From: a virus | Strand: one strand, 5' to 3' | DNA length: 63,190 nt | Virus record (IMG/VR): IMGVR_UViG_3300042691_045055 | Location: 1-63,190 of that record | Part shown: positions 1 to 63,190 of the stretch, in pieces | Numbering within the stretch: position 1 is the stretch's first letter | How the letters are laid out: each line of letters starts with the position of its first letter | The notes under the pieces: model-generated | Database searches by the model: none | What the model was told of the DNA's origin: nothing | Seen by the model: the letters and a program-made list of their open reading frames with translations, nothing else | Translations under genes and position numbers: made by a program

Positions 1-33
1 ACAGTTTATCTATCGTGCGGGGTGGAGAATCAT

Positions 34-1302
34 ATGAGTTACTTGTTCAACGATTTGGTGGGTTTCAAAGCGGATGCGATTGACGGTTTCAATCGTCTTC
101 GAGTTTCCGAGCCATTTACGCTGTTTGATTCGCAACACCGCTATCAAGAAAACGACAAGTGGAGTACCATCACCGCCACGGGTGGAACACATTCATTCAA
201 CGCCAACGAAAGCGTCATCAATATGCAAATCGGCTTGACCGCTGGTAGCAAGGTGTACCGTGAAACCAAGCGTGTGTTTGCGTATCAACCCGGCAAGTCA
301 TTGTTGGTGCTGAACACATTTGCGATGAATCAACCGCACCAAAATCTGCGTCAACGAGTCGGATACTTCGGCGAGAAAAACGGCGTGTATTTTGAACAAG
401 ATGGTTTGACCGCATACATCACGCTTCGTTCGAATGTGACAGGAACCGTAGACAGCACCACTCGCCGAATTCCACAGTCAAGTTGGAACAGCGATACTTT
501 CGATGGCAACGGAGCAAGCGGTCGTGTGCTGAGTGTTACGGGTGCAAACATTTTCTGGATCGATGTGGAATGGCTTGGTGTTGGCGATGTGCGAACGGGT
601 TTCTTCGTAGACGGCAAGCCTGTGATTGCTCACACATTCCACAACGACAATCTCAACACCACCACCTACATGACAACCGCAACGCTTCCTATTCGTTACG
701 AACTTGAGTCTATCGGAACTGGTGTGACTGGAACCGTGAATGGTCAGGGTATCACGGGCGCAACCATGAAGCAGATTTGCAGTAGCGTGATGAGCGAAGC
801 GGGATACCAAGGATTCAGCCGACGATACAATGTAAGCACCGATGGAAATCCCAGAACGGGGATTTCGTTGACACAGTTGATTCCTATCATTTCGATACGC
901 TTGAGTCAAGACCGATTGGATAGTGTGATTGTTCCGTCCAACATCAGCGCATTGATTACATCGAGCAACCAAGCCGCAGGCACACGAGCGGTCGAGTACC
1001 GAGTTGTGTTGAATCCGGGTCTGTCGGGAGCATCGTGGCAAAAGCACTACAACGGAAATGTTGAATACGACCTTTCAGCCACATCAATCACCGCAACAGG
1101 AAATGATATTATCGGTGGATTTTTTGACCAAACTGGTGTTTTGGACATCTCTTCTGTTAACGACTTTAACTTTCAACTTGGACGCACTCAAACAAGCATA
1201 ACGGGAGCCACAGGAACAAGCGATGTGTTTACTCTTCTCATGCGAGCATTTCAAACTCAAACCGATGTGTCGGCTGACTTGAGTTGGTTCGAAATCATCT
1301 AA
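34..1302 (+). CDS. virion structural protein, likely tail fibre/appendage
   Basis: A 422-residue protein with no enzyme motif I recognise. It is rich in Gly, Thr, Ser and Asn, with alternating beta-type segments, and lacks a signal peptide or membrane helix. The N-terminus (LFNDLVGFKADAIDGFNRLR) resembles the opening of large virion proteins common in marine T4-like phages; that is recalled family knowledge, not a search. I start at the ATG at 34 rather than the in-frame GTG at 22, because GGTGGAG at 21-27 is well placed for the ATG. It is followed after 9 bases by another tail ORF, so it begins a run of appendage genes. Receptor-binding or fibre function is inferred from position and composition. 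Confidence 0.6.
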   Translation: MSYLFNDLVGFKADAIDGFNRLRVSEPFTLFDSQHRYQENDKWSTITATGGTHSFNANESVINMQIGLTAGSKVYRETKRVFAYQPGKSLLVLNTFAMNQPHQNLRQRVGYFGEKNGVYFEQDGLTAYITLRSNVTGTVDSTTRRIPQSSWNSDTFDGNGASGRVLSVTGANIFWIDVEWLGVGDVRTGFFVDGKPVIAHTFHNDNLNTTTYMTTATLPIRYELESIGTGVTGTVNGQGITGATMKQICSSVMSEAGYQGFSRRYNVSTDGNPRTGISLTQLIPIISIRLSQDRLDSVIVPSNISALITSSNQAAGTRAVEYRVVLNPGLSGASWQKHYNGNVEYDLSATSITATGNDIIGGFFDQTGVLDISSVNDFNFQLGRTQTSITGATGTSDVFTLLMRAFQTQTDVSADLSWFEII

Positions 1303-1311
1303 GGAGCAACT

Positions 1312-1557
1312 ATGGGGTTAGCATTTCCCGCAAATCCTTCGGTCGATCAGGTGTACACCTACGGTTATTCGAGTTGGCGTTGGGATGGTTACGCATGGAA
1401 TGCTTTTCCTTCGGCTATGTTACAAGTTCAGATTGTGGCTTCGGAAGTTTCTGTTTCTGCACCTTTAACTGGAAACTATGAAGGAAAAATCTGGTATAAT
1501 TCTGATGAAGGTAAATTTTACATTTATTATCAAGATAAGTGGGTTGGAGTTGGTTAA
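1312..1557 (+). CDS. small tail-fibre-like protein with aromatic W-x-W motif domain
   Basis: An 81-residue protein. Residues 4-31 (FPANPSVDQVY ... WRWDGYAWNAF) match the pattern of a short N-terminal module found on many phage fibre proteins: FP-x-x-P, a short turn, then W-x-W-D-G-x-x-W. The next gene starts with the same module ([11 protein letters not shown] ... [11 protein letters not shown]). The C-terminus (GKIWYNSDEGKFYIYYQDKW) is another motif frequent in such proteins. An SD (AAGGAG) overlaps the upstream stop codon. It is probably a small structural component or a free copy of the fibre attachment module. Confidence 0.55.
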   Translation: MGLAFPANPSVDQVYTYGYSSWRWDGYAWNAFPSAMLQVQIVASEVSVSAPLTGNYEGKIWYNSDEGKFYIYYQDKWVGVG

Positions 1558-1565
1558 TTTCTTTA

Positions 1566-1573
1566 GATAAATA
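1566..1573 (+). promoter_or_regulatory. possible T4-type late promoter (GATAAATA)
   Basis: GATAAATA matches the NATAAATA form of the T4 late promoter recognised by gp55. It lies in the short gap before the collagen-like fibre gene but ends only 6 bases before its ATG, so a transcript from it would be almost leaderless. One 8-mer in AT-rich DNA is weak evidence. Confidence 0.3.
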
Positions 1574-1579
1574 AACTAT

Positions 1580-3517
1580 ATGGCTGAATTAAGTTTTCCA
1601 ACTGGACCGTCTGACGGACAAATCTACGCACCAAATGGTACAACATCCGATTATTGGGTGTGGAACGATACTAATGGATATTGGCGTATTGTCCGAGTTC
1701 AAGTTTCTTCTTTGAATGGTCTTACGGGACCTGTTGAAGTTGCTGCTGGTTCTAATGTTACCGTCACAGTAGTAGGTCAGGCAATACAAATTGCTTCTAG
1801 TGGCGGTGGAGGTGGTGGAGGTAGTGGAACTACAGGACCAACGGGACCAACGGGACCAACGGGACCAACGGGAGACACTGGTCCTCAAGGTATACAAGGA
1901 CCAACGGGACCAACGGGACCAACGGGAGACACTGGTCCTCAAGGTATACAAGGACCAACGGGACCAACGGGAGACACTGGTCCTCAAGGTATACAAGGAC
2001 CAACGGGATCAACGGGAGACACTGGTCCTCAAGGTATACAAGGACCAACGGGATCTCAAGGCAACACAGGACCAACAGGACCTCAAGGAATCACAGGTCC
2101 AGTTGGAGATTATGTTATTAGTTTTAATGGTGCCACTGGCGTTATTGTTTACGCTCCACCCCTCGCCACATCAAGCGTCACGGGTGTCGCCTCGTTCAAC
2201 TCATCCGACTTCACGGTTTCATCGGGTGCTGTCAGTCTCACTAATACCGCCCGAACCAACACCGCCAACACCTTCACTAACTTACAGACATTCAACGCTG
2301 GTCTCAGCGCACAAAGTCTAAATGTCTCTCAAGGTGCGACCTTTGATGGCGACATTTCTTTTTTGAACAGCGCATCTTATACGCTTTTGGTTCAACCTCA
2401 AACTCGCTTTGAGGCTGATGTTACAATAGATGGAGCATCGCTTTCGGCGGCAGGCAACATTTATGTTGGCAACAATATCACTTTGACGGCAATAAGCGGT
2501 CAAGTGAATGCCACTACATTTGTGCAAGGTGGCAACAATGTGCTTGATTCGTCTAGTTCTGTTGCTTATACGGATGCAACCAACACCTTCTCGGAACGGC
2601 AAATATTTACTACTGGTATAACGGGCAATCTGTCGCTCAACAGCAACAAGATTACCGACCTGTTGACACCCACCAACACATTTGATGCCGCCAACAAATA
2701 CTATGTGGACAGCATCGCCGCAGGTCTCAACTACCATCCCAACTGCCATGTCGCCACAACTGTTGCGCTCGGTGCGACATACGACAACGGACTCACGGGC
2801 GTGGGTGCGTACCTTGAAGCGTTGGTGAACGGTTTCATTGGTCAGATTGACGGTCACACGGCTGATTTCAACGACCGCATTCTTGTGAAAGACCAAACAA
2901 GCAACATTGAAAACGGCATTTATTATGTGTCGCTTACAGGTAGCGCAAGTCAAAAGTGGAAACTGATTCGTGCCAGCGATGCTGACAACAGTATTCCGGG
3001 TCAGGTGGCAGGCGGCGATACGGTTTATGTTGAAGAAGGTATCACCAACGGCGGCGCAGGCTTTGTGTTGATTGGCACTTCGGGTGTGGGTCTCACGCTC
3101 GGAACCAGTCCCATCGTCTGGACGCAATACACGGGCGTGGATGTGACCACCGCAGGTAGCGGTTTAGTTAAGATCGGCAACACACTCAATGTGAATGTTG
3201 ACAACTCTACTATTCAGATTATCGGCGATGCACTTCAACTCGTCAACTCGTCGGTGTCGGTAAATGCGGGTACGGGACTCGGTGGTGGAGGCTCGGTTGC
3301 TCTTGGTTCGTCAGTCACGCTCTCTAACACTGGTGTGCTGTCGTTCAACGGCTCCACAGGTGCGATTACCTATGCTCCACCTCTTGCCACTTCAAGTGTG
3401 ACGGGTGTAGCGTCATTCAACCCGAATCACTTTTCGGTCAGCGTAACAGGAACAGTCAGCATCACGGGTTCGTATCAAACATCACTTTCAAGACCTTTCT
3501 TGTTCTCAGGAATGTAA
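1580..3517 (+). CDS. collagen-like tail fibre protein
   Basis: A 645-residue fibre protein. Residues 1-35 carry the FP-x-x-P/W-x-W module shared with the upstream 81-residue protein. A Gly-rich hinge near residue 75 leads into an unbroken Gly-X-Y tract at about residues 83-178 ([15 protein letters not shown] units), which should trimerise as a collagen-like stalk. Two related blocks containing [17 protein letters not shown] sit at about residues 191-207 and near the C-terminus. Between them is [10 protein letters not shown], a motif common in tail-fibre domains. The DNA under the Gly-X-Y tract is tandemly repetitive, so copy-number change is plausible. Receptor binding or fibre-shaft function is inferred from the architecture. 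Confidence 0.75.
1826..2107 (+). repeat. tandem DNA repeat encoding Gly-X-Y collagen tract
   Basis: A 30-base core beginning GGAGACACTGGTCCTCAAGG occurs at 1871, 1925, 1970 and 2015. The copies are separated by variable numbers of the 9-base unit GGACCAACG, giving periods of 54, 45 and 45 bases. All lengths are multiples of 9, so gain or loss of units keeps the Gly-X-Y frame. This looks like a recombination-prone length polymorphism in the fibre stalk. Confidence 0.85.
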
Positions 3518-3520
3518 TCT

Positions 3521-3850
3521 ATGGCAGACACGGTAAAAATCTTAGGTCAATCGGCTCCAAACGCCACAACCGAAACCGACTTGTATACGGTTCCCGCCGC
3601 CACAAGTGCGGTTGTGAGCAGTATCGTCGTGTGCAATCGTGGAACCACAAGCACCACCTTTCGCATCTCGGTAAGTCAAGCGGGTGCGGCTACTACAAAC
3701 AAAGACTACTTGTATGACGATATTACCATCGGCGGCATGGACACATTCGTGGCCACAATAGGCATCAGCCTTGCAACAACCGACAAGATTCGGGTGTATG
3801 CAGGCAACGCCAATCTTTCATTCAACGCTTTTGGAGTGGAAATCACATGA
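3521..3850 (+). CDS. small virion/tail protein, beta-rich
   Basis: A 109-residue protein with no catalytic motif. The sequence alternates short hydrophobic strands (AVVSSIVVCNRG, TTFRISVSQAG, DKIRVYAGNANLSF) in a pattern typical of small beta-sandwich phage decoration or fibre-associated proteins. It starts 3 bases after the collagen-like fibre stop and its stop overlaps the next start (ATGA), so it is co-translated with the fibre genes. Its role as a fibre accessory or virion protein is inferred from context. Confidence 0.5.
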   Translation: MADTVKILGQSAPNATTETDLYTVPAATSAVVSSIVVCNRGTTSTTFRISVSQAGAATTNKDYLYDDITIGGMDTFVATIGISLATTDKIRVYAGNANLSFNAFGVEIT

Positions 3851-4053
3851 TAATCGGAGCAAAAACAGTCATACATCAAGTGACTGAAAACGTCTTGGTT
3901 CCTTTGGATATACTTTCGGCGAACGAGGGTTCGGACAATATTATCCTAACCGCAACAGAATCGGGGCAAATCCGTGTTCAACTCAGCGGTTCATCAACCT
4001 TAGACAGAACTTTCAGTTTTCAAGACTTTTATAATCACATCGCATCCATATGA
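3847..4053 (+). CDS. small hypothetical tail-region protein
   Basis: A 68-residue protein that I do not recognise. It contains beta-type stretches (TENVLVPLDILS, SDNIILTATESGQIRVQLSG) and no Cys, signal peptide or membrane helix. It overlaps both neighbours by ATGA, which supports expression as part of the appendage operon. It may pair with the preceding 109-residue protein. Confidence 0.5.
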   Translation: MIIGAKTVIHQVTENVLVPLDILSANEGSDNIILTATESGQIRVQLSGSSTLDRTFSFQDFYNHIASI

Positions 4054-4661
4054 GCCACTCTTATACATCAAATGAATATCTTGTGCGAGGCGATACGGTT
4101 CTTAGTACGAACTGGTTTTCCAGCGTTGTGAACACCACAGTCAGCCTGACATCTCAATCCGCACATTGTTTCTATCTTGGCCCATCGCCATCCGCTTCTC
4201 TTACTGGTTGTGGTATTGCGATGTTTATGTCGGTGACGGGAACAGATGTCACATGGGCGGAAGCGGGTATTTGGAAGGGTTCTTATCCAGAATCATTAAC
4301 AACGGGTGTTCCTGCCACCGCCTCCGCTCCGTTTGCTCAAGCCGAATTGTTTCCGTCTTCGCTTTCAAGAATGGGAACCGTCAGCATCGTCAGCGGAACC
4401 ACAGGATTCAAAGCATTTGATTGCCCATTCAACGGTTCCACTTGCGCCATCGGAGATGAATTATGGGTTGCCGTTGGATTTTCAGCGAGTGTTTGTAGCA
4501 CTCTTTGGGCCACATCTGCAGAGTATATTCAGAGCGGTATGTATTTGACGGTTGCGTTGACCAATCAAAGATTGTCCGATATGACTAACCCCGCAACCAG
4601 TTTCGCTTATGGAGCGACAACGACATATGTTCCTCGTATTACGGTGAAATTGAATGGCTAA
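4050..4661 (+). CDS. tail appendage protein, paralogue 1 of 3
   Basis: A 203-residue protein that shares landmarks with the next two genes: an aromatic/charged motif WAEAGIWKG around residues 70-78, GDELWVAVGFSAS around 134-146, and SGMYLTV around 162-168. The order and spacing of these blocks are kept in the downstream genes, indicating tandem duplication followed by strong divergence. The composition is beta-rich, with no signal peptide. Its start overlaps the previous stop. It is likely a virion surface or fibre-tip component; no family name can be assigned from sequence alone. Confidence 0.55.
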   Translation: MSHSYTSNEYLVRGDTVLSTNWFSSVVNTTVSLTSQSAHCFYLGPSPSASLTGCGIAMFMSVTGTDVTWAEAGIWKGSYPESLTTGVPATASAPFAQAELFPSSLSRMGTVSIVSGTTGFKAFDCPFNGSTCAIGDELWVAVGFSASVCSTLWATSAEYIQSGMYLTVALTNQRLSDMTNPATSFAYGATTTYVPRITVKLNG

Positions 4662-5322
4662 TAACTCACTCAACAGAACACCTTTGGTAGTAGGCTCTCG
4701 TTTTGCGCCGAGTGGCGGTAGAGTTTGCGTTGACGGAACGACTTTAGCAACAGTGTCGGCTTACAGTTTTACCATGTCCTCCACATGGAGAGCCGTGTTT
4801 GTGGGATATGCTCCGATTACGGTCGGTGCTGTTTCCATGAACTTTTTCCTGAAGACACCTGCGAGTTATACTGGCGCACCTTCAAACTACTATATGGAAA
4901 TTGGTTTGTGTAAAGGATTATACAATTTTCAAATGAGTGGTGTGAATACTCTATCCGTTTTATCAACGGTAAATATTCAAGGGATCATCAACAGCACCAC
5001 TAACGGTGCTACCGCAGGATTGAAACGAATTGTTTTTGGACACACAGCGTCACCCATCACGGGCACGACAATATCCATCGGAACGCCGCTGTGGATTGTG
5101 TTCGGATACAACGCAACAGGTGGTACGGGTGTTGTTGCCCCAATTTTAACTGGCGGTGGATTTGACCCAAACGCATCGGGGATACTTTCAAGCGGACACG
5201 GCGCATCCGTGCTTGCCATATCAAATACCGTAGGACCAGGAGCAAATTTTCCAGTCATACCCGATGCCCCCACAAACAACTTTCCTTGGTTTTCGTTGAA
5301 ATATTATACAGGGAGAGCATAA
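4654..5322 (+). CDS. tail appendage protein, paralogue 2 of 3
   Basis: A 222-residue protein overlapping the previous gene by 8 bases. The paralogue landmarks are present in degenerate form: MEIGLCKGLYN (compare WAEAGIWKG) and IGTPLWIVFGYNA (compare GDELWVAVGFSAS). It is the most diverged of the three and has a Gly/Pro-rich C-terminus. It is probably a virion surface protein co-assembled with its neighbours. Confidence 0.5.
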   Translation: MANNSLNRTPLVVGSRFAPSGGRVCVDGTTLATVSAYSFTMSSTWRAVFVGYAPITVGAVSMNFFLKTPASYTGAPSNYYMEIGLCKGLYNFQMSGVNTLSVLSTVNIQGIINSTTNGATAGLKRIVFGHTASPITGTTISIGTPLWIVFGYNATGGTGVVAPILTGGGFDPNASGILSSGHGASVLAISNTVGPGANFPVIPDAPTNNFPWFSLKYYTGRA

Positions 5323-5915
5323 TGTCACACAATTACGCAGTTCCGTTTGATAATGTCAACAACACGACCAATACTTTTTTTTCATCGGCTGTTTTCAATG
5401 GAACAAGCAGTAGCGCAACATATCGCTCGCCCACAACCGCTGACGGAAAACAACCGTATTTTTATTACATGGGCATCGCAGGAATCAACAGCGAAAACGC
5501 CGAAGTTCAATACATCGTTGACACAGGAACCGCCGTGTCAATCAGTTGGGCTGAAATTGGAATATTCCGAGGCGATTTCACACTTGGCGGCGGTGCTTCG
5601 TTGACAAGACTCGGATATACCGACATTTCGGCGCAAGTGTATGGCGTTGGAACAGGCGTTGCAAACCGAAAGAAAGTAAATGTTACGCTTGACCCACCGA
5701 TAAAAGTTGGTGACCAACTTTGGGTTGCGGTTGGCATGAGCGCATCAACCATGTGTCAGTTTCATGGATATGCTCGCCCCGATGAAATACGGTCTGGTGT
5801 GTTTCAAACCATTACTGGAGGCGGCAGACCAAGCACTCTTTCGGTTCCCGTCACCACAACGGTCGTAACCAACCCTGCATTCTATGGCCATTATGTTAAT
5901 TTAAATTTAATTTAA
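5322..5915 (+). CDS. tail appendage protein, paralogue 3 of 3
   Basis: A 197-residue protein. I start at the ATG at 5322 (TAATG overlap with the previous stop); an in-frame upstream TTG at 5286 would add 12 residues inside the previous gene and has no advantage. The blocks WAEIGIFRGDF, GDQLWVAVGMSAS and SGVFQTI mirror those of the gene at 4050, so these two are the closer pair in the triplet. It ends just before the PAAR gene. Confidence 0.55.
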   Translation: MSHNYAVPFDNVNNTTNTFFSSAVFNGTSSSATYRSPTTADGKQPYFYYMGIAGINSENAEVQYIVDTGTAVSISWAEIGIFRGDFTLGGGASLTRLGYTDISAQVYGVGTGVANRKKVNVTLDPPIKVGDQLWVAVGMSASTMCQFHGYARPDEIRSGVFQTITGGGRPSTLSVPVTTTVVTNPAFYGHYVNLNLI

Positions 5916-5931
5916 AATATGGAGTTAACTT

Positions 5932-6216
5932 ATGCCTGCAGCTGTTAGAAAAGGTGATGTTTGCACGGGACACGGATGTTTTAGAAGTCGTCCTAATGCA
6001 CAAGCATCTAATAATGTTTTTATAAACGATCGCGGTGCGCATCGTTTAGGAGATTCATGGAAAAAACATTGTTGCGATTCGTGCCACATAGGTTTTCTTG
6101 CCAAAGGTTCTCCAAACGTTTTTGTGAACGATAAACCGCTAGGAAGAGTTGGTGACCCCATAACATGCGGTTCTTTTTGCTTGCAAGGCAGTTACAATGT
6201 GTTCTGCAACAGTTAA
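5932..6216 (+). CDS. PAAR-motif tail spike tip protein
   Basis: A 94-residue PAAR-domain protein. The N-terminus MPAAVRKGDVCTGHGC has the P-A-A-x-x-x-G-D start of the family. Repeated NVFINDRGAHRLGD and NVFVNDKPLGRVGD motifs form the short beta-turn repeats, and several Cys and His residues could bind the metal at the cone tip. PAAR proteins cap the central baseplate spike (T4 gp5.4 type) and sharpen it for envelope puncture. Its position immediately before the gp25 and gp6 baseplate genes fits. Confidence 0.85.
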   Translation: MPAAVRKGDVCTGHGCFRSRPNAQASNNVFINDRGAHRLGDSWKKHCCDSCHIGFLAKGSPNVFVNDKPLGRVGDPITCGSFCLQGSYNVFCNS

Positions 6217-6224
6217 TATAAATA
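6217..6224 (+). promoter_or_regulatory. T4-type late promoter (TATAAATA) before gp25
   Basis: An exact match to the T4 late promoter core, lying between the PAAR and gp25 genes and 12 bases before the gp25 ATG. The gp55-type sigma factor encoded at 39831 would be expected to use it. The short leader is a caveat. Confidence 0.55.
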
Positions 6225-6236
6225 ATATAGAAATTT

Positions 6237-6626
6237 ATGAGTAGAATAATAAACAACCGAGATTTAGACTTGAGTTTCACTCGTCACCCGTTTACAAACG
6301 ATGTTAATCAGTTTGTAGAGAGTGATAGCATCAAAAGATCATTAAGAAATTTATTGAGTTTTAAAAAATATGAAAAACCTTTTCATCCCGAAATAAGTTC
6401 GGGTATTTTTGATTCACTTTTTGAGAATTTTTCTCCATTGTTTGCTGATGCAGCCAAAACATTGGTAAAAAATTTAATTGAAAAGTACGAGCCGAGAGTC
6501 AATCTTTACGATGTTGTTTTTTTACCAAACATAGATGCCAATCGCATCAGTTTAACTTTAATATACACAATAGCAAACAGCACAACACCAGTAAATTTTA
6601 CATTTTCAATAGCAAGAAACAGATAA
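6237..6626 (+). CDS. 25: baseplate wedge subunit gp25
   Basis: A 129-residue protein close to the size of T4 gp25 (132). It belongs to the GPW/gp25 family, which joins the wedge to the hub and sheath: DLDLSFTRHPFTNDVNQFVE at the start, SIKRSLRNLL in the middle, and a C-terminal half with EPRVNLYDVVFLPN, where the family's conserved E-P-R occurs. It lies directly upstream of gp6, as expected for the baseplate module of T4-like phages. The start has only a weak SD, but the ATG is well placed after the late promoter box. Confidence 0.85.
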   Translation: MSRIINNRDLDLSFTRHPFTNDVNQFVESDSIKRSLRNLLSFKKYEKPFHPEISSGIFDSLFENFSPLFADAAKTLVKNLIEKYEPRVNLYDVVFLPNIDANRISLTLIYTIANSTTPVNFTFSIARNR

Positions 6627-6627
6627 A

Positions 6628-8574
6628 ATGGCAACAACAAATCTTAAAATCGACGCTTTAGATTTTGATGATATAAAAAATAATCTTAAACTCTATTTAA
6701 GAAGTCAAAATCAATTTAAAGATTATGATTTTGAAGGTTCTGGATTAAACATTCTTCTTGACGTTTTGGCTTATAATACACACTATCAAAGTTATTATGC
6801 TAATATGGTAGCAAACGAAACATTTTTAGATAGTGCTTTGCTAGACCCATCGGCAATATCTATAGCCAAACATTTGAATTATGTTCCCAAATCGTATCGA
6901 TCAGCGGTTGCTTATGTTGATGTTGAATTGTTTTTGGACGAAACTGATCCCGATGACGTTCCAATTATAGAAAGCATCATAAACAAAAACAAATTTATAT
7001 TGGCTGGAGAACAATTTAGCGGAGAAATCGGAAGCGAAACTTATTTGTTTAGTGCCACCAAAAATTTTCCAATAAGCTATGAAAATGGCTCTTATGTAGC
7101 TCGCGCAGTAGAAATAAAAGAAGGTGTAGACAAATCCACAACTTATGTTTACGATCCAAATTCAAATATCGATCAAAAATTTTTAATTCCCGATTTAAAT
7201 GTTGACACTTCTTCAATAATCGTAAGAGTTTCTCAATCAGTTACCAACAACACTGGTATCGAAACAATATGGACACAAGTTTCAGACATAAACAATTTGG
7301 ATACCGAATCGAAAGTTTATTTTTTACAACAAAATGCTGATAAATTATACGAAATATATTTTGGTGATGGTGTAATTGGCCAAAAACCAAATGCTGGTAA
7401 CGTAATTTCTATATTTTACAAAATTTGTAACGGATCGGCAGGAAATGGTATAGGTTTGAATGATACAGACACGCGAAGAAGCTTTAGATATTTAGAAAGA
7501 AACGCTTCACAAACTACTTTGTTGAAAAGTGCAGTTGATGGAAAGTATTCTTCATCGTTTGGTGGTAGCGAAAGCGAAACAATTCAATCGGTAAAATATT
7601 ATGCGCCAAGAAACTATCAAGCACAAGAACGTGCTGTCACTGCTGAAGATTATCGAGTAGTTTTAGCGCAACAATATGGCGATCAAGCCGAAGCTATTTT
7701 TGTTTGGGGCGGTGAAGACAACGATCCTCCTGTGTATGGAAAAGTTTATGTTTCAGTGAAACCAAAAAATGCAACAAAATTAACAGATTTGCAAAAATTG
7801 GCTATAGCTAAAAATATTCTCAAACAAAAAAGTATTGTTTCAGTTATTCCCGAAATAGTTGATCCAGATTATCTTTATATTGTTTTAGATTTAAATATAA
7901 AATACAATTCAGCCAAAACAACACTTGCAAAAGAAACACTCGAACAAAATATTAAAAATTTAATTTATGCGTATGGTGTTGAAAATATTGGAAAATTTGA
8001 TCAAGAATTCAACGAATCATTGTTTGTTTCGCATGTAAATGACAATTATAATCCTCCGGTAATATCATGCAATATAGATTTACAACTCACTAAAAAATTT
8101 GAACCAAATCTTACAACCATAACGAATTATACCATCAATTTTGACAACGAGTTGTATCACCCAATCGATGGCTTTACACCCATATTAAGTTCTTCTAGTT
8201 TTGGATATCAAGATGCCACAAGCACCGATACGCCAAAACCAAATGTGGATGTTAGTATGGATGATGATGGTAGAGGAAACATAAGAATTTATAAATTAGT
8301 GAATGGATCAAAAATTTATATAAATGAAACAGCAGGAACTATCGATTATACAACTGGAAAGATTAAACTTCCAAATTTTGTTCCTCAATATTTGAATCCT
8401 GAAACAAACACTACAATATCTTTGACTGTAATACCTAAATCAAACGATATTTCTGCTAGAAGAAATCAAATTTTACTTTTAAACAGCGAAGATATAACTG
8501 TAACAGCTACACCTCAAACTTTAAGATACGATCCTTATTCGGCATCTGCAACTGCATTCCGAGGAACCAATTGA
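6628..8574 (+). CDS. 6: baseplate wedge subunit gp6
   Basis: A 648-residue protein, similar to T4 gp6 (660). The opening (LKIDALDFDDIKNNLKLYLR, then DYDFEGSGLNILLDVLAYNT and a Y-Q-S-Y-Y-A-N-M-V-A-N-E block) is the conserved gp6/gpJ baseplate signature. The middle contains YEIYFGDGVIGQKP, typical of baseplate J-like proteins. gp6 dimers form the continuous ring of the wedge that rearranges at sheath contraction. It begins one base after the gp25 stop. Confidence 0.88.
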   Translation: MATTNLKIDALDFDDIKNNLKLYLRSQNQFKDYDFEGSGLNILLDVLAYNTHYQSYYANMVANETFLDSALLDPSAISIAKHLNYVPKSYRSAVAYVDVELFLDETDPDDVPIIESIINKNKFILAGEQFSGEIGSETYLFSATKNFPISYENGSYVARAVEIKEGVDKSTTYVYDPNSNIDQKFLIPDLNVDTSSIIVRVSQSVTNNTGIETIWTQVSDINNLDTESKVYFLQQNADKLYEIYFGDGVIGQKPNAGNVISIFYKICNGSAGNGIGLNDTDTRRSFRYLERNASQTTLLKSAVDGKYSSSFGGSESETIQSVKYYAPRNYQAQERAVTAEDYRVVLAQQYGDQAEAIFVWGGEDNDPPVYGKVYVSVKPKNATKLTDLQKLAIAKNILKQKSIVSVIPEIVDPDYLYIVLDLNIKYNSAKTTLAKETLEQNIKNLIYAYGVENIGKFDQEFNESLFVSHVNDNYNPPVISCNIDLQLTKKFEPNLTTITNYTINFDNELYHPIDGFTPILSSSSFGYQDATSTDTPKPNVDVSMDDDGRGNIRIYKLVNGSKIYINETAGTIDYTTGKIKLPNFVPQYLNPETNTTISLTVIPKSNDISARRNQILLLNSEDITVTATPQTLRYDPYSASATAFRGTN

Positions 8575-8577
8575 TAA

Positions 8578-10461
8578 ATGTCTAAAGATTTTAAAAGTTT
8601 AGATAAATTATCTCCGCTAGTGCAGACTCAAGTTCCTGAGTTTGTTCGAATCGATCATCCTACGTTTGTTGCATTTTTAAATGCGTATTACGAATGGTTG
8701 GAAACTCAAGGAGCATATCTTCGCAATCCTATGGATTTGGCAAAAGTAAAAGATATAGACACAACATTCGACGAATATATCAAATATTTTAAACAACAAT
8801 ATCTTTTAGATTTTCCAGAATCTTTTGCTGTAAATCAAAATACAGGCGATCCAGTCGAACCAAAAACTATCGTAAAGTATATAAAACAGTTTTATCGTGC
8901 AAAAGGAACCGAAAAAACTTTTGAATTTTTGTTCCGAGTATTATACGATACAAATGTTGAATTTTATTATCCTAAAGTTGATATATTGAAAGCATCCGAT
9001 GGTAAATGGATACGTCGAAAAACTATTCGAGTAGCTGGTTCACAAGGACAACGATTATTTGAAAGCAGCGGAAGAAAAATATATCAGGGTGACGCTAGCG
9101 GTGTTATAAAAGGTTCAGCTTCTGTTGTTGCTGTGTCCAAATATCAATTTGGATCTTTTTTCATATACGAACTTGAAATTTCAAACATAAATGGAACTTT
9201 CAATACAACATTCCCGTTGCAAATTGAAGTAAACGGAGAAACAATAAGAGAAACTAAAATCTATTCGGTTGTAACTTCAATAACAATAACAAATGGTGGA
9301 TCAAATTATCGTGTCGGCGATCGAGTTGTTTTTACCAATGCATCGGGAGATATAGGTCAAAATGTTAAAGCCAAAGTTACCGAAGTGAGTTCATCGGGAA
9401 AAATATTGGTGATAACCATCGAAGAATTTGGAATAAATTATTTAACTGCTCCAACTATAACTGTGTCTTCAGAAAAAGGAACAGGGTTTGCTGGAACTTG
9501 CTCGGTGGGCGCTGTTTGTAATTTTGCTGGATATTATGCAAACAATGATGGTAGATTAAACACCAACAAAGTAATTCAAGATAGCCACTACTATCAGAAT
9601 TATTCTTATGTTTTAAAAACAGAAATTATTATTGATAGGTATCGAGAAGCATTAAAAAGATTAATACATCCTGCAGGTTTTGCATTTTTTGGTCAAATAT
9701 CGTTAAAACGTTGTGTGCAATCGAATCTTGATGCAGAAAGTGCGTTGGTAAAATATGAAGTACCTTTGATAGGACATTATGTTCCTTACACAAACAAAAC
9801 TAGCGATGATTTGAAAGAATGGTTTACGGTTGGAGCAACATCATACGGTTATAGTCCTCTTGTGCATGATACTATATTGAATCAAGAACCAAATCCAATA
9901 CAAGCACAAATAAATTTTCTCATACCGAACTCTCCGCTTGTTGACGTTGGATTTCCCAAAGCCGATCCTTGGTGGATCATTTATCAACATCCAAATCGTA
10001 GAATAACCAATACGGTAGTCGCAAGAATCGAACATAATCTATATGGATTGTATGGTTTAACGCAAGGTTCGGCTCGTGGAAAAACAGATTTTCTTTTCGA
10101 TGATAATGTTCCTTTAGGTGTTAACGTTTCTCAATTGAGTGGATCTTCTCAACAAAATCCAAATCTTTTTGCAAACGCTTGGAACGAGTGGACATTAACG
10201 GGAAATCAAAAACGCGAGCAATGGGCTGATGGATTTACGAATGGATTTAAATATGCTACGTTGAAATATAACAATTCAACAGAATTTAGAAAAATAACTG
10301 TTGGTAGTTTTTTTAATATGCCTCTTGGAGAACAATTCGATTGCAATCTCGAATGGAACCAGCAAATAAATAATGGTAATCCAAACAGTATAAGCCAATA
10401 CACAACTTATTATTTGAACACGTCCACTACTGGTGGTCAAACGGGTGCCACTGCATCATGA
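8578..10461 (+). CDS. baseplate wedge protein in gp7 position
   Basis: A 627-residue protein between gp6 and gp8, where T4 has gene 7 (1032 residues). The N-terminus (FVRIDHPTFVAFLNAYYEWL, then KTIVKYIKQFYRAKGTEKTF) matches the type of baseplate protein I recall from marine T4-like phages, conserved among them but very distant from T4 gp7. A beta-rich middle with Gly turns (TITNGGSNYRVGDRVVF) and an aromatic C-terminus follow. Assignment to gp7 is by synteny only. Confidence 0.6.
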   Translation: MSKDFKSLDKLSPLVQTQVPEFVRIDHPTFVAFLNAYYEWLETQGAYLRNPMDLAKVKDIDTTFDEYIKYFKQQYLLDFPESFAVNQNTGDPVEPKTIVKYIKQFYRAKGTEKTFEFLFRVLYDTNVEFYYPKVDILKASDGKWIRRKTIRVAGSQGQRLFESSGRKIYQGDASGVIKGSASVVAVSKYQFGSFFIYELEISNINGTFNTTFPLQIEVNGETIRETKIYSVVTSITITNGGSNYRVGDRVVFTNASGDIGQNVKAKVTEVSSSGKILVITIEEFGINYLTAPTITVSSEKGTGFAGTCSVGAVCNFAGYYANNDGRLNTNKVIQDSHYYQNYSYVLKTEIIIDRYREALKRLIHPAGFAFFGQISLKRCVQSNLDAESALVKYEVPLIGHYVPYTNKTSDDLKEWFTVGATSYGYSPLVHDTILNQEPNPIQAQINFLIPNSPLVDVGFPKADPWWIIYQHPNRRITNTVVARIEHNLYGLYGLTQGSARGKTDFLFDDNVPLGVNVSQLSGSSQQNPNLFANAWNEWTLTGNQKREQWADGFTNGFKYATLKYNNSTEFRKITVGSFFNMPLGEQFDCNLEWNQQINNGNPNSISQYTTYYLNTSTTGGQTGATAS

Positions 10462-10468
10462 AAAATAC

Positions 10469-10476
10469 AATAAATA
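10469..10476 (+). promoter_or_regulatory. possible late promoter (AATAAATA) before gp8
   Basis: A late-promoter-like octamer in the 54-base gap between the gp7-position gene and gp8. It leaves a leader of about 30 bases that contains an SD-like AAGGAA. The first base A departs from the usual T, so support is moderate. Confidence 0.4.
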
Positions 10477-10515
10477 TCCAAAGAAAAGTTGTAAAGCAAA
10501 TGTTAAGGAAATCGT

Positions 10516-12867
10516 ATGCCAGTATGTGACCCATTTCTTCAAAATTTTAGACAATATTTAATTCAAGATTTTTATCAAAATTTTGATGTTTTTTCTGGCG
10601 AAACTTTTTTTGTTGGAATCGGCAGATCAAATCCTTGGATAACAGCTGCTGGTGTTAATTCCGATAATGTTCCACCTAAAAATGTAGATTCAACAAGCTC
10701 TAGTATAGATTTTTGGCAAAAAGCATTTGCCTTTAAAAAGATTCAAAAAGATATGGTTTCGATTGTGGTGCGTCGATACGATTGGGAACCTAATGTAGTT
10801 TATAGCCCTTACCGCGATGATGTAGATTTATACGATGATGAAGATCCTTCGGCATTTTATGTTTTGGTGGATGAAGTTAGAGTTTACAAATGCATCGACA
10901 ACAATTATGGGTCTGCATCAACCGAAGCACCAACTCACACTGATGCTCAAATAAGAACGCTCTCGGATGGATATCGTTGGAAATTTTTGTATTCAGTTCC
11001 TGAAAGCAAAAGAAAATTTTTAACTAAAACTCAAGGTAGCTCTCGCGGCTACATGCCAGTTGAATATGTTACTCAAATATACGAAAATGACGATCGACTT
11101 CTTCAATATGAAGTTCAAAAAGCTGCGATAACAGGATCAATTGATTTTATTGATATCGATCAAGGTTTAAGAAATTTTACAGTTTCGGATCGTGTTTTAT
11201 TTTACGACGAAGCAAATCAAGTTGTTGGTGGAACAGCTGCGGGTTCCACATCGGTTAGTATAGGTGGTTCTAAATTAGTATATCAAAACGATTACTACAA
11301 CAACATGACCATAAAATTTGAAAGCGGTAACGGTTCTGGTCAACAAAGAAGAATTGTAGATTACACGGTAAATGCCGATTCAACTGCTACAGTGGTTTTG
11401 TCCACTCCGTTGAATTATGGAGTTTCGGGTGGTGCATCTGCAACCATTTATTCGATACTTCCAACCGTAACCGTGATTGGAGATGGTCAAGGTCTGAGTG
11501 ATATATTAAACACATCTGCTACGGCTGCGGAAATTACAGTTACGTTTTTGAGTACAACTGCAGGTTCAACTTCCGATTCGTGTGTTTGTGAAAGCACCAC
11601 AAGAAGATTTTTGGATCGTTTCGAATTGATCAACACTGGTAAAAACTACACATATGCTGATCTGAAAGTTGTGGCTGGATTGACATTCACCGAACGTTTA
11701 AATTATGGATTGAACGATTTGGCGGATGCTGTGATATCGCCATTTGGTGGTCATGGATCCAATCCTGTGAAAGAATTGGGCGCTTCATCTTTGATGATTG
11801 TAACCAATTTTGAAACCGACGAAAATTCTAAAATAACAACCGAAAACGACTACCGTCAATTTTGCTTGATTCAAAGTCCGTTGTTGAACAAAAAACAAAT
11901 TCGTTTCAACATGTATGATGCTGGTTTAACCAATTCATTTACTGTAGGAGCAACAGCATATCAAGGAATGACTGGAGCAGGTGGTTACACTGGATACGAT
12001 TTGGCTTTTGGAAAAATCTTAGCATGGAAACCAGGACGTTTAGGTACAACTGGAACTTCCGAATTGACTATAGGAAACATAACAGGTGGAAATTTCCAAG
12101 TTGGTGGATTTATAAACGGTATAACCACCCAAGAAATAACTGAATTGTTTGAGAAAACTATTGCAGGAACTGAAAATAGATTTTTAAGACGCTTGCGAAT
12201 GGTTCCTTATGCGTCTCTTCTTTTTGATGCGAGCGGAACCGATTTTACTCCAAACAAATACGCTATAAGTATTGGAAACACTGCGGATCGTATGGTTTCT
12301 TCATTCTCGCGTGGTAAAATATACAAATGGACGCCTAAAATAGGCACAAATCTTGTTGGAGATTTGTATTTGGAATATCCTCGTGGCGATTTTCAAATAA
12401 ATGAAAACATAACGCAAGTGTATCCTGAGTATTTGTATCCAGGCACAACTGGTCCCATAGCAAAAATTATAGAAATACGAGATTTCGAAGAAGCTGAAGA
12501 AACTGTATACGATCAAACTGTGCGTTTGGCTCTTAATTATGACGGTTTAAAACAATTTGATACAGATTCTTTTGTTAAAGATGCACTTGTTTCCAATTCT
12601 TATGCTTCTGGATATGTTATGGATTGGGTTCCTGCAACAGGAGCAACCACAGGAAACATCAGAATTTTACCAATAAAAGGTAATTTTGAAACAAATCAAA
12701 ACTTGATATATACTGATAGTGGAACTACAGGTGCTACAATAACATCTGTGCTTTCCGAACCAGAATTAAAGTATAATTCTGGTACAATATTACATTTGCA
12801 AAATATTCGTCCAGTAGAAAGATCACCAGAACAAAAAGAAGAAATAAAACTTGTAATTGAGTTTTAA
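10516..12867 (+). CDS. 8: baseplate wedge subunit gp8, enlarged
   Basis: A 783-residue protein whose ends align with T4 gp8 (334 residues). FVGIGRSNPW corresponds to the T4 F-I-T-F-G-R-S-E-P-W motif, VVRRYDWEP to V-I-P-R-R-D-W, and DGYRWKFLYSVPES to D-G-Y-V-W-E-Y-L-F-E-I-P. The last residues (ILHLQNIRPVERSPEQKEEI) match the M-E-N-R-P-P-I ... E-E-I end of T4 gp8. The extra 450 or so residues form a long insertion before the C-terminal segment. The SD is AAGGAA. Confidence 0.85.
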   Translation: MPVCDPFLQNFRQYLIQDFYQNFDVFSGETFFVGIGRSNPWITAAGVNSDNVPPKNVDSTSSSIDFWQKAFAFKKIQKDMVSIVVRRYDWEPNVVYSPYRDDVDLYDDEDPSAFYVLVDEVRVYKCIDNNYGSASTEAPTHTDAQIRTLSDGYRWKFLYSVPESKRKFLTKTQGSSRGYMPVEYVTQIYENDDRLLQYEVQKAAITGSIDFIDIDQGLRNFTVSDRVLFYDEANQVVGGTAAGSTSVSIGGSKLVYQNDYYNNMTIKFESGNGSGQQRRIVDYTVNADSTATVVLSTPLNYGVSGGASATIYSILPTVTVIGDGQGLSDILNTSATAAEITVTFLSTTAGSTSDSCVCESTTRRFLDRFELINTGKNYTYADLKVVAGLTFTERLNYGLNDLADAVISPFGGHGSNPVKELGASSLMIVTNFETDENSKITTENDYRQFCLIQSPLLNKKQIRFNMYDAGLTNSFTVGATAYQGMTGAGGYTGYDLAFGKILAWKPGRLGTTGTSELTIGNITGGNFQVGGFINGITTQEITELFEKTIAGTENRFLRRLRMVPYASLLFDASGTDFTPNKYAISIGNTADRMVSSFSRGKIYKWTPKIGTNLVGDLYLEYPRGDFQINENITQVYPEYLYPGTTGPIAKIIEIRDFEEAEETVYDQTVRLALNYDGLKQFDTDSFVKDALVSNSYASGYVMDWVPATGATTGNIRILPIKGNFETNQNLIYTDSGTTGATITSVLSEPELKYNSGTILHLQNIRPVERSPEQKEEIKLVIEF

Positions 12868-12878
12868 GGGAGTATTAG

Positions 12879-15800
12879 ATGGCTTACGATCCAACAGTAT
12901 TTAACGTAGATCCTTATTACGACGACTACGATGATAATAAAAAATTCTTAAGAATTTTATATAAGCCTGGTTATGCTGTTCAGGCTCGTGAGCTTACGCA
13001 AGCTCAAACTATAGCTCAAAAACAAGTTCAACGTTTTGGTGATCACATATTCAAAGACGGTAGCGTTGTAACGGAAAGTCAAGTATTTACTTCCAAAGGT
13101 AAATTTTTAAGAATTTCTAGTTTAACTGGTTACGCTGGTGTTTCTATTGACGACTTTGAAGGTCTTACTGCAACTGTAAGCGGAAAAAACACAGTAAAAG
13201 TCACTGCTGTTGTTTCTAGTTTGAGTGGTTCAAGCAAAGATACAACACCAATTTTCTTTTTTAGCGAATATCTTGCAGGAGCAACAGGATTCAGTGCTGG
13301 TGATATTATAACTAGTAATTTTAATGGCACCACCATAAGTGCTACAATCACTGGCGGTACGGCTCCTTATAACGATTATAGTTATGCTCCAAACAATTTG
13401 CCATATTCTGGTGAAGCAACATTGGTTGGTATCGACAAAGGTGTTCGGTACATAAAAGGATATTTTGTTAATCATGATGCTCAAAAAATAGTTGTTTATG
13501 GTGTAACTGGTTCTTCTCCTAATACATACAGAAAGTTTAATAATTTAAATTCTCTGATTCGTTTTGATACAACCAATACAATAATAACGCCAACCGATGA
13601 TGAAAGTTTGAACGATCCAGCCTTCGGATCATATAATTACGCAGCACCTGGAGCAGATCGTTATCGTTTGGATTTGAATTTAACACAAAATCCACTCGGA
13701 ACCACTTCGCAATATACATTAGCTATTTTTGAAAACGATGAAGTAACTTATCGTTCCAATTATCCAGAATATAATGTTCTTGCAGACGAACTTGCACGCA
13801 GAACTTATGATGAATCTGGAAATTATACCGTAAATGATTTTCAGATTTTTGTGGAAGGATATACATCTGATAATCAAGAAGGTATTGTAAAAATAAACAT
13901 AGGTCCAGGTAAAGCTTATATTTTTGGTTACGAATTCAATAGCGTTGGAGTAAAAAGTTTAACTGCATCAAAAGCAAGAGAATACACAACAACAAACTTT
14001 TTAACAGAAGTTCCGTTTGTTGTTGGTAATGATTTGTATGTAACTAAAAACACATCGCTTACAGCTTTTGTTTACGATAAAATAAATTGGAATGGTGCAC
14101 CTTTATTTTACTTGAGCACAGGAACATCAGGAGCTTATTCTGCAGCAGGCACTGTGAGAATCGGCAAATATGATGCTTTGGAAGCAACGCAAAATGTTCA
14201 CGTATATGATGTTCGTCTTGTTAGTGGTGTAAGCCCAACCAATGTAAAAAGAATATTTTATCCTGGATTTACTGGCTCGGATCAGCATGTATTTTCTCTG
14301 AGCGATGGTTATTTGAATGTACGAAATTCTGGCGTTGGAGCTTTAGTACATCCATTCACCAACAGTGTTTCTAGTTATGCTGTTAGAAACGTAAATGAGC
14401 ATTCGTATGTAATTCAACGATCCAAAGTTTTGGATATAAGTGCTGGTAGCGGAACAATTTATTTGACAGATTTTGCCACGGGAACCGAATTTAATTCTTC
14501 AACAAATTGTCAATTTGTAAGCGAAAATGATGTAAGATTTTTCAGTCCTACTGGCGCACAACTCAGTGGAATAACTGTAAACAAAACTTCAAATACAACA
14601 TTAACTTACAGCGGAGCTCCTGGAGTAACCAATGCAACTGTTTTCACAAGCATAAACGTTGATGAACTTTTGGGTGATGCTTATGTGCGAGCAAAAACAT
14701 CTGTAACTGAAACAGGAACTTTTGCTATAACAGGAAATAGTTTTGAAAAGTATGCATATTTTGATGGAAAAGTTGATGTTTACTCTATACTCTCTATCAC
14801 AGGCAACACAGGATCTGGAGCATTTGACGCTTTATTATATTTTAAATTAGATAATGGTCACAAAGATGACATTTATGATTGGTCTCGTTTGGTGCTTGCG
14901 CGAGAATATTTTAATTCAGGATTAACTTCGGTTCAAGCAACATATCGTAGATACACTCGTGAAAATTCTTGCTTACCTTATATGGTAAGATCGTATGGTA
15001 CACCCGCATCTTTGGGATTAAATGCTGGTGGCACAGGAGCAGCATATAAATTTATTCCAATTCACTCGTTCACAAACGAACGAGGAAATGATGTGTGGCT
15101 CACTGGATGTTTGGATGCTCGTCCAGACCGAATAACTCCACCTTCTTTCTCTTTGACTTCATCTCCAGAAAATTACGGAGCAACTGGTGGTTGTCATTTA
15201 ATAGAACCTTCATTCAATGTAAAATGGACTTATTATTTGCCAAGAACCGATACATTAGTTCTTGGTCGCGATAAAACATTTAGAATAGTTACAGGCATAT
15301 CGGATGATAGAGCACCTCAACCTCCAGATTCTAATGATGCAATGACTTTAGCAACATTAAATTATCAACCTTATACTTTGAGCGATAAACATATTGATCT
15401 TTTTTACAATAAAAATCGTCGCTATACCATGCGCGATATTGGCGAAATAGAAAAACGAGTAGACAAAGTAGAATACTATACTACTTTAAATTTGCTTGAA
15501 CAACAAGCATCTTCGCTTGAAATTCAAGATGCTAATGGTTTAAATAAATTTAAAAATGGAATATTTGCTGATTCTTTCACTAGTCGTTTCAATTCAGAGT
15601 TAACAAACGTAGACAACACATTTGCAGTGGATCGAGAACTCAGCGAATGCCGCCCTAGATTTATTACAAAATATATCGATTTCTCTTTGACTGGTGCTAC
15701 ACCTGCTGGATTGACATTTGCTTCAAATGGTTTGGCTCTTTGCAACTATACTACTGAAATTTTTATCGAACAACAATTAGCATCTCGTTTTGTTAATGTC

Positions 15801-18011
15801 AATCCTTACGATGTTGTTACTTTTGTTGGCAACATGAATTTAATTCCTTCTACTGATGATTGGATAGACGTTGAAGTTCGCCCAGATGCTATCATAAACA
15901 TTGATAATGTTCAATCGGGAATAAACGATGGTGAAAGTATAGAACTTGGAACCGCTTGGAACGATTGGGAAACAACATGGACAGGAAGACCAATAACTCT
16001 TCAAGATCCTAGAAATCCGTTGCTATCGGAACGTGAAGTTTCACAAAGAAGAGCGCGAGGTGACACAAGCGCACGAGCAAATCCACTTTTCCCAAGAGGC
16101 GGGCATTGGATTCCAGAAGAACGAGTAGGAAGTTTTACACCAACGCGCTTAACAGAATTAACAAATGTGAGAGCAACTGTAACTAGCATAGCCGAACAAC
16201 GACAAGTTCGAACTGGTTCAAGAACGTTCATGACACCAACATCATCTACACAACGTTTGTCGAATCGTGTTATCGAACGAAACGCTATTCCTATTATGCG
16301 TGCAGTTGATATTAATTTTAAAGTAGATAATTTACGACCTTTAGTTCAGTTTTATCCGTTCTTTGATGATACACCTGTATCAGATTTGATAAAAATAAAT
16401 GGTGTGACTTCTTCTGCTCCATTGATCAGTGATGCATCTGGTAGATTGGGATACAATCAAGAGTTGACATTATCAATTCCTTCTGGAAGATTCCGCACAG
16501 GCACACGAGTTTTCCGTTTGATTGACGTACCAAACAATATTTTGGAAAATTCATCTTCGTATTCTCAAAACAATTTCGTTTCTTCGGGTGTGTTGCGCGT
16601 TGAAGAAGGAATGGTTGTTTCCACACGAAACATGTCGTTTAGAACCACAAATGTGAGCGAAGAACAAACAACAACTGGATTAGTAACCCAAACTTTCCGA
16701 GCAGTAAGATATATCGATCCTGTAGCACAAACGTTCCTTGTTGATCCTACAGCATATCCAAGTGGTCTTTTCTTAAAGAAAGTTGAAATATATTTCAAAT
16801 CCAAAGACAGCAGTTTACCAATAACATTTGAAATACGACCCGTAGTTAATGGTTATCCTAGCTCGATAGATTCGATACCTTTCTCGAGAGTTGTACTTCT
16901 TCCCGATCAAATTAATATTTCTGAAGACAGCTCCGTTTCAACCGAATTTGTTTTCGAAAACCCAGTTTATTTGCAATCGGGTGAATATGCAATAGTATTG
17001 ATTACAAACAGTGGCAACTACAACGTATTCGTTTCAGAAGTTGGACAATTTGATCTTATAAGCGAACAGCGAATAACATCTCAACCGTATTTGGGTTCTT
17101 TCTTCAAATCTCAAAACTCTAGCACTTGGACTGCTGAACAAATGATGGATTTGAAGTTTAAAATCCATAAATGTTTGTTCGATACAACTGGCGGAACTTT
17201 ACAGTTTAATTTCGATGAAACTGATTTTTCTACCGAGTCAACTGGTGTGATAAATGGTGCAAATCTGTTTAAATTTAATGCAACTACAATAACTCCATCG
17301 GAAACAAGTTTTGACTATTCTGTAACTTTTGAAACAGATAATATAGAAATACCATGCAACAATGGTGAAAATATAATTTTTACACAAAAGAAGAGCATAG
17401 CTGATGCGTCCGTAGATACAATAATTGGAAAAATAACATTTAATACAACAAACGATGACGTGTCGCCTATTTTGGATTTGCAACGAGTAAGTGGTTTGTA
17501 TGTACAAAATTTAATCACTACTTTTGTAAACGACGCACAACAAACAACATACGAAAAACTTCCTTCGCTAGCAGGCGTAAGTGCAGATGCTCGTTCTTGT
17601 TTCCGATACATGTCAAAAGTAATAAGTTTGCAAGACGGTTTCGAGTCTAATGATGTGGATGTTTATTTTGCTGCTCGTTTGCCTTTAAATTCTGAAATTA
17701 AAGTTTACATGCGTTCGCAGTCTAATTTTGACAACACGAACTTTAATTCTACACCGTTTGAACCGCTTGTTGTGCATCCAGATTACACAAATATATTGAA
17801 CAATACAAGTCAATACGTGTCGTATTCAGACTTAGATTATATCGATTTAAGATTTATTCGTGGAGCAACCGGAGCCACAGGAAGTGTTATTACTTCAGGT
17901 ATAACGGGTCAAACTGAATTTAAACGATTCCAAATTAAAGTTGTTGGTTACGGTGACAATACAAATAGTTTGGTTCCATCGTTTAAAGAATTTAGAGCTA
18001 TTGCAACATGA
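12879..18011 (+). CDS. giant baseplate/tail structural protein (DUF4815-like)
   Basis: A 1710-residue protein, the longest in the window. The N-terminus (KPGYAVQARELTQAQTIAQK, then a conserved QRFGDHIFKDGSVV) is the signature I recall for DUF4815 structural proteins of marine T4-like phages. A heptad-like EIEKRVDKVEYYTTLNLLEQ segment near residue 870 may form a coiled coil, and the remainder is beta-rich. It follows gp8, where T4 carries genes 9, 10 and 11 for the wedge pins, so it may replace several peripheral baseplate proteins with one. Its stop overlaps the next start. Confidence 0.65.
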   Translation: MAYDPTVFNVDPYYDDYDDNKKFLRILYKPGYAVQARELTQAQTIAQKQVQRFGDHIFKDGSVVTESQVFTSKGKFLRISSLTGYAGVSIDDFEGLTATVSGKNTVKVTAVVSSLSGSSKDTTPIFFFSEYLAGATGFSAGDIITSNFNGTTISATITGGTAPYNDYSYAPNNLPYSGEATLVGIDKGVRYIKGYFVNHDAQKIVVYGVTGSSPNTYRKFNNLNSLIRFDTTNTIITPTDDESLNDPAFGSYNYAAPGADRYRLDLNLTQNPLGTTSQYTLAIFENDEVTYRSNYPEYNVLADELARRTYDESGNYTVNDFQIFVEGYTSDNQEGIVKINIGPGKAYIFGYEFNSVGVKSLTASKAREYTTTNFLTEVPFVVGNDLYVTKNTSLTAFVYDKINWNGAPLFYLSTGTSGAYSAAGTVRIGKYDALEATQNVHVYDVRLVSGVSPTNVKRIFYPGFTGSDQHVFSLSDGYLNVRNSGVGALVHPFTNSVSSYAVRNVNEHSYVIQRSKVLDISAGSGTIYLTDFATGTEFNSSTNCQFVSENDVRFFSPTGAQLSGITVNKTSNTTLTYSGAPGVTNATVFTSINVDELLGDAYVRAKTSVTETGTFAITGNSFEKYAYFDGKVDVYSILSITGNTGSGAFDALLYFKLDNGHKDDIYDWSRLVLAREYFNSGLTSVQATYRRYTRENSCLPYMVRSYGTPASLGLNAGGTGAAYKFIPIHSFTNERGNDVWLTGCLDARPDRITPPSFSLTSSPENYGATGGCHLIEPSFNVKWTYYLPRTDTLVLGRDKTFRIVTGISDDRAPQPPDSNDAMTLATLNYQPYTLSDKHIDLFYNKNRRYTMRDIGEIEKRVDKVEYYTTLNLLEQQASSLEIQDANGLNKFKNGIFADSFTSRFNSELTNVDNTFAVDRELSECRPRFITKYIDFSLTGATPAGLTFASNGLALCNYTTEIFIEQQLASRFVNVNPYDVVTFVGNMNLIPSTDDWIDVEVRPDAIINIDNVQSGINDGESIELGTAWNDWETTWTGRPITLQDPRNPLLSEREVSQRRARGDTSARANPLFPRGGHWIPEERVGSFTPTRLTELTNVRATVTSIAEQRQVRTGSRTFMTPTSSTQRLSNRVIERNAIPIMRAVDINFKVDNLRPLVQFYPFFDDTPVSDLIKINGVTSSAPLISDASGRLGYNQELTLSIPSGRFRTGTRVFRLIDVPNNILENSSSYSQNNFVSSGVLRVEEGMVVSTRNMSFRTTNVSEEQTTTGLVTQTFRAVRYIDPVAQTFLVDPTAYPSGLFLKKVEIYFKSKDSSLPITFEIRPVVNGYPSSIDSIPFSRVVLLPDQINISEDSSVSTEFVFENPVYLQSGEYAIVLITNSGNYNVFVSEVGQFDLISEQRITSQPYLGSFFKSQNSSTWTAEQMMDLKFKIHKCLFDTTGGTLQFNFDETDFSTESTGVINGANLFKFNATTITPSETSFDYSVTFETDNIEIPCNNGENIIFTQKKSIADASVDTIIGKITFNTTNDDVSPILDLQRVSGLYVQNLITTFVNDAQQTTYEKLPSLAGVSADARSCFRYMSKVISLQDGFESNDVDVYFAARLPLNSEIKVYMRSQSNFDNTNFNSTPFEPLVVHPDYTNILNNTSQYVSYSDLDYIDLRFIRGATGATGSVITSGITGQTEFKRFQIKVVGYGDNTNSLVPSFKEFRAIAT

Positions 18012-18250
18012 GACACAAACCAAAATTTTTAACAGTTCAAGAAAATAAAAATTTAGTACGAGATACTAGCAGCAATGCTATTTTAGCTAATAACTTGAAA
18101 TCTAAAAAAGATTTTCTAGACGCTCAAAAACGCGAACAAAATATTTCAAAAATAGAATGTATGAATGATCGTATCGAAAAATTAGAAAAAGGAATGGATG
18201 ACATAAAAGACATGCTGAAAACTTTAATAAATAACAGCAGATCTTCTTAA
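18008..18250 (+). CDS. small coiled-coil protein
   Basis: An 80-residue, highly charged protein that I do not recognise. The C-terminal half (ISKIECMNDRIEKLEKGMDD, continuing IKDMLKTLIN) has a heptad pattern typical of a short coiled coil. The start overlaps the DUF4815-like stop as ATGA, implying translational coupling. It may be a small trimerisation or assembly factor for the adjacent large tail protein. Confidence 0.5.
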   Translation: MRHKPKFLTVQENKNLVRDTSSNAILANNLKSKKDFLDAQKREQNISKIECMNDRIEKLEKGMDDIKDMLKTLINNSRSS

Positions 18251-18266
18251 TTATGAAAGGATTACG

Positions 18267-19403
18267 ATGGCTAAGAACAAACTTGTATTGTCAATGATAG
18301 TAAAAAATGAAGCGCACGTTATCGAGCGTTGTTTGGCTTCGATGCTTCCGCTTGTTGATACTTGGTGCATCGTTGATACTGGTAGCACAGATGGCACTCA
18401 AGAAAAAATTCAAAAATTCTTTGATCAAGTTGGCATACAAGGTAAATTGGTTCAAAGCACTTGGAAGGGTTTCGGAGAAAGTCGCAGCGAAGCTCTTGAA
18501 GCAGCTAGATCCATGGGTGATTATACAATCATGATCGATGCCGATGAAATCATGCAATACGATCCCGACTTTGATCCTGAAAAATTTAAAGATAGTCTTA
18601 CTGCTGATCTTTACAACGTTTTTGCTTTTTATGGTGGTATCAAATATCACCGTCCTCAACTCACATCCAACAGCAAACGATTTTATTATCGAGGAATTTT
18701 ACACGAATACGTAGATTGTCACGATAAATTTGATACTCGTGATTTTGCAAAAGGCATCTTGAATCTTCCTATTCAAGATGGAGCACGCAGCAAAACTCCT
18801 GACAAGTATGCTCGTGATGCAGTAACTTTTGAAGAAGCTCTTAAAGGACCAGTTGATGAAAAAGACTTTAATCGTTATCACTTTTATCTTGCTCAATCGT
18901 ATCGCGACAGCCAACAATGGCAAAAAGCTCATGACGCTTATCTCAAGCGCGCTGAGTTGGGTGGTTGGAACGAAGAAGTTTTCTACAGCTTGTTCCAAGT
19001 AGGTCGTCTCAAGGAAATTTTGAATCATCCTATCGATGAAATCGTAAAAGTTTACTTCCAAGCATATCAAGTTAATCCTTGGCGTGCCGAAACACTTTGG
19101 GCTGCTGCAAAAATATGCCGCATGTATTGTCGTTTCGATCAAGCATACGTTTTTGCCAAGCAAGCTTTGAAGTTGCGACTCCCAGAAGGTGCCTTGTTTG
19201 TAAGCCAACCAGTTTATGAATGGGCAGTGATGGATGAATTCTGCATCGCAGCTTATTGGTCGGGTCATTATAAAGAATCTAAACTTGTGGGCGATCGTCT
19301 TTTGGGAGAAAACAAATTTCCTCAAGATCAACGTCAACGAATCGAAGCAAATCACAAATTCGCAACCGAAGCTCTTTTGAATGGAGAGGGTTGTTGCGGA
19401 TAA
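18267..19403 (+). CDS. GT2-family glycosyltransferase with TPR-like C-terminus
   Basis: A 378-residue protein. Residues 5-50 (LSMIVKNEAHVIERCLASML, then VDTGSTDGTQE) are the GT-A nucleotide-binding start of GT2 enzymes. IDADE at about residues 90-94 supplies the DxD metal-binding motif. The C-terminal half (NRYHFYLAQSYRDSQQWQKA and later helices) looks like TPR repeats, a frequent partner of this type of glycosyltransferase. It probably acts in the host cytoplasm on a protein or cell-surface acceptor. It lies among tail genes, 16.7 kb upstream of the main recombination genes and about 25 kb from the other glycosyltransferases, so the tail fibre is a candidate target. The SD is GAAAGGA. Confidence 0.85.
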   Translation: MAKNKLVLSMIVKNEAHVIERCLASMLPLVDTWCIVDTGSTDGTQEKIQKFFDQVGIQGKLVQSTWKGFGESRSEALEAARSMGDYTIMIDADEIMQYDPDFDPEKFKDSLTADLYNVFAFYGGIKYHRPQLTSNSKRFYYRGILHEYVDCHDKFDTRDFAKGILNLPIQDGARSKTPDKYARDAVTFEEALKGPVDEKDFNRYHFYLAQSYRDSQQWQKAHDAYLKRAELGGWNEEVFYSLFQVGRLKEILNHPIDEIVKVYFQAYQVNPWRAETLWAAAKICRMYCRFDQAYVFAKQALKLRLPEGALFVSQPVYEWAVMDEFCIAAYWSGHYKESKLVGDRLLGENKFPQDQRQRIEANHKFATEALLNGEGCCG

Positions 19404-19420
19404 TTTAACAGAGGTAAGAA

Positions 19421-21991
19421 ATGGCTTTTAGTGTAATCGACACGATTGTAACGGGAGTTCAAAGTGGTGGCACCGATGGAAAATCTGTGCGCCAAACAAT
19501 CACTCAAGTAGGTCACAGTTTTGGACCTGGTGATGCCATTTATCGAACAACTAGTGGAAATTATGCAAAAGCCAAAGCAGATGTTTTAAGCACTGCAAAT
19601 ATTGTAGGTTTTGTTGAAAGTGTTAATGGCGATGATTTTGTATTGGTTTCTTGTGGAAAGTTATCGTTAACGGGTGCATATAATTTATATACATCTGGAA
19701 CTTTGTATTACTTAAGCGCATCGGTTGCTGGAGGTGTAACTGCAACTTCACCATCAGCTGTCACCGATTACGCAAATCCAATTTTAGTTGGAATCACAGG
19801 AAACGAAGCTTTTATATTCAATTCATTGATATCCACACCTGTTGGTGCAGCTCTCAACAGTCCTTTGGGTTCGATAGTTCCTTATGCAGGATCGGTTTCA
19901 CAAATTCCAGCAAACTGGAGATTGTGTAATGGTGATGCTTTAGCGAGAGACAAACCAAACGAACCTATTGGTACGGGCTTGGATTACTGGGGTCAACTCG
20001 AGGATATTATAGGCGATAGCTATTATATTATAGCTTCAATTACAGGTCAAGGATCTACAGGAAACATAACCTTTGTTGACGGTGGTGATCCCACATCCAA
20101 AAATCACCTTTTTGAAAACGGCGATATATTTTTGTTGCAGTGGCCATATCAAACCGCACCAACCGATTCGTTTACCGACAAGTTGATAGTATCTGTTACT
20201 GGTTGCAATTCTAGCTCGAATGTGTGTTCTTTTACAGTTTTAAACACAGTTTTATCGGGAACAGGTTTAACAACAACACAAACAATATCACAAATACATT
20301 CGTTCAAAAATATTTCAGGATACAATTCTACCAAGTTCTTTATTCCCGATTTGCGAGGAAGAACCGTATTTGGAGGATTAACAGGATTTGTTAATCTCAC
20401 AACAAAACCAATTGGTTTTGTTGGTGGCGAAGAAACGGTTTCTCTCGAAACCGACGAAATACCACCACATACTCATGCTGTGGGTATTACAGGAACTGGT
20501 TCAACCGCAGGACTTAAATTGCTGAGCGGTGCTCCCAAAAAGGGCATAGAAGTTACGCGTCTCAATGATTCAAGTTACGGCATCACAACCGATGATAATT
20601 CGGTTTCGGCTAGTCCGCACCGAAACATGCCTCCGTATGCTGTGGCAAATTGGATTATTCGTTATTTACCTTTAGTTGGTTCGCAATATGAAATTGGACC
20701 TGTGGGTGCTCAAGGTCCTGTTGGAGCAACAGGACCAACAGGACCTACAGGAAATCAAGGTCCAACTGGTGGAACTGGACCAAAAGGCACAACTGGCGCT
20801 ACAGGGCCAACTGGAGATGTTGGTCCGATTGGACCAACAGGAACAACTGGAAACCAAGGCGATCGCGGAATAAATTGGCGTGGCGATTGGGTAGAAGGAG
20901 CAACATATGCTCCTTACGATGTTGTTCGTCAAACTGCAAGCAATGGTTACGGATCAACATATATCTATCTTTTAGATGTTGCTGGCGGCACCACTGCTGG
21001 ATTGTTTGATCCTTGGCAGCTTAGATATCCGTATCGTCAATTGGGATATTTTGATGATTGGACTGTAGGAATCACCGCAACCGATTTGTATTCGCCTTAT
21101 GGTGATATAACACAAGCTTTGTTGTCTAGAACAAACTCTGAAATCAACAATATGAACGATATGAATCAGAGTTCTGCTGATAGCGAAGCTGATGTTTACT
21201 TGTTGCATCCGAAAGGCTCCACAGCTAATAACGATTTTGAATTTAATGTAGATAGTGAAGCAAAATTGTTGTTGATAGGTTCGGGAGGAAATTTAAATTT
21301 CCAATTCCAATACGGAACATATCAAGTAAACAAAACAATAACTCTTGCTGATACAGTTTTGTCGGATGTTCCAGGCAAAGTAAATGTTTACCCAGACAAC
21401 ACTGTTTTAAATTTCATCGAATCGTTGTCGGGTGATTTTGCAATAGGTGGTACTGTTGGTGCTTATACCGTTTCATTTAATGCCAACAAAAATAGTGGTG
21501 TGGTGACTCCAATTTACGCTAACGATTATTTAATTTTTGATAATCGTGTAAATTCTGATTTCTTGCGTGGCGCTCATCGAATACTCGGTGCAACAGGAAC
21601 CACAGGCTACAATTATAACATAACAATTCTCAACAAATATTCTGGAACAACTAGTTCCACGTCTATATCTTCTTCGGTTGCTAGCACCACAGGTTGCATC
21701 AAGGTTGCGGATCTTGTGTTTAGTCTTACTAGCGGCACTGGAGCTAGTGTCCCAAGTTCTTTGTGGACATTAAATTCTCCATTCAAATCTGTAGCGTTTG
21801 GAATGACAGGTGCAACCGCAAATCTTGATATTGTGTTTACAGGATGGCAAGCAGGCTCGACTGGAACTGGAGTCGTATTAAAGAACGGTGCAATTGCATC
21901 GTTTAGCGATCGCTGTTGGTTTACTGATTTGAAATATGGTATAGTCAGCGATCGTAGTCATATTTCCGATATCAACGAAACGCTTTTCTAA
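19421..21991 (+). CDS. tail fibre with collar domain and collagen-like segment
   Basis: An 856-residue protein. The N-terminal part (about 1-145) is beta-rich. A phage tail-collar (MdpB-like) domain begins near residue 149 with GSIVPYAG and [10 protein letters not shown], continues to [14 protein letters not shown] and [10 protein letters not shown], and ends with [15 protein letters not shown] Gly-X-Y tract occupies residues 426-483. The C-terminal 350 residues look like a beta-solenoid (short polar strands such as [19 protein letters not shown]). The chain stops mid-pattern, and an in-frame beta-helix ORF follows after 9 bases. It is likely a receptor-binding fibre. Confidence 0.78.
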
Positions 21992-22000
21992 GGTAGTCAA

Positions 22001-22618
22001 ATGCCAAATTTTAACAACTGTCAAACTGGTATATACGCAAATGCTACAAGCACAATTCGCTTGACCGATAAAGTTTTGATCAAAGATGCTAATAATTCTG
22101 CCATAACTTTAAGAAATAGCAGCTATCTTTCGAATGCTGGAGTATCTGGAAGCACTGGCAGCTCTTTTGAAGTTGTATCATGCGTACGTGGTTTTCAAAT
22201 TGAAACAAGTCACATGGACGTATCTAATGCTCGAATAATTGACACTCGATATGGTCTTGTGAGCGCAAACGCTTCTACTTTTAATTTAAATAAATCTGTG
22301 ATAGAAGGTGGAGTTTATTCTTCGTTTACAGGTCAGGCATATGGACTTTACATTTCGGATGCTTCTTCAGGAAACTTTTTTGAATCGTCGGTGACTGGAT
22401 ATGTTGGTGGGACAGGTTCGCAAACAAGTGGAAATTTTGCGGTATTTAAAAACAGTACCGTGTTTGTTGGAGCAACCTCACAAAAATTGCAGGCAAACAC
22501 AACAGCCCTTGGTGCAGATCTTCAAGGAAGTGTTGTTGTTGACACTTTTTTGGGTAACAAAATCACTGACGGAGATCGATTGGTGGTTTATATTGCACCC
22601 GAAGGATTACCGGACTAA
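22001..22618 (+). CDS. beta-helix fibre protein, in frame with upstream fibre
   Basis: A 205-residue protein made of short beta-helix-like rungs (GIYANATSTIRLTDKVLIKD, SAITLRNSSYLSNAG, TRYGLVSANASTFNLNKS). It has no separate N-terminal attachment domain. It is in the same frame as the 856-residue fibre, separated only by TAA and three sense codons, and its first rungs read as a continuation of that solenoid. An SD-like AAGG overlapping the stop could support independent initiation. It is either a separately made fibre cap, a readthrough extension, or the remnant of a split gene. Confidence 0.65.
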   Translation: MPNFNNCQTGIYANATSTIRLTDKVLIKDANNSAITLRNSSYLSNAGVSGSTGSSFEVVSCVRGFQIETSHMDVSNARIIDTRYGLVSANASTFNLNKSVIEGGVYSSFTGQAYGLYISDASSGNFFESSVTGYVGGTGSQTSGNFAVFKNSTVFVGATSQKLQANTTALGADLQGSVVVDTFLGNKITDGDRLVVYIAPEGLPD

Positions 22619-22620
22619 TC

Positions 22621-23094
22621 ATGTTTTTACACCAAAAAGAAAACATCATAAACATCGACAATCGAGTTCGCCTTACTGTCGATCAATTTCGAGCGTTGGA
22701 ACCAACTTACCCTTCGTTGCCTGCAGGATACGTTGAAAGATACTATGAAAAAAACAAACGTCACGACTTGAAAGGTCCTGGAAAATTAACCTTAAATGAT
22801 GGTACTAGTTGGGATTGCGGAGATCGCATTTTTTCTAGAATCAATGATTTTTTGAGATTGCAACAAATCATTCAGCAACAAGAAGCAGCTATCAACGATC
22901 AAGTTCAAGCAGAATTGAACAAAAGAAAATCATACGAAGAATTGCGTCAGTCTGAATATCCTAAAATTGAACAAATGGTTATTGCCATGTGGGAAAATTT
23001 GATTGAAAAACAATCCAAAAAAGATTCGGGCATCAGCGATTTGCAGAAAATTCGAGAAGCTATCAAAGAAAAGTATCCCAAAAACGAGGAATAA
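22621..23094 (+). CDS. hypothetical protein with XkdW/fibre-assembly-like C-terminus
   Basis: A 157-residue protein. The N-terminal half is not recognised (LTVDQFRALEPTYPSLPAGY, aromatic). A Gln/Glu-rich helix follows. The C-terminus YPKIEQMVIAMWENLIEK, then LQKIREAIKEKYPK, matches the Y-P-x-I-x-x-x-L-x-A-L-W ... I-x-x-V-K-x-K-Y-P-K pattern seen at the end of many phage tail proteins of the XkdW type. Its position right after the fibre genes fits a tail-fibre assembly or attachment role; this is inferred. Confidence 0.5.
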   Translation: MFLHQKENIINIDNRVRLTVDQFRALEPTYPSLPAGYVERYYEKNKRHDLKGPGKLTLNDGTSWDCGDRIFSRINDFLRLQQIIQQQEAAINDQVQAELNKRKSYEELRQSEYPKIEQMVIAMWENLIEKQSKKDSGISDLQKIREAIKEKYPKNEE

Positions 23095-23097
23095 AAA

Positions 23098-23964
23098 GTG
23101 GCTAGACCGCACACACGACAACAGCTTATAGATTATTGTCTTAGAAATTTAGGTCATCCTGTTATTGAAATCAATGTGGACGAAGATCAACTCGAAGATC
23201 GTGTGGATGAAGCTCTTGAATTTTTTGCGGAATATCATTTTGATGGTGTGGAAAAGGTATATTTAAAATACCAAGTTCAGCAAAAAGACATAGAAAACGG
23301 ATACATCAGCATGACTGCCGAGTCGCAAGACAATGCTGGTATCACTGGTGCCAACAACTTTGTTTCGGGACCTGGTTCGGTTGGACAAAACGAAAAAACA
23401 CTTGCAATCACCGAAGAAGGCAAAAGCGGCACAGTTAAAATAGAAGATTTGATTGCTAGTGTGTTGCAAGTTTTTCACTTTTCTGTTGGCACCATCAACA
23501 TGTTTGACGTTCGATATCAATATGCATTGAACGATCTTTATACATTTGGTACCATAGAATTGATTCATTATTCGGTGACTCAGCAATATCTGTCATTGAT
23601 TCGACAAATGTTGGCTCCCGAAAAATCGATTCGGTTTTCGCGCCGCAACAACAAACTTTATATCGACATGAAATGGCCACGCGACGTAAAGGTTGGAGAT
23701 TGGATCGTTATTGAAGCGTATCGTGTGATGGATCCTCGTGTTTATCCTGAAATATACGACGATTTGCTTTTGAAAAAATACCTCACTGCTCTTATCAAGC
23801 GTCAATGGGGAGCCAATCTCAGCAAATTCAATAACATTCAAATGTTGGGTGGAGTTACATTCAACGGATCGCAAATATATGCTGATGCTATTCGTGAAAT
23901 ACAAGATATAGAAACTACCGTACAAAGTAAGTGGGAGTTGCCGCCTGATTTTATAGTAGGTTAA
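23098..23964 (+). CDS. 13: neck protein gp13
   Basis: A 288-residue protein similar in size to T4 gp13 (309). The start RPHTRQQLIDYCLRNLGHPV, with VDEDQLEDRVDEALEFFAEYH, is the conserved gp13 N-terminus. The C-terminal half holds DPRVYPEIYDDLLLKKYLTA, also typical. gp13 with gp14 seals the packaged head and forms the neck. It starts with GTG (23098), preceded by GAGGAA. Neighbours gp14, gp15, gp16 and gp17 follow in T4 order. Confidence 0.85.
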   Translation: MARPHTRQQLIDYCLRNLGHPVIEINVDEDQLEDRVDEALEFFAEYHFDGVEKVYLKYQVQQKDIENGYISMTAESQDNAGITGANNFVSGPGSVGQNEKTLAITEEGKSGTVKIEDLIASVLQVFHFSVGTINMFDVRYQYALNDLYTFGTIELIHYSVTQQYLSLIRQMLAPEKSIRFSRRNNKLYIDMKWPRDVKVGDWIVIEAYRVMDPRVYPEIYDDLLLKKYLTALIKRQWGANLSKFNNIQMLGGVTFNGSQIYADAIREIQDIETTVQSKWELPPDFIVG

Positions 23965-23982
23965 AAACCTAAATAATTAGCG

Positions 23983-24858
23983 ATGTCTACCAACCATTAT
24001 TTCAATAATATTCGTGCAAACAACGAACAAAATCTCGTTGAAGATCTTGTTATTGAAACAATAAAAATACACGGCATTGATGTTTTTTATCTTCCTAGAA
24101 CTCTTGTCAACAAAGATAGTATATTCGGAGAAGATCCACTATCGCGATTCAGCAGCAACAAACCAATCGAAATGTACATGGAAAACGTGCAGGGATTCGG
24201 TAATGGTGATGTTCTTGGAAAATTTGGTTTGGATATCAAAGATACTGCTAGTTTTGTGGTCAGTAAAAAACGATTTCAAAAAGAAACAGGAATGTTGCGT
24301 CCTTTGGAAGGCGACATAATTTATTTTCCACTCACCAAAGGATTTTTTGAAATAAAATATGTAGAACACGAAAATCCATTTTTTCAATTAGGTAAAAATT
24401 ACGTTTTCAAAATGAGTGTGGAGTTGTTCTTGTTCAACGAAGAAACTTTCAATACTGGAGAAAGCGAGATCGACGCTATACCAGAAGATGCTCAGTTCCG
24501 AATGTATTTGAATGTAAATGCTGCTAGTGGAACTGGTGCAGCATTTACCGTTGGCGATCGTGTGTATCAATATAAAAATGGTGCAACAGGTGGAGGTTTA
24601 ACAAACGCAGATGCTACTGGTTACATTAAGGATGTTACAAACTCTATAATTACAATCAAGAATATCACTGGAAAATGGCTTGCGTCTACAAATTCCACAA
24701 CAAGATATGTTATCAGCTCGAACGGAACTGTATATCGTACCGTTACATCTGTGGACGATAAAGTTTTACAAGACACTTACGATGACAACAAAGATATTCA
24801 AACTCGTGCCGATAACGATTTAGATTTTACTATAAATAATCCGTTTGGAAACTATTAA
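23983..24858 (+). CDS. 14: neck protein gp14
   Basis: A 291-residue protein (T4 gp14 is 256). NLVEDLVIETIKIHGIDVFY and LPRTLVNKDSIFGED near the N-terminus match the gp14 signature in T4-like phages. GDIIYFPLTKGFFEIKYVEH in the middle agrees. It is the neck partner of gp13, joining head to tail. The stop overlaps the gp15 start (TAATG). Confidence 0.85.
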   Translation: MSTNHYFNNIRANNEQNLVEDLVIETIKIHGIDVFYLPRTLVNKDSIFGEDPLSRFSSNKPIEMYMENVQGFGNGDVLGKFGLDIKDTASFVVSKKRFQKETGMLRPLEGDIIYFPLTKGFFEIKYVEHENPFFQLGKNYVFKMSVELFLFNEETFNTGESEIDAIPEDAQFRMYLNVNAASGTGAAFTVGDRVYQYKNGATGGGLTNADATGYIKDVTNSIITIKNITGKWLASTNSTTRYVISSNGTVYRTVTSVDDKVLQDTYDDNKDIQTRADNDLDFTINNPFGNY

Positions 24859-25685
24859 TGTTAGAATATTTTCGTCACAATATCATAAAAATGATTGTAA
24901 CAGGGTTTGGAACTCTGTTCAATGATATTTGGGTCGCAAAATACGATGCAAACGGAAACGAACTTGAACGATACAAAGTTCCCATCTCGTATGGTCCCAA
25001 ACAAAAATTTATAACTCGTTTGGAACAAGAAACTCCCGAGCTTATTCGTAACTTTGAAGCGTATCGCCCTAGAATGGGTTTTGAACTCACCAACATATCA
25101 TACGATTCGTCGCGTAAATTAACAACAACTCGCAGAACTGTAGCTTATACCACAACCGAAGGTAGCATGTCTGCACGCTACGAGCGCGTTCCTTACAATT
25201 TAACTTTTCAACTTCACGTTATCACAAAAAATACCGATGAAGCTTTGCAAATTCTTGAACAAATATTACCATATTTTGGTCCAGACTTTTGCATAACATT
25301 CAAAAATTTTCCGTTGGATGCTCAGGCTGATGTTCCTATTAGTATAGGTAACGTAAATTTTACAGAAAACTACGAAGGTAATTTTGAAGAACGCAAATCG
25401 TTTACCATAAGCATTTCTTTTACTGCAAAAACCAACTTGTATGGTCCAGTAAACACAAGCAAAGTTATTTTGCACACCGAAACAAACTTTTTGGACTATC
25501 AAACAATTGTTGTTGCAGGCACAACAGGAAGTTCTTCTGGATATCAAGTTCCTTATTTTGGAATCACGGGAGCCACTTTTGCAACTTGGTTGATTGGTGT
25601 GACAGGTGGTGCAACAGCAGGTTCGTTCGATGGCACAACAGGAACCATGTATACCATAAGAAAGCAGTATCCTCAGGATACATGA
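24858..25685 (+). CDS. 15: tail sheath stabiliser / tail completion protein gp15
   Basis: A 275-residue protein, equal in size to T4 gp15 (272). The N-terminus YFRHNIIKMIVTGFGTLFND, with a following YGPKQKFITRLEQ segment, is characteristic of gp15, the hexameric ring at the head-proximal end of the tail. SARYERVPYNLTFQLHVITK and DEALQILEQILPYFGP also fit the family. The C-terminal 60 residues are Gly/Thr-rich and poorly conserved. It overlaps gp14 and is followed by the terminase genes. Confidence 0.87.
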   Translation: MLEYFRHNIIKMIVTGFGTLFNDIWVAKYDANGNELERYKVPISYGPKQKFITRLEQETPELIRNFEAYRPRMGFELTNISYDSSRKLTTTRRTVAYTTTEGSMSARYERVPYNLTFQLHVITKNTDEALQILEQILPYFGPDFCITFKNFPLDAQADVPISIGNVNFTENYEGNFEERKSFTISISFTAKTNLYGPVNTSKVILHTETNFLDYQTIVVAGTTGSSSGYQVPYFGITGATFATWLIGVTGGATAGSFDGTTGTMYTIRKQYPQDT

Positions 25686-25692
25686 AAATTTT

Positions 25693-26190
25693 ATGAAAAA
25701 TAATGAACCATCCGAGAGCGACAAAAAAATAGCTGAACTTTTGAATATCGAACCTGATAAAACAGAAAATTTACCTTCGCAAATCGAAAATCAACAACAA
25801 ATTGAAAACAAGCCTGTATCGGCAACTGGCGATAGCGATTTGGATTACACATCGGTTCGTCAAAATTTAAAAAAATTGATACTCACATCCGAGATAGCAA
25901 TCGAAGGTATTTTAAATGTTGCAAACGAGGGTGACAGTCCACGCGCATACGAAGTGGTTTCCGATTTGATAAAAACCGCATTAGATGCAAACAATCGTTT
26001 GATGGAATTACACAAAACAGTCAAAGACATTAAAAAAGAAGAAGCAAAACCTGCAAAAGGCGATACAGTTACCAACAATTCGATATTTGTAGGCAACACT
26101 ACAGATTTATTAAAAATGTTAAAACAAAAGAAATTACCAGTTGTTGATGCTGAAAAAATCACCACTGAAGATGCAAAGGATAGCAAGTGA
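25693..26190 (+). CDS. 16: small terminase subunit gp16
   Basis: A 165-residue protein (T4 gp16 is 164). A disordered, Gln/Glu-rich N-terminus is followed by a long helical core (DYTSVRQNLKKLILTSEIAI, then RAYEVVSDLIKTALDANNRL), the coiled-coil oligomerisation region of small terminases. Its GTGA overlap with gp17 and size secure the call. It regulates DNA recognition and ATPase activity of gp17 at the start of packaging. Confidence 0.83.
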   Translation: MKNNEPSESDKKIAELLNIEPDKTENLPSQIENQQQIENKPVSATGDSDLDYTSVRQNLKKLILTSEIAIEGILNVANEGDSPRAYEVVSDLIKTALDANNRLMELHKTVKDIKKEEAKPAKGDTVTNNSIFVGNTTDLLKMLKQKKLPVVDAEKITTEDAKDSK

Positions 26191-27833
26191 GTGATAATTA
26201 TCTTGGCAATCCGCTTCTCAAAAGCACAAATGTTCAGGTAAAATACACTGCCGAACAGGTGCAAGAATATGTAAAATGCGCAGATGATCCTGTGTATTTT
26301 ATGGAAAAATATATTAAAGTAGTGAATCTCGACAAAGGATTAGTTCCATTTGAATTGTATCCGTTTCAAAAAAGAATCGTCAACACAATTCACAACAATC
26401 GTTTTACCATTTGTAAAATTCCACGTCAGAGCGGCAAATCGATCACTGTAACTAGTTACCTTTTGCATTATTGTTTGTTCAATCCAAACGTTCGTGTGGC
26501 TATATTGGCAAACAAAGGCACTACAGCCAAAGAATTGCTAGACCGTTTCAAAACAAGCTACGAAAATTTACCAAGATGGTTGCAACAAGGTGTTGTGGAA
26601 TGGAACAAGTTTTCGGTGCAGCTAGAAAACGGATCCAAGATCATATCGGCTGCCACATCTTCTAGTGCAGTTCGTGGTGGTAGCTACAACGTTATTGTGC
26701 TCGACGAATATGCATACGTTCCTAATGGTGTGGCAGAGGAGTTTTTCAGTTCGGTGTATCCCACCATCAGCTCGGGCAACAACACCAAAGCCATATTGAT
26801 CAGCACACCAAAAGGTCTCAATCATTTTTATAAAACTTGGACCAACGCTCAGAATGGTAAAAACGGATACGTTCCAATCGAAGCCAAATGGTACGATGTA
26901 CCAGGTCGCGACGACAAATTCAAAGAACAAACCATAGCCAACACTAGCGAAGCTCAATGGAGGACGGAATTCGAGTGCGACTTTGTCGGTAGCGAAAACA
27001 CACTCATTGTACCATCCAAAATAGCCAACATGGTGTTTGGTGTGCCGATCAACACCACAGCCGAAGGTTTGGATGTATACGAAGCTCCTAAAAAGGGCAA
27101 CATTTATGCCATATGCGTTGATACTTCGCGTGGCGATGAACAAGATTATCATGCCATGAGCGTGATCGATTGCACCAAGATGCCATACCGACAGGTGGCC
27201 AAATTCAAAAACAACACGCTTTCGTATCAAGTTTTTCCACATTACATCAAAAAAGTGGGCGACATGTACAATGAAGCGCTGGTTCTTTTTGAAATAAATG
27301 ACTTGGGACAAGCGGTAGCGGAAGTATTGCACGAAGAATTGGAATATGGCAACATTTTGAGCGTGTCCAACCGTGGCAAACGCGGTCAAAAGGCAGACGG
27401 TGGTTTCGGTAGCGGAAAGGTGCAAATGGGTGTGCGCATGAGCTATCAAATCAAGAAAATGGGATGCACCATTCTCAAAGATATGATAGAAAATGATAAA
27501 TTGATAATTCAAGATTTTGATACAATTTCAGAATTTAGTACGTTTGTGGCTCGTGGAGCCGGTTACGAAGCCAACGAAGGTTACAACGATGACTTGATCA
27601 GCACATTGGTGCTTTTTGGTTGGCTTACCACCCAGTCATATTTTAAAGACTACACCAACAGCGACGTTCGTCAAAGAATTTACGAAGAACAAATACGAAA
27701 AATCGAAGAACAAGTGATGCCATTCGGCTTTTTTAGCGATGGTATGGATTCTGACAACGAAGATTTGGAAATTTTTAATGAAAACAAAAATTTTAATAAA
27801 AAAACAAACGCATCAGAAACATGGGACGACTGA
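26187..27833 (+). CDS. 17: large terminase subunit gp17
   Basis: A 548-residue packaging ATPase/nuclease. The Walker A-type loop is RQSGKS at residues 80-85 and the Walker B motif VIVLDE ends at 174. The coupling motif LISTPKG lies near 204-210. The RNase H-like nuclease domain begins with ICVDTSRGDEQDYHA, where Asp312 is the probable first metal ligand. It starts with GTG at 26187 in a GTGA overlap with gp16. No intron or inserted endonuclease is present. It cuts concatemers and drives DNA into the prohead at the gp20 portal. Confidence 0.95.
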   Translation: MSDNYLGNPLLKSTNVQVKYTAEQVQEYVKCADDPVYFMEKYIKVVNLDKGLVPFELYPFQKRIVNTIHNNRFTICKIPRQSGKSITVTSYLLHYCLFNPNVRVAILANKGTTAKELLDRFKTSYENLPRWLQQGVVEWNKFSVQLENGSKIISAATSSSAVRGGSYNVIVLDEYAYVPNGVAEEFFSSVYPTISSGNNTKAILISTPKGLNHFYKTWTNAQNGKNGYVPIEAKWYDVPGRDDKFKEQTIANTSEAQWRTEFECDFVGSENTLIVPSKIANMVFGVPINTTAEGLDVYEAPKKGNIYAICVDTSRGDEQDYHAMSVIDCTKMPYRQVAKFKNNTLSYQVFPHYIKKVGDMYNEALVLFEINDLGQAVAEVLHEELEYGNILSVSNRGKRGQKADGGFGSGKVQMGVRMSYQIKKMGCTILKDMIENDKLIIQDFDTISEFSTFVARGAGYEANEGYNDDLISTLVLFGWLTTQSYFKDYTNSDVRQRIYEEQIRKIEEQVMPFGFFSDGMDSDNEDLEIFNENKNFNKKTNASETWDD

Positions 27834-27845
27834 GAAACACATTTT

Positions 27846-27853
27846 TATAAATA
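27846..27853 (+). promoter_or_regulatory. T4-type late promoter (TATAAATA) before gp18
   Basis: An exact late-promoter core in the 84-base gap between gp17 and gp18, about 65 bases upstream of the gp18 ATG. This spacing is normal for a late transcript leader, and a strong SD (AAAGGAGG) follows. It is one of the best-supported late promoters in the window. Confidence 0.75.
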
Positions 27854-27917
27854 TTCTTAAATAATGTGCTTAAAATTTAAAAAAATATGCTAAGATTATA
27901 TCCAAAGGAGGATAATA

Positions 27918-29729
27918 ATGCCATTTCAAGTCAGTCCTGGCGTTAAGATTGTAGAACGTGATCTTTCGACCATCATACCAACAGTGGCTACTACCCCTGC
28001 AGGTTATGTTGGTTTGTTCAACTGGGGTCCTGCAAATCAACGCATTGTAGTTTCTAGCGAAAACGACCTTTATCAACTCTACGGAGCGCCTGACAACGAC
28101 AACTTCAAGCACTTTTTCACAGTCGCAAACTTTTTGCAGTATGGAAACAACATTCAAGTTGTTCGTTTTTTGGATACTACAACTGCAGATGGCAACAAAG
28201 CTAAAAATGCTGTGGCTGGTTTGAGTGGATACAGCACTGGTGTTTTGATCGAAAACCAAATGGTTTACGACAATACTGTATCTGGTAGCGGATACAGTGT
28301 TACAGCCAACGCTTATTTTGCAGCTAAGTATGCTGGTACATTCGGAAACAGCCTTACAATCGAAGCAGTTGATACTGCCGCAGCATTCAATGCATGGGGA
28401 CTGAGCGGTCAGTTTGTTGGTGCTCCTAGCACTTCGCTGTTTGTTCAAAATGTTCACGGTGGTTCCACGGCATCTTACAACGATGAAATTCACTTTGCAA
28501 TCATCGATACAGGCGGCAAATTCAGCGGTGTAACAGGAACCGTTCTTGAAATTTATGATGGTCTTTCCAAGGCATCGGACGCTCGTAAGTCGGATGGTAG
28601 CAGCAATTATTACCGAAACGTAATCAACAATTCCGCATACGTTTATTGGCTCAATCATATCAGCGGATTGGGCACATATTCTTCAACCGACAATAGTTTC
28701 GGAACAATTGCAGCAGCATCTTCGCCCGCAAACACAGCAGGTTATTACAAATCAGGATTCACTGCTGGTACGCTTGGCCAATCTATATCAGGAATAACAG
28801 CCGACAATCTCGGCGCAGCTTATGCTGATTTCTTTGGTGATCCTGATACCGTAGATGTTTCTATTCTTTTGGGTGGTCCTTTGACTGGATCGGCTGCTGC
28901 TCAAGTTTCGGAAGTCGCACGCGATCGTATGGATTGTGTTGCGGTGATTTCACCTGATGTCGATGCAACGATTGCAGGTTACAACGGTTCCAAAGCTACC
29001 AAAGATGCAAATGCAGTTGCTAAAGCTTTGATAACAAGAAACGCAATCGGAAACAATAGTTACGCTATCATCGATAGCGGTTACAAGCAAATGTATGATC
29101 GTTACAACGACATTTATCGCTACGTACCACTCAATGGTGACATCGCAGGATTGATTGTCAGAACCGACGAAACCAACGATCCTTGGTGGTCGCCTGCAGG
29201 ATTCAATCGTGGTAACATACGTGGTGTTGTGCAACTTGCATGGAATCCCGATCAAACACAACGCGATTTGATATATCCTAAGGGCATCAACCCTGTTGTA
29301 ACTTTCTCGGGAGAAGGCACCGTATTGTTTGGTGATCGCACTGCTCAAACCAAGCCAAGCGCATTTGATCGTATCAACGTTCGTCGTTTGTTCATAGTTC
29401 TTGAAAAATCCATAGCAATTGCAGCTAAATATCAATTGTTCGAATTCAACGATGCATTCACCCGTGCAAACTTTGTAAGCATGGTTGAACCATTCTTGAG
29501 AGATGTTCAAGCTCGTCGTGGTATATACGACTTTAAAGTCATATGCGACTCGACCAACAACACACCTCAAGTAATAGATTCGAATCGCTTTGTTGCTGAT
29601 ATTTACATCAAACCCGCTCGCTCGATAAACTTTATTCAACTCAACTTTATTGCAACGCGCACAGGTGTAAATTTCGAAGAAATAGCTTCTCTTTCAAACC
29701 CAGGCGCTCCACAAGGATTAGTACTGTAA
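27918..29729 (+). CDS. 18: tail sheath protein gp18
   Basis: A 603-residue contractile sheath subunit (T4 gp18 is 659). The start FQVSPGVKIVERDLSTIIPT and the following AGYVGLFNWGPANQ are the sheath-family N-terminus. The C-terminal domain contains NPVVTFSGEGTVLFGDRTAQ, RINVRRLFIVLEKSI and FVSMVEPFLRDVQARRG, the conserved sheath core that handshakes between subunits. It carries a strong SD (AAAGGAGG) and its own late promoter, consistent with high expression. Confidence 0.95.
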   Translation: MPFQVSPGVKIVERDLSTIIPTVATTPAGYVGLFNWGPANQRIVVSSENDLYQLYGAPDNDNFKHFFTVANFLQYGNNIQVVRFLDTTTADGNKAKNAVAGLSGYSTGVLIENQMVYDNTVSGSGYSVTANAYFAAKYAGTFGNSLTIEAVDTAAAFNAWGLSGQFVGAPSTSLFVQNVHGGSTASYNDEIHFAIIDTGGKFSGVTGTVLEIYDGLSKASDARKSDGSSNYYRNVINNSAYVYWLNHISGLGTYSSTDNSFGTIAAASSPANTAGYYKSGFTAGTLGQSISGITADNLGAAYADFFGDPDTVDVSILLGGPLTGSAAAQVSEVARDRMDCVAVISPDVDATIAGYNGSKATKDANAVAKALITRNAIGNNSYAIIDSGYKQMYDRYNDIYRYVPLNGDIAGLIVRTDETNDPWWSPAGFNRGNIRGVVQLAWNPDQTQRDLIYPKGINPVVTFSGEGTVLFGDRTAQTKPSAFDRINVRRLFIVLEKSIAIAAKYQLFEFNDAFTRANFVSMVEPFLRDVQARRGIYDFKVICDSTNNTPQVIDSNRFVADIYIKPARSINFIQLNFIATRTGVNFEEIASLSNPGAPQGLVL

Positions 29730-29735
29730 TAAATA
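29728..29735 (+). promoter_or_regulatory. possible late promoter (AATAAATA) before gp19
   Basis: A late-promoter-like octamer overlapping the gp18 stop codon, 17 bases before the gp19 ATG and followed by an SD (AAAGGAG). The first base is A rather than T. It may provide extra tube transcripts. Confidence 0.35.
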
Positions 29736-29752
29736 AAGGAGTTCAGTAACAA

Positions 29753-30313
29753 ATGAGAATCGACGAATTTAAAAATAGACTTATCAATGGTGGCGCTCGT
29801 TCGAACCTGTTTATGGTTCGTGGATCGTTCCCAGGTAGTGTAATTGGTTCCATACCAAATTCCAACCCAAATGATGATATTCGTTTTATGGTTCGCAGCG
29901 CATCGATTCCAGCAGTTCAAGTTGGAACCGTTAAAGTTATGTTTCAAGGTCGTCCTTTGAATCTCTCGGGCGACCGCACGTTCGATAGCCCATGGAAAGT
30001 TACGGTTATCAACGATTCTACGTATCCGTTGCGCACCATGTTTGAAAAATGGAGCAACTATATCAACTCGATCGAAAGCAACGTTGGTCCGCTTCGCCTT
30101 TCGGCATACGCAATGCAATGGTATGTGACTCAATACGATCGTCAAGGTCAACCAGTCCATGAATATCACTTCAAAGATTGCTGGCCAGCCAACATTGGTG
30201 CAATTGCACTCGATTGGGATGAAAAGACTGCAGTAGAAGAATTTGATGTTGATATTGTTTATCAATACTACGAAATCACCAACAGTTTCGGTGGTGGAAG
30301 AATTTCCACTTAA
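29753..30313 (+). CDS. 19: tail tube protein gp19
   Basis: A 186-residue protein (T4 gp19 is 163). RIDEFKNRLINGGARSNLFM, RFMVRSASIPAVQVGTVKV and the central block PWKVTVINDSTYPLRTMFEK with W-S-N-Y-I-N are conserved tail-tube features. It forms the inner hexameric tube through which DNA passes. The position between sheath and portal is that of T4. Confidence 0.92.
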   Translation: MRIDEFKNRLINGGARSNLFMVRGSFPGSVIGSIPNSNPNDDIRFMVRSASIPAVQVGTVKVMFQGRPLNLSGDRTFDSPWKVTVINDSTYPLRTMFEKWSNYINSIESNVGPLRLSAYAMQWYVTQYDRQGQPVHEYHFKDCWPANIGAIALDWDEKTAVEEFDVDIVYQYYEITNSFGGGRIST

Positions 30314-30329
30314 AGTGGTTTAAAATATT

Positions 30330-32006
30330 ATGGAATTCAAATTATTTGGATTAAAACTCGGAAGTAACAAGAAACCGCTCGGATCTTCGGAAAACCGCAA
30401 GGTCCGGCGGTCTTTTGTGTTGCCACAAAACGACGATGATGCTGTAAGCATCGAAGCCGTTGGTGGCTTTTTTGGTCAGTATGTTGACTTTGACAGCACC
30501 ACCCGCAACGATGCGGATCTCATATACAAATATCGTGAAATGTCGATGCATCCTGAATGCGAGGCTGCTATTGACGATATTGTGTGTGAAGCAATCGTCA
30601 GCGAAGAAAATATGGTGCCTGTCAAGATTATTCTCGATAATATTGAATATAGCGACGATATCAAACGCAGAATAATCAAAGAGTTCAACAATATTTTGAC
30701 TCTTCTCAATTTTCAAACCAAAGGTTACGAAATATTTCGTCGCTGGTACGTGGACGGTAAAGTAGCCTTTCACATCATGGTTGACGATGAAAATCTCGAA
30801 CGAGGCATTCAAGAGCTGCGTTATGTGGATCCTGTAAACATTCAAAAAGTTAAACAATACAAACGCGAGTTGAATGCACAAGGTCAAAGAATCATAACAG
30901 GTGTGGATGAATTTTATGTTTTCAGCAAAGATGGTTTCCGAACAGGAATGCATCTTTCATCGCCATCAACAGGAACCGCTAGCGGATTGAGAATATCTCC
31001 TGATGCTGTGGTTTACATAACGTCTGGACTGTATGACAGCAGAAACAAGCGAACCATAGGCTATCTCAACAAAGCTATCAAGCCTTTAAACCAACTGCGC
31101 ATGATGGAAGATGCAGTTGTGATTTATCGTTTGAGTCGTGCACCCGAACGTCGTATTTTTTATATTGACGTTGGTAACTTACCCAAGCAAAAAGCCGAGC
31201 AGTATGTTCGCGATCTTATGAACAAGTATCGCAACAAGCTGATTTACGATGCAAGCACTGGAGAAATACGCGACGATCGTCGCCACATGAGCATGTTGGA
31301 AGATTACTGGCTTCCGCGTCGTGAAGGTGGTAAAGGTACTGAAATTACCACGCTTCAAGGTGCGCAAAATCTTAGCGAACTCGAAGACGTTAAATATTTC
31401 CAAAGAAAATTGTACAAGAGTTTGAACGTTCCTCTTTCGCGTATGGATGGTGAACAAAAAAGCTTCACTATCGGCAAGAGTACCGAAATACAGCGCGACG
31501 AAATCAAATTTGCTAAATTCATTAGCCGTTTGCGCAACAAGTTCAGCGAATTGTTTTACAACCTTTTGAAGACTCAATTGATCATGAAAAAGATCATGTC
31601 GGAAAAAGAATTCAATAAAATTCGCGACAAGATGTTTTTTGATTTCCTCAAAGACAGTTATTTTGCGGAACTCAAGCAAAACGAACTTGCTCTCGAACGC
31701 AGCAATGTGCTTACTCAATTGCAACCGTATGTAGGTACATATTTTTCTAAATATTGGATACAGAAAAATGTATTGAACATGAACGATACCGATATTGAAT
31801 TGATGGAAGCTCAGATCGAACAAGAAAAATTGATCGAACAGCAAAAACAAATTGTTGATGCACATCAATCCGAAATAGTTCAAAATCAAATATCTCCGCA
31901 AACTGAACAATCACCCGAACAACAAACATCAGAGCAACCCGAACAACAGCCTACACCCGAACAACAAACCGAACAACCACCCGCACAAGAACAGCCAAGA
32001 CTATAA
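30330..32006 (+). CDS. 20: portal vertex protein gp20
   Basis: A 558-residue portal subunit (T4 gp20 is 524). DLIYKYREMSMHPECEAAID near residue 65 and the block LPKQKAEQYVRDLMNKYRNK followed by LVYD-like LIYDASTGEIRDDR are classic for gp20. LEDYWLPRREGGKGTEITTL and LYKSLNVPLSRM are also conserved. The last 50 residues are a low-complexity Gln/Glu/Pro tail. It forms the dodecameric packaging channel, binds gp17 during packaging and the neck afterwards. Confidence 0.95.
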   Translation: MEFKLFGLKLGSNKKPLGSSENRKVRRSFVLPQNDDDAVSIEAVGGFFGQYVDFDSTTRNDADLIYKYREMSMHPECEAAIDDIVCEAIVSEENMVPVKIILDNIEYSDDIKRRIIKEFNNILTLLNFQTKGYEIFRRWYVDGKVAFHIMVDDENLERGIQELRYVDPVNIQKVKQYKRELNAQGQRIITGVDEFYVFSKDGFRTGMHLSSPSTGTASGLRISPDAVVYITSGLYDSRNKRTIGYLNKAIKPLNQLRMMEDAVVIYRLSRAPERRIFYIDVGNLPKQKAEQYVRDLMNKYRNKLIYDASTGEIRDDRRHMSMLEDYWLPRREGGKGTEITTLQGAQNLSELEDVKYFQRKLYKSLNVPLSRMDGEQKSFTIGKSTEIQRDEIKFAKFISRLRNKFSELFYNLLKTQLIMKKIMSEKEFNKIRDKMFFDFLKDSYFAELKQNELALERSNVLTQLQPYVGTYFSKYWIQKNVLNMNDTDIELMEAQIEQEKLIEQQKQIVDAHQSEIVQNQISPQTEQSPEQQTSEQPEQQPTPEQQTEQPPAQEQPRL

Positions 32007-32017
32007 AAGGCAATCCA

Positions 32018-32341
32018 ATGAACAGTTTCAACAAATTAAGAAATCGATCAAACTTGGATGAATCTGTTGTTTATTATTCGGACGATAGCGTAGCCAAACA
32101 AGCTGAACCAAAAAAATCAGTAATTGATAAAATCTACGATTCGATGGAAAAAAACAAAACCGAGTATGTGACTTTGCAAGACGGTTCGCATATCAAGATC
32201 GAACCGTCGCAAGCCAAAGAAATTGTTTATGCTTACGAAGAATTAAATAATATACATCAAGAAATATTTGAGAATTTTTTACAAAATAATATACAATCAC
32301 ATTCGATGATTGTAGAATTTTGCAACCAATACAACCTATAA
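32018..32341 (+). CDS. hypothetical protein between portal and protease
   Basis: A 107-residue, helical and charged protein that I do not recognise. T4 has the small prohead core genes 67 and 68 in this interval, so a scaffold accessory role is possible, but no sequence resemblance is evident to me. It contains TLQDGSHIKIEPSQAKEIVY and a hydrophobic C-terminal helix. It overlaps the next gene by one base (TAATG). Confidence 0.55.
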   Translation: MNSFNKLRNRSNLDESVVYYSDDSVAKQAEPKKSVIDKIYDSMEKNKTEYVTLQDGSHIKIEPSQAKEIVYAYEELNNIHQEIFENFLQNNIQSHSMIVEFCNQYNL

Positions 32342-32886
32342 TGGCAGTAACTTTTTCCAGATTAAAGTTTAAACGTCTAACCGATTTTATGGGTGATTCT
32401 GTTTTTTTAAATGATATTGGTAGCGTTTACAAGAATTCAAATACTCCTTACGAAGCTACCTATCAAATAAATTTTAGCGTTCACGGTACAGCATATACAC
32501 ACTATATCGCGACCGCTAGCACCATAGCAACTTTTCCTATTACCGATACTTATGCGGGTGCATACAAAATTTATGATTTTAATTACAATTTAAACAGAAA
32601 CGTAAAAATACAATTATCTTTAAACGCAAGTACAGAATTTATTGATATTTTGTGTTTGAGTGCAAATCGTGGTTTCAAAACCAACGTAAAAAATTCTGAA
32701 AATCTTTTGAATTACAGTTACGATTATGAAAACATAAAGCATGCTAACGGTACTAGCATTTCAAGTTCTCTTGGAACTACCGATCCAGCGCTTGTTTTCA
32801 CTCCCGATTCGATAGGAACCGACGGTTACATAAGATTTTCAGTAAAATTTTATAATAAATACATTGTAACTGGTACCCCCGAATAA
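32341..32886 (+). CDS. hypothetical beta-rich virion-like protein
   Basis: A 181-residue protein. I use the ATG at 32341, which overlaps the previous stop, in place of an upstream in-frame TTG. The sequence is Thr/Tyr/Asn-rich with strand-like segments (YEATYQINFSVHGTAYTHYI, YIRFSVKFYNKYIVTG). It has no catalytic motif. Its place between portal and protease suggests a head component such as a capsid decoration protein; this is only positional. Confidence 0.5.
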   Translation: MAVTFSRLKFKRLTDFMGDSVFLNDIGSVYKNSNTPYEATYQINFSVHGTAYTHYIATASTIATFPITDTYAGAYKIYDFNYNLNRNVKIQLSLNASTEFIDILCLSANRGFKTNVKNSENLLNYSYDYENIKHANGTSISSSLGTTDPALVFTPDSIGTDGYIRFSVKFYNKYIVTGTPE

Positions 32887-32898
32887 CAGAGGAAATTT

Positions 32899-33366
32899 AT
32901 GCCGTCAATTACAGGAAGCATTCTTTACGACAATTACGATCGCACAGTGGTTTCATTTGTGTGGGGTGGCGGTAGCTCCTTGGCAGCAGGTGGATTAACT
33001 GGAATAGTTCAGGCGAGTGGATTGACTTGCTACGATACCACCCAAACTGTAAACAGCTCAAATGTAAATATTAATGTTTCCAAAGTGTTTTGGAGTCTTC
33101 CGCAAGGAACAACCGCTACTGCAATAGAAGTAGCATGGGGTGTTTCTGGTTCGCTCACAGGATCTCCATTTTTATACTTAAACGGTAGTGGATATGTAAA
33201 TTATGTTGCCGATGGAATTTATTTTAAAAATGGAAGCACCGCAGCTGATCGTAGAAATTATGTTCAAATAAGAAACACTGCGGCAATGTCTCCGTTAGAC
33301 ACAGCTACTGTAATTTTGGAACTCGATAAAAACGGCGGATTCTTACGCACCAACACTAACTTATAA
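32899..33366 (+). CDS. hypothetical beta-rich virion-like protein
   Basis: A 155-residue protein with a Gly/Thr/Asn-rich beta composition. The segment NINVSKVFWSLPQGTTATAI, then EVAW, resembles a strand pattern seen in small phage virion proteins of unknown role. An SD (AGAGGAAA) precedes the ATG. It may be a partner of the preceding gene in decorating the capsid. Confidence 0.5.
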   Translation: MPSITGSILYDNYDRTVVSFVWGGGSSLAAGGLTGIVQASGLTCYDTTQTVNSSNVNINVSKVFWSLPQGTTATAIEVAWGVSGSLTGSPFLYLNGSGYVNYVADGIYFKNGSTAADRRNYVQIRNTAAMSPLDTATVILELDKNGGFLRTNTNL

Positions 33367-33375
33367 GAGAAACCA

Positions 33376-34020
33376 ATGAAACTCATAACAGAAGTCAACG
33401 AAAGCATCAAAGTTATAACCGAAGGAAAAGGCGATGGCAAACGCCATTTTATCGAAGGTATTTTTCTTCAAGGAAACATCAAAAACCGTAACGGTAGAAT
33501 GTACCCAATCGACATTCTTGAAAACGAAGTAAACCGTTACAACGACAATTTTGTGAAGCAAAATCGAGCTTTCGGCGAACTCGGTCACCCAGATGGTCCT
33601 CAAATAAATCTTGAACGTGTCAGCCATATGATTGTTAATCTTCACCGCGAAGGCACTGATTTTGTTGGCAAAGCCAAGATTATGGGTACACCGTACGGTA
33701 AAATTGTTGAAAATTTGATTGTGGAAGGCGCCAAATTGGGTGTGAGTTCGCGTGGAATAGGAACACTCAGCGAAAACAATGGCACACCTACTGTAAACAG
33801 CGACTTTAAGCTTTCCACTGCAGCCGATATTGTAGCGGATCCTAGTGCTCCCGAAGCGTTTGTGCGCGGCATTATGGAATCCAAAGAATGGATTTACGAA
33901 TCGGGTGTTTTGAAAGCTGTGGAAATAGAAAACTATAAAAATCAAATACGCAGAACTTCGATGCGAAAACTCGAAGAAGCCAAGTTAAATGCGTTTAAAG
34001 ATTTTTTACGTAAACTTTAA
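33376..34020 (+). CDS. 21: prohead core protease gp21
   Basis: A 214-residue serine protease, equal in size to T4 gp21 (212). HFIEGIFLQGNIKNRNGRMY, FGELGHP with His71, and LGVSSRGIG with Ser124/125 are the catalytic landmarks of the herpesvirus-type/T4 prohead protease fold. It cleaves scaffold gp22 and the gp23 N-terminus during maturation. It lies just before gp22, as in T4. Confidence 0.93.
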   Translation: MKLITEVNESIKVITEGKGDGKRHFIEGIFLQGNIKNRNGRMYPIDILENEVNRYNDNFVKQNRAFGELGHPDGPQINLERVSHMIVNLHREGTDFVGKAKIMGTPYGKIVENLIVEGAKLGVSSRGIGTLSENNGTPTVNSDFKLSTAADIVADPSAPEAFVRGIMESKEWIYESGVLKAVEIENYKNQIRRTSMRKLEEAKLNAFKDFLRKL

Positions 34021-34024
34021 TTTT

Positions 34025-34032
34025 TATAAATA
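34025..34032 (+). promoter_or_regulatory. T4-type late promoter (TATAAATA) before gp22
   Basis: An exact late-promoter core in the 38-base gp21-gp22 gap, 26 bases before the gp22 ATG and followed by an SD (TAGGAGA). With no terminator before 36677, it would serve both gp22 and gp23. Confidence 0.75.
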
Positions 34033-34058
34033 TTAGTTAACGATAATAGGAGATTTAA

Positions 34059-35279
<1,221 letters not shown>

Positions 35280-35320
35280 TTGCCTTTAATTAGTAACTCA
35301 AATTCTCAAAGGAGATTTCA

Positions 35321-36655
35321 ATGGATTTTAGAGTACCAGAAAAAGTAATGAAGAAGTGGGCACCTATTCTCGAACACGCGGATATGCCCGAAATCAACGA
35401 TAGCTATCGCAAGCAAGTAACCGCTGTGTTGCTTGAAAACCAACAGCAATACCTCCGTGAAGCTAGCCCAGCCAACTCGATCGGAAACGCCGCATCGATT
35501 GCAACTGGTGTTGGTGACAACCGTGTTGCTCTTTGGGATCCTATCCTCATCTCGCTCGTTCGTCGTGCAATGCCCAACCTCATTGCTTACGACATCTGCG
35601 GCGTTCAGCCGATGAGCGGTCCTACGGGACTTATCTTCGCCATGCGTAGCCGTTACAACGGTCAAGCAGGCGACGAAGCACTCTTCCTCGAACCAGCTAC
35701 CGCATTCTCGGGTACAACTGGTGGTGGCGTTGTTGGAGCAGGAACGTTTGGTCCAACCAACGGTGCATACAGCGACACGTACGCAGTTGATCCGTTCAGC
35801 ATGACCACTACTCGTGGTATGAGCGCAGGCACAGGCGAAGCTCTTGGTGACTCTAGCACCAACCCATTCGCTCAGATGGCATTCTCGATCGAGAAGACAG
35901 TCGTTGAAGCTCGTACACGCGCTCTCAAGGCTGAATACTCGCTCGAACTCGCTCAGGATCTCAAGGCTGTTCACGGTCTCGATGCTGAAACCGAACTCGC
36001 CAACATCCTCTCGGCTGAAATCCTCGCTGAAATCAACCGTGAAGTTGTTCGTACCATTTATGACGTAGCCAAGCTTGGCGCACGTGCTGGTACCACTCAG
36101 ACCGCTGGCGTGTTTGACCTCAACGTTGACAGCAACGGTCGTTGGAGTGCTGAAAAGTTCAAGGGTCTGCTCTTCCAAATCGAACGCGAAGCCAACCAGA
36201 TCGCCAAGGAAACTCGTCGCGGCAAGGGCAACTTTGTTGTGTGCTCGAGCGACGTTGCCTCGGCTCTCGCCATGGCAGGCGTGCTCGATTACGCTCCAGC
36301 CCTCAGCACCAACCTCAACGTTGACGATACTGGCAACACATTCGTCGGCGTGCTCAACGGCAAGTTCCGCGTGCACATCGACCCATACGCAACCCTCTCC
36401 AAGGACTTCTTCTGCGTTGGTTACAAGGGTAGCTCGCCATTCGATGCTGGTCTCTTCTACTGCCCATACGTACCGCTCCAGATGGTACGCGCAGTTGGTC
36501 AAGACAACTTCCAGCCCAAGATTGCATTCAAGACCCGTTACGGTCTCGTAAGCAACCCATTTGTTTACAACGCTTCGGGTGTATCGGACGGACAAGCTCT
36601 CACAGCTCGCCGCAACCAGTACTACCGCATCGTTCGTGTTGATAACCTCTTCTAA
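35321..36655 (+). CDS. 23: major capsid protein gp23
   Basis: A 444-residue capsid protein (T4 gp23 is 521). VRRAMPNLIAYDICGVQPMS and GPTGLIFAMRSRY are the most conserved gp23 block. YLREASPANS at residues 44-53 aligns with the T4 L-T-E|A maturation site, so gp21 probably cuts after Glu47. Codon use is clearly richer in C-ending codons than neighbouring genes (CTC, GCC, AAC, ATC), as expected for the most abundant virion protein. A strong SD (AAAGGAGA) precedes it and an intrinsic terminator follows. Confidence 0.97.
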   Translation: MDFRVPEKVMKKWAPILEHADMPEINDSYRKQVTAVLLENQQQYLREASPANSIGNAASIATGVGDNRVALWDPILISLVRRAMPNLIAYDICGVQPMSGPTGLIFAMRSRYNGQAGDEALFLEPATAFSGTTGGGVVGAGTFGPTNGAYSDTYAVDPFSMTTTRGMSAGTGEALGDSSTNPFAQMAFSIEKTVVEARTRALKAEYSLELAQDLKAVHGLDAETELANILSAEILAEINREVVRTIYDVAKLGARAGTTQTAGVFDLNVDSNGRWSAEKFKGLLFQIEREANQIAKETRRGKGNFVVCSSDVASALAMAGVLDYAPALSTNLNVDDTGNTFVGVLNGKFRVHIDPYATLSKDFFCVGYKGSSPFDAGLFYCPYVPLQMVRAVGQDNFQPKIAFKTRYGLVSNPFVYNASGVSDGQALTARRNQYYRIVRVDNLF

Positions 36656-36676
36656 TTCTAAAAATTAGATTGTCGA

Positions 36677-36708
36677 ACAGGGGAGCTGAAAGGCTCCCCT
36701 GTTTTTTT
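36677..36708 (+). terminator. intrinsic terminator after gp23
   Basis: A perfect 10-bp stem (ACAGGGGAGC paired with GCTCCCCTGT) with a 6-base loop, followed by seven T residues. It ends the head-gene transcript immediately after gp23. Confidence 0.92.
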
Positions 36709-36711
36709 GTA

Positions 36712-36719
36712 GATAAATA
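36712..36719 (+). promoter_or_regulatory. late promoter-like box (GATAAATA) after terminator
   Basis: GATAAATA directly follows the gp23 terminator and precedes the next tail gene by 15 bases, with an SD (TAGGAG) between them. Its position right after a terminator strengthens the call, as transcription must restart here. Confidence 0.55.
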
Positions 36720-36734
36720 AGTTTAGGAGCATTT

Positions 36735-37253
36735 ATGTTCGATCAAAACGGATATGGTCGTCTGCAGCTTCAGCCCGACAACAAAAACGGGATATTAGCT
36801 ACACACTTTCAATTTGAACTCAGAAAAACTAGTGTAACTACTTTTTTTTGTCAAAGTGTAAATTTACCTGGTTTGAGTTTAACACCTGTTGAACAAAAAA
36901 CCATGTTCAATAATATTCCTCGACCTAGCGGCGCTTTGGTGCCTGAAAATTTAGCAATCAATTTCATGGTTGACGAAAATTTAAAAAACTGGTTTGAAAT
37001 TTATAATTGGTTGCAAGAGTGTTCGGACGAACGCGATTTCACCAAATACAAGCCGCCTTCACAACATCTAAATAGCGAAGGATTGTTGTTTATACACGAC
37101 AGCAACAATCAACCACGGTTCAAAGTAAATTTTGAAAATCTGTTTCCAGTGAGTCTAAGCGGAATAAATTTTCAAACAGGACAAACAAATTCCACTTACC
37201 AATATTGTAGCGCAAATTTTAGATACACGGTGTTTACAATAAAAGAAATTTAA
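36735..37253 (+). CDS. tail tube-like protein in gp3 (tail completion) position
   Basis: A 172-residue protein. THFQFELRKTSVTTFFCQSV, then NLPGLSL, and PENLAINFMVDENLKNWFEI, with a following YNWL, follow the tail-tube-fold pattern of gp19-like proteins. In marine T4-like phages a gp3-type tail-completion protein sits between gp23 and uvsY, and T4 gp3 has a similar length (176). I therefore favour a tube terminator or tube-initiator role. Either gp3 or a gp19 paralogue remains possible. Confidence 0.6.
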   Translation: MFDQNGYGRLQLQPDNKNGILATHFQFELRKTSVTTFFCQSVNLPGLSLTPVEQKTMFNNIPRPSGALVPENLAINFMVDENLKNWFEIYNWLQECSDERDFTKYKPPSQHLNSEGLLFIHDSNNQPRFKVNFENLFPVSLSGINFQTGQTNSTYQYCSANFRYTVFTIKEI

Positions 37254-37269
37254 TTTGGAGATTTATATT

Positions 37270-37707
37270 ATGAAGATAGACGAATTGAGATCGCATGCAG
37301 AAAAAGATCTATCGTTTGACAATACCGAATTGGATCGTGAATCGCTAAGAATTCCTCAGCTTCACAACAAATATCTAAATTTTTTAAGCGACGAGCGACT
37401 CGTACTCAAAGGTTTTCAAATGGAGTACGACAAGTTGTGTCGTCTCAAATGGGAATATTACACTGGAAAAATGGATAGCCAACAACTCGCCGAACACGGT
37501 TGGCAACCGTTCATGTTACGAATATTAAAGCAAGACGTTGATCTTTACATGAACAGCGACGATGATATTTTGGCTGTTAAAGCCAAGATTGAACGTCAAA
37601 AAGAAAAAGTTGATTATTTGGAATCGATACTCAAAGGTATCATGAATCGTCATTGGCAAATTCGCTCGGCTATCGATTGGCGTAAATTTACGAGCGGCGT
37701 GAATTAA
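37270..37707 (+). CDS. uvsY: recombination mediator UvsY
   Basis: A 145-residue protein (T4 UvsY is 137). KIDELRSHAEKDLSFDNTEL, HNKYLNFLSDE and LKWEYYTGKMDSQQLAEHGW, then the helical C-terminal segment, match the UvsY family in cyanophage-like relatives. It loads UvsX onto gp32-coated single-stranded DNA. I start at the ATG at 37270, because the in-frame TTG at 37255 lies in the SD (TTGGAG). Confidence 0.87.
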   Translation: MKIDELRSHAEKDLSFDNTELDRESLRIPQLHNKYLNFLSDERLVLKGFQMEYDKLCRLKWEYYTGKMDSQQLAEHGWQPFMLRILKQDVDLYMNSDDDILAVKAKIERQKEKVDYLESILKGIMNRHWQIRSAIDWRKFTSGVN

Positions 37708-37712
37708 ATAAA

Positions 37713-39221
37713 ATGAGCAACACACCCGATATTGTTGTTTTTTACAATAATGATGTTCATGCCAAGATATCTTGCCGTGAACCGAGTATCGGCATGGAAA
37801 TGGTTGATTATTTTACATTCACGGTTCCCAATGCAAGATACACTCCTGCATATCGCCATAAAATATGGGACGGTAAAATTCGTTTGTACAATCAATACAA
37901 CGAATTGTTGTATTGTGGTTTGATGCCATATGTTATAAAATTTGCTGAAGAAAGAAATTACACTTTAAAATTCAACGATGATTTTGTTTCGACAAATTTT
38001 AATAATTATTCCAAAGAAGATACAGTTGATTTTTTAAACAGTCTCAACATACATTCACGCAATGCTAAATTGACTCCGTTACCGCATCAAATAGAGGGTG
38101 TTAATTACGCAACAAACAACAATCGTTGTTTGTTGTTGTCGCCTACCGCTAGCGGAAAGAGTTACATAATATATGCTCTTGTTCGACACTATCAAACTAA
38201 AATAAAAAATAAAATTTTAATAGTTGTGCCTACCGTGTCTTTGGTTTATCAGATGTTGAATGATTTTAAAGACTACAGTTCTGCCGTGGAATGGGATATT
38301 CAAACCGAATGTCATGGCGTTTTTTCTGGTCAAAACAAAGACACGGACCGTCAAATTGTTGTGAGCACATGGCAGAGTATTTACAAATTATCTAAAAAGT
38401 ATTTTGAACAATTCGAGTGTGTGATAGTTGACGAATCGCATCATATGCGAAGCGATAGCATCAAAGGTATTATGGAAAAACTGACAAAATGTCCATATCG
38501 AATAGGATTAACTGGTACTCTTGATGGTATGAAAACCAACAAATTGGTGGTGGAAGGACTCACTGGTAAAGTTCACAGAATAGCATACACCAAAGATCTT
38601 ATTGACGCTAACATTTTGAGTAAATTAAAGATAGAATGTATAACTTTAAAATACACCGACGACGAGCGAAAGTCAAATAAAAACTTAAAATATGACGAAG
38701 AAATAAAATACCTGATATCGCACGATCGCAGAAACAATTTTATTTCCGACTTGGCTTTGAATCTCAAAGGAAATACTTTGATACTGTATCAGTTTGTTGA
38801 AAAACATGGAAAACTTTTACACGATTTGATATCTTCAAAAAACAAAGACAACAACAGAAAAATATATTTTGTTAGTGGCGATATCGAAGCTGATGTTCGC
38901 GAATCGATGCGTAAAGCAGTTGAAAACGAAAACAATGCGATAATAGTGGCTAGTTATGGTACTTTTAGTACGGGTATAAATATACGCAAACTGCACAATG
39001 TTATTTTTGCTAGTCCTAGTAAAGGTCGTGTGCGTGTTCTCCAGAGTATCGGTAGGCAATTAAGAAAAAGTGATTCCAAAGAATGTGCAAAACTTTATGA
39101 CATTAGCGATGATATGAGTTGGAAATCGCATCAGAATTACAGTTTGAAACATTTTATGGAACGTTTGAAAATATACAGCGAAGAAAAATTTGATTATAAA
39201 ACAGTGAGTATAAAATTATGA
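37713..39221 (+). CDS. uvsW: DNA/RNA helicase UvsW
   Basis: A 502-residue SF2 helicase, equal to T4 UvsW (503). Motif I is SPTASGKS (about residues 143-150), motif II DESH (240-243), motif III LTGTLDG, and motif VI SIGRQLRKS near 445. The N-terminal domain contains DYFTFTVPNARYTPAYRHKI, with the following WDGKIRLYN, typical of UvsW. It unwinds branched DNA and R-loops and shuts off origin replication in favour of recombination-dependent replication. Confidence 0.95.
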   Translation: MSNTPDIVVFYNNDVHAKISCREPSIGMEMVDYFTFTVPNARYTPAYRHKIWDGKIRLYNQYNELLYCGLMPYVIKFAEERNYTLKFNDDFVSTNFNNYSKEDTVDFLNSLNIHSRNAKLTPLPHQIEGVNYATNNNRCLLLSPTASGKSYIIYALVRHYQTKIKNKILIVVPTVSLVYQMLNDFKDYSSAVEWDIQTECHGVFSGQNKDTDRQIVVSTWQSIYKLSKKYFEQFECVIVDESHHMRSDSIKGIMEKLTKCPYRIGLTGTLDGMKTNKLVVEGLTGKVHRIAYTKDLIDANILSKLKIECITLKYTDDERKSNKNLKYDEEIKYLISHDRRNNFISDLALNLKGNTLILYQFVEKHGKLLHDLISSKNKDNNRKIYFVSGDIEADVRESMRKAVENENNAIIVASYGTFSTGINIRKLHNVIFASPSKGRVRVLQSIGRQLRKSDSKECAKLYDISDDMSWKSHQNYSLKHFMERLKIYSEEKFDYKTVSIKL

Positions 39222-39685
39222 AAAAGAAAAAGAAGCCATCCGATTATTCGATCAAAATATTAAAATTAAACTACGGAGAAACATTGATATCGTATGTGAA
39301 ACACGATGCCAACGAGTTGATTCTTTTGGATCCGATGGTGATGGTTTACATACCCATGTTTGATAAAAATGGAAACATCACAAACACTGAAGTGGCTTTT
39401 CGTGATTGGATAGAAGGTTCTTTGAAAAAAGAATATCGAATATCAAAAAGTATAGTTTTAGTTGAAACCGATTGCGAGTCGGTGATACTCAATACTTACA
39501 ACAAAATATTAATGGAAGATGATAAGTTCTTTTCAGACGATCACCTTAAAAATACTTTAGATCTGTTTGACACACCCGATAAAGGTAAGCTTGGTCCTAA
39601 ATTAGAAAATTTTGAAGACGGTGAAGACGAAGACGATTTGGATGCTGATGGGTGGGACGATGTTCCACCTCGTTTTAAACCTTAA
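39218..39685 (+). CDS. conserved phage protein, possible Sm-like fold
   Basis: A 155-residue protein overlapping uvsW by ATGA. Residues 10-45 (SIKILKLNYGETLISYVKHD, then ELILLDPMVMVYIP) show the strand-turn pattern of an Sm1-like motif, as in the Sm-like protein described from putative cyanophage DNA. The C-terminal 40 residues are strongly acidic (FEDGEDEDDLDADGWDD). If Sm-like, it could form an RNA-binding ring; this is an inference from pattern and from its place beside uvsW and gp55. A conserved but uncharacterised protein is the safe description. Confidence 0.5.
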   Translation: MKKKKKPSDYSIKILKLNYGETLISYVKHDANELILLDPMVMVYIPMFDKNGNITNTEVAFRDWIEGSLKKEYRISKSIVLVETDCESVILNTYNKILMEDDKFFSDDHLKNTLDLFDTPDKGKLGPKLENFEDGEDEDDLDADGWDDVPPRFKP

Positions 39686-39696
39686 GGTACCTTAAG
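39681..39696. promoter_or_regulatory. 16-bp perfect palindrome
   Basis: CTTAAGGTACCTTAAG is a perfect inverted repeat with no loop, overlapping the stop codon of the preceding gene and opening the 145-base gap before gp55. There is no T-run, so it is not an ordinary intrinsic terminator. A dimeric regulator site is possible. Confidence 0.45.
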
Positions 39697-39807
39697 AATA
39701 CTACTTGTGTTTCCCTGAGCATGCATATTTAGCATGGTACTTTACAACAACAACACGAAAATTGCCATTTTGCAAAAATATTTTTTTGTAACAATTTATA
39801 AACAAAC

Positions 39808-39818
39808 TGCGTATAATA
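39808..39818 (+). promoter_or_regulatory. putative early/middle promoter -10 (TGCGTATAATA) before gp55
   Basis: Contains TATAAT with TG upstream; the same 11-mer occurs before gp41 at 61090. A TTGTAA at 39786 is a poor -35 (20-base spacer). The surrounding AT-rich gap carries no gene, so host-polymerase transcription of gp55 is plausible. Confidence 0.5.
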
Positions 39819-39830
39819 TTGGAGAAAAGA

Positions 39831-40487
39831 TTGGCTAAAAAGAAAAGAAAAAGAAAAAATATGAGTGTTGACACAAACAAACAAAAGAAAGTATCCAAAA
39901 CATCCAATTACATAGACAACGACAAAATGTATGAAGAGATGCGAGAATATGTAAAGAATGTTGCTGAATACAACAAACTTTTATCAACACTAAAACCAGA
40001 AGATCCAAAACCTAAAAAACCAGCCGTTTCCGAATACATTGGCAAGTGTATCATGATGATTGCTCAACGATTAGCAACCAAGCCTAATTTTGCAAATTAC
40101 ACGCATCGTGAAGAGATGATTGGCGATGGTATAGAGAATTGTTTGATGTATATCGACAATTTTAACCCTAAGAAATCTAAAAATCCTTTTGCATATTTCA
40201 CTCAGATAATATACTTTGCATTTATACGCAGAATACAAAAAGAAAAAAAGCAAGCTTACGTGAAAATGAAAATGTTTGAAGAAATGGATGTAAAAGGTAG
40301 CTGGTTGAAAAAAGCTTTCAAAAATGATATGGATGATGCTCGTTTTACTAGCAAATCGGCATCCAAAAACATGTATGCCGACTATTTCAAGTTGAGTCAA
40401 AATGATATAGATATTATTGAAAAAAACAATAAAAAAGACTTGAAAAAGAAGAGCAGAAAATCAAATTTAGAAGATTTTTTTGAATAA
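39831..40487 (+). CDS. 55: late transcription sigma factor gp55
   Basis: A 218-residue sigma factor (T4 gp55 is 185). ISDGIEN-type EMIGDGIENCLMYIDNFNPK and NPFAYFTQIIYFAFIRRIQK form the sigma region 2 core that binds RNA polymerase and the late -10 box. The start is probably the TTG at 39831 (MAKKKRKRKNMS), with GGAG 6 bases upstream; the ATG at 39861 is an alternative that removes 10 basic residues. With a clamp and coactivator not in this window, it would direct transcription from the NATAAATA boxes before the structural genes. Confidence 0.92.
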   Translation: MAKKKRKRKNMSVDTNKQKKVSKTSNYIDNDKMYEEMREYVKNVAEYNKLLSTLKPEDPKPKKPAVSEYIGKCIMMIAQRLATKPNFANYTHREEMIGDGIENCLMYIDNFNPKKSKNPFAYFTQIIYFAFIRRIQKEKKQAYVKMKMFEEMDVKGSWLKKAFKNDMDDARFTSKSASKNMYADYFKLSQNDIDIIEKNNKKDLKKKSRKSNLEDFFE

Positions 40488-40488
40488 A

Positions 40489-41538
40489 ATGAAACTTCCA
40501 ATAATATGCGACACACATTTTGGTTTTAAAAACGATTCTCCTGTATTCAGGGAATACTTTAATAATTTTTTCAAAGAAATATTCTTTCCGTATGTTGATG
40601 CCAACAACATAAAAGAAATAGTGCATCTTGGCGATCTGATGGATCGTCGCAAATATGTAAACTTTGAGACTGCTAAGTATGTTCGAGAAAACTTCATTCA
40701 AGAATTGGAAAAAAGAGACATTACAATGCATGTCATGCTTGGCAATCATGATGTGTATTACAAAAATACAAATGCTGTAAATAGTATACGTGAACTTTTT
40801 TCAAACTCAAAAAGCATAAAACTATACGAAGATTTTCAAGATGCAACCATTTGTGGTTGCTCTTTTGCTATTTTTCCATGGATATGCGACGAAAACCACG
40901 CTAGATTCGTAGAATTTATTAAAAATTCTCGATCTTCAATAGCATTTGGTCATTTAGAATTGTATGGGTATGAAGTTCTCCGAGGAATACGAAGCGAAGA
41001 AGGTTTGCAATCTTCGCTTTTCGAGCGTTTTGAAATGGTTATGTCGGGACACTATCACCAAAAGAATGGCGATGGACACATAAACTATTTGGGAACGCAA
41101 TACGATATGACTTTTGCGGATGTGAATGAAACCAAAGGTTTTCATATATTAGACACTGATACCAAAAAACTACAATTTATAATCAATCCCAATAAAATGT
41201 TTTATTGCCTGATATACGACGACTCGGAAGAAGTTAAAATACCAGATTTCACAAAATATAAAAAATCTTACATAAAACTTATTGTCAAAAACAAGAAATC
41301 AGCCAAGCAATTTGACAAATATATCAACAAACTTTACGAAGTCGAACCATACGAAGTTAATATAATAGATGAATACGAATTGATCGAGGCTACACCAGAA
41401 GACATTGACATAACACAAGACACTTTGAGCATAATTTACAGTGACATTGACGAGAATAAAAATTACGAACAACAGGTTCTAAATTCTCTTAAGAAGATAA
41501 TGACCGATTTGTATCTTGAAAGTTTTGAGGTTGACTGA
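40489..41538 (+). CDS. 47: recombination nuclease subunit gp47 (Mre11-like)
   Basis: A 349-residue phosphoesterase (T4 gp47 is 339). The metal-binding motifs are CDTHFG near the N-terminus, HLGDLMDRR, LGNHDVYY and GHYHQ, followed by the YLGTQYDMTF block. It pairs with gp46 to resect double-strand ends for recombination and to degrade host DNA. The ATG at 40489 follows the gp55 stop by one base; the in-frame TTG at 40480 is inside gp55 and is rejected. Confidence 0.94.
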   Translation: MKLPIICDTHFGFKNDSPVFREYFNNFFKEIFFPYVDANNIKEIVHLGDLMDRRKYVNFETAKYVRENFIQELEKRDITMHVMLGNHDVYYKNTNAVNSIRELFSNSKSIKLYEDFQDATICGCSFAIFPWICDENHARFVEFIKNSRSSIAFGHLELYGYEVLRGIRSEEGLQSSLFERFEMVMSGHYHQKNGDGHINYLGTQYDMTFADVNETKGFHILDTDTKKLQFIINPNKMFYCLIYDDSEEVKIPDFTKYKKSYIKLIVKNKKSAKQFDKYINKLYEVEPYEVNIIDEYELIEATPEDIDITQDTLSIIYSDIDENKNYEQQVLNSLKKIMTDLYLESFEVD

Positions 41539-43250
41539 TGATTGAATTTCAAAAATTACGATGGAAAAATCTGCTTTCTTATGGTAATTTTTTTACTGAA
41601 ATTGATTTTCAGAAACACAATATGACGTTAATTTCTGGAAAAAATGGCAGCGGAAAAAGCACAATAGGTGAAGCATTAACGTTTGGATTGTTTGGTGTGC
41701 CTTTTAGAAACATAAACAAACCAAATCTTCTCAACAGTATAAATGAAAAAGATTGTGTGGTAGAAATTGAATTTTGTATTGGTAAAAAACAATATAAAGT
41801 TCGCCGTGGCATCAAACCAAACATATTTGAAATATATTGTGATGGTAAAATTGTTGATCAAGATAGCAAATCCAAAGACTATCAGAAATATCTTGAGCAA
41901 AATATACTCAAGCTGAATTACAAATCGTTTACGCAGCTAGTATTTTTGGGATCTAGCAATTTTGTTCCGTTTATGGAGTTGGCTGCTCAAGATCGACGAG
42001 AAGTCATAGAGGAGTTGCTAGATATACGTGTTTTCAGCAAAATGAACACGGTATTAAAAGAGAAAATGTCGGGTTTGAAAGAAAATATGAAGGATGTTGA
42101 TCGAGATATAGTTATTGCAAAAGAAAAAATAGATCTTCAAAGAAATCACATCAAAAAACTACAGAGCAACAATACCACTAGTATAAATCACAACAATAAT
42201 CAAATTAAAGAGAGTCACGATGCCATATCTAAAATTAATTTGGAAATGGATAGAATCAATTTTGAGATCGTTTCTAGGAGTGAACGAATCCGAGATAGCG
42301 AAAGAATACAAGAAAAACACAGAAAATTCCAAGAAATCTCAAAAAAGCTTGGAGGACAAATCACAAAAATCGAAAAATCAATTGATTTCTACTCGCAAAA
42401 CAATGAGTGTCCGACATGCAGTCAAAAGATGGACGGAGATTTTAAGCAAAAAACAATAGACAACAAAAAGCAGAAACTACAAGAGTTAAAGTCAGCTTGT
42501 GACGATTTATCAAACAAAATACAAGAGACTAGTCAAATTCTTTTGGAACATGATAAAGTAAACAAAGAAATATTGAAATTAAATTCTGAATATCAGAATA
42601 AAAATGCTAGTATTTCGGGCATAAATCAGTATATTTTAAAATTGCAACAAGAAAACCAGCGTTTGTCGAGCACCGACGGAGTTTGCGAAGAAGAGCAGAA
42701 AAAACTTCAACAATGTGAAGATGATCATGCAAATCTGCTTGTCAAAAGAGATGAAATGGTTGATCTCAAGCACATGTATGATATCTCGGTTGACTTGTTG
42801 AAAGATACAGGAATCAAAACCAAAATAATTCGTCAGTATTTGCCAGTTATGAACAAGCTTATAAACAAGTACCTAACATCAATGGACTTTTTTGTAAATT
42901 TTAATCTAGATGAAAACTTCAAAGAAATTATAAAAAGTCGATACCGAGACGAGTTTGAATACAACAATTTTTCGCAAGGTCAAAAGTTTCGAATCGATAT
43001 GGCTTTGCTTCTTACGTGGCGAGAAATAAGCAGAAAAAAGAACAGTACCAACACGAATATATTGATTCTCGATGAAGTTTTTGATAGTAGTTTGGATGCA
43101 TCGGGCACCGAAGATTTTATGAAACTGTTGAGAACTTTGAGCAAAAAAACACATATTTTTGTTATCAGTCACAAACCAGATGTCATTAGCGATCGTTTTG
43201 ATCATCATATTAAAGTGGAAATAAAAAATAATTTTTCTGCCATAGCATGA
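41538..43250 (+). CDS. 46: recombination ATPase subunit gp46 (Rad50-like)
   Basis: A 570-residue SMC/Rad50-type ATPase (T4 gp46 is 560). Walker A GKNGSGKS is at residues 34-41. Long coiled coils flank a zinc hook CPTC at residues 291-294. The signature region is YNNFSQGQKFRIDMALLLTW and Walker B ILILDEVFDSSLD. It overlaps gp47 by one base (TGATG), so the nuclease complex is made in a coupled way. Confidence 0.95.
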   Translation: MIEFQKLRWKNLLSYGNFFTEIDFQKHNMTLISGKNGSGKSTIGEALTFGLFGVPFRNINKPNLLNSINEKDCVVEIEFCIGKKQYKVRRGIKPNIFEIYCDGKIVDQDSKSKDYQKYLEQNILKLNYKSFTQLVFLGSSNFVPFMELAAQDRREVIEELLDIRVFSKMNTVLKEKMSGLKENMKDVDRDIVIAKEKIDLQRNHIKKLQSNNTTSINHNNNQIKESHDAISKINLEMDRINFEIVSRSERIRDSERIQEKHRKFQEISKKLGGQITKIEKSIDFYSQNNECPTCSQKMDGDFKQKTIDNKKQKLQELKSACDDLSNKIQETSQILLEHDKVNKEILKLNSEYQNKNASISGINQYILKLQQENQRLSSTDGVCEEEQKKLQQCEDDHANLLVKRDEMVDLKHMYDISVDLLKDTGIKTKIIRQYLPVMNKLINKYLTSMDFFVNFNLDENFKEIIKSRYRDEFEYNNFSQGQKFRIDMALLLTWREISRKKNSTNTNILILDEVFDSSLDASGTEDFMKLLRTLSKKTHIFVISHKPDVISDRFDHHIKVEIKNNFSAIA

Positions 43251-43257
43251 TCGTTAG

Positions 43258-43265
43258 AATAAATA
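43258..43265 (+). promoter_or_regulatory. possible late-type box (AATAAATA) before small basic ORF
   Basis: Lies between gp46 and a 31-codon ORF, 18 bases before its ATG and followed by an SD (CAGGAG). First base A; weak. Confidence 0.3.
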
Positions 43266-43283
43266 ACACTACAGGAGTTTATT

Positions 43284-43379
43284 ATGCCAAACAGCAAGCG
43301 AATTAATGTGAATAGAAAGCATCGCAAGCGTCAGAATCGCCTCAAGCAGATTCGACGTGAACAATCAAAGACTCGATAA
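43284..43379 (+). CDS. 31-residue very basic peptide
   Basis: A short ORF reading MPNSKRINVNRKHRKRQNRL, then an equally basic end. It has a clear SD (CAGGAG, 7-bp spacing) and fills the gap between gp46 and uvsX, ending 14 bases before uvsX. About 15 of 31 residues are Lys, Arg or His. It may bind nucleic acid. Small proteins of this kind occur in related phages as far as I recall, but I cannot confirm conservation. Confidence 0.6.
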   Translation: MPNSKRINVNRKHRKRQNRLKQIRREQSKTR

Positions 43380-43393
43380 AACAAGGATATATT

Positions 43394-44434
43394 ATGAGTA
43401 ACTTTTTGAAAGATATGGTTAAAACCACTGGCAACGAGTTTGCTAGTATCGTCGAAGACGGTATTGACGGTGGTGATGTAACTGGGTTTGTTGACACGGG
43501 TGTATACGCTCTTAACGCTCTTCTTAGCGGCTCGCTTTACGGCGGCATGCCAGCCAACAAGATCATGGCTCTTGCGGGCGAGAGTGCAACTGGTAAAACT
43601 TTCTTTGCTCTTAGTATCGTCAAAACTTTCTTGGAAGCAAATCCAGATGGTGTTTGTATGTATTTTGACAGCGAAGCCGCCGTTACTAGCGATATGTTCC
43701 GCACACGAGGTATCGACACGCGTCGAGTTGCTGTGATCGGTGTGGCAACAGTCGAGGAATTCCGTAATCAAGCTGTCAAGGTAGTAGACAACTATCTCAA
43801 GATGCCTGTGGGCGAACGCAAGCCGATGATCATGATTCTCGACAGCCTCGGAATGTTAAGCAGCACCAAAGAAATGAACGACACTGCCGAAGGCAAAGAC
43901 ACACGCGACATGACTCGTGCGCAGGTCACCAAGGCTACGTTCCGTGTGCTTACGCTCAAGCTTGGCAAGGCTGGTATTCCGCTGATTATGACCAACCATA
44001 CATACGAGACTATGAGCATGTTCCCGCAAAAGGTAATGGGTGGCGGTACAGGTCTTCGATACGCAGCTTCAACCGTTCTGTTCCTCAGCAAGCGCAAAGA
44101 AAAGATCGACAACGAAGTGGTTGGTAATGTGATTCACTGCAAGCTTGATAAGGGTCGATTCACCAAAGAAAATACAATGGTGGATGTGCTGCTTCGTTAC
44201 GATACGGGTCTCAATAAGTACTACGGATTGCTTCCGATCGCTGAAAAGTATGGTATTTTCAAGAAGGTTAGTACACGTTACGAAATGCCTGATGGTACAA
44301 AAGCATTCGAAAAGAATATCAACGAAAATCCCGAGAAGTACTATACCGATGATGTTATGAAGCAACTTGAAACGGCAGTTGCTCAAGAATTTAAATATGG
44401 TAATGAAATAACGGAATCAAAAGATGCTGATTGA
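43394..44434 (+). CDS. uvsX: RecA-like recombinase UvsX
   Basis: A 346-residue recombinase (T4 UvsX is 391). Walker A GESATGKT is at residues 62-69. MIMILDSLGML is the Walker B region and PLIMTNHTYET the region near DNA-binding loop 2. It forms filaments on single-stranded DNA for strand exchange, with UvsY as mediator. Its codons are relatively rich in C/G endings compared with the cassette that follows. The last 11 bases overlap the first glycosyltransferase of that cassette. Confidence 0.95.
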   Translation: MSNFLKDMVKTTGNEFASIVEDGIDGGDVTGFVDTGVYALNALLSGSLYGGMPANKIMALAGESATGKTFFALSIVKTFLEANPDGVCMYFDSEAAVTSDMFRTRGIDTRRVAVIGVATVEEFRNQAVKVVDNYLKMPVGERKPMIMILDSLGMLSSTKEMNDTAEGKDTRDMTRAQVTKATFRVLTLKLGKAGIPLIMTNHTYETMSMFPQKVMGGGTGLRYAASTVLFLSKRKEKIDNEVVGNVIHCKLDKGRFTKENTMVDVLLRYDTGLNKYYGLLPIAEKYGIFKKVSTRYEMPDGTKAFEKNINENPEKYYTDDVMKQLETAVAQEFKYGNEITESKDAD

Positions 44435-45065
44435 TTTACGAATAGTTCCAGTGCTATGGATAAATTTGGAAGAGCACAAAGAAAACGCAAACAATATAAC
44501 TGCAATGTTAAATGGATATGGCTTTGAAAACCATCGTCGAACTCCTGGCATAAGAGTCAATGGATTCGACGGAGTTTCGTACCATCAAAAAATAGATCAT
44601 TATATGGGAGTAGGTCTTGCTCAATTGAATGGCATGCGCCAAATCAAGTCGAGTTTACCAGCTCTCGTATTGGAAGATGATGTGGCTATATCATCAAATT
44701 TCAATCCAGTTTTGGAAGTGCCTGATGATACAGATGCAGTTTATCTTGGTGTTTCTCGAGCTGGTAACGCATTCGGATACAAAATATCCGACAAGTATGC
44801 TAGAATATTTAATGTGTTGTCGGCACACGCTATTCTTTATATTTCTGATAAGTTTATTAACGATGCAATTGAGTCATCCAAAAAATGTTTGATTGATGAT
44901 CAAGCACCTTTTGATTTAGCGATGTCGCAAATGTTGGCTAGACACAATGTTTTGACTCCATTGAATCCTTATTTTTATCAGTCGAACCAAAGACAAAGTG
45001 AAAACAAATGGGAACATTTAACAAATTGTCCCATAAAAATATATGAGAAAACTACAAGCGTTTAA
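44424..45065 (+). CDS. GT25-like glycosyltransferase
   Basis: A 213-residue protein. IVPVLWINLEEHKENANNIT at the start and LVLEDDVAIS at about residues 82-91 match the LPS-type glycosyltransferase family 25 pattern (I-N-L-x-x-x-x-x-R, then E-D-D). It is the first gene of the glycan cassette and overlaps uvsX by 11 bases. A second GT25-like gene lies at 51297. The donor sugar is unknown. Confidence 0.7.
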   Translation: MLIDLRIVPVLWINLEEHKENANNITAMLNGYGFENHRRTPGIRVNGFDGVSYHQKIDHYMGVGLAQLNGMRQIKSSLPALVLEDDVAISSNFNPVLEVPDDTDAVYLGVSRAGNAFGYKISDKYARIFNVLSAHAILYISDKFINDAIESSKKCLIDDQAPFDLAMSQMLARHNVLTPLNPYFYQSNQRQSENKWEHLTNCPIKIYEKTTSV

Positions 45066-45870
45066 TCCTCAATTTCAAATTCAATACAGTAGTTGTTCGA
45101 CATTAGCACCTTCAAATTTCAATTGGTGTCACGAACCGTCTGAACTTGGAGCTGTTTTTTTGGATGCTTCTATACCAGAAGGTTTGAAATTGAATATGTC
45201 CACAAAAAAGTACGCTTGGTTGGTTGAATCTCCCGAACTGTTGGGTGAATTGATAAATTATATAAAAGTTAACAGAAAATTAGTGTCTTATAGTTACAAA
45301 GCTTTGTTTACTTGTGTTGAATCGTTGGTGGGATTGGAACACAATTTTTATTACTGTCCTTCTGGTTCAAATTTACCATGGATAAAAGATAAAAAAATAT
45401 ATAATAAAACTAAATTATGCTCGATGTTTGCTTCGCGCAAAAGATACACTAGCGGTCACATAAAACGCGAAGACGTAGCCAAAAAATATCAACACAAGAT
45501 TGATTTGTTTGGAGGAACACTCAACAGTGCTCGTTTGGGTGATGGAATACATCCCGACAAATCTGAAGGTGTTTGTCCGTACATGTTTTCAATTGTGATT
45601 GAGAACTGCAAACACGACAAGTATTATACCGAGAAGATAACCGATTGCTTTGCAACTGGCACAATTCCAATATATTGGGGAACCGATAAAATTGTTGAAG
45701 ATTTCAACAGCGATGGTATAATAAAGCTGACCGATGATTTTGATATAAACACACTGTCAATAGAATTATACAACAGCAAAAAACACGCAATAGAAGACAA
45801 TTTTAAACGTGTTTGCGATATGAAAATGGCAGACGACTATCTGTTCGAAAAGATAATAGAAATACAATAA
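45043..45870 (+). CDS. GT10-like (fucosyltransferase-type) glycosyltransferase
   Basis: A 275-residue protein. The conserved GT10 C-terminal motif appears at about residues 182-205: MFSIVIENCKHDKYYTEKI and then F-A-T-G-T-I-P-I-Y-W-G. The basic segment FASRKRYTSGH fits the nucleotide-sugar binding lobe. GT10 members usually transfer fucose from GDP-fucose, but no GDP-fucose synthesis genes are visible here, so donor identity is open. It overlaps the previous gene. Confidence 0.75.
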   Translation: MRKLQAFNPQFQIQYSSCSTLAPSNFNWCHEPSELGAVFLDASIPEGLKLNMSTKKYAWLVESPELLGELINYIKVNRKLVSYSYKALFTCVESLVGLEHNFYYCPSGSNLPWIKDKKIYNKTKLCSMFASRKRYTSGHIKREDVAKKYQHKIDLFGGTLNSARLGDGIHPDKSEGVCPYMFSIVIENCKHDKYYTEKITDCFATGTIPIYWGTDKIVEDFNSDGIIKLTDDFDINTLSIELYNSKKHAIEDNFKRVCDMKMADDYLFEKIIEIQ

Positions 45871-45887
45871 TACTTGAAAGGATAATT

Positions 45888-46433
45888 ATGCAAACGATAA
45901 CTCTCAACGAATGGGAGCCATGGGAGCACATGAAGTTTGATGGTAGTGGAACTCATTCGGACTATGACGCTATCGAAATAGGTGCATTGGACGGAGAAAC
46001 TACTAAAGTTTTAGCTAGAAATTTCAAGAGAGTTTTTGTAATTGACCCTTGGGACGGAAGACAACAAGGTGTAGTTCAAAAATATGACATATGGAAAAAT
46101 AATACTAAAGAATTTAAAAACGTATTTCATGTTAGAACGGGTTCAGAAACTCAAGAAGCTAGAAACTTTTTAGCTAGTATAAAAGATTGGAATTTAGGAT
46201 TTGTTTACGTTGATGGTTTACATACAGCAGAGGCTGTAGTTAATGATATTAATCTTGTTTTTCCTTATTCAAACAACAAAACAAAAATCATGGTTGATGA
46301 TGTAGAATATCCTCCTGTTCAAATAGGCTGCAATCAAGCATTCATTCAATTAGCCCCAAAAATATTATTTGAAAAAATTATAAAATCTTCTTTGCACCCT
46401 AGGATAAAATGGATTTATGGAGTAAACAATTAA
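45888..46433 (+). CDS. class I SAM-dependent methyltransferase (Methyltransf_24-like)
   Basis: A 181-residue protein. YDAIEIGALDGETTKVLARN gives the Rossmann glycine motif, VFVIDPWDG the acidic end of strand 2, and FVYVDGLHTAEAVVNDINLV and KIMVDDVEYPPVQIG the late motifs typical of small-molecule or sugar methyltransferases. I start at the ATG at 45888 with an SD (AAAGGA), not at the earlier in-frame codon at 45813 inside the GT10 gene. It is one of four methyltransferases in the cassette; probable glycan O-methylation. Confidence 0.75.
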   Translation: MQTITLNEWEPWEHMKFDGSGTHSDYDAIEIGALDGETTKVLARNFKRVFVIDPWDGRQQGVVQKYDIWKNNTKEFKNVFHVRTGSETQEARNFLASIKDWNLGFVYVDGLHTAEAVVNDINLVFPYSNNKTKIMVDDVEYPPVQIGCNQAFIQLAPKILFEKIIKSSLHPRIKWIYGVNN

Positions 46434-46438
46434 AAATT

Positions 46439-47119
46439 ATGAAATATCTTACTTATACTAATAGTGGATGTATAGATTTGTGCAGAAATATGGTAACTTC
46501 TCTTAAACAAGTAGGAGTAGATGCAAAAAATATTTCAATACATTGCTTTGATAAAATTAGTATGAAGTCTTTAGCAGATCTTGATTGTCAGCTTTATACA
46601 TGGAAAGAATTGTCGGATGATTTAACAGATTACCAAGAATGGTCTTTTGATCCATCGTCAAGTTTTTCTAAAATTGTAAGTTGGAAATGGAAAATAATTA
46701 AAAATTTTTATAACAATAATAAGGAATTCATTTTCACAGACACCGATATTGTATACAAAAAGAATGTTGAAAATGATTTAAAAAGTTACGGTAAAAACAT
46801 ATGCATTCAATGCGATACACCTGGTTCTCTTTACTGTACAGGATTTATGTATTTTAAAGAATCACCTGAGGCTACAACCATAATAAATTCATGTGCTAAT
46901 AACCATATGGATGATCAAATAATATTTAACAGAAATGTAAATGAATTAGGTTTGCGTGATAAAATATGTTTATTACCTCAGGACAAATATCCGAATGGAC
47001 ATGTATTCTATAAAACAGAAATCGATAAATCAAACATAGCGATCATACACAACAATCATATGCTCGGTAAAGAAAATAAAATTAATATGTTTAAAAAATA
47101 TGGAAATTGGTTTGTATGA
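46439..47119 (+). CDS. putative GT-A glycosyltransferase
   Basis: A 226-residue protein. FIFTDTDIVYKKN at about residues 98-110 is a D-x-D metal-binding motif in a hydrophobic strand context. SLYCTGFMYFKES and HMDDQIIFNRN resemble the acceptor side of nucleotide-diphospho-sugar transferases. The ATG at 46439 is preferred over the upstream in-frame start at 46409. Family not assigned with confidence. Confidence 0.6.
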   Translation: MKYLTYTNSGCIDLCRNMVTSLKQVGVDAKNISIHCFDKISMKSLADLDCQLYTWKELSDDLTDYQEWSFDPSSSFSKIVSWKWKIIKNFYNNNKEFIFTDTDIVYKKNVENDLKSYGKNICIQCDTPGSLYCTGFMYFKESPEATTIINSCANNHMDDQIIFNRNVNELGLRDKICLLPQDKYPNGHVFYKTEIDKSNIAIIHNNHMLGKENKINMFKKYGNWFV

Positions 47120-47946
47120 TACCAGATGTTTATCGCCCCTGTCCAAAATATCCAACATATCCTCCATATCATGAGGGTCTGTATTTAGAAGATTATTTCT
47201 ACGAATGGTCTAAAAATAAATCTTTTAATAGAATTTACATTCCTATTTTTTGGACCACCTTGTATTGCGATAACCATCCAATCAATATTCAACATGTTCT
47301 TAATAGATTAGATCCAAATAAAAAGTATTTTACAGTTTGTCAGCACGATGATGCTCCTCGCGAGCGTTTGCCAAAAGATACTTTGGTATTTTCTGCGGGT
47401 GGAAACGTCATAAATGAACAAACAGTAGCGATACCTTTAATCTGCTCCGAGATTAAAAATCCCAATCCCGCACAACAAAAACAGTTTTTTTGTTCTTTTA
47501 TAGGATCCGTAACACATCCAATCAGGGAAAAAATGATATCATGTTTGAAAGGTAAAAACGATTATGTTTTGTCGTATCAAAACTGGACTCCATCGGTTCA
47601 GTCTAAACAATTCGAGCATTTTAAAACTGTAACCGAGAATAGTGTGTTTTGCTTGTGTCCTAGAGGATACGGAAAGAGTAGTTTTAGGTTATACGAAGCA
47701 ATGCAACTAGGTGCGATACCAGTTTACATTAGCAATCATCATTATCTTCCATGGACCGATGAATTGGATTGGAACAGCTTTTCGGTGCTTGTAAAGGAAA
47801 ATGAAATACAAAATATAGATCAAATATTGAAAAGCATTTCACAACAAGAAATAATTAGCAAGCAAAACAAGATAAATGAATTGTATAAAAAGTATTTTAA
47901 TCTAAACGGTATCTGTAATCAAATAATGAAAAGGGTGAATGAATGA
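47116..47946 (+). CDS. exostosin-like (GT47-type) glycosyltransferase
   Basis: A 276-residue protein. FCSFIGSVTHPIREKMISCL and VFCLCPRGYGKSSFRLYEAM, followed by Q-L-G-A-I-P-V-Y-I, are the hallmark C-terminal motifs of exostosin/GT47 proteins. I start at the ATG at 47116, an ATGA overlap with the previous gene, rather than the TTG at 47107. Confidence 0.72.
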   Translation: MIPDVYRPCPKYPTYPPYHEGLYLEDYFYEWSKNKSFNRIYIPIFWTTLYCDNHPINIQHVLNRLDPNKKYFTVCQHDDAPRERLPKDTLVFSAGGNVINEQTVAIPLICSEIKNPNPAQQKQFFCSFIGSVTHPIREKMISCLKGKNDYVLSYQNWTPSVQSKQFEHFKTVTENSVFCLCPRGYGKSSFRLYEAMQLGAIPVYISNHHYLPWTDELDWNSFSVLVKENEIQNIDQILKSISQQEIISKQNKINELYKKYFNLNGICNQIMKRVNE

Positions 47947-48683
47947 AAAAATTTTTATTGGTTGTGGCAAATTATAAAGATCAACGCCAAGAAATATTTG
48001 AAAAATACTATTCTCCTAGAAACAAGGAATTTTGCCAAAAACATGGTTATGAATATATTGTATCTAAAGGAATTGAAATATTTCGTTCAAATCCAACATG
48101 GTGGAAGTTTACTGTTCCTTTAGATTTAATAGATAGAGGTATAGTCAATCAAGGTGACGTAATACTTCATCTTGATGCAGATATGATTATAAAAAATACT
48201 GATTTAGAATATCCTCATCAAAAGAATTTTACTTATTGTATTGACAATGGAAATTCACATTGCATGGGAAATTATTCTATTCGTGTAACAGAGTGGACAA
48301 GAAATATGTTTAAAAATATCTTGGACGAAAAACTTTGGAATGACTGTAAAGACACGGAATTATGGCAACTGTGGCGTGAACAAGCAGCTTGGTACACGTT
48401 AGCTGGAGTTCCTAGACACAGTTGGATTGATTATAGAATTATGCCACACAAAGGTTGGCATCAAACTCAGGATGAATTTTTTAAAAATAAAGTAAAATAT
48501 TCTTTACATGAACTGTATAATAATGTAGAAGTTCTCGGTCCAGAGTGGAACTCTACGATACTATCAGAAGATAAAGATACTATTCCAGATGGAATTTTTC
48601 AATACAATATAGCAAGAAGTAAAAGAGATAACTGCATTATAAGACATTTTGCTGCTGGTCAAGCATGGAGATTGGATTATTGA
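47943..48683 (+). CDS. GT34-like glycosyltransferase
   Basis: A 246-residue protein. The start KFLLVVANYKDQRQE, the segment FCQKHGYEYIVSKG and VILHLDADMIIKN (D-x-D near residues 76-80) fit galactosyltransferase GMA12/MNN10-type (GT34-like) proteins. WREQAAWYTLAGVP and a late R-H-F-A-A-G-Q-A-W agree with that fold. It overlaps both neighbours. Confidence 0.65.
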   Translation: MKKFLLVVANYKDQRQEIFEKYYSPRNKEFCQKHGYEYIVSKGIEIFRSNPTWWKFTVPLDLIDRGIVNQGDVILHLDADMIIKNTDLEYPHQKNFTYCIDNGNSHCMGNYSIRVTEWTRNMFKNILDEKLWNDCKDTELWQLWREQAAWYTLAGVPRHSWIDYRIMPHKGWHQTQDEFFKNKVKYSLHELYNNVEVLGPEWNSTILSEDKDTIPDGIFQYNIARSKRDNCIIRHFAAGQAWRLDY

Positions 48684-49378
48684 TGATACATTATATTATA
48701 TTATCTTGTAAAAAATTAGAGCATTTTAGAAAAATTCAAAAAATAACATGGCTTAAATATATTAACAAAGACGATACCTTTTGTTTTTTATCAGGCAAAG
48801 AACATAAAACAGAAGAAGAGAACGTTTATTGGACAGATACTACAGATGATTACCTTTCTTGTCCTAATAAATATATCGACTATATTAGAAACGGATTGAA
48901 TCAACTCGATAAAAAATGGTATTTTTTTTGTGACGATGATAGTTTTGTTTTTCCAAATAGGTTAAATGAATTACTAAAAAAATATGATTTTAACAAATCA
49001 CATATAGTAATGAATCCTAATCCATATGAAAAACCAGACGATCCTAAAAATACAAGATATTCTAATTTTGTAGAAACTGGTGAAACTTTTTATCCAAATA
49101 TATCTCCTTTAGGTGGAGGAGGTTTTGCTATAAGCAGATTCGCTATGATTAATATGATTAATTATCTAAAAAATACTATCAATCCAGCTATTTGTGTAAA
49201 TAGTGACAGAGCTATTGCTCACTGGTTATCTGCTTCAGGTTTAAAGCAAAATGATATGATATTTAACTATTTTTTATACAATGATGCACCAAATGACTTA
49301 CAAATAAAAGATTCAAGGTTTATTAGCTTTCATCGTGTTTCTTTAGATAAAATGGTTTCTTATTGCAATTTAATATAA
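48683..49378 (+). CDS. GT31/Fringe-like glycosyltransferase
   Basis: A 231-residue protein. ITWLKYINKDDTFCFLSG, then WYFFCDDDSFVFPNRLNELL (D-D-D near residues 80-84) and PLGGGGFAISRFAMINMI, form the order seen in Fringe/galactosyltransferase-like enzymes: D-D-D for metal, then G-G-A-G-type segment. The ATG at 48683 overlaps the previous stop (TGATG). Confidence 0.65.
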   Translation: MIHYIILSCKKLEHFRKIQKITWLKYINKDDTFCFLSGKEHKTEEENVYWTDTTDDYLSCPNKYIDYIRNGLNQLDKKWYFFCDDDSFVFPNRLNELLKKYDFNKSHIVMNPNPYEKPDDPKNTRYSNFVETGETFYPNISPLGGGGFAISRFAMINMINYLKNTINPAICVNSDRAIAHWLSASGLKQNDMIFNYFLYNDAPNDLQIKDSRFISFHRVSLDKMVSYCNLI

Positions 49379-49391
49379 AATTGAGAATAAA

Positions 49392-50264
49392 ATGAAAAAA
49401 ATAAAAATAGCATACTCTGATTTTTGGTACCCATTCGATCCTAAAAATACATTTTATAATGAATTGTTAAAATTTTTAGGTTATGAAGTGGAAATTGTGG
49501 ACTTAAAACAATCTCCTAATATTTTATTTTATTCTTGCTATACACATGACCATAGAATGGTAGACAGAAGCAGAACCAAAAAAATATTTGTTACTGGAGA
49601 AAATGTTCGTCCAAATTTTAATGAATGTGATTATTCTATTTCTTTCGACTTTCCCGATTATGGTGGTAAAAATATCCGTTTACCTCTATGGCTATTTCAA
49701 ATTGATTGGTTTAATAAAGAAAATTATACCAATCCAGAATATGTTATCCCACAAGACAAATTGTATGAAAACGATTGGATGAAAAAACAAAAAACAAAGT
49801 TTTGTTGTATAGTTTTTAATACATATTCTCATTATCGAGCAGAGATGATTGAAAAATTAAGTAGATACAAAAAGGTTGATTGTTATGGTAAACCTTTTGG
49901 TAACTGGTTTTATGGAGAAAAAAATAAAATAAACGTTCTTTCAGATTATAAATTTAATATTTGTTTTGAAAATAGTTTGTATCCAGGTTATTACACAGAA
50001 AAACCCATACACTCAAAAACAGCAGGATGTATTCCGATTTATTGGGCAGATAAATATTGTTACAACGATTTCAATCAAGGATCTTTTTTGAATTTAAATG
50101 ATTGTAATAATAGTGTAGATTTATTGATACAGAAAATCATAGAAATGGATAGCAATCAAACTCGGTATGAAAATATGAAAAATACAAGTTTGTATAAAAA
50201 CAAGCCATCTATAGACTATGTTATTAACAGGATGAAACAAATATTATGCGAAATGCAATTGTAA
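49392..50264 (+). CDS. GT10-like glycosyltransferase, second copy
   Basis: A 290-residue protein. The C-terminal block at about residues 187-215 ([20 protein letters not shown], then [10 protein letters not shown]) is the same GT10 signature as in the gene at 45043, and the two share the order of flanking motifs. They are diverged paralogues or separately acquired. The donor is probably a GDP- or related sugar, unproven. Confidence 0.75.
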
Positions 50265-51304
50265 CTGGATCAGCTGGTTTAGTTGGAAGCCAAGCAGTAA
50301 AATTTTTATCCGAAAAAGGATTTAAAGTTATTGGTATTGATAATGGAATGCGCAAATATTTTTTTGGTGAAAATGCTTCCACAGACAATACTAAAAAATA
50401 TTTAATTTCAAATATTGAAAACTACGTTCATCATAGCGTGGATATTAGAGATGCCGCTGAAATCGATAAGATATTCGAAACCCATGCGTCAGAGTGTGAT
50501 ATAATTGTACATACAGCGGCGCAACCATCTCATGATTGGGCAGCAAGAGAGCCATTTACAGACTTTTCTGTGAATGCCATAGGCACCTTAAATTTATTAG
50601 AATCTACTAGAAAGTATTGTCCTAGTGCTACTTTTATTTTTACATCAACCAATAAGGTGTATGGAGATCGTCCTAATTTTTTGCCAATTGTTGAAATGAA
50701 AACTCGATACGAGTGTTTAGTAGATAATAATCCTTATTCTATTGATGAAAATTTTTCAATAGATCAAAGCAAGCATTCGCTTTTTGGAGCTTCTAAAGTA
50801 GCGGCTGATATTTTATGTCAAGAATATGGTAGATATTTTGGATTGAAAACTGGAATATTTCGTGGCGGTTGTTTAACTGGACCAGACCATGCTGGAGCTG
50901 AATTGCATGGTTTTTTATCTTATTTGGTAAAATGTGTGGTTCATGATAAACCTTACACAATATTTGGATATAAAGGTAAACAAGTTCGTGACAATATTCA
51001 TAGTCAAGATATTTTAAATATGTTCTGGGAATTTCATCTTAATCCTAAATGTGGAGAAGTTTATAATATTGGTGGTGGTCGTGACAATTCATGTTCAATA
51101 TTGGAGGCAATAGATAAGATTAACATTTATGCAAATAAAAAATGGAATTTATATTCAATAAACGAACAAAACAGAATAGGCGATCACATTTGGTATATTA
51201 CAGATTTAACAAAATTTAAAAAACACTATCCAAATTGGAATATTAATATCTCTTTAGATAACATAATACAAGAGATGGTTAATAAGGAGTTGAAAGTTGG
51301 TTGA
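50246..51304 (+). CDS. NAD-dependent sugar epimerase, CDP-paratose 2-epimerase-like
   Basis: A 352-residue extended [19 protein letters not shown] has the G-x-x-G-x-x-G dinucleotide site; [16 protein letters not shown] and [20 protein letters not shown] are typical of the CDP-paratose 2-epimerase (tyvelose-type) group. The catalytic Y-x-x-x-K position reads F180-G-A-S-K184, that is, Phe instead of Tyr; this may be a trait of the subfamily. It overlaps the preceding GT10 gene by 19 bases. Exact substrate unknown. Confidence 0.75.
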
Positions 51305-51968
51305 AACTAAAACATATATTATTCACTGTAAAAAACTTATTGATCGTAAAAAACATATGTTAGAACAGATGCTTTCAAATGAATTTACAAACTATGAATT
51401 TTATGAAGAGTACGATGCAGATGAATTGAATGAAAATTTTATAAAAGATATTTACAATACAGACGTAAATATGCAAAAATATAAAATGAAGCTATGGTCT
51501 TCTGGTGGAACTGCTAGAATTCTTAGAAGAGAAGAAGTTTCATTGACTTATAAATTTTATAAAGTTTTTGAAAAGATTGCATTTGGACAAGACGAATCTG
51601 CTATCATTTTTGAGGATGATGTGATTTTATCTTCTGATTTTGAGTCTTCTTTCAAGATGTATTGCACGGAACTTCCAAGCGATTATGATGCTGTATTTTT
51701 TGGTAGTGGTGCTAATTTACACATACAAACTGAAGATCAAAAACATTGTTACAAGAAAAGTCACCCGGCTACTAGATGTGCTGATTCTTTTATGATAACA
51801 AAAAAAGCGTGTCAGCAATTGGTAAAAACTTATTTACCTTTTTCTTTGTGTTCCGACTGGGAAATAGCTTGGCAAATGGCGAGACACAATCAAAATATAT
51901 ATTGGTTTGAACCATCTCTAGTTAAACAAGGATCTGAAACAGGTCTTTTTCAATCAACACTTAGATAA
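51297..51968 (+). CDS. GT25-like glycosyltransferase, second copy
   Basis: A 223-residue protein. [20 protein letters not shown] at the start and [13 protein letters not shown] at about residues 103-115 follow the GT25 pattern also seen at 44424. [20 protein letters not shown] near the C-terminus also fits. It starts with TTG at 51297, supported by AAGGAG seven bases upstream within the previous gene. Confidence 0.7.
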
Positions 51969-51976
51969 AATATATT

Positions 51977-53065
51977 ATGAAAAAGAAAATAGCTTTTTTG
52001 AAATTTGCTGGTCTAGCTTCAGGTGGAATTGAAAAATATCTTCAAACTATGGCTGTAGTTTTGAAGAAAAATGGACATGATGTTGATTATTATTATACAA
52101 ACGCCGCACCGTTCATAAACAGCGATTTCGTTCATCCGCCAAACGACGAGAATCGTCGTCAATATCTTTTAAACAATAACATATCGACTTACGAAATTAA
52201 GGTTGGTTATAAAAACGGTGGAACAATTCCGTATACATGGCACGATACGAATATATGGGATGTATTTGATCCTTCTAAATATGATTTTATTCAAACTGGT
52301 CGAGCAGGATATCCTGAATATCCGTTTACTGAAATAAAAAACACAAAAATCGTAGATAGTATCCATGGACCTTGGGTACACAAACAAGAAAATATAGTTC
52401 ATTCTATATTGTTGTGTAAATGGCAACTAGATCAATGGGTATCGAATGGAGGAGATGTTTCAAAAACAACTATCATACCATCTTTAGTTTATGTTCCACC
52501 AATAAAATCAAGTAATTTGAGACAAAAATACAATCTGAAAGATAAATTTATTTACGGAATACATCAAAGAAACGATCCTGGTATTTTTTCACCTGCTAAT
52601 TTACAGGCTTATAAAAATATTTCTAATGACAATAATTGTTTTGTAATACTAGGAGGTTCTAACAAACATAGAGAATATGTAGCTGCTAATAAAATTCCAA
52701 ATGTTTATTTTGAAGATTTTAGTTCAGATGTTAATCAGATACATGATTTTTTAGAAGGTATAGATGTTTATGCTCACGCTCGTAATGGTGGTGAAGTGTG
52801 CTCTGCCTCAATAGTAGAAGCTATGTATCATGGAAAACCAGTTATAAGCATACCTGGAAAGGATATGGGACATTTAGAACAAATTGACGGTTGTGGAAAA
52901 ATGTGTTACAATTTACAAGAATATATGTCTGAAATGGTTATATTGGAAAAAAGCAGACAGTATTACGTTTTAAAATCGTCACAAACAAAACAAAAATACA
53001 AAGAAAAGTATGATTTTAATAAGATAGAAAAAGATATAGTTGATTTATATGAAACTTTAACATAA
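51977..53065 (+). CDS. GT4-family (GT-B) glycosyltransferase
   Basis: A 362-residue protein. AFLKFAGLASGGIEKYLQTM is the Gly-rich N-terminal loop of GT4 enzymes. The C-terminal domain contains DVYAHARNGGEVCSASIVEA, then MYHGKPVISIPG, at about residues 259-295, with the E-x7-E catalytic motif (E-V-C-S-A-S-I-V-E). Retaining transferase, donor not predicted. Confidence 0.82.
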   Translation: MKKKIAFLKFAGLASGGIEKYLQTMAVVLKKNGHDVDYYYTNAAPFINSDFVHPPNDENRRQYLLNNNISTYEIKVGYKNGGTIPYTWHDTNIWDVFDPSKYDFIQTGRAGYPEYPFTEIKNTKIVDSIHGPWVHKQENIVHSILLCKWQLDQWVSNGGDVSKTTIIPSLVYVPPIKSSNLRQKYNLKDKFIYGIHQRNDPGIFSPANLQAYKNISNDNNCFVILGGSNKHREYVAANKIPNVYFEDFSSDVNQIHDFLEGIDVYAHARNGGEVCSASIVEAMYHGKPVISIPGKDMGHLEQIDGCGKMCYNLQEYMSEMVILEKSRQYYVLKSSQTKQKYKEKYDFNKIEKDIVDLYETLT

Positions 53066-53074
53066 AGGATTTTT

Positions 53075-53614
53075 ATGCCAGTAGACAATGATGGTGTTGA
53101 TTTTAAAAAATGGAAACAAAATTGCACAGTACTTATTGAAACAGGCACGGCATTCGGAGATGGTATATCTTCAGCTCTTTGTGCGGGAATTGAAAAGATT
53201 TATTCTATTGAATTACAACCAGATCTTCATCGAAATGCAGTTGATAAATTTAAAGACAACAAAAATGTAGAAATCATTTACGGAAATTCTATGGATGTGC
53301 TTCCGTCTTTGATAGAAAAAACAAAAAATGAATCTGTTTTGTTTTGGTTAGATGCTCATTGGTCAGGAAGCGAGTTTGCTGGTGAGATGATGAATGTTTT
53401 TCTTCCTAAAGAATTGGATTCTATAGAAAAGCATATTTCTGTAAGAAACAACAGAAATATAGTTATTATGATAGATGATATGAATTTTTACGAACACGAC
53501 ACCGCATTCAAAAATACAATTGAAGAAAAACTTAAAAAAATAATTCCAGAATGTAATTTGTCTTACTATAAATCTTCAGGTAATAATCATATTATATTAG
53601 TAGCTTATAAATGA
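53075..53614 (+). CDS. class I methyltransferase-like protein
   Basis: A 179-residue protein. TVLIETGTAFGDGISSALCA, IYSIELQPDLHRNAVDKF and VEIIYGNSMDVLPSLIE make a Rossmann core of SAM-dependent methyltransferases (G-x-G-like loop, acidic end of strand 2, then a G-N-S/D motif). VLFWLDAHWSG and IVIMIDDMNFYE follow the pattern seen in the 45888 gene. SD AAAGGA. The ATGA overlap with the next gene suggests coupling. Confidence 0.7.
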   Translation: MPVDNDGVDFKKWKQNCTVLIETGTAFGDGISSALCAGIEKIYSIELQPDLHRNAVDKFKDNKNVEIIYGNSMDVLPSLIEKTKNESVLFWLDAHWSGSEFAGEMMNVFLPKELDSIEKHISVRNNRNIVIMIDDMNFYEHDTAFKNTIEEKLKKIIPECNLSYYKSSGNNHIILVAYK

Positions 53615-54321
53615 AATACTGTTTTGATTTAGATGAAACCATATGCGCTACTCCAGCTTCTCGTAAATATGCAGAGGCGGTTCCATACATTAAAGTTGTA
53701 TCTGCAATAAATGATTTATATGATCAAGGTAATGAGATAACAATATTCACAGCTCGTGGAGGCAGTTCTGGTATAGATTACACAGAACTGACTCACAATC
53801 AACTGCAATCTTGGGGATTAAAGTATCATAAATTAATACTTAAAAAACCAAGTTACGACTATTTTATAGACGACAAAGCCATAAATAGTGTTGATTGGCG
53901 AAATAAAAACAACATTAAAATAGTGGGTTTTGTTGCTAGTTGTTTTGATTTGTTGCATGCAGGACATTGTTTATATTTGAAAGAAGCAAAATCATATTGT
54001 GATCATCTTGTAGCAGGTCTTCATGTTGATCCTAGCAATGAAAGAGCGAACAAAAATAAACCTATACAAAGTTTGGAAGAAAGAAAAATACAGTTAGAGT
54101 CTACAAAATATGTTGATGAAATTTTGATTTATAATACAGAACAAGAATTGGAAAATTTAATAAAACAAGTAAAACCAGACGTTCGTTTTTTAGGTAGCGA
54201 TTGCCAAGATAAAAAAATTACAGGATATGAGTATTGTAAAAATATAATTTATCACAATAGAGCAAATCATATATGGTCTTCGAGTGAATTAAGAACAAGG
54301 ATAAAAAATGACATTAGATGA
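53611..54321 (+). CDS. fused HAD phosphatase-like and HxGH cytidylyltransferase-like enzyme
   Basis: A 236-residue two-domain protein. Residues 1-100 are HAD-like: D6-x-D8-E-T10, T-A-R-G near 47-50 and a distal FIDDKA near 85-90. Residues about 103-236 are a nucleotidyltransferase: F-V-A-S-C-F-D-L-L-H-A-G-H with the HxGH motif at 116-119, a TKYVDEIL segment, and an ending WSSSELR resembling the I-S-T-T-x-I/R-x motif. The second domain resembles TagD and the HldE C-terminal domain. Beside GmhA-like and HddA-like genes, the fusion could remove the C7 phosphate and then activate heptose-1-phosphate; that pathway role is inferred. Confidence 0.75.
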   Translation: MKYCFDLDETICATPASRKYAEAVPYIKVVSAINDLYDQGNEITIFTARGGSSGIDYTELTHNQLQSWGLKYHKLILKKPSYDYFIDDKAINSVDWRNKNNIKIVGFVASCFDLLHAGHCLYLKEAKSYCDHLVAGLHVDPSNERANKNKPIQSLEERKIQLESTKYVDEILIYNTEQELENLIKQVKPDVRFLGSDCQDKKITGYEYCKNIIYHNRANHIWSSSELRTRIKNDIR

Positions 54322-55000
54322 AAAAATTGATGAAATAATGATGATGGTTGATAACGCTCCAGAAAAAACTTCTGAATACGACTTCCATAGAACTTATTTT
54401 TCAAAAGTATTACCTAAAGTTCAAATAGATGGAATGTGGACGGAATTTGGTGTTTATCGCGGAAGATCTATAAAAACAATATCAACTTACGCTAGTAAAA
54501 AAAATGCAATTGTTTATGGTTTTGATAGCTTTGAAGGGTTACCAGAATTTTGGGACAAGGACAACCCTAAAGGTTGTTATGGATTGGCTGGAAAAATTCC
54601 AGATGGTATTATTGATGATAGATTTCCAGATGCCGATACAGGTATGTTTAATAGTGGACCAACAAGAAGAATGCTTCCGTGGCCAAGCAACGTTAAACTT
54701 GTAAAAGGTTTATTTGAAGATACCTTAGATGGATTTTTAAATGAACATAAAGATACAGTTGCGTATGTTCACATCGATTCTGATATTTATAGTGCCGCAA
54801 AAACAGTATTGACTAAATTGAAAGATAGAATAGTAGTAGGTACAGTATTAGATTTTGATGAAATTTGCGATTATCCTGATTACAGAAATCATGAAATTAA
54901 AGCTTTTGCTGAGTATTTGCTTGACACAAATAGAAAAGTATCACCAATATGCAGTCAGAGGTTGGGTTATAGTCAATGTAGTTTTATTGTAACAGAATAA
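54308..55000 (+). CDS. TylF/MycF-like O-methyltransferase
   Basis: A 230-residue protein. MWTEFGVYRGRSIKTISTYA and VYGFDSFEGLPEFW are the TylF-family start, and VAYVHIDSDIYSAAKTVLTK with a following GTVLDFDEICDYPDYRNHEI holds the metal-binding acidic residues of sugar O-methyltransferases such as MycF. It overlaps the previous gene and precedes the GmhA-like gene. Probable methylation of a sugar hydroxyl. Confidence 0.82.
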   Translation: MTLDEKIDEIMMMVDNAPEKTSEYDFHRTYFSKVLPKVQIDGMWTEFGVYRGRSIKTISTYASKKNAIVYGFDSFEGLPEFWDKDNPKGCYGLAGKIPDGIIDDRFPDADTGMFNSGPTRRMLPWPSNVKLVKGLFEDTLDGFLNEHKDTVAYVHIDSDIYSAAKTVLTKLKDRIVVGTVLDFDEICDYPDYRNHEIKAFAEYLLDTNRKVSPICSQRLGYSQCSFIVTE

Positions 55001-55029
55001 ACAATGAACTATAATGAATTGAGAATTTT

Positions 55030-55602
55030 ATGAAAAAACAATTTGTAATTAATTATTTGAACGAAGTAAAAATGATATGCGATTCTATTTCAATTGAAAA
55101 TATACTTGAATTTTCAATACAAATAGAAAATATTAAAAATAAAAACGGAAGAATATTTTTTCTAGGAGTCGGAGGAAGCGCTGGAAATGCTTCACATGCT
55201 GTAAACGACTTTAGAAAAATATTAGGAATTGAATCTTATGCTGTAACCGATAATGTTTCAGAATTAACAGCTAGAATCAATGATGAAGGTTGGGATGTTT
55301 CTTATGTGAATTTTTTGAAAGCTTCTCGACTTTCAAAAAATGATGCTATTATGATATTTTCTGTAGGTGGTGGTTCTTCAACCACTTCAATTAATTTAGT
55401 GAAGGCTATGGAATATGCCAAAGAAACAGGAACAACTGTTCTATCAATCGTAAGTAGAGATGGTGGAGCAGCTAAGTCTATGTCGGATGTATGCGTGCTC
55501 GTTCCTGTGATAGATCAAAGTAGAATAACTCCACACGCCGAAGAATGGCAAGCAATATTGTGGCACCTTTTGGTTTCAATGATAAAGGAATCTAAATCAT
55601 GA
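55030..55602 (+). CDS. gmhA: SIS-domain phosphoheptose isomerase (GmhA-like)
   Basis: A 190-residue protein (E. coli GmhA is 192). FLGVGGSAGNASHAVNDF at about residues 45-61 and IFSVGGGSSTTSINLVKAME are the two SIS phosphate-binding loops, and RITPHAEEWQAILWHLLVSM is the C-terminal active-site helix seen in GmhA-type isomerases (Glu/His pair). GmhA turns sedoheptulose-7-phosphate into glycero-manno-heptose-7-phosphate, the first committed step of heptose synthesis. The nearby transaldolase, which can form sedoheptulose-7-phosphate, and an HddA-like kinase support this role. Confidence 0.82.
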   Translation: MKKQFVINYLNEVKMICDSISIENILEFSIQIENIKNKNGRIFFLGVGGSAGNASHAVNDFRKILGIESYAVTDNVSELTARINDEGWDVSYVNFLKASRLSKNDAIMIFSVGGGSSTTSINLVKAMEYAKETGTTVLSIVSRDGGAAKSMSDVCVLVPVIDQSRITPHAEEWQAILWHLLVSMIKESKS

Positions 55603-56336
55603 TTAAAAATTTAAAAGTTGGCACGATGCGAGATTCATTAGCCCAAAGAGACAATGAAATATACGATTATTTAAAACAATTAGAATCTAAAAAGGGCAGA
55701 AAATTGTCAATATTGGATGTTGGTGGTGGTTGTAGCATTAGACTTCCAAACACCACCCACGTTTTAGATTTTTTACCTCTTAGAGACGCAGCAAAAGATC
55801 AGAATGTTTCTTTGTTTTTAGGAAACATAGATTTGACTGACGGTTGGACAGAAGTTTTTGAGTATGTTAAACAAAATGGAAAATTCGATTTTGTTGTTTG
55901 TAGCCACACACTTGAAGACATAAATTCATCCGAACAAGTTATATTAAATCTGTTCAAAGTTGCCGATGCAGGCATGATTGCTCTTCCCACCAAATACATT
56001 GAAACCATACACTGGGAGACTTATTATCTTCAACAGCCATATATGGGATACGGACATCATAAATGGATTTATACCGTAAAAAACAATACTCTTTACGCAT
56101 ATCCTAAAATGGGACACATGGAGTATGTAAAATTTAATTTTTCAGGTTTACAAGAATATTTAAAAAGATATTCTAATCAGCAGACTGAAATGACCTTTTT
56201 GTGGGAAAACGATTTTTCATTTAAATTTGTACAACCATTTCAATATTTGAATCATTTTGAGCTGACAGAAACAAAACAGTCTGCGTACTTAGATTTGATG
56301 GAAAAGGATGATGTTTGTAAACTTTTTGTGGGGTAA
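55599..56336 (+). CDS. SAM-dependent methyltransferase-like protein
   Basis: A 245-residue protein. KLSILDVGGGCSIRLPNTTH, then VLDFLPLRDA, gives the Rossmann glycine loop and the strand-2 acidic residue; FDFVVCSHTLEDINSSEQVI is the motif before strand 5 typical of methyltransferase fold proteins. The C-terminal half is family-specific. It overlaps the GmhA-like gene by ATGA. Substrate unknown; a sugar intermediate of the cassette is likely. Confidence 0.65.
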   Translation: MIKNLKVGTMRDSLAQRDNEIYDYLKQLESKKGRKLSILDVGGGCSIRLPNTTHVLDFLPLRDAAKDQNVSLFLGNIDLTDGWTEVFEYVKQNGKFDFVVCSHTLEDINSSEQVILNLFKVADAGMIALPTKYIETIHWETYYLQQPYMGYGHHKWIYTVKNNTLYAYPKMGHMEYVKFNFSGLQEYLKRYSNQQTEMTFLWENDFSFKFVQPFQYLNHFELTETKQSAYLDLMEKDDVCKLFVG

Positions 56337-56341
56337 TAAAT

Positions 56342-57049
56342 ATGAAAATTAAAATTTATGCTGATGGATCTGATTACGATCAGATTGTAAATATTTACAA
56401 CAACAGATTCACAAACAACATACATGGCTTTACAACGAATCCAACCTTGATGTGTAAAGCCGGAGTTTCCGACTACTTGGAATTCGCTAAAAAAGTTTTA
56501 ATGGTAGTAAAAGAATCTCCAATATCTTTTGAAGTTTTTGCCGATGATTTTAATGAAATGCATAGACAGGCACTTATACTTTCAAAATTGGCGCCAAACG
56601 TATATGTAAAGATACCAGTAATGAACACTCAAAAACAGACATCTTATAATATTATACGAGAATTGTCTGATTTGGGAGTCAAGTTGAACGTTACAGCAGT
56701 ATTTACAATAGATCAAATTAATGAAATATATAAGTGCTTAAATCCAAAAATAAATTCTATTGTTTCAATTTTCGGAGGAAGAATTGCAGATACTGGTGTA
56801 AATCCAGAAATTAGTATTATTCATGCCGTAAAAAATAGACCTTCTTCTAATATTGAAGTTTTATGGGCATCACCAAGAGAAGTTTACAATATATATCAAG
56901 CCGACTCTATAAACTGTGATATAATTACAGTCACGCCAGATCTTATCAAGAAGTTTATTGAGCTTCAAGGTAAAGATCTAGAGGAATACTCTCTAGAAAC
57001 AGTAAAAATGTTTTACAATGATGCCTGCAGAGCTGGATTTAAATTATGA
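56342..57049 (+). CDS. transaldolase (short TalC/FSA-like)
   Basis: A 235-residue TIM-barrel aldolase. KIYADGSDYDQI, then IHGFTTNPTLMCKAG, is the N-terminal transaldolase signature (F-T-T-N-P-T). The Schiff-base lysine is Lys90 in VYVKIPVMN, and KLNVTAVFTIDQI follows. Short transaldolases are known cyanophage auxiliary metabolic genes; here the position between gmhA-like and hddA-like genes suggests supply of sedoheptulose-7-phosphate to heptose synthesis. The stop overlaps the kinase start. Confidence 0.88.
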   Translation: MKIKIYADGSDYDQIVNIYNNRFTNNIHGFTTNPTLMCKAGVSDYLEFAKKVLMVVKESPISFEVFADDFNEMHRQALILSKLAPNVYVKIPVMNTQKQTSYNIIRELSDLGVKLNVTAVFTIDQINEIYKCLNPKINSIVSIFGGRIADTGVNPEISIIHAVKNRPSSNIEVLWASPREVYNIYQADSINCDIITVTPDLIKKFIELQGKDLEEYSLETVKMFYNDACRAGFKL

Positions 57050-58023
57050 TAATTTCTAGAACTCCTTTTCGAATGACTCTTGGTGGAGGAGGTACAGATT
57101 TACCTTCTTTTTATAAAAAACATGGTGGGTTTGTTGTATCAATGGCCATCGACAAGCACTGTTACATAACCTTCAAACCAAATGTATTTGATAGTTCTTT
57201 GATACTCAGATACTCTGAAAATGAAAAAGTAAAAAATATTTCAGAATTAAAAAATACACGAGCGCGAGAAGTGCTTCTTCGTCATGGAATAACCTCTGCA
57301 GAAATTTGTAGTATTGCAGATTTACCAACAAATACTGGACTAGGTTCATCTGGTAGTTTTTTGGTTGGAATGATAAACACTTTAAGAGAATACAAACGAA
57401 TCAGTCAGCATCCAACCGAAATAGCTGAAGAAGCTTGTGATATTGAAATTAACAAGTTGAACGAACCAGTTGGCAAACAAGATCAATATATTGCCTCTTA
57501 TGGTGGACTAAAAACATTAACTATTGATACATATGGAAATGTTAATGTCAAAAACGTAAATGTTTCTCACACAAACTTCAGTTTGTTTTTATCAAATATT
57601 CAAGTTTATTATTTGAATGTACAGAGAAACGCTTCGGATGTATTAAAAGAACAATCAAAAATGAAATCTAGCACCGAAGATTTACTGCTTAAAATAAAAG
57701 ATTATGGATATCAAACACTTGACATAATTGAAAATCAAAATTTTGATCAATATGGATTATTGATGCATGATTATTGGGAATTAAAGAAAAAATTATCTTC
57801 TAACATCTCAATAAACACAGTGGACATTCTTTACGAAGAACTTCGTAAAAACTATAACGTTCTTGGTGGTAAAATAATCGGAGCTGGCGGTGGTGGATTT
57901 TTTATGGTTTATGTATACAAGAATCATAAAAAATTAGAAGAATACATGAATAGTATTGGATATTCTAAACTTGAATTTTCTGTAGATTATAATGGATCCA
58001 AAATATTGGGAAATTATATATGA
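57046..58023 (+). CDS. hddA: GHMP-family heptose-7-phosphate kinase (HddA-like)
   Basis: A 325-residue protein. ISRTPFRMTLGGGGTDLPSF is the signature N-terminus of HddA-type sugar kinases, LPTNTGLGSSGSFLVG the GHMP ATP loop (P-x-x-x-G-L-G-S-S), and VLGGKIIGAGGGGFFMVY the C-terminal GHMP motif. HddA phosphorylates C1 of D-glycero-alpha-D-manno-heptose-7-phosphate. A related fucose/other sugar kinase is a less likely alternative. It overlaps both the transaldolase and the epimerase by ATGA. Confidence 0.85.
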   Translation: MIISRTPFRMTLGGGGTDLPSFYKKHGGFVVSMAIDKHCYITFKPNVFDSSLILRYSENEKVKNISELKNTRAREVLLRHGITSAEICSIADLPTNTGLGSSGSFLVGMINTLREYKRISQHPTEIAEEACDIEINKLNEPVGKQDQYIASYGGLKTLTIDTYGNVNVKNVNVSHTNFSLFLSNIQVYYLNVQRNASDVLKEQSKMKSSTEDLLLKIKDYGYQTLDIIENQNFDQYGLLMHDYWELKKKLSSNISINTVDILYEELRKNYNVLGGKIIGAGGGGFFMVYVYKNHKKLEEYMNSIGYSKLEFSVDYNGSKILGNYI

Positions 58024-58913
58024 AATGTTTGGTTACTGGTGGTAATGGTTTTATTGGATCGCACGTCGTTGATCGATTGATTAACAACGGTCACGAAGTA
58101 ATTGTTATTGATGATTTATCAGGATTAAACGATAAATTTTATTACAATCAAAAAGCTTTGTATTACAGTGAAAACATATGCAATTACGATTTTCTTCTCA
58201 AAGCATGTAAAAATATAGACTTAATTTTTCACCTAGCAGCCGAATCTAGAATTCAACCAGCAATCGAAAATCCTTTGTTGGCTGTACAAACCAATATGGT
58301 TGGAACTGCTAATGTTCTTCAGGCAGCTAGATTAAATGGAGTTAAGCGAGTTGTATATTCTTCAACATCTTCAGTTTATGGTTTGAATGAAAATTTACCA
58401 ACAGACGAAACTACACCTGTTGATTGTTTGAATCCATATTCTACCACAAAATATGGAGGAGAAGAATTGTGTCGAATGTACAGCAAACTTTACAATTTAG
58501 ATACATGTATTTTTAGATATTTTAATGTTTACGGTGAAAGATCTCCCACAAAAGGACTTTACAGTCCTGTTATTGGTTTGTTTATAAAACAAAATAAAGA
58601 AGAAAATAAATTACACATTATGGGTAATGGGTTGCAAAGACGTGATTTTATACATGTTGCTGATGTGGCTGATATCAATATTAAAGCAGCTTTCCATGAA
58701 TCTAATGTGAACGGAGAAACATTCAATATTGGGTTTGGAGAAAATCATTCGATTCAAGAGATAGCAAAAAACATAAATTCAAACATCGAGTATCATCCAC
58801 CTAGAGTAGGTGAAGCTAAAAATACTTTGGCTGACATTACCAAAGTTAAGAAATTTTTTGATTGGAAACCACAAATTAATTTGTGGACTTGGTTATCGAA
58901 TCAATTAAAATAA
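58020..58913 (+). CDS. NAD-dependent UDP-sugar 4-epimerase-like (GalE-type SDR)
   Basis: A 297-residue extended SDR. KCLVTGGNGFIGSHVVDRLI holds the G-x-x-G-x-x-G site and VIVIDDLSG the NAD-selective acidic residue. The catalytic set is intact: SSTSSVYG and Y140-x-x-x-K144 in NPYSTTKYGGEEL. RYFNVYGERSP and RRDFIHVADVADINIKAA are typical for UDP-glucose/GlcNAc 4-epimerases. It could make UDP-galactose for the mutase gene that follows. Confidence 0.85.
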   Translation: MKCLVTGGNGFIGSHVVDRLINNGHEVIVIDDLSGLNDKFYYNQKALYYSENICNYDFLLKACKNIDLIFHLAAESRIQPAIENPLLAVQTNMVGTANVLQAARLNGVKRVVYSSTSSVYGLNENLPTDETTPVDCLNPYSTTKYGGEELCRMYSKLYNLDTCIFRYFNVYGERSPTKGLYSPVIGLFIKQNKEENKLHIMGNGLQRRDFIHVADVADINIKAAFHESNVNGETFNIGFGENHSIQEIAKNINSNIEYHPPRVGEAKNTLADITKVKKFFDWKPQINLWTWLSNQLK

Positions 58914-58916
58914 TTT

Positions 58917-60008
58917 ATGAATTATGATTATTTAATAGTGGGATCTGGATTGTTCGGATCTGTTTTTGCTCGCGAAATGACAGACAAAGGAGCAAAATGT
59001 TTAGTTATAGACAAAAGAAATTTTGTCGGAGGCAACTGTAGAACAACCGATGTAAATGGAATTCATGTTCACGAATATGGACCTCACATATTTCACACTA
59101 GCAGCAAAAGAATATGGGATTACGTGAATAAGTATGCTAATTTCAATAGATTTGTTTATAGACCAAAGGTTATATACAAAAATAAATTATATTCTTTTCC
59201 CATAAATCTGATGACTCTTTATCAAATTTGGGATGTAAAAACTCCAGAGGAGGCTCAGAAAAAAATAAATTCTGTTAAAAAGAATATAGAAAATCCAAAG
59301 AATTTAGAAGAATGGATTGTTTCTCAAGTTGGAGAGGAATTATATCATATTTTTGTGTATGGTTACACTAAAAAACAATGGAACTGCCATCCAAATCAAT
59401 TGCCAGTTTCAATTATAAAGAGGCTACCAATACGTTTAAACTACGATGACAATTACTTTGAAGATAATTATCAAGGAATACCCGAAGAAGGTTATTCTAA
59501 AATATTTGAAAATTTATTAAAAAATGTAACGGTTTTGACAAACGTAGACTATTTTCAAGATAAAGATTATTGGAATAAAAAAGCTAAAAAAGTAGTGTAT
59601 ACCGGAGCAATAGATGAATTTTTTGATTATGAGTATGGTAATTTAAAGTGGAGAAGTTTGAAATTTGAACACGAACATTTAAATATTTCAGATTATCAAG
59701 GAAATGCTGTAATTAATTACACTGAAGAAAGTGTACCTTATACTCGAATAACCGAACACAAACATTTCACATTTGGCAGACAAAACAACACGGTAATAAC
59801 AAAAGAATATCCACAAGAATGGGATAAAAGCAAAGAAAAATTTTATCCATTGAATGACGAAATAAACAACGAATTATATAAAAAATATAAACAAAAAATA
59901 AATAATGAAAAATTTATTTTTGGTGGAAGATTGGCGGATTACAAATATTATGACATGCATCAAGTCATAGGATCTGCTATAGCGGCTAGTGAAAAGGAAA
60001 GCTTGTAG
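58917..60008 (+). CDS. glf: UDP-galactopyranose mutase
   Basis: A 363-residue flavoenzyme (bacterial UGM about 367-390). YLIVGSGLFGSVFAREMTDK is the FAD-binding G-x-G-x-x-G, FVGGNCRTTDVNGIHVHEYG the conserved substrate-site start, and PHIFHTSSKRIWDYVNKYAN and YGYTKKQWNCHPNQLP are UGM signatures. ITEHKHFTFGRQNNTVITKE near the C-terminus also fits. It converts UDP-Galp to UDP-Galf, a sugar absent from most virion glycans described so far. Confidence 0.93.
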   Translation: MNYDYLIVGSGLFGSVFAREMTDKGAKCLVIDKRNFVGGNCRTTDVNGIHVHEYGPHIFHTSSKRIWDYVNKYANFNRFVYRPKVIYKNKLYSFPINLMTLYQIWDVKTPEEAQKKINSVKKNIENPKNLEEWIVSQVGEELYHIFVYGYTKKQWNCHPNQLPVSIIKRLPIRLNYDDNYFEDNYQGIPEEGYSKIFENLLKNVTVLTNVDYFQDKDYWNKKAKKVVYTGAIDEFFDYEYGNLKWRSLKFEHEHLNISDYQGNAVINYTEESVPYTRITEHKHFTFGRQNNTVITKEYPQEWDKSKEKFYPLNDEINNELYKKYKQKINNEKFIFGGRLADYKYYDMHQVIGSAIAASEKESL

Positions 60009-60009
60009 T

Positions 60010-61047
60010 ATGAAATCTTTAATTTTATCATTAGATCAAAATATGTCTAATATTTTTAATTATTTTCTATGTGATGAAAAAGATACAATACACAATTTTA
60101 TTATCAACGATTCAAACGAACAGACTTTAAAATTATACAATAAAAATTCTTGTTTAGTAAACGAAAATTCTCTTTTATCTGAATATGATTTTGTTTTTAT
60201 GTTTTTAGAACCTCTTCATTTTGTTGACAATCACATGTATACAAAATGGTTGCCAAGCGGAAATACAGTTATAAAATCTTCAGCTAGCACAACAATCGAA
60301 GATTATAGAAACAATTGTAGAAAATACAAAAATATTTTAAGTAAAATAAAATATTCAAAAATTATAATAGTTGACACTAGCGACCGGTCAATATACAAGG
60401 ATGGTGGTTTCGAATTTATTAGATCTAATATATGTTCACAAATAGATTTAATTTTAAAAAGAGAATATAGAAGAACTTACGAATATTCATACAAAAAAGA
60501 AAATGTTAAACCATTTCCATATATGACATTTTCATCCGAACATGTGAAAAAATTTTATATCGATCCTTATCATGAAAAAAATATCCATGGAAGATTAAAC
60601 TGCTCAACTTGGGCAGGTGCTGAACTGTATCGAGTTGAATTAGGTCTTCGAGACGAATGGGTTAATAGATATTACATGCTGCGTGCAATAGAAAAATTAG
60701 ATAATAGCATAGTTAAAGTAAATTTGCCACGCGATCAATACATGGAATGTTTTAAAAAATTCAAAATGTTTATACATTTAAACGGAACTGGACATTTGTG
60801 TCATCGTTTTTTTGAAGGATTATCTACAGACACTTTGATGCTGTGGCAAGAAAATGATGTTATACTACCAAGTTCTTTTCATGAACTTTGTGTTTTTGAA
60901 CATCCAGAAGAATACGCACATAAAGTAAATATCTTAAAAACAAATGTTTACGCTTTCAATGAAGCATATGCACATCAGAGAGAATTGATAAAAAAATATT
61001 TTAATCAAAAATATATAAAAGATTTTATTTTTAATTCTTTAAAGTGA
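60010..61047 (+). CDS. putative glycosyltransferase, last gene of glycan cassette
   Basis: A 345-residue protein; the ATG at 60010 is one base after the glf stop, preferred to an in-frame start at 59989 inside glf. I recognise no clear family. FKMFIHLNGTGHLCHRFFEG, then LSTDTLMLWQ, resembles the acceptor/donor site layout of exostosin-like GT-B enzymes (F-E-x-L). With a cassette position after the mutase, a Galf or other transferase role is a guess. Confidence 0.5.
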   Translation: MKSLILSLDQNMSNIFNYFLCDEKDTIHNFIINDSNEQTLKLYNKNSCLVNENSLLSEYDFVFMFLEPLHFVDNHMYTKWLPSGNTVIKSSASTTIEDYRNNCRKYKNILSKIKYSKIIIVDTSDRSIYKDGGFEFIRSNICSQIDLILKREYRRTYEYSYKKENVKPFPYMTFSSEHVKKFYIDPYHEKNIHGRLNCSTWAGAELYRVELGLRDEWVNRYYMLRAIEKLDNSIVKVNLPRDQYMECFKKFKMFIHLNGTGHLCHRFFEGLSTDTLMLWQENDVILPSSFHELCVFEHPEEYAHKVNILKTNVYAFNEAYAHQRELIKKYFNQKYIKDFIFNSLK

Positions 61048-61089
61048 TTTTTAAATAAACACTTTTTGGATCTAAGTAAGTATTTGTAG

Positions 61090-61100
61090 TGCGTATAATA
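61090..61100 (+). promoter_or_regulatory. putative -10 element (TGCGTATAATA) before gp41
   Basis: Identical 11-mer to the one before gp55. It lies in the 57-base gap between the glycan cassette and gp41 and ends 4 bases before the annotated ATG, so the transcript would be leaderless or initiate within the codon; a TTGGAT at 61066 is too far (22 bases) for a standard -35. It likely marks a fresh transcription start for replication genes. Confidence 0.45.
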
Positions 61101-61104
61101 CACC

Positions 61105-62529
61105 ATGAAAATTGAACATGTAATTTTATTTAATTTAATCAAAAAAGAAGATTATGCAAGAAAGGTTCTTGCTTTTATTTCCTCTGACTATTTTTCAGAA
61201 ACATCCGAACGAAGCACATTTGAAATTGTTCGTTCGTATTTTGAAAAATACAACACATGTCCATCAATCTCTGCATTAAACATAGAAATTGATTCTTTGA
61301 CTGCAAGTCAAGCAGATCATGAAAATATGCGTGACTTGCTGAAAATTGTAGAAAATCTAAAAGACGCAAATGATGTTCAATGGGCAATCGATGCCACTGA
61401 AAAATGGTGTAAAGATCGTGCAGTTTACAATGCTATTTACAATTGCATCAAAATCATAGACGACAAAGAAGGCAAACAAAAGCTCAGTAAAAATGCCATT
61501 CCCGAATTGCTTCGTCAAGCTTTGAGTGTGAGTTTCGACACGAACATTGGACACGATTACACCGAATGTCTCAAAGAACGCTACGAATACTATCACAACG
61601 GCGAAGAAAAGATACCTTTTGATCTTTCAATGTTGAACACCATCACCGATGGTGGTGTGCCACGCAAAACCTTGAATGTAGTAGCAGCTCCCACTGGTGG
61701 TGGCAAAAGTATCTTTTTGTGTCACCATGCAGCCGCTTGCTTGCGTCAAAACAAAAATGTTCTGTATATTACACTCGAAATGAGCGAGCAGCGAATCGCC
61801 GAACGCATCGACGCAAATCTCACCAACACGCGTCTCAACGAGTTGCGTGAGTTGCCGTATCAAATGTATGAAAAGAAGTTTCAACGCGCGACACAAGAAA
61901 TTCACGGCAAGTTGATCATCAAAGAATATCCCACAGGTACAGCTAGTTCTTTGAATTTCCGGCATTTGCTAGACGAACTGCGTCTCAAAAAGAATTTTGT
62001 ACCTGATGTAGTGATTGTTGATTATTTAAACATCTGTGCTTCGGCTAGATACAAAGCAAGTGCCTCGGTAAACAGCTACACGCTTGTGAAAGCAATAGCC
62101 GAGGAATTGCGCGGTCTTGCGGTCGAAATGAATGTGCAACTGTTTACAGCCACGCAAATCAATCGTCAAGGATTCAACAACAGCGATGTGGATCTCACCA
62201 ACACAGCCGAGAGTATGGGATTGCCAGCAACTGCCGATTTCTTTATTGCTTTGATTGGCACCGAAGAACTCGAAGAACTGAATCAGGTGATGATGAAGCA
62301 ACTCAAAAATCGTCTTGGTGATGTTGGCAACAACCGCAAGTTTGTTGTGGGTCTCGACAAAAGCAAAATGAAGTTTTACGATGTAAACGCATCAGCGCAA
62401 CAAACAATTGTTCATGTCAACAGCGAAACTGGCAGAGTTGCACCCAAAGACGATCAAGATCCGTATGATGATTCGATATTCAACAAAAGCGACAAAAAAT
62501 TTCGACAAAAATTCGACGATTGGGAATAA
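61105..62529 (+). CDS. 41: replicative DNA helicase gp41 (DnaB-like)
   Basis: A 474-residue helicase (T4 gp41 is 475). The Walker A APTGGGKS is at residues 195-202; DVVIVDYLNICASARY is Walker B, and LFTATQINRQGFNN the RecA-fold motif 3 region with a downstream ESMGLPATADFFIALI. It is the hexameric replication-fork helicase. In T4 uvsX, 40 and 41 are near neighbours; here the glycan cassette separates uvsX from 41. Confidence 0.95.
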   Translation: MKIEHVILFNLIKKEDYARKVLAFISSDYFSETSERSTFEIVRSYFEKYNTCPSISALNIEIDSLTASQADHENMRDLLKIVENLKDANDVQWAIDATEKWCKDRAVYNAIYNCIKIIDDKEGKQKLSKNAIPELLRQALSVSFDTNIGHDYTECLKERYEYYHNGEEKIPFDLSMLNTITDGGVPRKTLNVVAAPTGGGKSIFLCHHAAACLRQNKNVLYITLEMSEQRIAERIDANLTNTRLNELRELPYQMYEKKFQRATQEIHGKLIIKEYPTGTASSLNFRHLLDELRLKKNFVPDVVIVDYLNICASARYKASASVNSYTLVKAIAEELRGLAVEMNVQLFTATQINRQGFNNSDVDLTNTAESMGLPATADFFIALIGTEELEELNQVMMKQLKNRLGDVGNNRKFVVGLDKSKMKFYDVNASAQQTIVHVNSETGRVAPKDDQDPYDDSIFNKSDKKFRQKFDDWE

Positions 62530-62545
62530 AAACAAAATCTTGTTA

Positions 62546-62553
62546 GTATAATA
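62546..62553 (+). promoter_or_regulatory. putative -10 element (GTATAATA) before tRNA
   Basis: GTATAATA lies 10 bases before the tRNA-Met gene in the 34-base gap after gp41. It matches the last 8 bases of the gp55 and gp41 elements. No clear -35. Confidence 0.4.
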
Positions 62554-62563
62554 AAGTATAGTT

Positions 62564-62634
62564 TGCGGGATAGATTAAAGGCAGATCATCGGTCTCATAA
62601 TCCGATCGTGGTGGTTCGAGTCCACCTCCCGCTA
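62564..62634 (+). tRNA. tRNA-Met (CAT anticodon)
   Basis: Cloverleaf with acceptor arm 62564-62570/62627-62633, D arm 62573-62587, anticodon loop CTCATAA (anticodon CAT at 62596-62598), T arm GGTGG-TTCGAGT-CCACC and discriminator A at 62634. CCA is not encoded. Position 1-72 is a U-U mismatch and 31-39 is T-T. A mismatch at 1-72 is a hallmark of initiator tRNAs, but the anticodon stem lacks the GGG/CCC initiator feature, so elongator Met or a lysidine-modified Ile tRNA are both possible. Confidence 0.88.
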
Positions 62635-62636
62635 TT

Positions 62637-62816
62637 ATGAACAATCAAGATAGTTGTTGGTACTGCAAAAAAGATGATGGTGAGATGAAATTCTGCTGGG
62701 AATTTGATACATTTGTTCATGTTGCTTGCGTACAACAAGCAGCCAAAAACAAAGACGATCGCGAGGCGCAAATTATTGCCGATGAAATTTTGGGTCCTCG
62801 TAGCTCAGTTGGATAG
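62637..62816 (+). CDS. 59-residue zinc-finger-like protein overlapping tRNA-Arg
   Basis: A short ORF. Its first part has the pattern C7-x2-C10-x9-C20-x7-H28-x2-C31, with Trp8, Trp21 and Phe19, so it could bind one zinc ion and resembles small treble-clef/zinc-ribbon phage proteins. The start has no visible SD because tRNA-Met ends 2 bases upstream; internal ATGs are alternatives. The last residues (G-P-R-S-S-V-G) and the TAG stop are encoded by the first 23 bases of tRNA-Arg. Function unknown. Confidence 0.55.
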   Translation: MNNQDSCWYCKKDDGEMKFCWEFDTFVHVACVQQAAKNKDDREAQIIADEILGPRSSVG

Positions 62817-62867
62817 AGCTATGCGCTTCTACCGCATAGGTCGCAGGTTCGAGCCCTGCCGAGGATG
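62794..62867 (+). tRNA. tRNA-Arg (TCT anticodon)
   Basis: Complete cloverleaf: acceptor stem 62794-62800/62860-62866 (one G-U pair at the top), D arm GCTC/GAGC, anticodon stem ATGCG/CGCAT with loop CTTCTAC (TCT), T arm GCAGG-TTCGAGC-CCTGC, and discriminator G. CCA is not encoded. It reads AGA, a codon frequent in the AT-rich genes of this phage. The zinc-finger ORF ends inside it. Confidence 0.95.
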
Positions 62868-62879
62868 TTTGGAGAAACA

Positions 62880-63110
62880 ATGAATTATCGACTTCACATT
62901 GATGTACCGCTTGTAGCCGACATGAACCAATCGGTTGCAATGTCTAAACAATTAATAGAAATTATTAAAAATTCTTTAGTTGATAATAATATTGAGAACA
63001 TTAAAATAAATTATCGTTTAGGTAACGATGAAGATCGTCAAAAATCAAATTATTTAAATATTAATGAAAATGGACATGCGAGCAATAAAAAAAGTATTAT
63101 TGAATTATAA
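62880..63110 (+). CDS. hypothetical 76-residue protein
   Basis: A protein I do not recognise. I start at the ATG at 62880, six bases after GGAG; an in-frame ATG at 62865 would lie in the 3' end of tRNA-Arg. It is helical in its first half (DMNQSVAMSKQLIEIIKNSL) and polar and Asn-rich after that. The stop overlaps the end of the minus-strand gene by 6 bases, so the two are convergent. Confidence 0.5.
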   Translation: MNYRLHIDVPLVADMNQSVAMSKQLIEIIKNSLVDNNIENIKINYRLGNDEDRQKSNYLNINENGHASNKKSIIEL

Positions 63111-63190
63111 TTTTAGAATACCATTATCAAATTCCCAGTGACAATTTGGACATAATCCAATTATATTTTTATCGCTGTTGATTTCAATAA
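63105..63190 (-). CDS. C-terminus of HNH-endonuclease-like protein (partial)
   Basis: The last 27 codons of a minus-strand gene that extends past the window edge. It contains IGLCPNCHWEFDNGILKL, with Cys-x2-Cys-His and a W-E-F-D tail, the typical C-terminal zinc-ligand and catalytic region of HNH nucleases. It is the only convincing minus-strand gene here and converges on the preceding gene. Without the N-terminal His-Asn part a general zinc-ribbon protein cannot be excluded. Confidence 0.55.
   Translation of the reverse strand, partial: IEINSDKNIIGLCPNCHWEFDNGILKL

Follow-up and report, generated by a model that had tools for sequence, protein, structure and literature searches.

We asked whether a T4-like virus that infects bacteria carries a complete route to a nucleotide-activated heptose. 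The DNA analyzed, hereafter the window, is IMG/VR record IMGVR_UViG_3300042691_045055 over its whole length of 63,190 nucleotides. The initial annotation had placed a short transaldolase, a GmhA-like isomerase, an HddA-like GHMP kinase and a HAD-HxGH nucleotidyltransferase fusion in one operon at 53611-58023, had read them as steps toward NDP-heptose, and had considered the full set unusual for one phage operon. All four proteins are encoded by intact open reading frames at these positions. The genes of the module are all co-directional and tightly packed, overlapping by 4-14 bases or separated by no more than 29, making a single operon plausible. The list of genes needed extension, because two methyltransferases inside the span and an SDR directly after it had been missed. 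The module lies in a 17-gene glycan cassette of ∼16.6 kb (44424-61047) between the genes for UvsX and the gp41 helicase, with a GC content of 31% versus 39% in the structural region. The following features are relevant:

44424..53614, plus strand: upstream part of the cassette, with glycosyltransferases (GT10-like, GT47-like, Fringe-like and group 1), an SDR and a methyltransferase (Pfam)
53611..54321, plus strand: HAD phosphatase-HxGH nucleotidyltransferase fusion, 236 aa (phrog_7878, 9.5e-35; phrog_1238, 5.7e-29)
54308..55000, plus strand: TylF/Methyltransf_24-type methyltransferase (PF05711, 4.5e-11)
55030..55602, plus strand: GmhA-fold SIS isomerase, 190 aa (Pfam SIS_2, 8.9e-8; TIGR00441 gmhA, 4.7e-15)
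55599..56336, plus strand: class I methyltransferase-like protein (PF13489, 1.7e-4, below cut-off)
56342..57049, plus strand: short transaldolase (Staphylococcus-type), 235 aa (TAL_FSA, 1.2e-34; TIGR02134)
57046..58023, plus strand: HddA-like GHMP kinase, 325 aa (NF049969 HddA, 1.9e-33)
58020..58913, plus strand: SDR nucleotide-sugar epimerase/dehydratase (Epimerase, 2e-60)
58917..60008, plus strand: UDP-galactopyranose mutase, Glf (TIGR00031, 365.5 bits, exceeding the cut-off of 303.75)

Glf is a neighbor within the same cassette and lies outside the heptose module. PADLOC gave no matches to defense systems in the window, and promoter scans returned matches no better than chance level.

The isomerase is 24% identical to E. 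coli GmhA (BLASTP, E 1e-12). All of the 24 top PDB fold matches to its structure model (pLDDT 94) were GmhA; the input alignments for our structure models contained no rows from phage records. The TIGR00441 score of 56 bits is under the equivalog cut-off of 209.45. A metal-site set of H56, D60, E171 and H179 (H-D-E-H) is invariant in 30 aligned sequences. Compared with the zinc ligands H61, E65, Q172 and H180 of E. coli GmhA, both histidines are kept, and E65 and Q172 are replaced by D60 and E171, respectively. HMMER and BLASTP both pair Q172 with E171; MAFFT, when aligning the isomerase to E. coli GmhA, opened a gap in the last helix and paired Q172 with Q174, which we set aside. In the crystal structure of GmhA Q175E, where Gln is likewise replaced by Glu, both zinc and sedoheptulose-7-P are bound (PMC5705639). 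A KdsD-type arabinose-5-P isomerase was ruled out by BLASTP and fold, and we predict that the protein is a sedoheptulose-7-P isomerase.

The predicted source of sedoheptulose-7-P is the transaldolase, which scored 278.2 bits with TIGR02134, just under the cut-off of 282. The Schiff-base lysine K90 and Phe144 are present in 97 of 97 relatives. Phe144 occupies the position of Tyr131 in FSA, where a phenylalanine denotes a transaldolase and a tyrosine an F6P aldolase, and we rejected the latter activity on this ground. For the GHMP kinase, the best NCBIfam family was HddA (116 bits versus a 600-bit cut-off) and the best PDB match was the heptose-7-P kinase 4n3o (6.4e-24), and it is predicted to be a heptose-7-P 1-kinase. 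The product of HddA is an alpha-1-phosphate (PMC10680097).

The fusion protein consists of a HAD domain (residues 1 to ∼100) and an HxGH domain (∼105-231), modeled by AlphaFold with a pLDDT of 89, and is a predicted sugar-1,n-bisphosphate phosphatase and sugar-1-phosphate nucleotidyltransferase. The second half has the HxGH fold and the motif HAGH at 116-119; H116, G118, R217, H220 and S223 are invariant across aligned fusion sequences. Family profiles identified no HddC-type (GT-A sugar-1-P) nucleotidyltransferase among the ORFs of the module. The structural matches of the HxGH half include HldC (5xf2), and the best are the CTP:glycerol-3-P cytidylyltransferases 2b7l and 1coz; the C-terminal R..H..S(T/S) motif also appears closer to TagD than to HldE. 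Production of CDP-glycerol or another CDP-polyol, unrelated to the heptose enzymes, would fit these likenesses. However, the substrate cannot be read from the fold, the score for RfaE domain II (81 bits, cut-off 181.5) exceeds that for g3p_cytidyltrns (54 bits, cut-off 165.4), and the kinase accompanied the fusion in every one of 55 viral loci, each 12 kb or longer, that were collected without the isomerase as query. We regard a CDP-polyol product as extremely unlikely.

Is the module found elsewhere? A scan of IMG/VR with the single isomerase sequence gave no matches, and relatives were recovered by an alignment-based scan. The set including the transaldolase is present in about 30 IMG/VR loci, and the HAD-HxGH protein in at least 520, usually with kinase, isomerase and SDR. 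Of 25 viral isomerase loci that were 12 kb or longer, 23 encoded both transaldolase and kinase; of the 55 fusion loci, 51 encoded an isomerase and 53 an SDR homologue (at least 40% identity). The SDR, predicted to modify the NDP-sugar, is part of the module in relatives; its identity as HldD was dismissed (124.8 bits, cut-off 274.6). A homologue (at least 35% identity) of the methyltransferase at 54308-55000, which presumably tailors the sugar or glycan, is present in 16 of the 25 isomerase loci, and one of the methyltransferase-like protein at 55599-56336 in a single related contig (L110/L004). Viruses commonly carry the core without the transaldolase, and in many cyanophages a talC-like transaldolase lies far from any heptose genes. 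The transaldolase could thus be a pentose-phosphate auxiliary gene like talC, with the other enzymes serving one or more unrelated sugars. We consider this very unlikely, as the window-type transaldolase (TIGR02134 lineage) adjoins the isomerase in cells and in two viral lineages even though gene order is shuffled, and isomerase, kinase, fusion and SDR are almost always together. In the second viral lineage (L116), the isomerase, transaldolase and kinase are accompanied by a GmhB-like HAD and an HxGH enzyme as two separate proteins, suggesting that the fusion fills both steps in the window.

Cells have a related operon. Among 57 cellular isomerase loci with a length of 12 kb or more, a transaldolase was present in 55, an HddA-like kinase in 51, a GmhB-like HAD in 55 and an HddC-like nucleotidyltransferase in 56; 48 contained all five genes, which are consecutive in a Methanoperedens locus (L087). 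Carriers include Lachnospiraceae, Methanoperedens and Melainabacteria. The isomerases are 51-61%, the transaldolases about 45-52% and the kinases about 36-46% identical to those of the window, and the H-D-E-H set is also kept in isomerases encoded with GmhB/HddC-like genes. The cellular operons differ in having a GmhB-like HAD and an HddC-like nucleotidyltransferase, often fused together; the HAD-HxGH fusion was found in none of 80 cellular loci. The set recurs in other viruses and in cells, and its presumed rarity among phages did not hold. Such conservation excludes a chance assembly, and with about 30 related fragments carrying the set and hundreds the core, the module is a genuine phage pathway variant and no one-off.

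The HAD half raises the question of the sugar. Residues D6, D8, T10, T47, K79, D87 and D88 are unchanged across 32 aligned sequences. The sequence belongs to the AfhF/EcbF type, and we rejected a GmhB/histidinol-phosphatase type. Its best solved match, and closest characterized HAD, is AfhF of phage HY126 (9iqw, 3.1e-17), a D-arabinose 1,5-bisphosphate phosphatase acting on a pentose. A pentose route therefore had to be weighed as the main rival: the module would make an activated pentose (NDP-D-arabinose-like), as for the arabinosyl-hmC DNA of RB69 and HY126, with ribulose-5-P as the substrate of the isomerase and arabinose-5-P as that of the kinase. The HAD half shares 43% identity with RB69p051, which agrees with HY126 AfhF along the aligned stretch, and RB69 has an isomerase-kinase-nucleotidyltransferase-HAD module near uvsX (PMC6024577), which the cassette in the window also adjoins. 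Yet the window isomerase is a GmhA by sequence and fold and has no BLASTP similarity to the KdsD/GutQ-like isomerase of RB69, no window protein matches the RB69 kinase or nucleotidyltransferase (ORF53_52c), and the transaldolase of the module and of nearly all cellular counterparts would be superfluous for a route from ribulose-5-P. The HAD family also occurs next to sialic-acid-synthase-like genes in cells and is thus not pentose-specific. Overall, a pentose product seems unlikely.

The module is probably a hybrid phage route to NDP-heptose. The transaldolase would form sedoheptulose-7-P from fructose-6-P and erythrose-4-P, and the GmhA-fold, probably zinc-dependent isomerase would convert it to aldoheptose-7-P. 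The kinase would phosphorylate C1 to give the 1,7-bisphosphate, the AfhF-type HAD half may strip the distal phosphate, and the HxGH half may join heptose-1-P to a nucleotide, with CTP or ATP likelier than GTP. The adjacent SDR and methyltransferases could then tailor the sugar, and glycosyltransferases of the cassette could transfer it to a target on the host surface, on the virion or in DNA. Such a route would match the GDP-alpha-heptose route in its kinase, the ADP-beta-heptose route in its nucleotidyltransferase fold and the phage arabinose-DNA pathway in its phosphatase type. Co-occurrence in cells and viruses, fold and active-site residues give good support to the pathway as originally assembled; two substituted GmhA zinc ligands and the scores of isomerase, HxGH half, kinase and transaldolase, all under NCBIfam equivalog cut-offs, speak against it. 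Moreover, HddA yields an alpha-1-phosphate and the HxGH enzyme HldE takes the beta form, and the pairing of kinase and HxGH enzyme is a prediction. The literature searched contained no assayed enzyme of the subfamily set, and open-access literature on phage heptose pathways no paper describing the gene set. Tentatively, and with somewhat less than even confidence, we propose a phage-specific third route, in which a GHMP C1-kinase and an AfhF-type/HxGH fusion lead to, for example, CDP- or ADP-heptose of alpha configuration, distinct from the two activated heptoses known from bacteria; a transaldolase of the module would provide the C7 precursor, and dedicated viral glycosyltransferases would use the product.

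Should the product be a heptose, many T4-like phages would possess a self-contained branch that links central carbon metabolism to an unusual activated sugar, with parts recombined from two bacterial pathways and from one for phage DNA modification. This would account for the labels 'heptose' and 'phosphoheptose isomerase' that are widespread among marine viruses, and would correct them, since many of the proteins labeled isomerase are AfhF-type HAD phosphatases. The cellular operons also point to a GmhA subfamily with altered zinc ligands across many phyla and some archaea. The module offers five small enzymes that are testable in one tube.

Of the known systems, the GDP-alpha-heptose route shares with the window the GmhA-fold isomerase, the HddA-like kinase and, as far as can be inferred, the order of reactions; in the window, the HAD-HxGH fusion replaces the HddC-type nucleotidyltransferase and GmhB-type HAD, the isomerase ligands are H-D-E-H, and the cluster includes a transaldolase. 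The ADP-beta-heptose pathway of Gram-negative LPS (GmhA, HldE, GmhB and HldD) is similar in HldE domain II, which the HxGH half distantly resembles, and differs in that HldE domain I is a PfkB-type rather than a GHMP kinase and that the window SDR scores far under the HldD cut-off. D-Arabinose activation in RB69 and HY126 has the same HAD family (about 43%), the same isomerase-kinase-phosphatase-nucleotidyltransferase logic and a location near uvsX, whereas its isomerase is KdsD/GutQ-like, its kinase and nucleotidyltransferase are unrelated, and the stretch examined in RB69/HY126 contains no transaldolase. Synechococcus phage SynMITS9220M01 (MT408532, PMC7378029) encodes a kinase, an isomerase, a HAD-HxGH fusion and an SDR in adjacent genes 204-207, most of which carry heptose annotations. 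It differs from the window in an only distantly similar isomerase, in the motif HPGY, with tyrosine for the second histidine of HxGH, and in a transaldolase gene about 20 kb away.

The window derives from a T4-like myovirus (a 63,190-base IMG/VR virus record) and encodes terminase, sheath, portal, scaffold, a gp23-like capsid protein, UvsW, gp46/47, a late sigma factor, UvsX, and gp41. The capsid protein most resembles those of Methylophilales and Pelagibacter phages (∼62%). The four sugar proteins named in the initial annotation (transaldolase, isomerase, kinase, and HAD-HxGH fusion) are indeed intact within a cassette flanked as follows:

43394-44434, UvsX, upstream flank of the sugar cassette
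44424-61047, sugar/glycan cassette of 17 co-directional genes, between UvsX and gp41
61105-62529, gp41, downstream flank of the sugar cassette

The cassette has a GC content of 31%, compared with 39% for the structural genes. Two methyltransferases sit between the four proteins and an SDR adjoins them downstream. We found no late-promoter-like TATAAATA on the + strand from 38975 to the window end. The cassette also encodes GT10/FucT-like, GT47 exostosin-like, Fringe-like, and other glycosyltransferases and a UDP-galactopyranose mutase.

The transaldolase residues Lys90 and Phe144 are invariant in 97 sequences; Phe rather than Tyr at the latter position marks a transaldolase as opposed to an F6P aldolase (TalB F178 versus FSA Y131). 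The kinase is closest to HddA, by both NCBIfam and PDB, and the best 24 PDB matches of the isomerase AlphaFold model (pLDDT 94) are GmhA. The zinc site of Burkholderia pseudomallei GmhA consists of H64, E68, Q175, and H183 (PMC5705639). The window isomerase has H-D-E-H at these positions, invariant in 30 aligned sequences, among them isomerases whose cellular operons contain GmhB- and HddC-like genes. The GmhA variant Q175E, the same change at one zinc position, still bound zinc and sedoheptulose-7-phosphate in the crystal, which makes metal binding by the predicted phage site plausible; Q175E is also listed with the activity-affecting mutants (PMC5705639), so catalysis by the phage site is putative.

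The initial annotation had considered the full set unusual in a phage, a view that the searches contradict. With the kinase as query, we found isomerase, transaldolase, kinase, fusion, and SDR together again in IMG/VR loci at 44-63% identity, in varying order (the fusion precedes the isomerase in L002, but follows the kinase in L003 and L004). When the isomerase alignment served as query, we retrieved 39 viral relatives and at least 566 cellular ones, of which 80 cellular ones were kept. In viral isomerase loci of ≥12 kb, transaldolase and kinase occur in 23/25 and the fusion in 18/25, counts that, like all locus counts here, come from pattern-seeded searches with 8-kb flanks, include near-duplicate contigs, and draw on viral records that may be fragments. 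The fusion search gave at least 520 viral matches; among the 80 kept, 55 loci were ≥12 kb, with the kinase in 55, an isomerase in 51, the SDR at ≥40% identity in 53, and the transaldolase in just 12. Hence, the common viral core is kinase, isomerase, fusion, and SDR, and the window belongs to a transaldolase-bearing sub-variant. Within 50,697 phage records, the kinase had matches in only 11 and the isomerase in only 3.

Among the 80 cellular relatives kept, 57 loci were ≥12 kb. The transaldolase was present in 55 of these, the kinase in 51, a GmhB-like HAD in 55, and an HddC-like nucleotidyltransferase in 56; all five genes were present in 48, although many of the loci come from related Lachnospiraceae and the counts are not independent. 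The same five-gene set occurs in Methanoperedens, Melainabacteria, Ignavibacteria, Anaerolineae, and others. The isomerases of these cellular loci (L013-L092) form a GmhA subfamily, characterized by H-D-E-H as zinc ligands and by an SVGGG loop, that is found in many bacteria and some archaea and whose operon partners are a Staphylococcus-type transaldolase and GmhB/HddC-like enzymes, often fused; we found no assayed member in the open-access literature. In the isomerase tree, the window falls within an all-viral clade (n=20, support 100/99) nested in the cellular family. A separate second viral clade (n=9, some long branches) is of the L116 type; besides isomerase, transaldolase, and kinase, L116 encodes a GmhB-like HAD and an unfused HxGH enzyme. 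A scan of 598 genomes of cellular organisms, drawn from two phyla, turned up no full-length HAD-HxGH fusion at E 1e-20, the two domains being found apart, so the fusion looks phage-associated, judged from this limited sample.

The HAD half of the fusion has the complete HAD motif residue set, and its closest structure is PDB 9iqw, titled phage HY126 D-arabinose 1,5-diphosphate phosphatase AfhF. This kinship opens the alternative that the window genes serve an arabinose route like that used for DNA modification in RB69-like phages (PMC6024577). However, the RB69 isomerase is KdsD/GutQ-like, without similarity to the GmhA-like window isomerase, and the RB69 kinase and nucleotidyltransferase are unrelated to those of the window. 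The AfhF-type HAD family is also not pentose-specific, since cellular members adjoin sialic-acid-synthase-like genes. The predicted transaldolase would make the substrate of the GmhA-like isomerase, and the cellular counterparts have GmhB- and HddC-like partners. Overall, these relationships make a heptose the probable product, as initially proposed.

Several further observations concern these families. In Pseudomonadota, AfhF-type HADs adjoin NeuB-like genes (cellular genomes L218 and L216), one being fused to an aminotransferase-like domain. Many phage proteins labelled 'phosphoheptose isomerase' (phrog_1238; P-SSM2, S-CAM3, and Bellamy) are AfhF-type HAD phosphatases instead of isomerases, and RB69p051 (L215:3709-4095), which bears that name, agrees in its aligned part with the sequence of the solved HY126 AfhF. 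Phage gmhA may be overcounted as an auxiliary metabolic gene. The HxGH half lies between two types, scoring higher with HldE domain II by profile and better with TagD-type cytidylyltransferases by fold. Among 92 distinct viral fusions (for example L004:8984-9715 and L009:20052-20804), ∼70 carry Tyr in place of the second His (HPGY or HFGY), and most of these come from loci without transaldolase; the window has HAGH.

In one bacterial route, the PfkB kinase HldE, of beta specificity, is paired with its own HxGH domain. In another, the GHMP kinase HddA, which gives the alpha-1-phosphate, is paired with HddC (PMC10680097). Neither route has the pairing seen in the window, where the kinase is of the GHMP type and its partner is an HxGH enzyme. 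The cyanophage SynMITS9220M01 has a second HddA-like kinase adjoining an HddC-like nucleotidyltransferase (L009:11992-13995), and may therefore hold two sugar-activation routes in one phage. In its assembled genome, kinase, isomerase, fusion, and SDR are adjacent and mostly deposited under heptose labels, whereas its transaldolase sits elsewhere and that of the window lies within the module. Because SynMITS9220M01 already has this core, the window set is a variant of something known.

Follow-up and report, generated by a model that had tools for sequence, protein, structure and literature searches.

A fused HAD phosphatase-like and HxGH nucleotidyltransferase-like protein in sugar cassettes of marine phages and Cyanobiaceae, with a probable link to heptose-type sugar activation

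The GDP-heptose pathway runs through GmhA, HddA, GmhB and HddC. The phage cassette described here resembles it in its GmhA-like and HddA-like genes and in the order of the proposed steps, but contains a putative phosphatase of the HAD superfamily outside the GmhB family and a nucleotidyltransferase (NT) of the HxGH rather than the HddC fold. HldE and HldC have this HxGH NT fold in common with our protein, whereas the NT is joined to a PfkB kinase in HldE and to a phosphatase-like domain here. TagD is the best fold match of the NT half; however, the neighborhood of our gene is of the sugar type and its TagD score lies below the curated cut-off. On the phosphatase side, the HAD half is homologous to AfhF (9iqw), whose solved chain is a HAD domain alone, while our protein adds the NT domain. 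The EcbF/BcbF capsule phosphatases (TIGR01689) are also small HAD proteins, with a weak match to residues 3-91 (16.5 bits versus a cut-off of 162). For marine phages, the announcement of Synechococcus phage SynMITS9220M01 names heptose kinase, isomerase and epimerase genes, and the word phosphatase is absent from its text (PMC7378029). A study on pelagimyophages reports rfaE and glycosyltransferase genes, with O-chain modification against coinfection as the proposed role (PMC7029224). The fusion of a phosphatase with an NT was not found described in the literature searched, which reached few subscription journals.

We analyzed a virus record of 63,190 bases (its whole length is called the window below), which encodes a T4-type gp23 and a terminase. 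The eight nearest terminase relatives listed, at 56-57% identity, belong to Pelagibacter phage Mosig, Methylophilales phages and Synechococcus phages. The fusion gene is located inside a sugar and glycosyltransferase cassette (44424-61047), which is flanked by a RecA/UvsX-like gene (43394-44434) and a DnaB-like helicase gene (61105-62529) (Table 1). The cassette also holds a GT10-type (alpha-1,3-fucosyltransferase-like) gene (49392-50264). Elsewhere in the window, the ORF at 1580-3517 is large, contains a long stretch of collagen-like G-x-y repeats and probably encodes a tail fibre.

Table 1. Positions of the fusion gene, its domains and motifs, and its neighbors in the window, and of HAD-isomerase fusions in other genomes
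Feature	Position	Strand	Evidence
Methyltransferase-like gene upstream of the fusion	53075..53614	+	weak matches
Fused HAD phosphatase - HxGH nucleotidyltransferase (putative), 236 aa	53611..54321	+	
HAD domain, residues 1 to about 98, AfhF/EcbF-like, cap domain not apparent	53611..53904	+	9iqw match
HAD motif I D-L-D-E-T, residues 6-10	53626..53640	+	D6, D8 85/85; T10 84/85
HAD motif IV D-D, residues 87-88	53869..53874	+	D87 84/85; D88 85/85
NT domain, residues about 103-236	53917..54318	+	PF01467 50.2 bits; 1coz Z 17.1; 5xf2 HldC Z 14.4
HAGH motif, residues 116-119	53956..53967	+	last His replaced by Tyr in 78/85 family members
R217...S223-S224	54259..54282	+	R217, S223 85/85; 1coz alignment reaches residue 221
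TylF-like methyltransferase, overlaps the end of the fusion gene	54308..55000	+	PF05711 4.5e-11
SIS isomerase, GmhA-like	55030..55602	+	TIGR00441 56 bits vs cut-off 209; GmhA structures 6.6e-10
Methyltransferase-like gene	55599..56336	+	PF13489 1.7e-4, below cut-off
Transaldolase	56342..57049	+	TIGR02134 278.2 bits vs cut-off 281.95
GHMP sugar kinase, HddA/WcbL-like	57046..58023	+	NF049969 116.4 bits vs cut-off 600; 4n3o 6.4e-24
SDR nucleotide-sugar epimerase/dehydratase	58020..58913	+	PF01370 2e-60
UDP-galactopyranose mutase	58917..60008	+	PF03275 2.4e-77
HAD-GmhA-type isomerase fusions	L147 1492-2400; L148 1492-2391; L150 931-1872		

The fusion gene is one intact ORF, with its ATG at 53611, its stop codon at 54319-54321 and no internal stops. 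Codon 1 is the sole in-frame ATG; alternative starts are possible at codon 105 (GTG) and at codons 114, 115, 123, 155, 172 and 180 (TTG). The ATG shares four bases with the stop of the preceding gene and the end of the ORF reaches 14 bases into the next one, which places it within a tightly packed gene run. The initial annotation had read D-x-D-x-T, D-D and HAGH motifs in a single 236-residue chain; the intact ORF, the motifs and the profiles agree with this, and the structure prediction of both halves that had been named beforehand as a check yielded two confident domains (AlphaFold2 with an alignment of 40 fused proteins; mean pLDDT 90.0, pTM 0.81). PHROG 1238 matches residues 1-101 (5.7e-29) and PHROG 7878 residues 105-233 (9.5e-35). 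The first half carries D6-L-D8-E-T10, T47, K79-P80 and D87-D88, which we take to be the HAD superfamily signature (DxDx(T), the T/S of motif II, the K of motif III and the DD of motif IV), and thereby has the motifs of a small cap-less HAD protein. In all 85 distinct fused proteins compared, D6, D8, K79, D83, D88, D113, H116, K148, R158, R217 and S223 are invariant, and T47 is kept in 83. The R217...S223-S224 stretch is presumably the counterpart of the TagD RTEGIST motif.

These 85 proteins stem from 115 loci in marine phage contigs, one isolated Synechococcus phage and Cyanobiaceae genomes; the fusion is thus recurrent and not specific to the window. From IMG/VR, a protein scan contributed 34 loci and an alignment scan the best 80 of 441 relatives, a choice that skews the sample to close relatives. 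In a species-genome collection, four of the 22 related loci were full fusions, of which three lie in single-cell genomes of Prochlorococcus and one in an Acidimicrobiaceae MAG. On one Prochlorococcus contig (L043), the ORFs near the module read as ClpP-like and ketol-acid-reductoisomerase-like genes, so that this locus looks like host chromosome. Full fusions were detected in 5 of 251 genomes of the family Cyanobiaceae and in 2 of 292 of its phylum. Among the matches listed for 398 genomes of the SAR11 phylum we found none, and full fusions would rank at the top of such matches; the HAD domain alone occurred in 16 of 247 genomes of the SAR11 order. Two SAR11 loci (L056 9769-11307 and L048 10165-11688) encode HldE-like proteins in which the NT domain precedes the PfkB kinase. 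HldE itself has the reverse order, kinase first and NT second. In the complete genome record of SynMITS9220M01 the fusion is gp206, annotated as 'hypothetical protein'. Phages P-SSM2, S-CAM3 and P-TIM68 have the NT, a PfkB-type kinase and the HAD protein as separate genes lying close together. Some annotations in these phages deviate from our assignments: genes labeled 'phosphoheptose isomerase' in P-SSM2 (L004 7086-7430 and 7411-7767) and S-SSM7 (L141 6001-6336) belong to the HAD family described here and not to SIS, and PSSM2_312 of P-SSM2, labeled 'putative nucleotidyltransferase', is a Cupin_2 protein.

To describe the conserved neighborhood we used the 36 of the 85 distinct fused loci whose flanks reach 6 kb or more in each direction, an 8 kb range, and queries from the window, SynMITS9220M01 and P-SSM2 (E<=1e-6). 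A GHMP kinase was located within 8 kb of the fusion in all 36 loci, a GmhA-like SIS gene in 34 and an SDR in 34, with all three present in 34; since SDRs are common, the SDR count is the least telling. Transaldolase (6/36) and PfkB kinase (4/36) were less frequent, and five of the six transaldolase loci carry the HxGH form. In the two exceptions (L068 and L069), SIS and SDR were not found near the fusion. A GmhA-like isomerase, a heptose-kinase-like protein, a phosphatase and an NT therefore occur together as expected for an NDP-heptose cassette, as homologs below the curated cut-offs. In the window, the best NCBIfam matches are heptose-related for the SIS protein (gmhA), the GHMP kinase (HddA) and the NT half (rfaE_dom_II). 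The first two stay below the equivalog level (56/209 and 116/600 bits), and no gene of the window set reaches a curated heptose cut-off. At positions that we take to be metal ligands, Glu and Gln of the two best GmhA-type rows are replaced in the SIS protein by Asp and Glu; this exchange makes an unusual isomerase substrate possible. A KdsD-type identity was rejected for this protein, as that family is absent from its match list.

Among solved structures, 9iqw is the closest to the HAD half (E=7.1e-18; fold comparison Z 13.0, rmsd 2.2, 94 aligned residues, 40% identity), so that homology to AfhF extends across the HAD domain. The entry is titled 'phage HY126 encoded D-arabinose 1,5-diphosphate phosphatase AfhF'; we take the substrate from this title, and the literature search turned up no paper on AfhF or 9iqw. 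The title supports a HAD half that removes the terminal phosphate of an aldose-1,omega-bisphosphate. Matches to curated families were weak and below cut-off (HAD-IIIA 21.4 bits, EcbF-BcbF 16.5 bits). No GmhB-type model was among the 13 NCBIfam families that matched the fusion at E<=0.1, a list from which HMMER filters may drop weak ones, and GmhB was rejected by family for this half. The fold-search list is dominated by the NT domain, and the lack of other HAD families there carries no meaning. Three Cyanobiaceae genomes encode a HAD domain of the same family fused to a GmhA-type isomerase, scoring 160 (L147), 165 (L148) and 93 (L150) bits for TIGR00441 (cut-off 209). In one SAR11 genome (L050), the HAD gene stands between the genes of an HddA-like kinase (145.8 bits) and an HddC-like transferase (94.2 bits, where HddC ranks second among 30 families), and a GmhA-like isomerase gene (84 bits) comes next; all scores are below cut-off. 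A SIS gene is in view at six of the 15 free-standing SAR11 HAD loci (L167, L169, L170, L176, L177 and L180), which have about 1.5 kb or less of flank. In nine genomes (L186-L189, L192-L194, L196 and L197) a member of the family is attached C-terminally to an SDR, and in one genome of the phylum sample (L183) it is attached N-terminally to a class IV aminotransferase (Pfam was checked on one fusion of each of these two types). By reading of the ORF, the family is also fused to an NTP-transferase-like domain in one SAR11 genome. These partners indicate that the HAD family is not heptose-specific.

Taken together, we consider it fairly probable that the fusion is a bifunctional aldose-1,omega-bisphosphate phosphatase and aldose-1-phosphate nucleotidyltransferase, and that the full chain leads to an NDP-heptose. 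Transaldolase would convert fructose-6-phosphate to sedoheptulose-7-phosphate, the GmhA-like isomerase would form heptose-7-phosphate and the HddA-like kinase heptose-1,7-bisphosphate. The HAD half would then strip the terminal phosphate to give heptose-1-phosphate, the NT half would couple this aldose-1-phosphate to a nucleotide, and the SDR would turn the NDP-heptose into the final sugar for the glycosyltransferases of the cassette. The heptose reading is favored by the HAD-GmhA fusions of Cyanobiaceae, the SAR11 row of HddA-, HddC- and GmhA-like genes and the GHMP, SIS and SDR neighbors. The title of 9iqw argues for the reaction type of the phosphatase, and the catalytic positions kept in both halves together with low dN/dS argue for a working enzyme. 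Additionally, the heptose genes named in the SynMITS9220M01 announcement flank the fusion in that genome (PMC7378029). The sequence data establish the two-domain architecture, the intact motifs, the fold and the conserved neighborhood; from these we infer both activities, the sugar (with heptose favored), the nucleotide, channeling and a use at the host or virion surface. The idea in the initial annotation of a fusion that dephosphorylates and then activates its substrate, by which intermediates could plausibly be channeled, gains from the GmhA-like, HddA-like and transaldolase neighbors; the HAD half is, however, not a GmhB by family.

The sub-cut-off matches, the residue changes in SIS, the pentose in the title of 9iqw and the varied HAD fusions speak against heptose, as do the two of 36 loci without SIS and SDR. 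GHMP kinases act on the alpha and HldE-type transferases on the beta anomer, which makes their combination an unusual pairing. By the same combination, of an HddA-type GHMP kinase with an HxGH transferase, the cassette differs from both textbook heptose routes. More tentatively, and with somewhat less than even confidence, we propose that marine phages and cyanobacteria may have a third, hybrid route to NDP-heptose, with an HddA-like kinase, an HxGH NT and an AfhF-type HAD in place of GmhB, the last two steps being fused, and with an active HxGY NT in most of the family. If the favored heptose reading is right, marine phages carry a compact route from central metabolism to an activated heptose-type sugar, and this route is common to phages and to a Prochlorococcus-type host surface-polysaccharide region. 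The fusion would then be a single-gene enzyme for testing channeling, the identity of the sugar that these phages add to host or virion, and whether Tyr can stand in for a catalytic His in HxGH transferases.

The same two-step logic could serve another sugar, e.g., a pentose, and supply an NDP-pentose for surface glycans or DNA bases. This is suggested by the title of 9iqw and its 40% identity to the HAD half, by the arabinosyl-hmC known from phages (PMC6024577), and by Agathobaculum phage AB434P2, in which a HAD and kinase-like ORF lies by a related NT and a gene annotated as deoxyuridylate hydroxymethyltransferase. We regard a pentose as rather unlikely: SIS and kinase fit heptose families best, transaldolase goes with the lineage of the window, two thymidylate-synthase-fold queries had no match in the window (a fragment) or the other loci, and the neighboring UDP-galactopyranose mutase and GT10 fucosyltransferase suggest surface glycans. 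As for AB434P2 itself (L005 1314-4497), its HAD and choline-kinase-like ORF, related HxGH NT and thymidylate-synthase-fold gene may act in DNA base modification.

The NT half matches CTP_transf_like (PF01467; cut-off 21 bits) and has the HxGH motif. Its fold is closest to TagD (1coz; rmsd 2.1, 125 aligned), followed by the Fom1 cytidylyltransferase domain (Z 15.0) and HldC, and these matches do not settle its substrate. A phosphatase paired with a glycerol-3-phosphate, choline-phosphate or ethanolamine-phosphate cytidylyltransferase, the HAD half then acting on a polyol or amino-alcohol phosphate, would be in line with the top rank of TagD (Z 17.1), with human ethanolamine-phosphate cytidylyltransferase as the best PDB sequence match (9e-19) and with the tie between rfaE and TagD in the HxGY protein of SynMITS9220M01 (59.2 vs. 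58.8 bits). However, the window protein scores higher for rfaE_dom_II (TIGR02199, 81.1 bits; cut-off 181.5) than for TagD (TIGR01518, 54.4 bits; cut-off 165.4), and a sugar isomerase, a transaldolase and a GHMP sugar kinase lie alongside, which renders this explanation improbable. With regard to the HldE-type transferase that the initial annotation brought into comparison, the NT half does resemble the HldE/HldC fold; it is TagD-like too, and neither equivalog cut-off was passed.

Residue 119 is Tyr in 78 of the 85 fused proteins and His in the remaining seven, which are the window protein and six relatives from phages, while H116, G118, K148, R158, R217 and S223 remain constant. Some eukaryotic tyrosyl-tRNA synthetases of the same superfamily also have Tyr at the second His position of HxGH. 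The exchange might mean that one half has lost its catalytic activity in most family members, the HxGY NT being a scaffold or regulator and HAD alone at work; six HxGY loci (L041, L079, L085, L102, L121 and L135) add a separate PfkB kinase and a P-SSM2-type NT, whose HPGH motif was read in the L041 copy. We give this little credence, since all other NT motifs are retained and the NT half is under purifying selection; the window, with its HAGH, is outside the scope of this explanation. With 74 pairs usable for the HAD half and 85 for the NT half, the median dN/dS was 0.08 and 0.13, respectively, and the maximum 0.29. These values come from a simple method that saturates at larger distances, applied to 87 pairs at 80-97% identity that share sequences and are not independent. 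The low value of the NT half and its kept motifs point to an HxGY half that is probably functional rather than decaying. A chance juxtaposition or assembly artefact is ruled out by the 85 distinct fused proteins, which include an isolated phage and bacterial contigs.

In the NT tree, built on few columns, the seven HxGH halves fall together with five NTs that phages encode as free-standing proteins (99/90), and the 78 HxGY halves make up a separate group (95/84). This topology could arise if fusion occurred twice, if a single fusion was later split again, or if the NT domain was exchanged. The HAD tree, which includes 28 of the 78 HxGY rows, lacks the resolution to decide among these histories. 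In it, the HAD halves of two proteins with HPGY in the NT half (L068 7278-7982 and L069 6312-7016) stand beside the HxGH group, which suggests domain swapping.

Follow-up and report, generated by a model that had tools for sequence, protein, structure and literature searches.

A UDP-galactopyranose mutase gene beside a 4-epimerase-type gene and a heptose-type module in a T4-like phage

The glycan island and its heptose-type module

The window, the whole 63,190-base stretch of DNA analyzed here, is a ∼63 kb fragment from a virus record and represents an incomplete genome. Judged by its genes, it belongs to a T4-like myovirus, with T4-like PHROG matches for terminase, tail sheath, baseplate wedge, phage DNA helicase, and gp41-like DnaB helicase. 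The terminase is nearest to those of Pelagibacter phage Mosig (56.9%), Methylophilales phage Melnitz (56.4%), and cyanophages (∼56%). A run of sugar genes, the glycan island, extends from a uvsX-like gene to the gp41-like helicase and has a GC content of 0.309, compared with 0.391 in bases 1–43390. The features that concern us are as follows.

43394–44434: RecA/UvsX-like gene (uvsX), left flank of the island
44424–61047, + strand: glycan island
53611–54321, + strand: HAD domain (residues ∼1–101) fused to an HldE-C-like nucleotidyltransferase (PF01467, 50.2 bits, cut-off 21)
from 54308: TylF-like methyltransferase
55030–55602, + strand: SIS-domain isomerase, similar to the phosphoheptose isomerase GmhA (PF13580, 32.7 bits, cut-off 27)
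from 55599: methyltransferase-like protein
56342–57049, + strand: transaldolase, Staphylococcus type (PF00923, 120.5 bits)
57046–58023, + strand: GHMP kinase most like HddA, the D-glycero-D-manno-heptose 7-phosphate kinase (PF00288, 34.8 bits, cut-off 22.3)
58020–58913, + strand: SDR NDP-sugar epimerase, UDP-hexose 4-epimerase-like, 297 amino acids (PF01370)
58917–60008, + strand: UDP-galactopyranose mutase (Glf/UGM), 363 amino acids (TIGR00031, PF03275)
59989–61047, + strand: putative glycosyltransferase (PF13524, 19.9 bits, below the cut-off of 25)
61105–62529: gp41-like helicase, right flank of the island

Directly past the helicase, beside the island, are genes for tRNA-Met (62563–62635, +) and tRNA-Arg (62794–62867, +). 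The initial annotation placed an epimerase and a UGM next to each other at 58020–60008, and the two reading frames, both on the + strand, are indeed separated by only 3 bases. It also spoke of many glycosyltransferases, in agreement with the several island ORFs that exceed Pfam glycosyltransferase cut-offs (GT10 twice, Nucleotid_trans, Fringe/Galactosyl_T, and GT1). The two GT10 genes are fucosyltransferase-like (45043–45870 and 49392–50264, both +), and no model for GDP-fucose synthesis was passed among the subset of window ORFs scanned. Another island gene (50246–51304, +) encodes a CDP-tyvelose-2-epimerase-like SDR, with 1orr as its best PDB chain, whose YxxxK motif has Phe180 in place of the catalytic Tyr; the same replacement occurs in L119 and L200, both of its relatives above 45% identity among the fetched loci. 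Two viral loci (L249 and L250) have the window's order of Nucleotid_trans, g47107, g47943, and FucT, with a 53% identical UGM downstream.

Not noted in the initial annotation is a heptose-type module (53611–58913) whose final gene is this epimerase. The best NCBIfam models for the isomerase, kinase, and nucleotidyltransferase of this module are heptose enzymes, all under cut-off, and the genes are co-localized both in the window and in relatives. The isomerase scores 56.0 bits against TIGR00441 (cut-off 209.45), the kinase 116.4 bits against NF049969 (cut-off 600), and the HAD-nucleotidyltransferase fusion 81.1 bits against TIGR02199 (cut-off 181.5), while the transaldolase falls narrowly short of TIGR02134 (278.2 bits, cut-off 281.95). 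With the epimerase counted as the fifth member, no protein of the module reaches its curated heptose or transaldolase equivalog cut-off. The fusion matches phrog_1238 and phrog_7878 and carries DLDET and HAGH motifs. The kinase has the motifs PTNTGLGSS and GAGGGG, and its best PDB chain, 4n3o, is a putative D-glycero-D-manno-heptose 7-phosphate kinase. The transaldolase is nearer to a Staphylococcus type than to cyanophage TalC (∼35%), its identity to a protein from an S. aureus phage record being 42.8%. It has a VKIP motif with Lys90, which we take to be the Schiff-base lysine, and is a possible source of sedoheptulose 7-phosphate. Acting together, the enzymes of the module would convert pentose-phosphate intermediates to a nucleotide heptose.

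The mutase and its viral neighborhood

The UGM passes both TIGR00031 (365.5 bits, cut-off 303.75) and PF03275 (259.7 bits, cut-off 26.3), has 4mo2 and 1i8t as its nearest solved chains, and is 53.3% identical to Glf of the E. coli K-12 O16 antigen cluster across 362 aligned residues. Twelve checked positions of E. coli Glf are unchanged: F12, N39, H56, W156, R170, Y181, N268, R278, Y311, R340, Y346, and Y347. We equate W156, R170, Y181, N268, R278, Y311, and Y346 with the KpUGM residues of a published table, and E. coli N80 with the Galp-contacting N84 of KpUGM. This last position is the sole exception among the checked substrate and FAD residues, being Tyr81 in the window, so the claim that the UGM retains every FAD and substrate motif holds at the 12 positions and fails at this one. 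Since the position varies across 70 other viral UGMs, with Tyr (38), Asn (21), Leu (8), or His (3), we do not regard Tyr81 as a defect. The other five unchanged residues are those named for EcUGM in that table (PMC3624792). Given its family and conserved residues, the enzyme very probably makes UDP-Galf from UDP-Galp.

UGM matches occur in 88 of 50,697 phage records, and published examples include gp6 of Agrobacterium phage Atu_ph04 (listed in PMC6630229) and ORF125 of DSL-LC01 (listed in PMC10611076). These belong to the same enzyme family and, like the window's, to dsDNA phages, and the Atu_ph04 protein is 42% identical to ours; the window differs in that its UGM is accompanied by an epimerase and by a module of heptose type. 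E. coli K-12, in contrast to the window, has a known Galf transferase gene, wbbI, near glf. No Galf transferase was recognized in the island, the best BLAST match of E. coli WbbI being a methyltransferase-like protein (E 0.071). By position, the best candidate for a UDP-Galf user is the putative glycosyltransferase at 59989–61047, which overlaps the UGM by 20 bases. A tblastn search of the phage collection found no relatives of this protein, and single-sequence scans found none for it, the transaldolase, or GT51977. Its sole relative in the neighbor clusters sits directly upstream of a UGM, in locus L008.

With the window UGM as query we found 68 viral loci. In 26 of these a member of the epimerase clade lies within 2.5 kb of the UGM, and 17 have one no more than 60 bp away; a heptose-type gene of any kind is present in 7. 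The commonest UGM neighbor is the SDR-epimerase cluster (32/53 loci with non-identical UGM proteins), followed by a family found in 10/53. When g47107, a different gene of the island, served as the anchor for a control, the epimerase clade was present in none of 7 loci, a small sample because only the g47107 scan yielded loci. The UGM-epimerase pair is thus recurrent among viruses; a limited literature search found no published description of such a pair in a phage. The usual viral order is UGM followed by epimerase, and the window has the reverse. In all four loci with the UGMs nearest to the window's (L002–L005), a member of the epimerase family lies 0–834 bp downstream.

Fold, residues, and ancestry of the epimerase

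The epimerase scores 204.7 bits against PF01370 (cut-off 20.9) but passes no NCBIfam equivalog. Its best score is for GalE (TIGR01179, 160.8 bits, cut-off 262.3), followed by LegB (158.1, cut-off 475), an RmlB-type dehydratase (139.4, cut-off 365.1), and the ADP-heptose 6-epimerase HldD (TIGR02197, 124.8, cut-off 274.6). The YxxxK motif reported initially is intact (Y140-STT-K144) and is accompanied by T116/S117, and N169, R208, R262, and E265 align with N179, R231, R292, and D295 of E. coli GalE, such that the catalytic Ser/Thr, the YxxxK pair, and the nucleotide-binding Asn, Arg, and Asp/Glu of GalE all have counterparts (T116, Y140, K144, N169, R208, R262, and E265). In HldD, the sites of R262 and E265 are occupied by Leu and Arg, respectively. 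We also considered Lys178 of HldD, presumably an active-site residue of the heptose 6-epimerase, as a marker. The window has Lys at this site, and its relatives have K, R, S, T, V, or other residues; this variability led us to drop it.

A structure predicted from a 30-row alignment (pLDDT 95.6, pTM 0.93) has as its nearest folds the T. maritima UDP-glucose 4-epimerase TM0509 (4zrn; Z 41.1, rmsd 1.5, 292 residues aligned) and Rv3634c (7ys9; Z 41.0, rmsd 1.6, 292 aligned), which are also the first and second PDB sequence matches. Identity in these structural alignments is 34% and 31%, respectively, and the window's clade differs in its invariant Glu75/Arg77. UDP-GlcNAc and UDP-GlcA 4-epimerases come next, ∼2 Z units or less from the best match. 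HldD is not among the 50 fold matches listed by VIA-align, which we do not count against a likeness to HldD. The predicted fold by itself is no proof of substrate. Considered with the catalytic and nucleotide-binding residues, it indicates that the protein is most likely an NAD-dependent enzyme of the UDP-hexose 4-epimerase type.

Which hexose it would accept is less readily told from the pocket. The bulky C5-pocket residue of E. coli GalE, Y299, is replaced by the small Thr269, and the sequence thus gives no sign that UDP-Glc/Gal would be preferred to the N-acetyl sugars. Pro183 lies in the region aligned with the C2 pocket. In a scheme outlined in PMC6668579 and PMC12820599, small residues at these sites mark the N-acetyl-tolerant group 3 enzymes, and under it the window epimerase would not be limited to UDP-Glc/Gal. 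Together with the fold ranking, this lends some credit to a UDP-GlcNAc/GalNAc or UDP-uronic acid 4-epimerase serving neither the UGM nor the heptose module. We consider this improbable: Glu75 and Arg77 are invariant across the family, making the pocket different from the WbpP type, and such an enzyme would leave both the UGM and the heptose neighbors without an account.

Scans with the single epimerase sequence returned no relatives in viral or genome contigs, because few exact peptide patterns are held in common, and an alignment query was needed to find them. In the 80 viral loci so obtained, an HAD-nucleotidyltransferase-like gene was present anywhere in the stretch in 20, a GHMP kinase-like gene in 11, and a UGM in 6. 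The relatives in 80 listed genome contigs are mostly 33–45% identical, and similarity searches with the window's heptose genes found none in these contigs except a full module in L168 and single SIS or GHMP matches in L177 and L218. L168, a contig titled Prochlorococcus single cell AG-363-P19, has a run of GHMP kinase, SIS, nucleotidyltransferase, and epimerase genes at 4749–7894; the epimerase is 52% identical to the window's, and a bacterial sugar transferase is close by.

Two trees were built: a quick tree of 122 rows, leaving out the over-long ORF L028 and second contig copies L108 and L163, and a careful tree of 75 rows without E. coli GalE, HldD, L014, and L015, in which identical proteins appear once and unlinked "other" rows are thinned to a seeded random 30 plus L084 and L089 (the label "UGM" counts the window itself). 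In both, the window epimerase groups with L087, L071, L072, L138, L084, and L033, a clade of seven with support 99/93 in the careful tree that becomes a clade of eight on adding L070 (97/92). In each of the seven relatives the epimerase is flanked by genes of the GHMP, SIS, or nucleotidyltransferase type, and L033 also has a UGM. The UGM-linked epimerases form a separate clade (21 of its 26 rows UGM-linked, support 99/92), and forcing the window's protein into it was rejected (p-AU 5.1e-5), a value that is optimistic because the group was chosen after the quick tree. The window's end branch is long (0.66); its nearest relative is that of L087 (58–59% identity). There is one virus-wide epimerase family, UGM-linked in one lineage and heptose-module-linked in others. 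Considered with the partners of the four nearest UGMs, the tree points to a window UGM from a partnered lineage and an epimerase from another; the latter may have replaced the UGM's original partner, or the adjacency may be due to chance.

Substrate of the epimerase and the likely pathway

The ancestry and gene arrangement of the epimerase lend support to a rival reading in which it is the final enzyme of an NDP-heptose pathway, after transaldolase, SIS isomerase, GHMP kinase, and HAD-nucleotidyltransferase, and acts on NDP-heptose only, with the UGM functioning independently on host UDP-Gal. The last 4 bases of the window's kinase gene are shared with the start of the epimerase gene, and in L087 the kinase, an SIS-nucleotidyltransferase fusion, and the epimerase are successively overlapping ORFs. 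In cyanophage SynMITS9220M01, the same four kinds of gene (GHMP kinase, SIS isomerase, HAD-nucleotidyltransferase, and epimerase) are consecutive, and its authors describe them as heptose LPS genes (PMC7378029). That epimerase, 51.7% identical to the window's, is annotated there as an ADP-heptose 6-epimerase; the stretch shown lists no UGM, and among the window's module genes there are, in addition, a transaldolase and methyltransferases. Sugar genes including rfaE appear in an account of pelagimyophages (PMC7029224), and large LPS clusters in one of cyanophages (PMC3037559). UGM and heptose genes have thus both been published from phages before, and the window adds a member to each kind.

We nevertheless give this heptose-only role just tentative weight, somewhat short of an even chance. 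The epimerase lacks the HldD residues at R262 and E265, and the site of HldD Lys178 is variable in the clade; the HldD cut-off was missed, as were the curated heptose or transaldolase cut-offs of all five module proteins; and UGM-linked loci mostly contain this epimerase family without detectable heptose genes. In addition, the checked pocket positions are mostly identical between the UGM-linked and heptose-linked lineages, which argues for a single substrate class.

The initial annotation regarded the pair as a route from UDP-glucose to UDP-Galf, and took it to imply a phage or host glycan that would contain Galf. The UGM half of this proposal stands, on the TIGR00031 score and the conserved residues. 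As the galactose-making partner, the epimerase is a plausible candidate: its family is the most frequent viral neighbor of UGM, and both its predicted fold and the residues that bind the nucleotide match the UDP-hexose 4-epimerase type. The missed GalE cut-off, the heptose-linked tree and synteny, the reversed gene order, and the small Thr269 and Pro183 suggest otherwise.

Our preferred reading, to which we assign a probability of about 0.5, combines a working-looking UGM with an epimerase of the 4-epimerase type, acquired together with the heptose module, that feeds UDP-Gal to the UGM. In this model the epimerase would have arrived in the genome as the final gene of a heptose-nucleotide-type module. 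Its activities would probably also include the interconversion of UDP-Glc and UDP-Gal, supplying the adjoining UGM, which would convert UDP-Galp to UDP-Galf. The products would serve as donors for the island glycosyltransferases, and these may in turn alter glycans of the host surface or of the virion in the course of infection. A more far-reaching reading is unlikely in our view: the phage would make NDP-heptose from pentose-phosphate intermediates with its own transaldolase, isomerase, kinase, and phosphatase-nucleotidyltransferase and a GalE-fold NDP-heptose epimerase of new specificity, and UDP-Galf from the same operon, such that infection installs a glycan containing both heptose and Galf.

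If these enzymes work, a marine-type T4-like phage could alter host-surface or virion sugars without host genes for two unusual donors. More generally, the epimerase family has UGM for a neighbor in one lineage and heptose-type modules in others, yet its checked pocket positions are largely unchanged between them.
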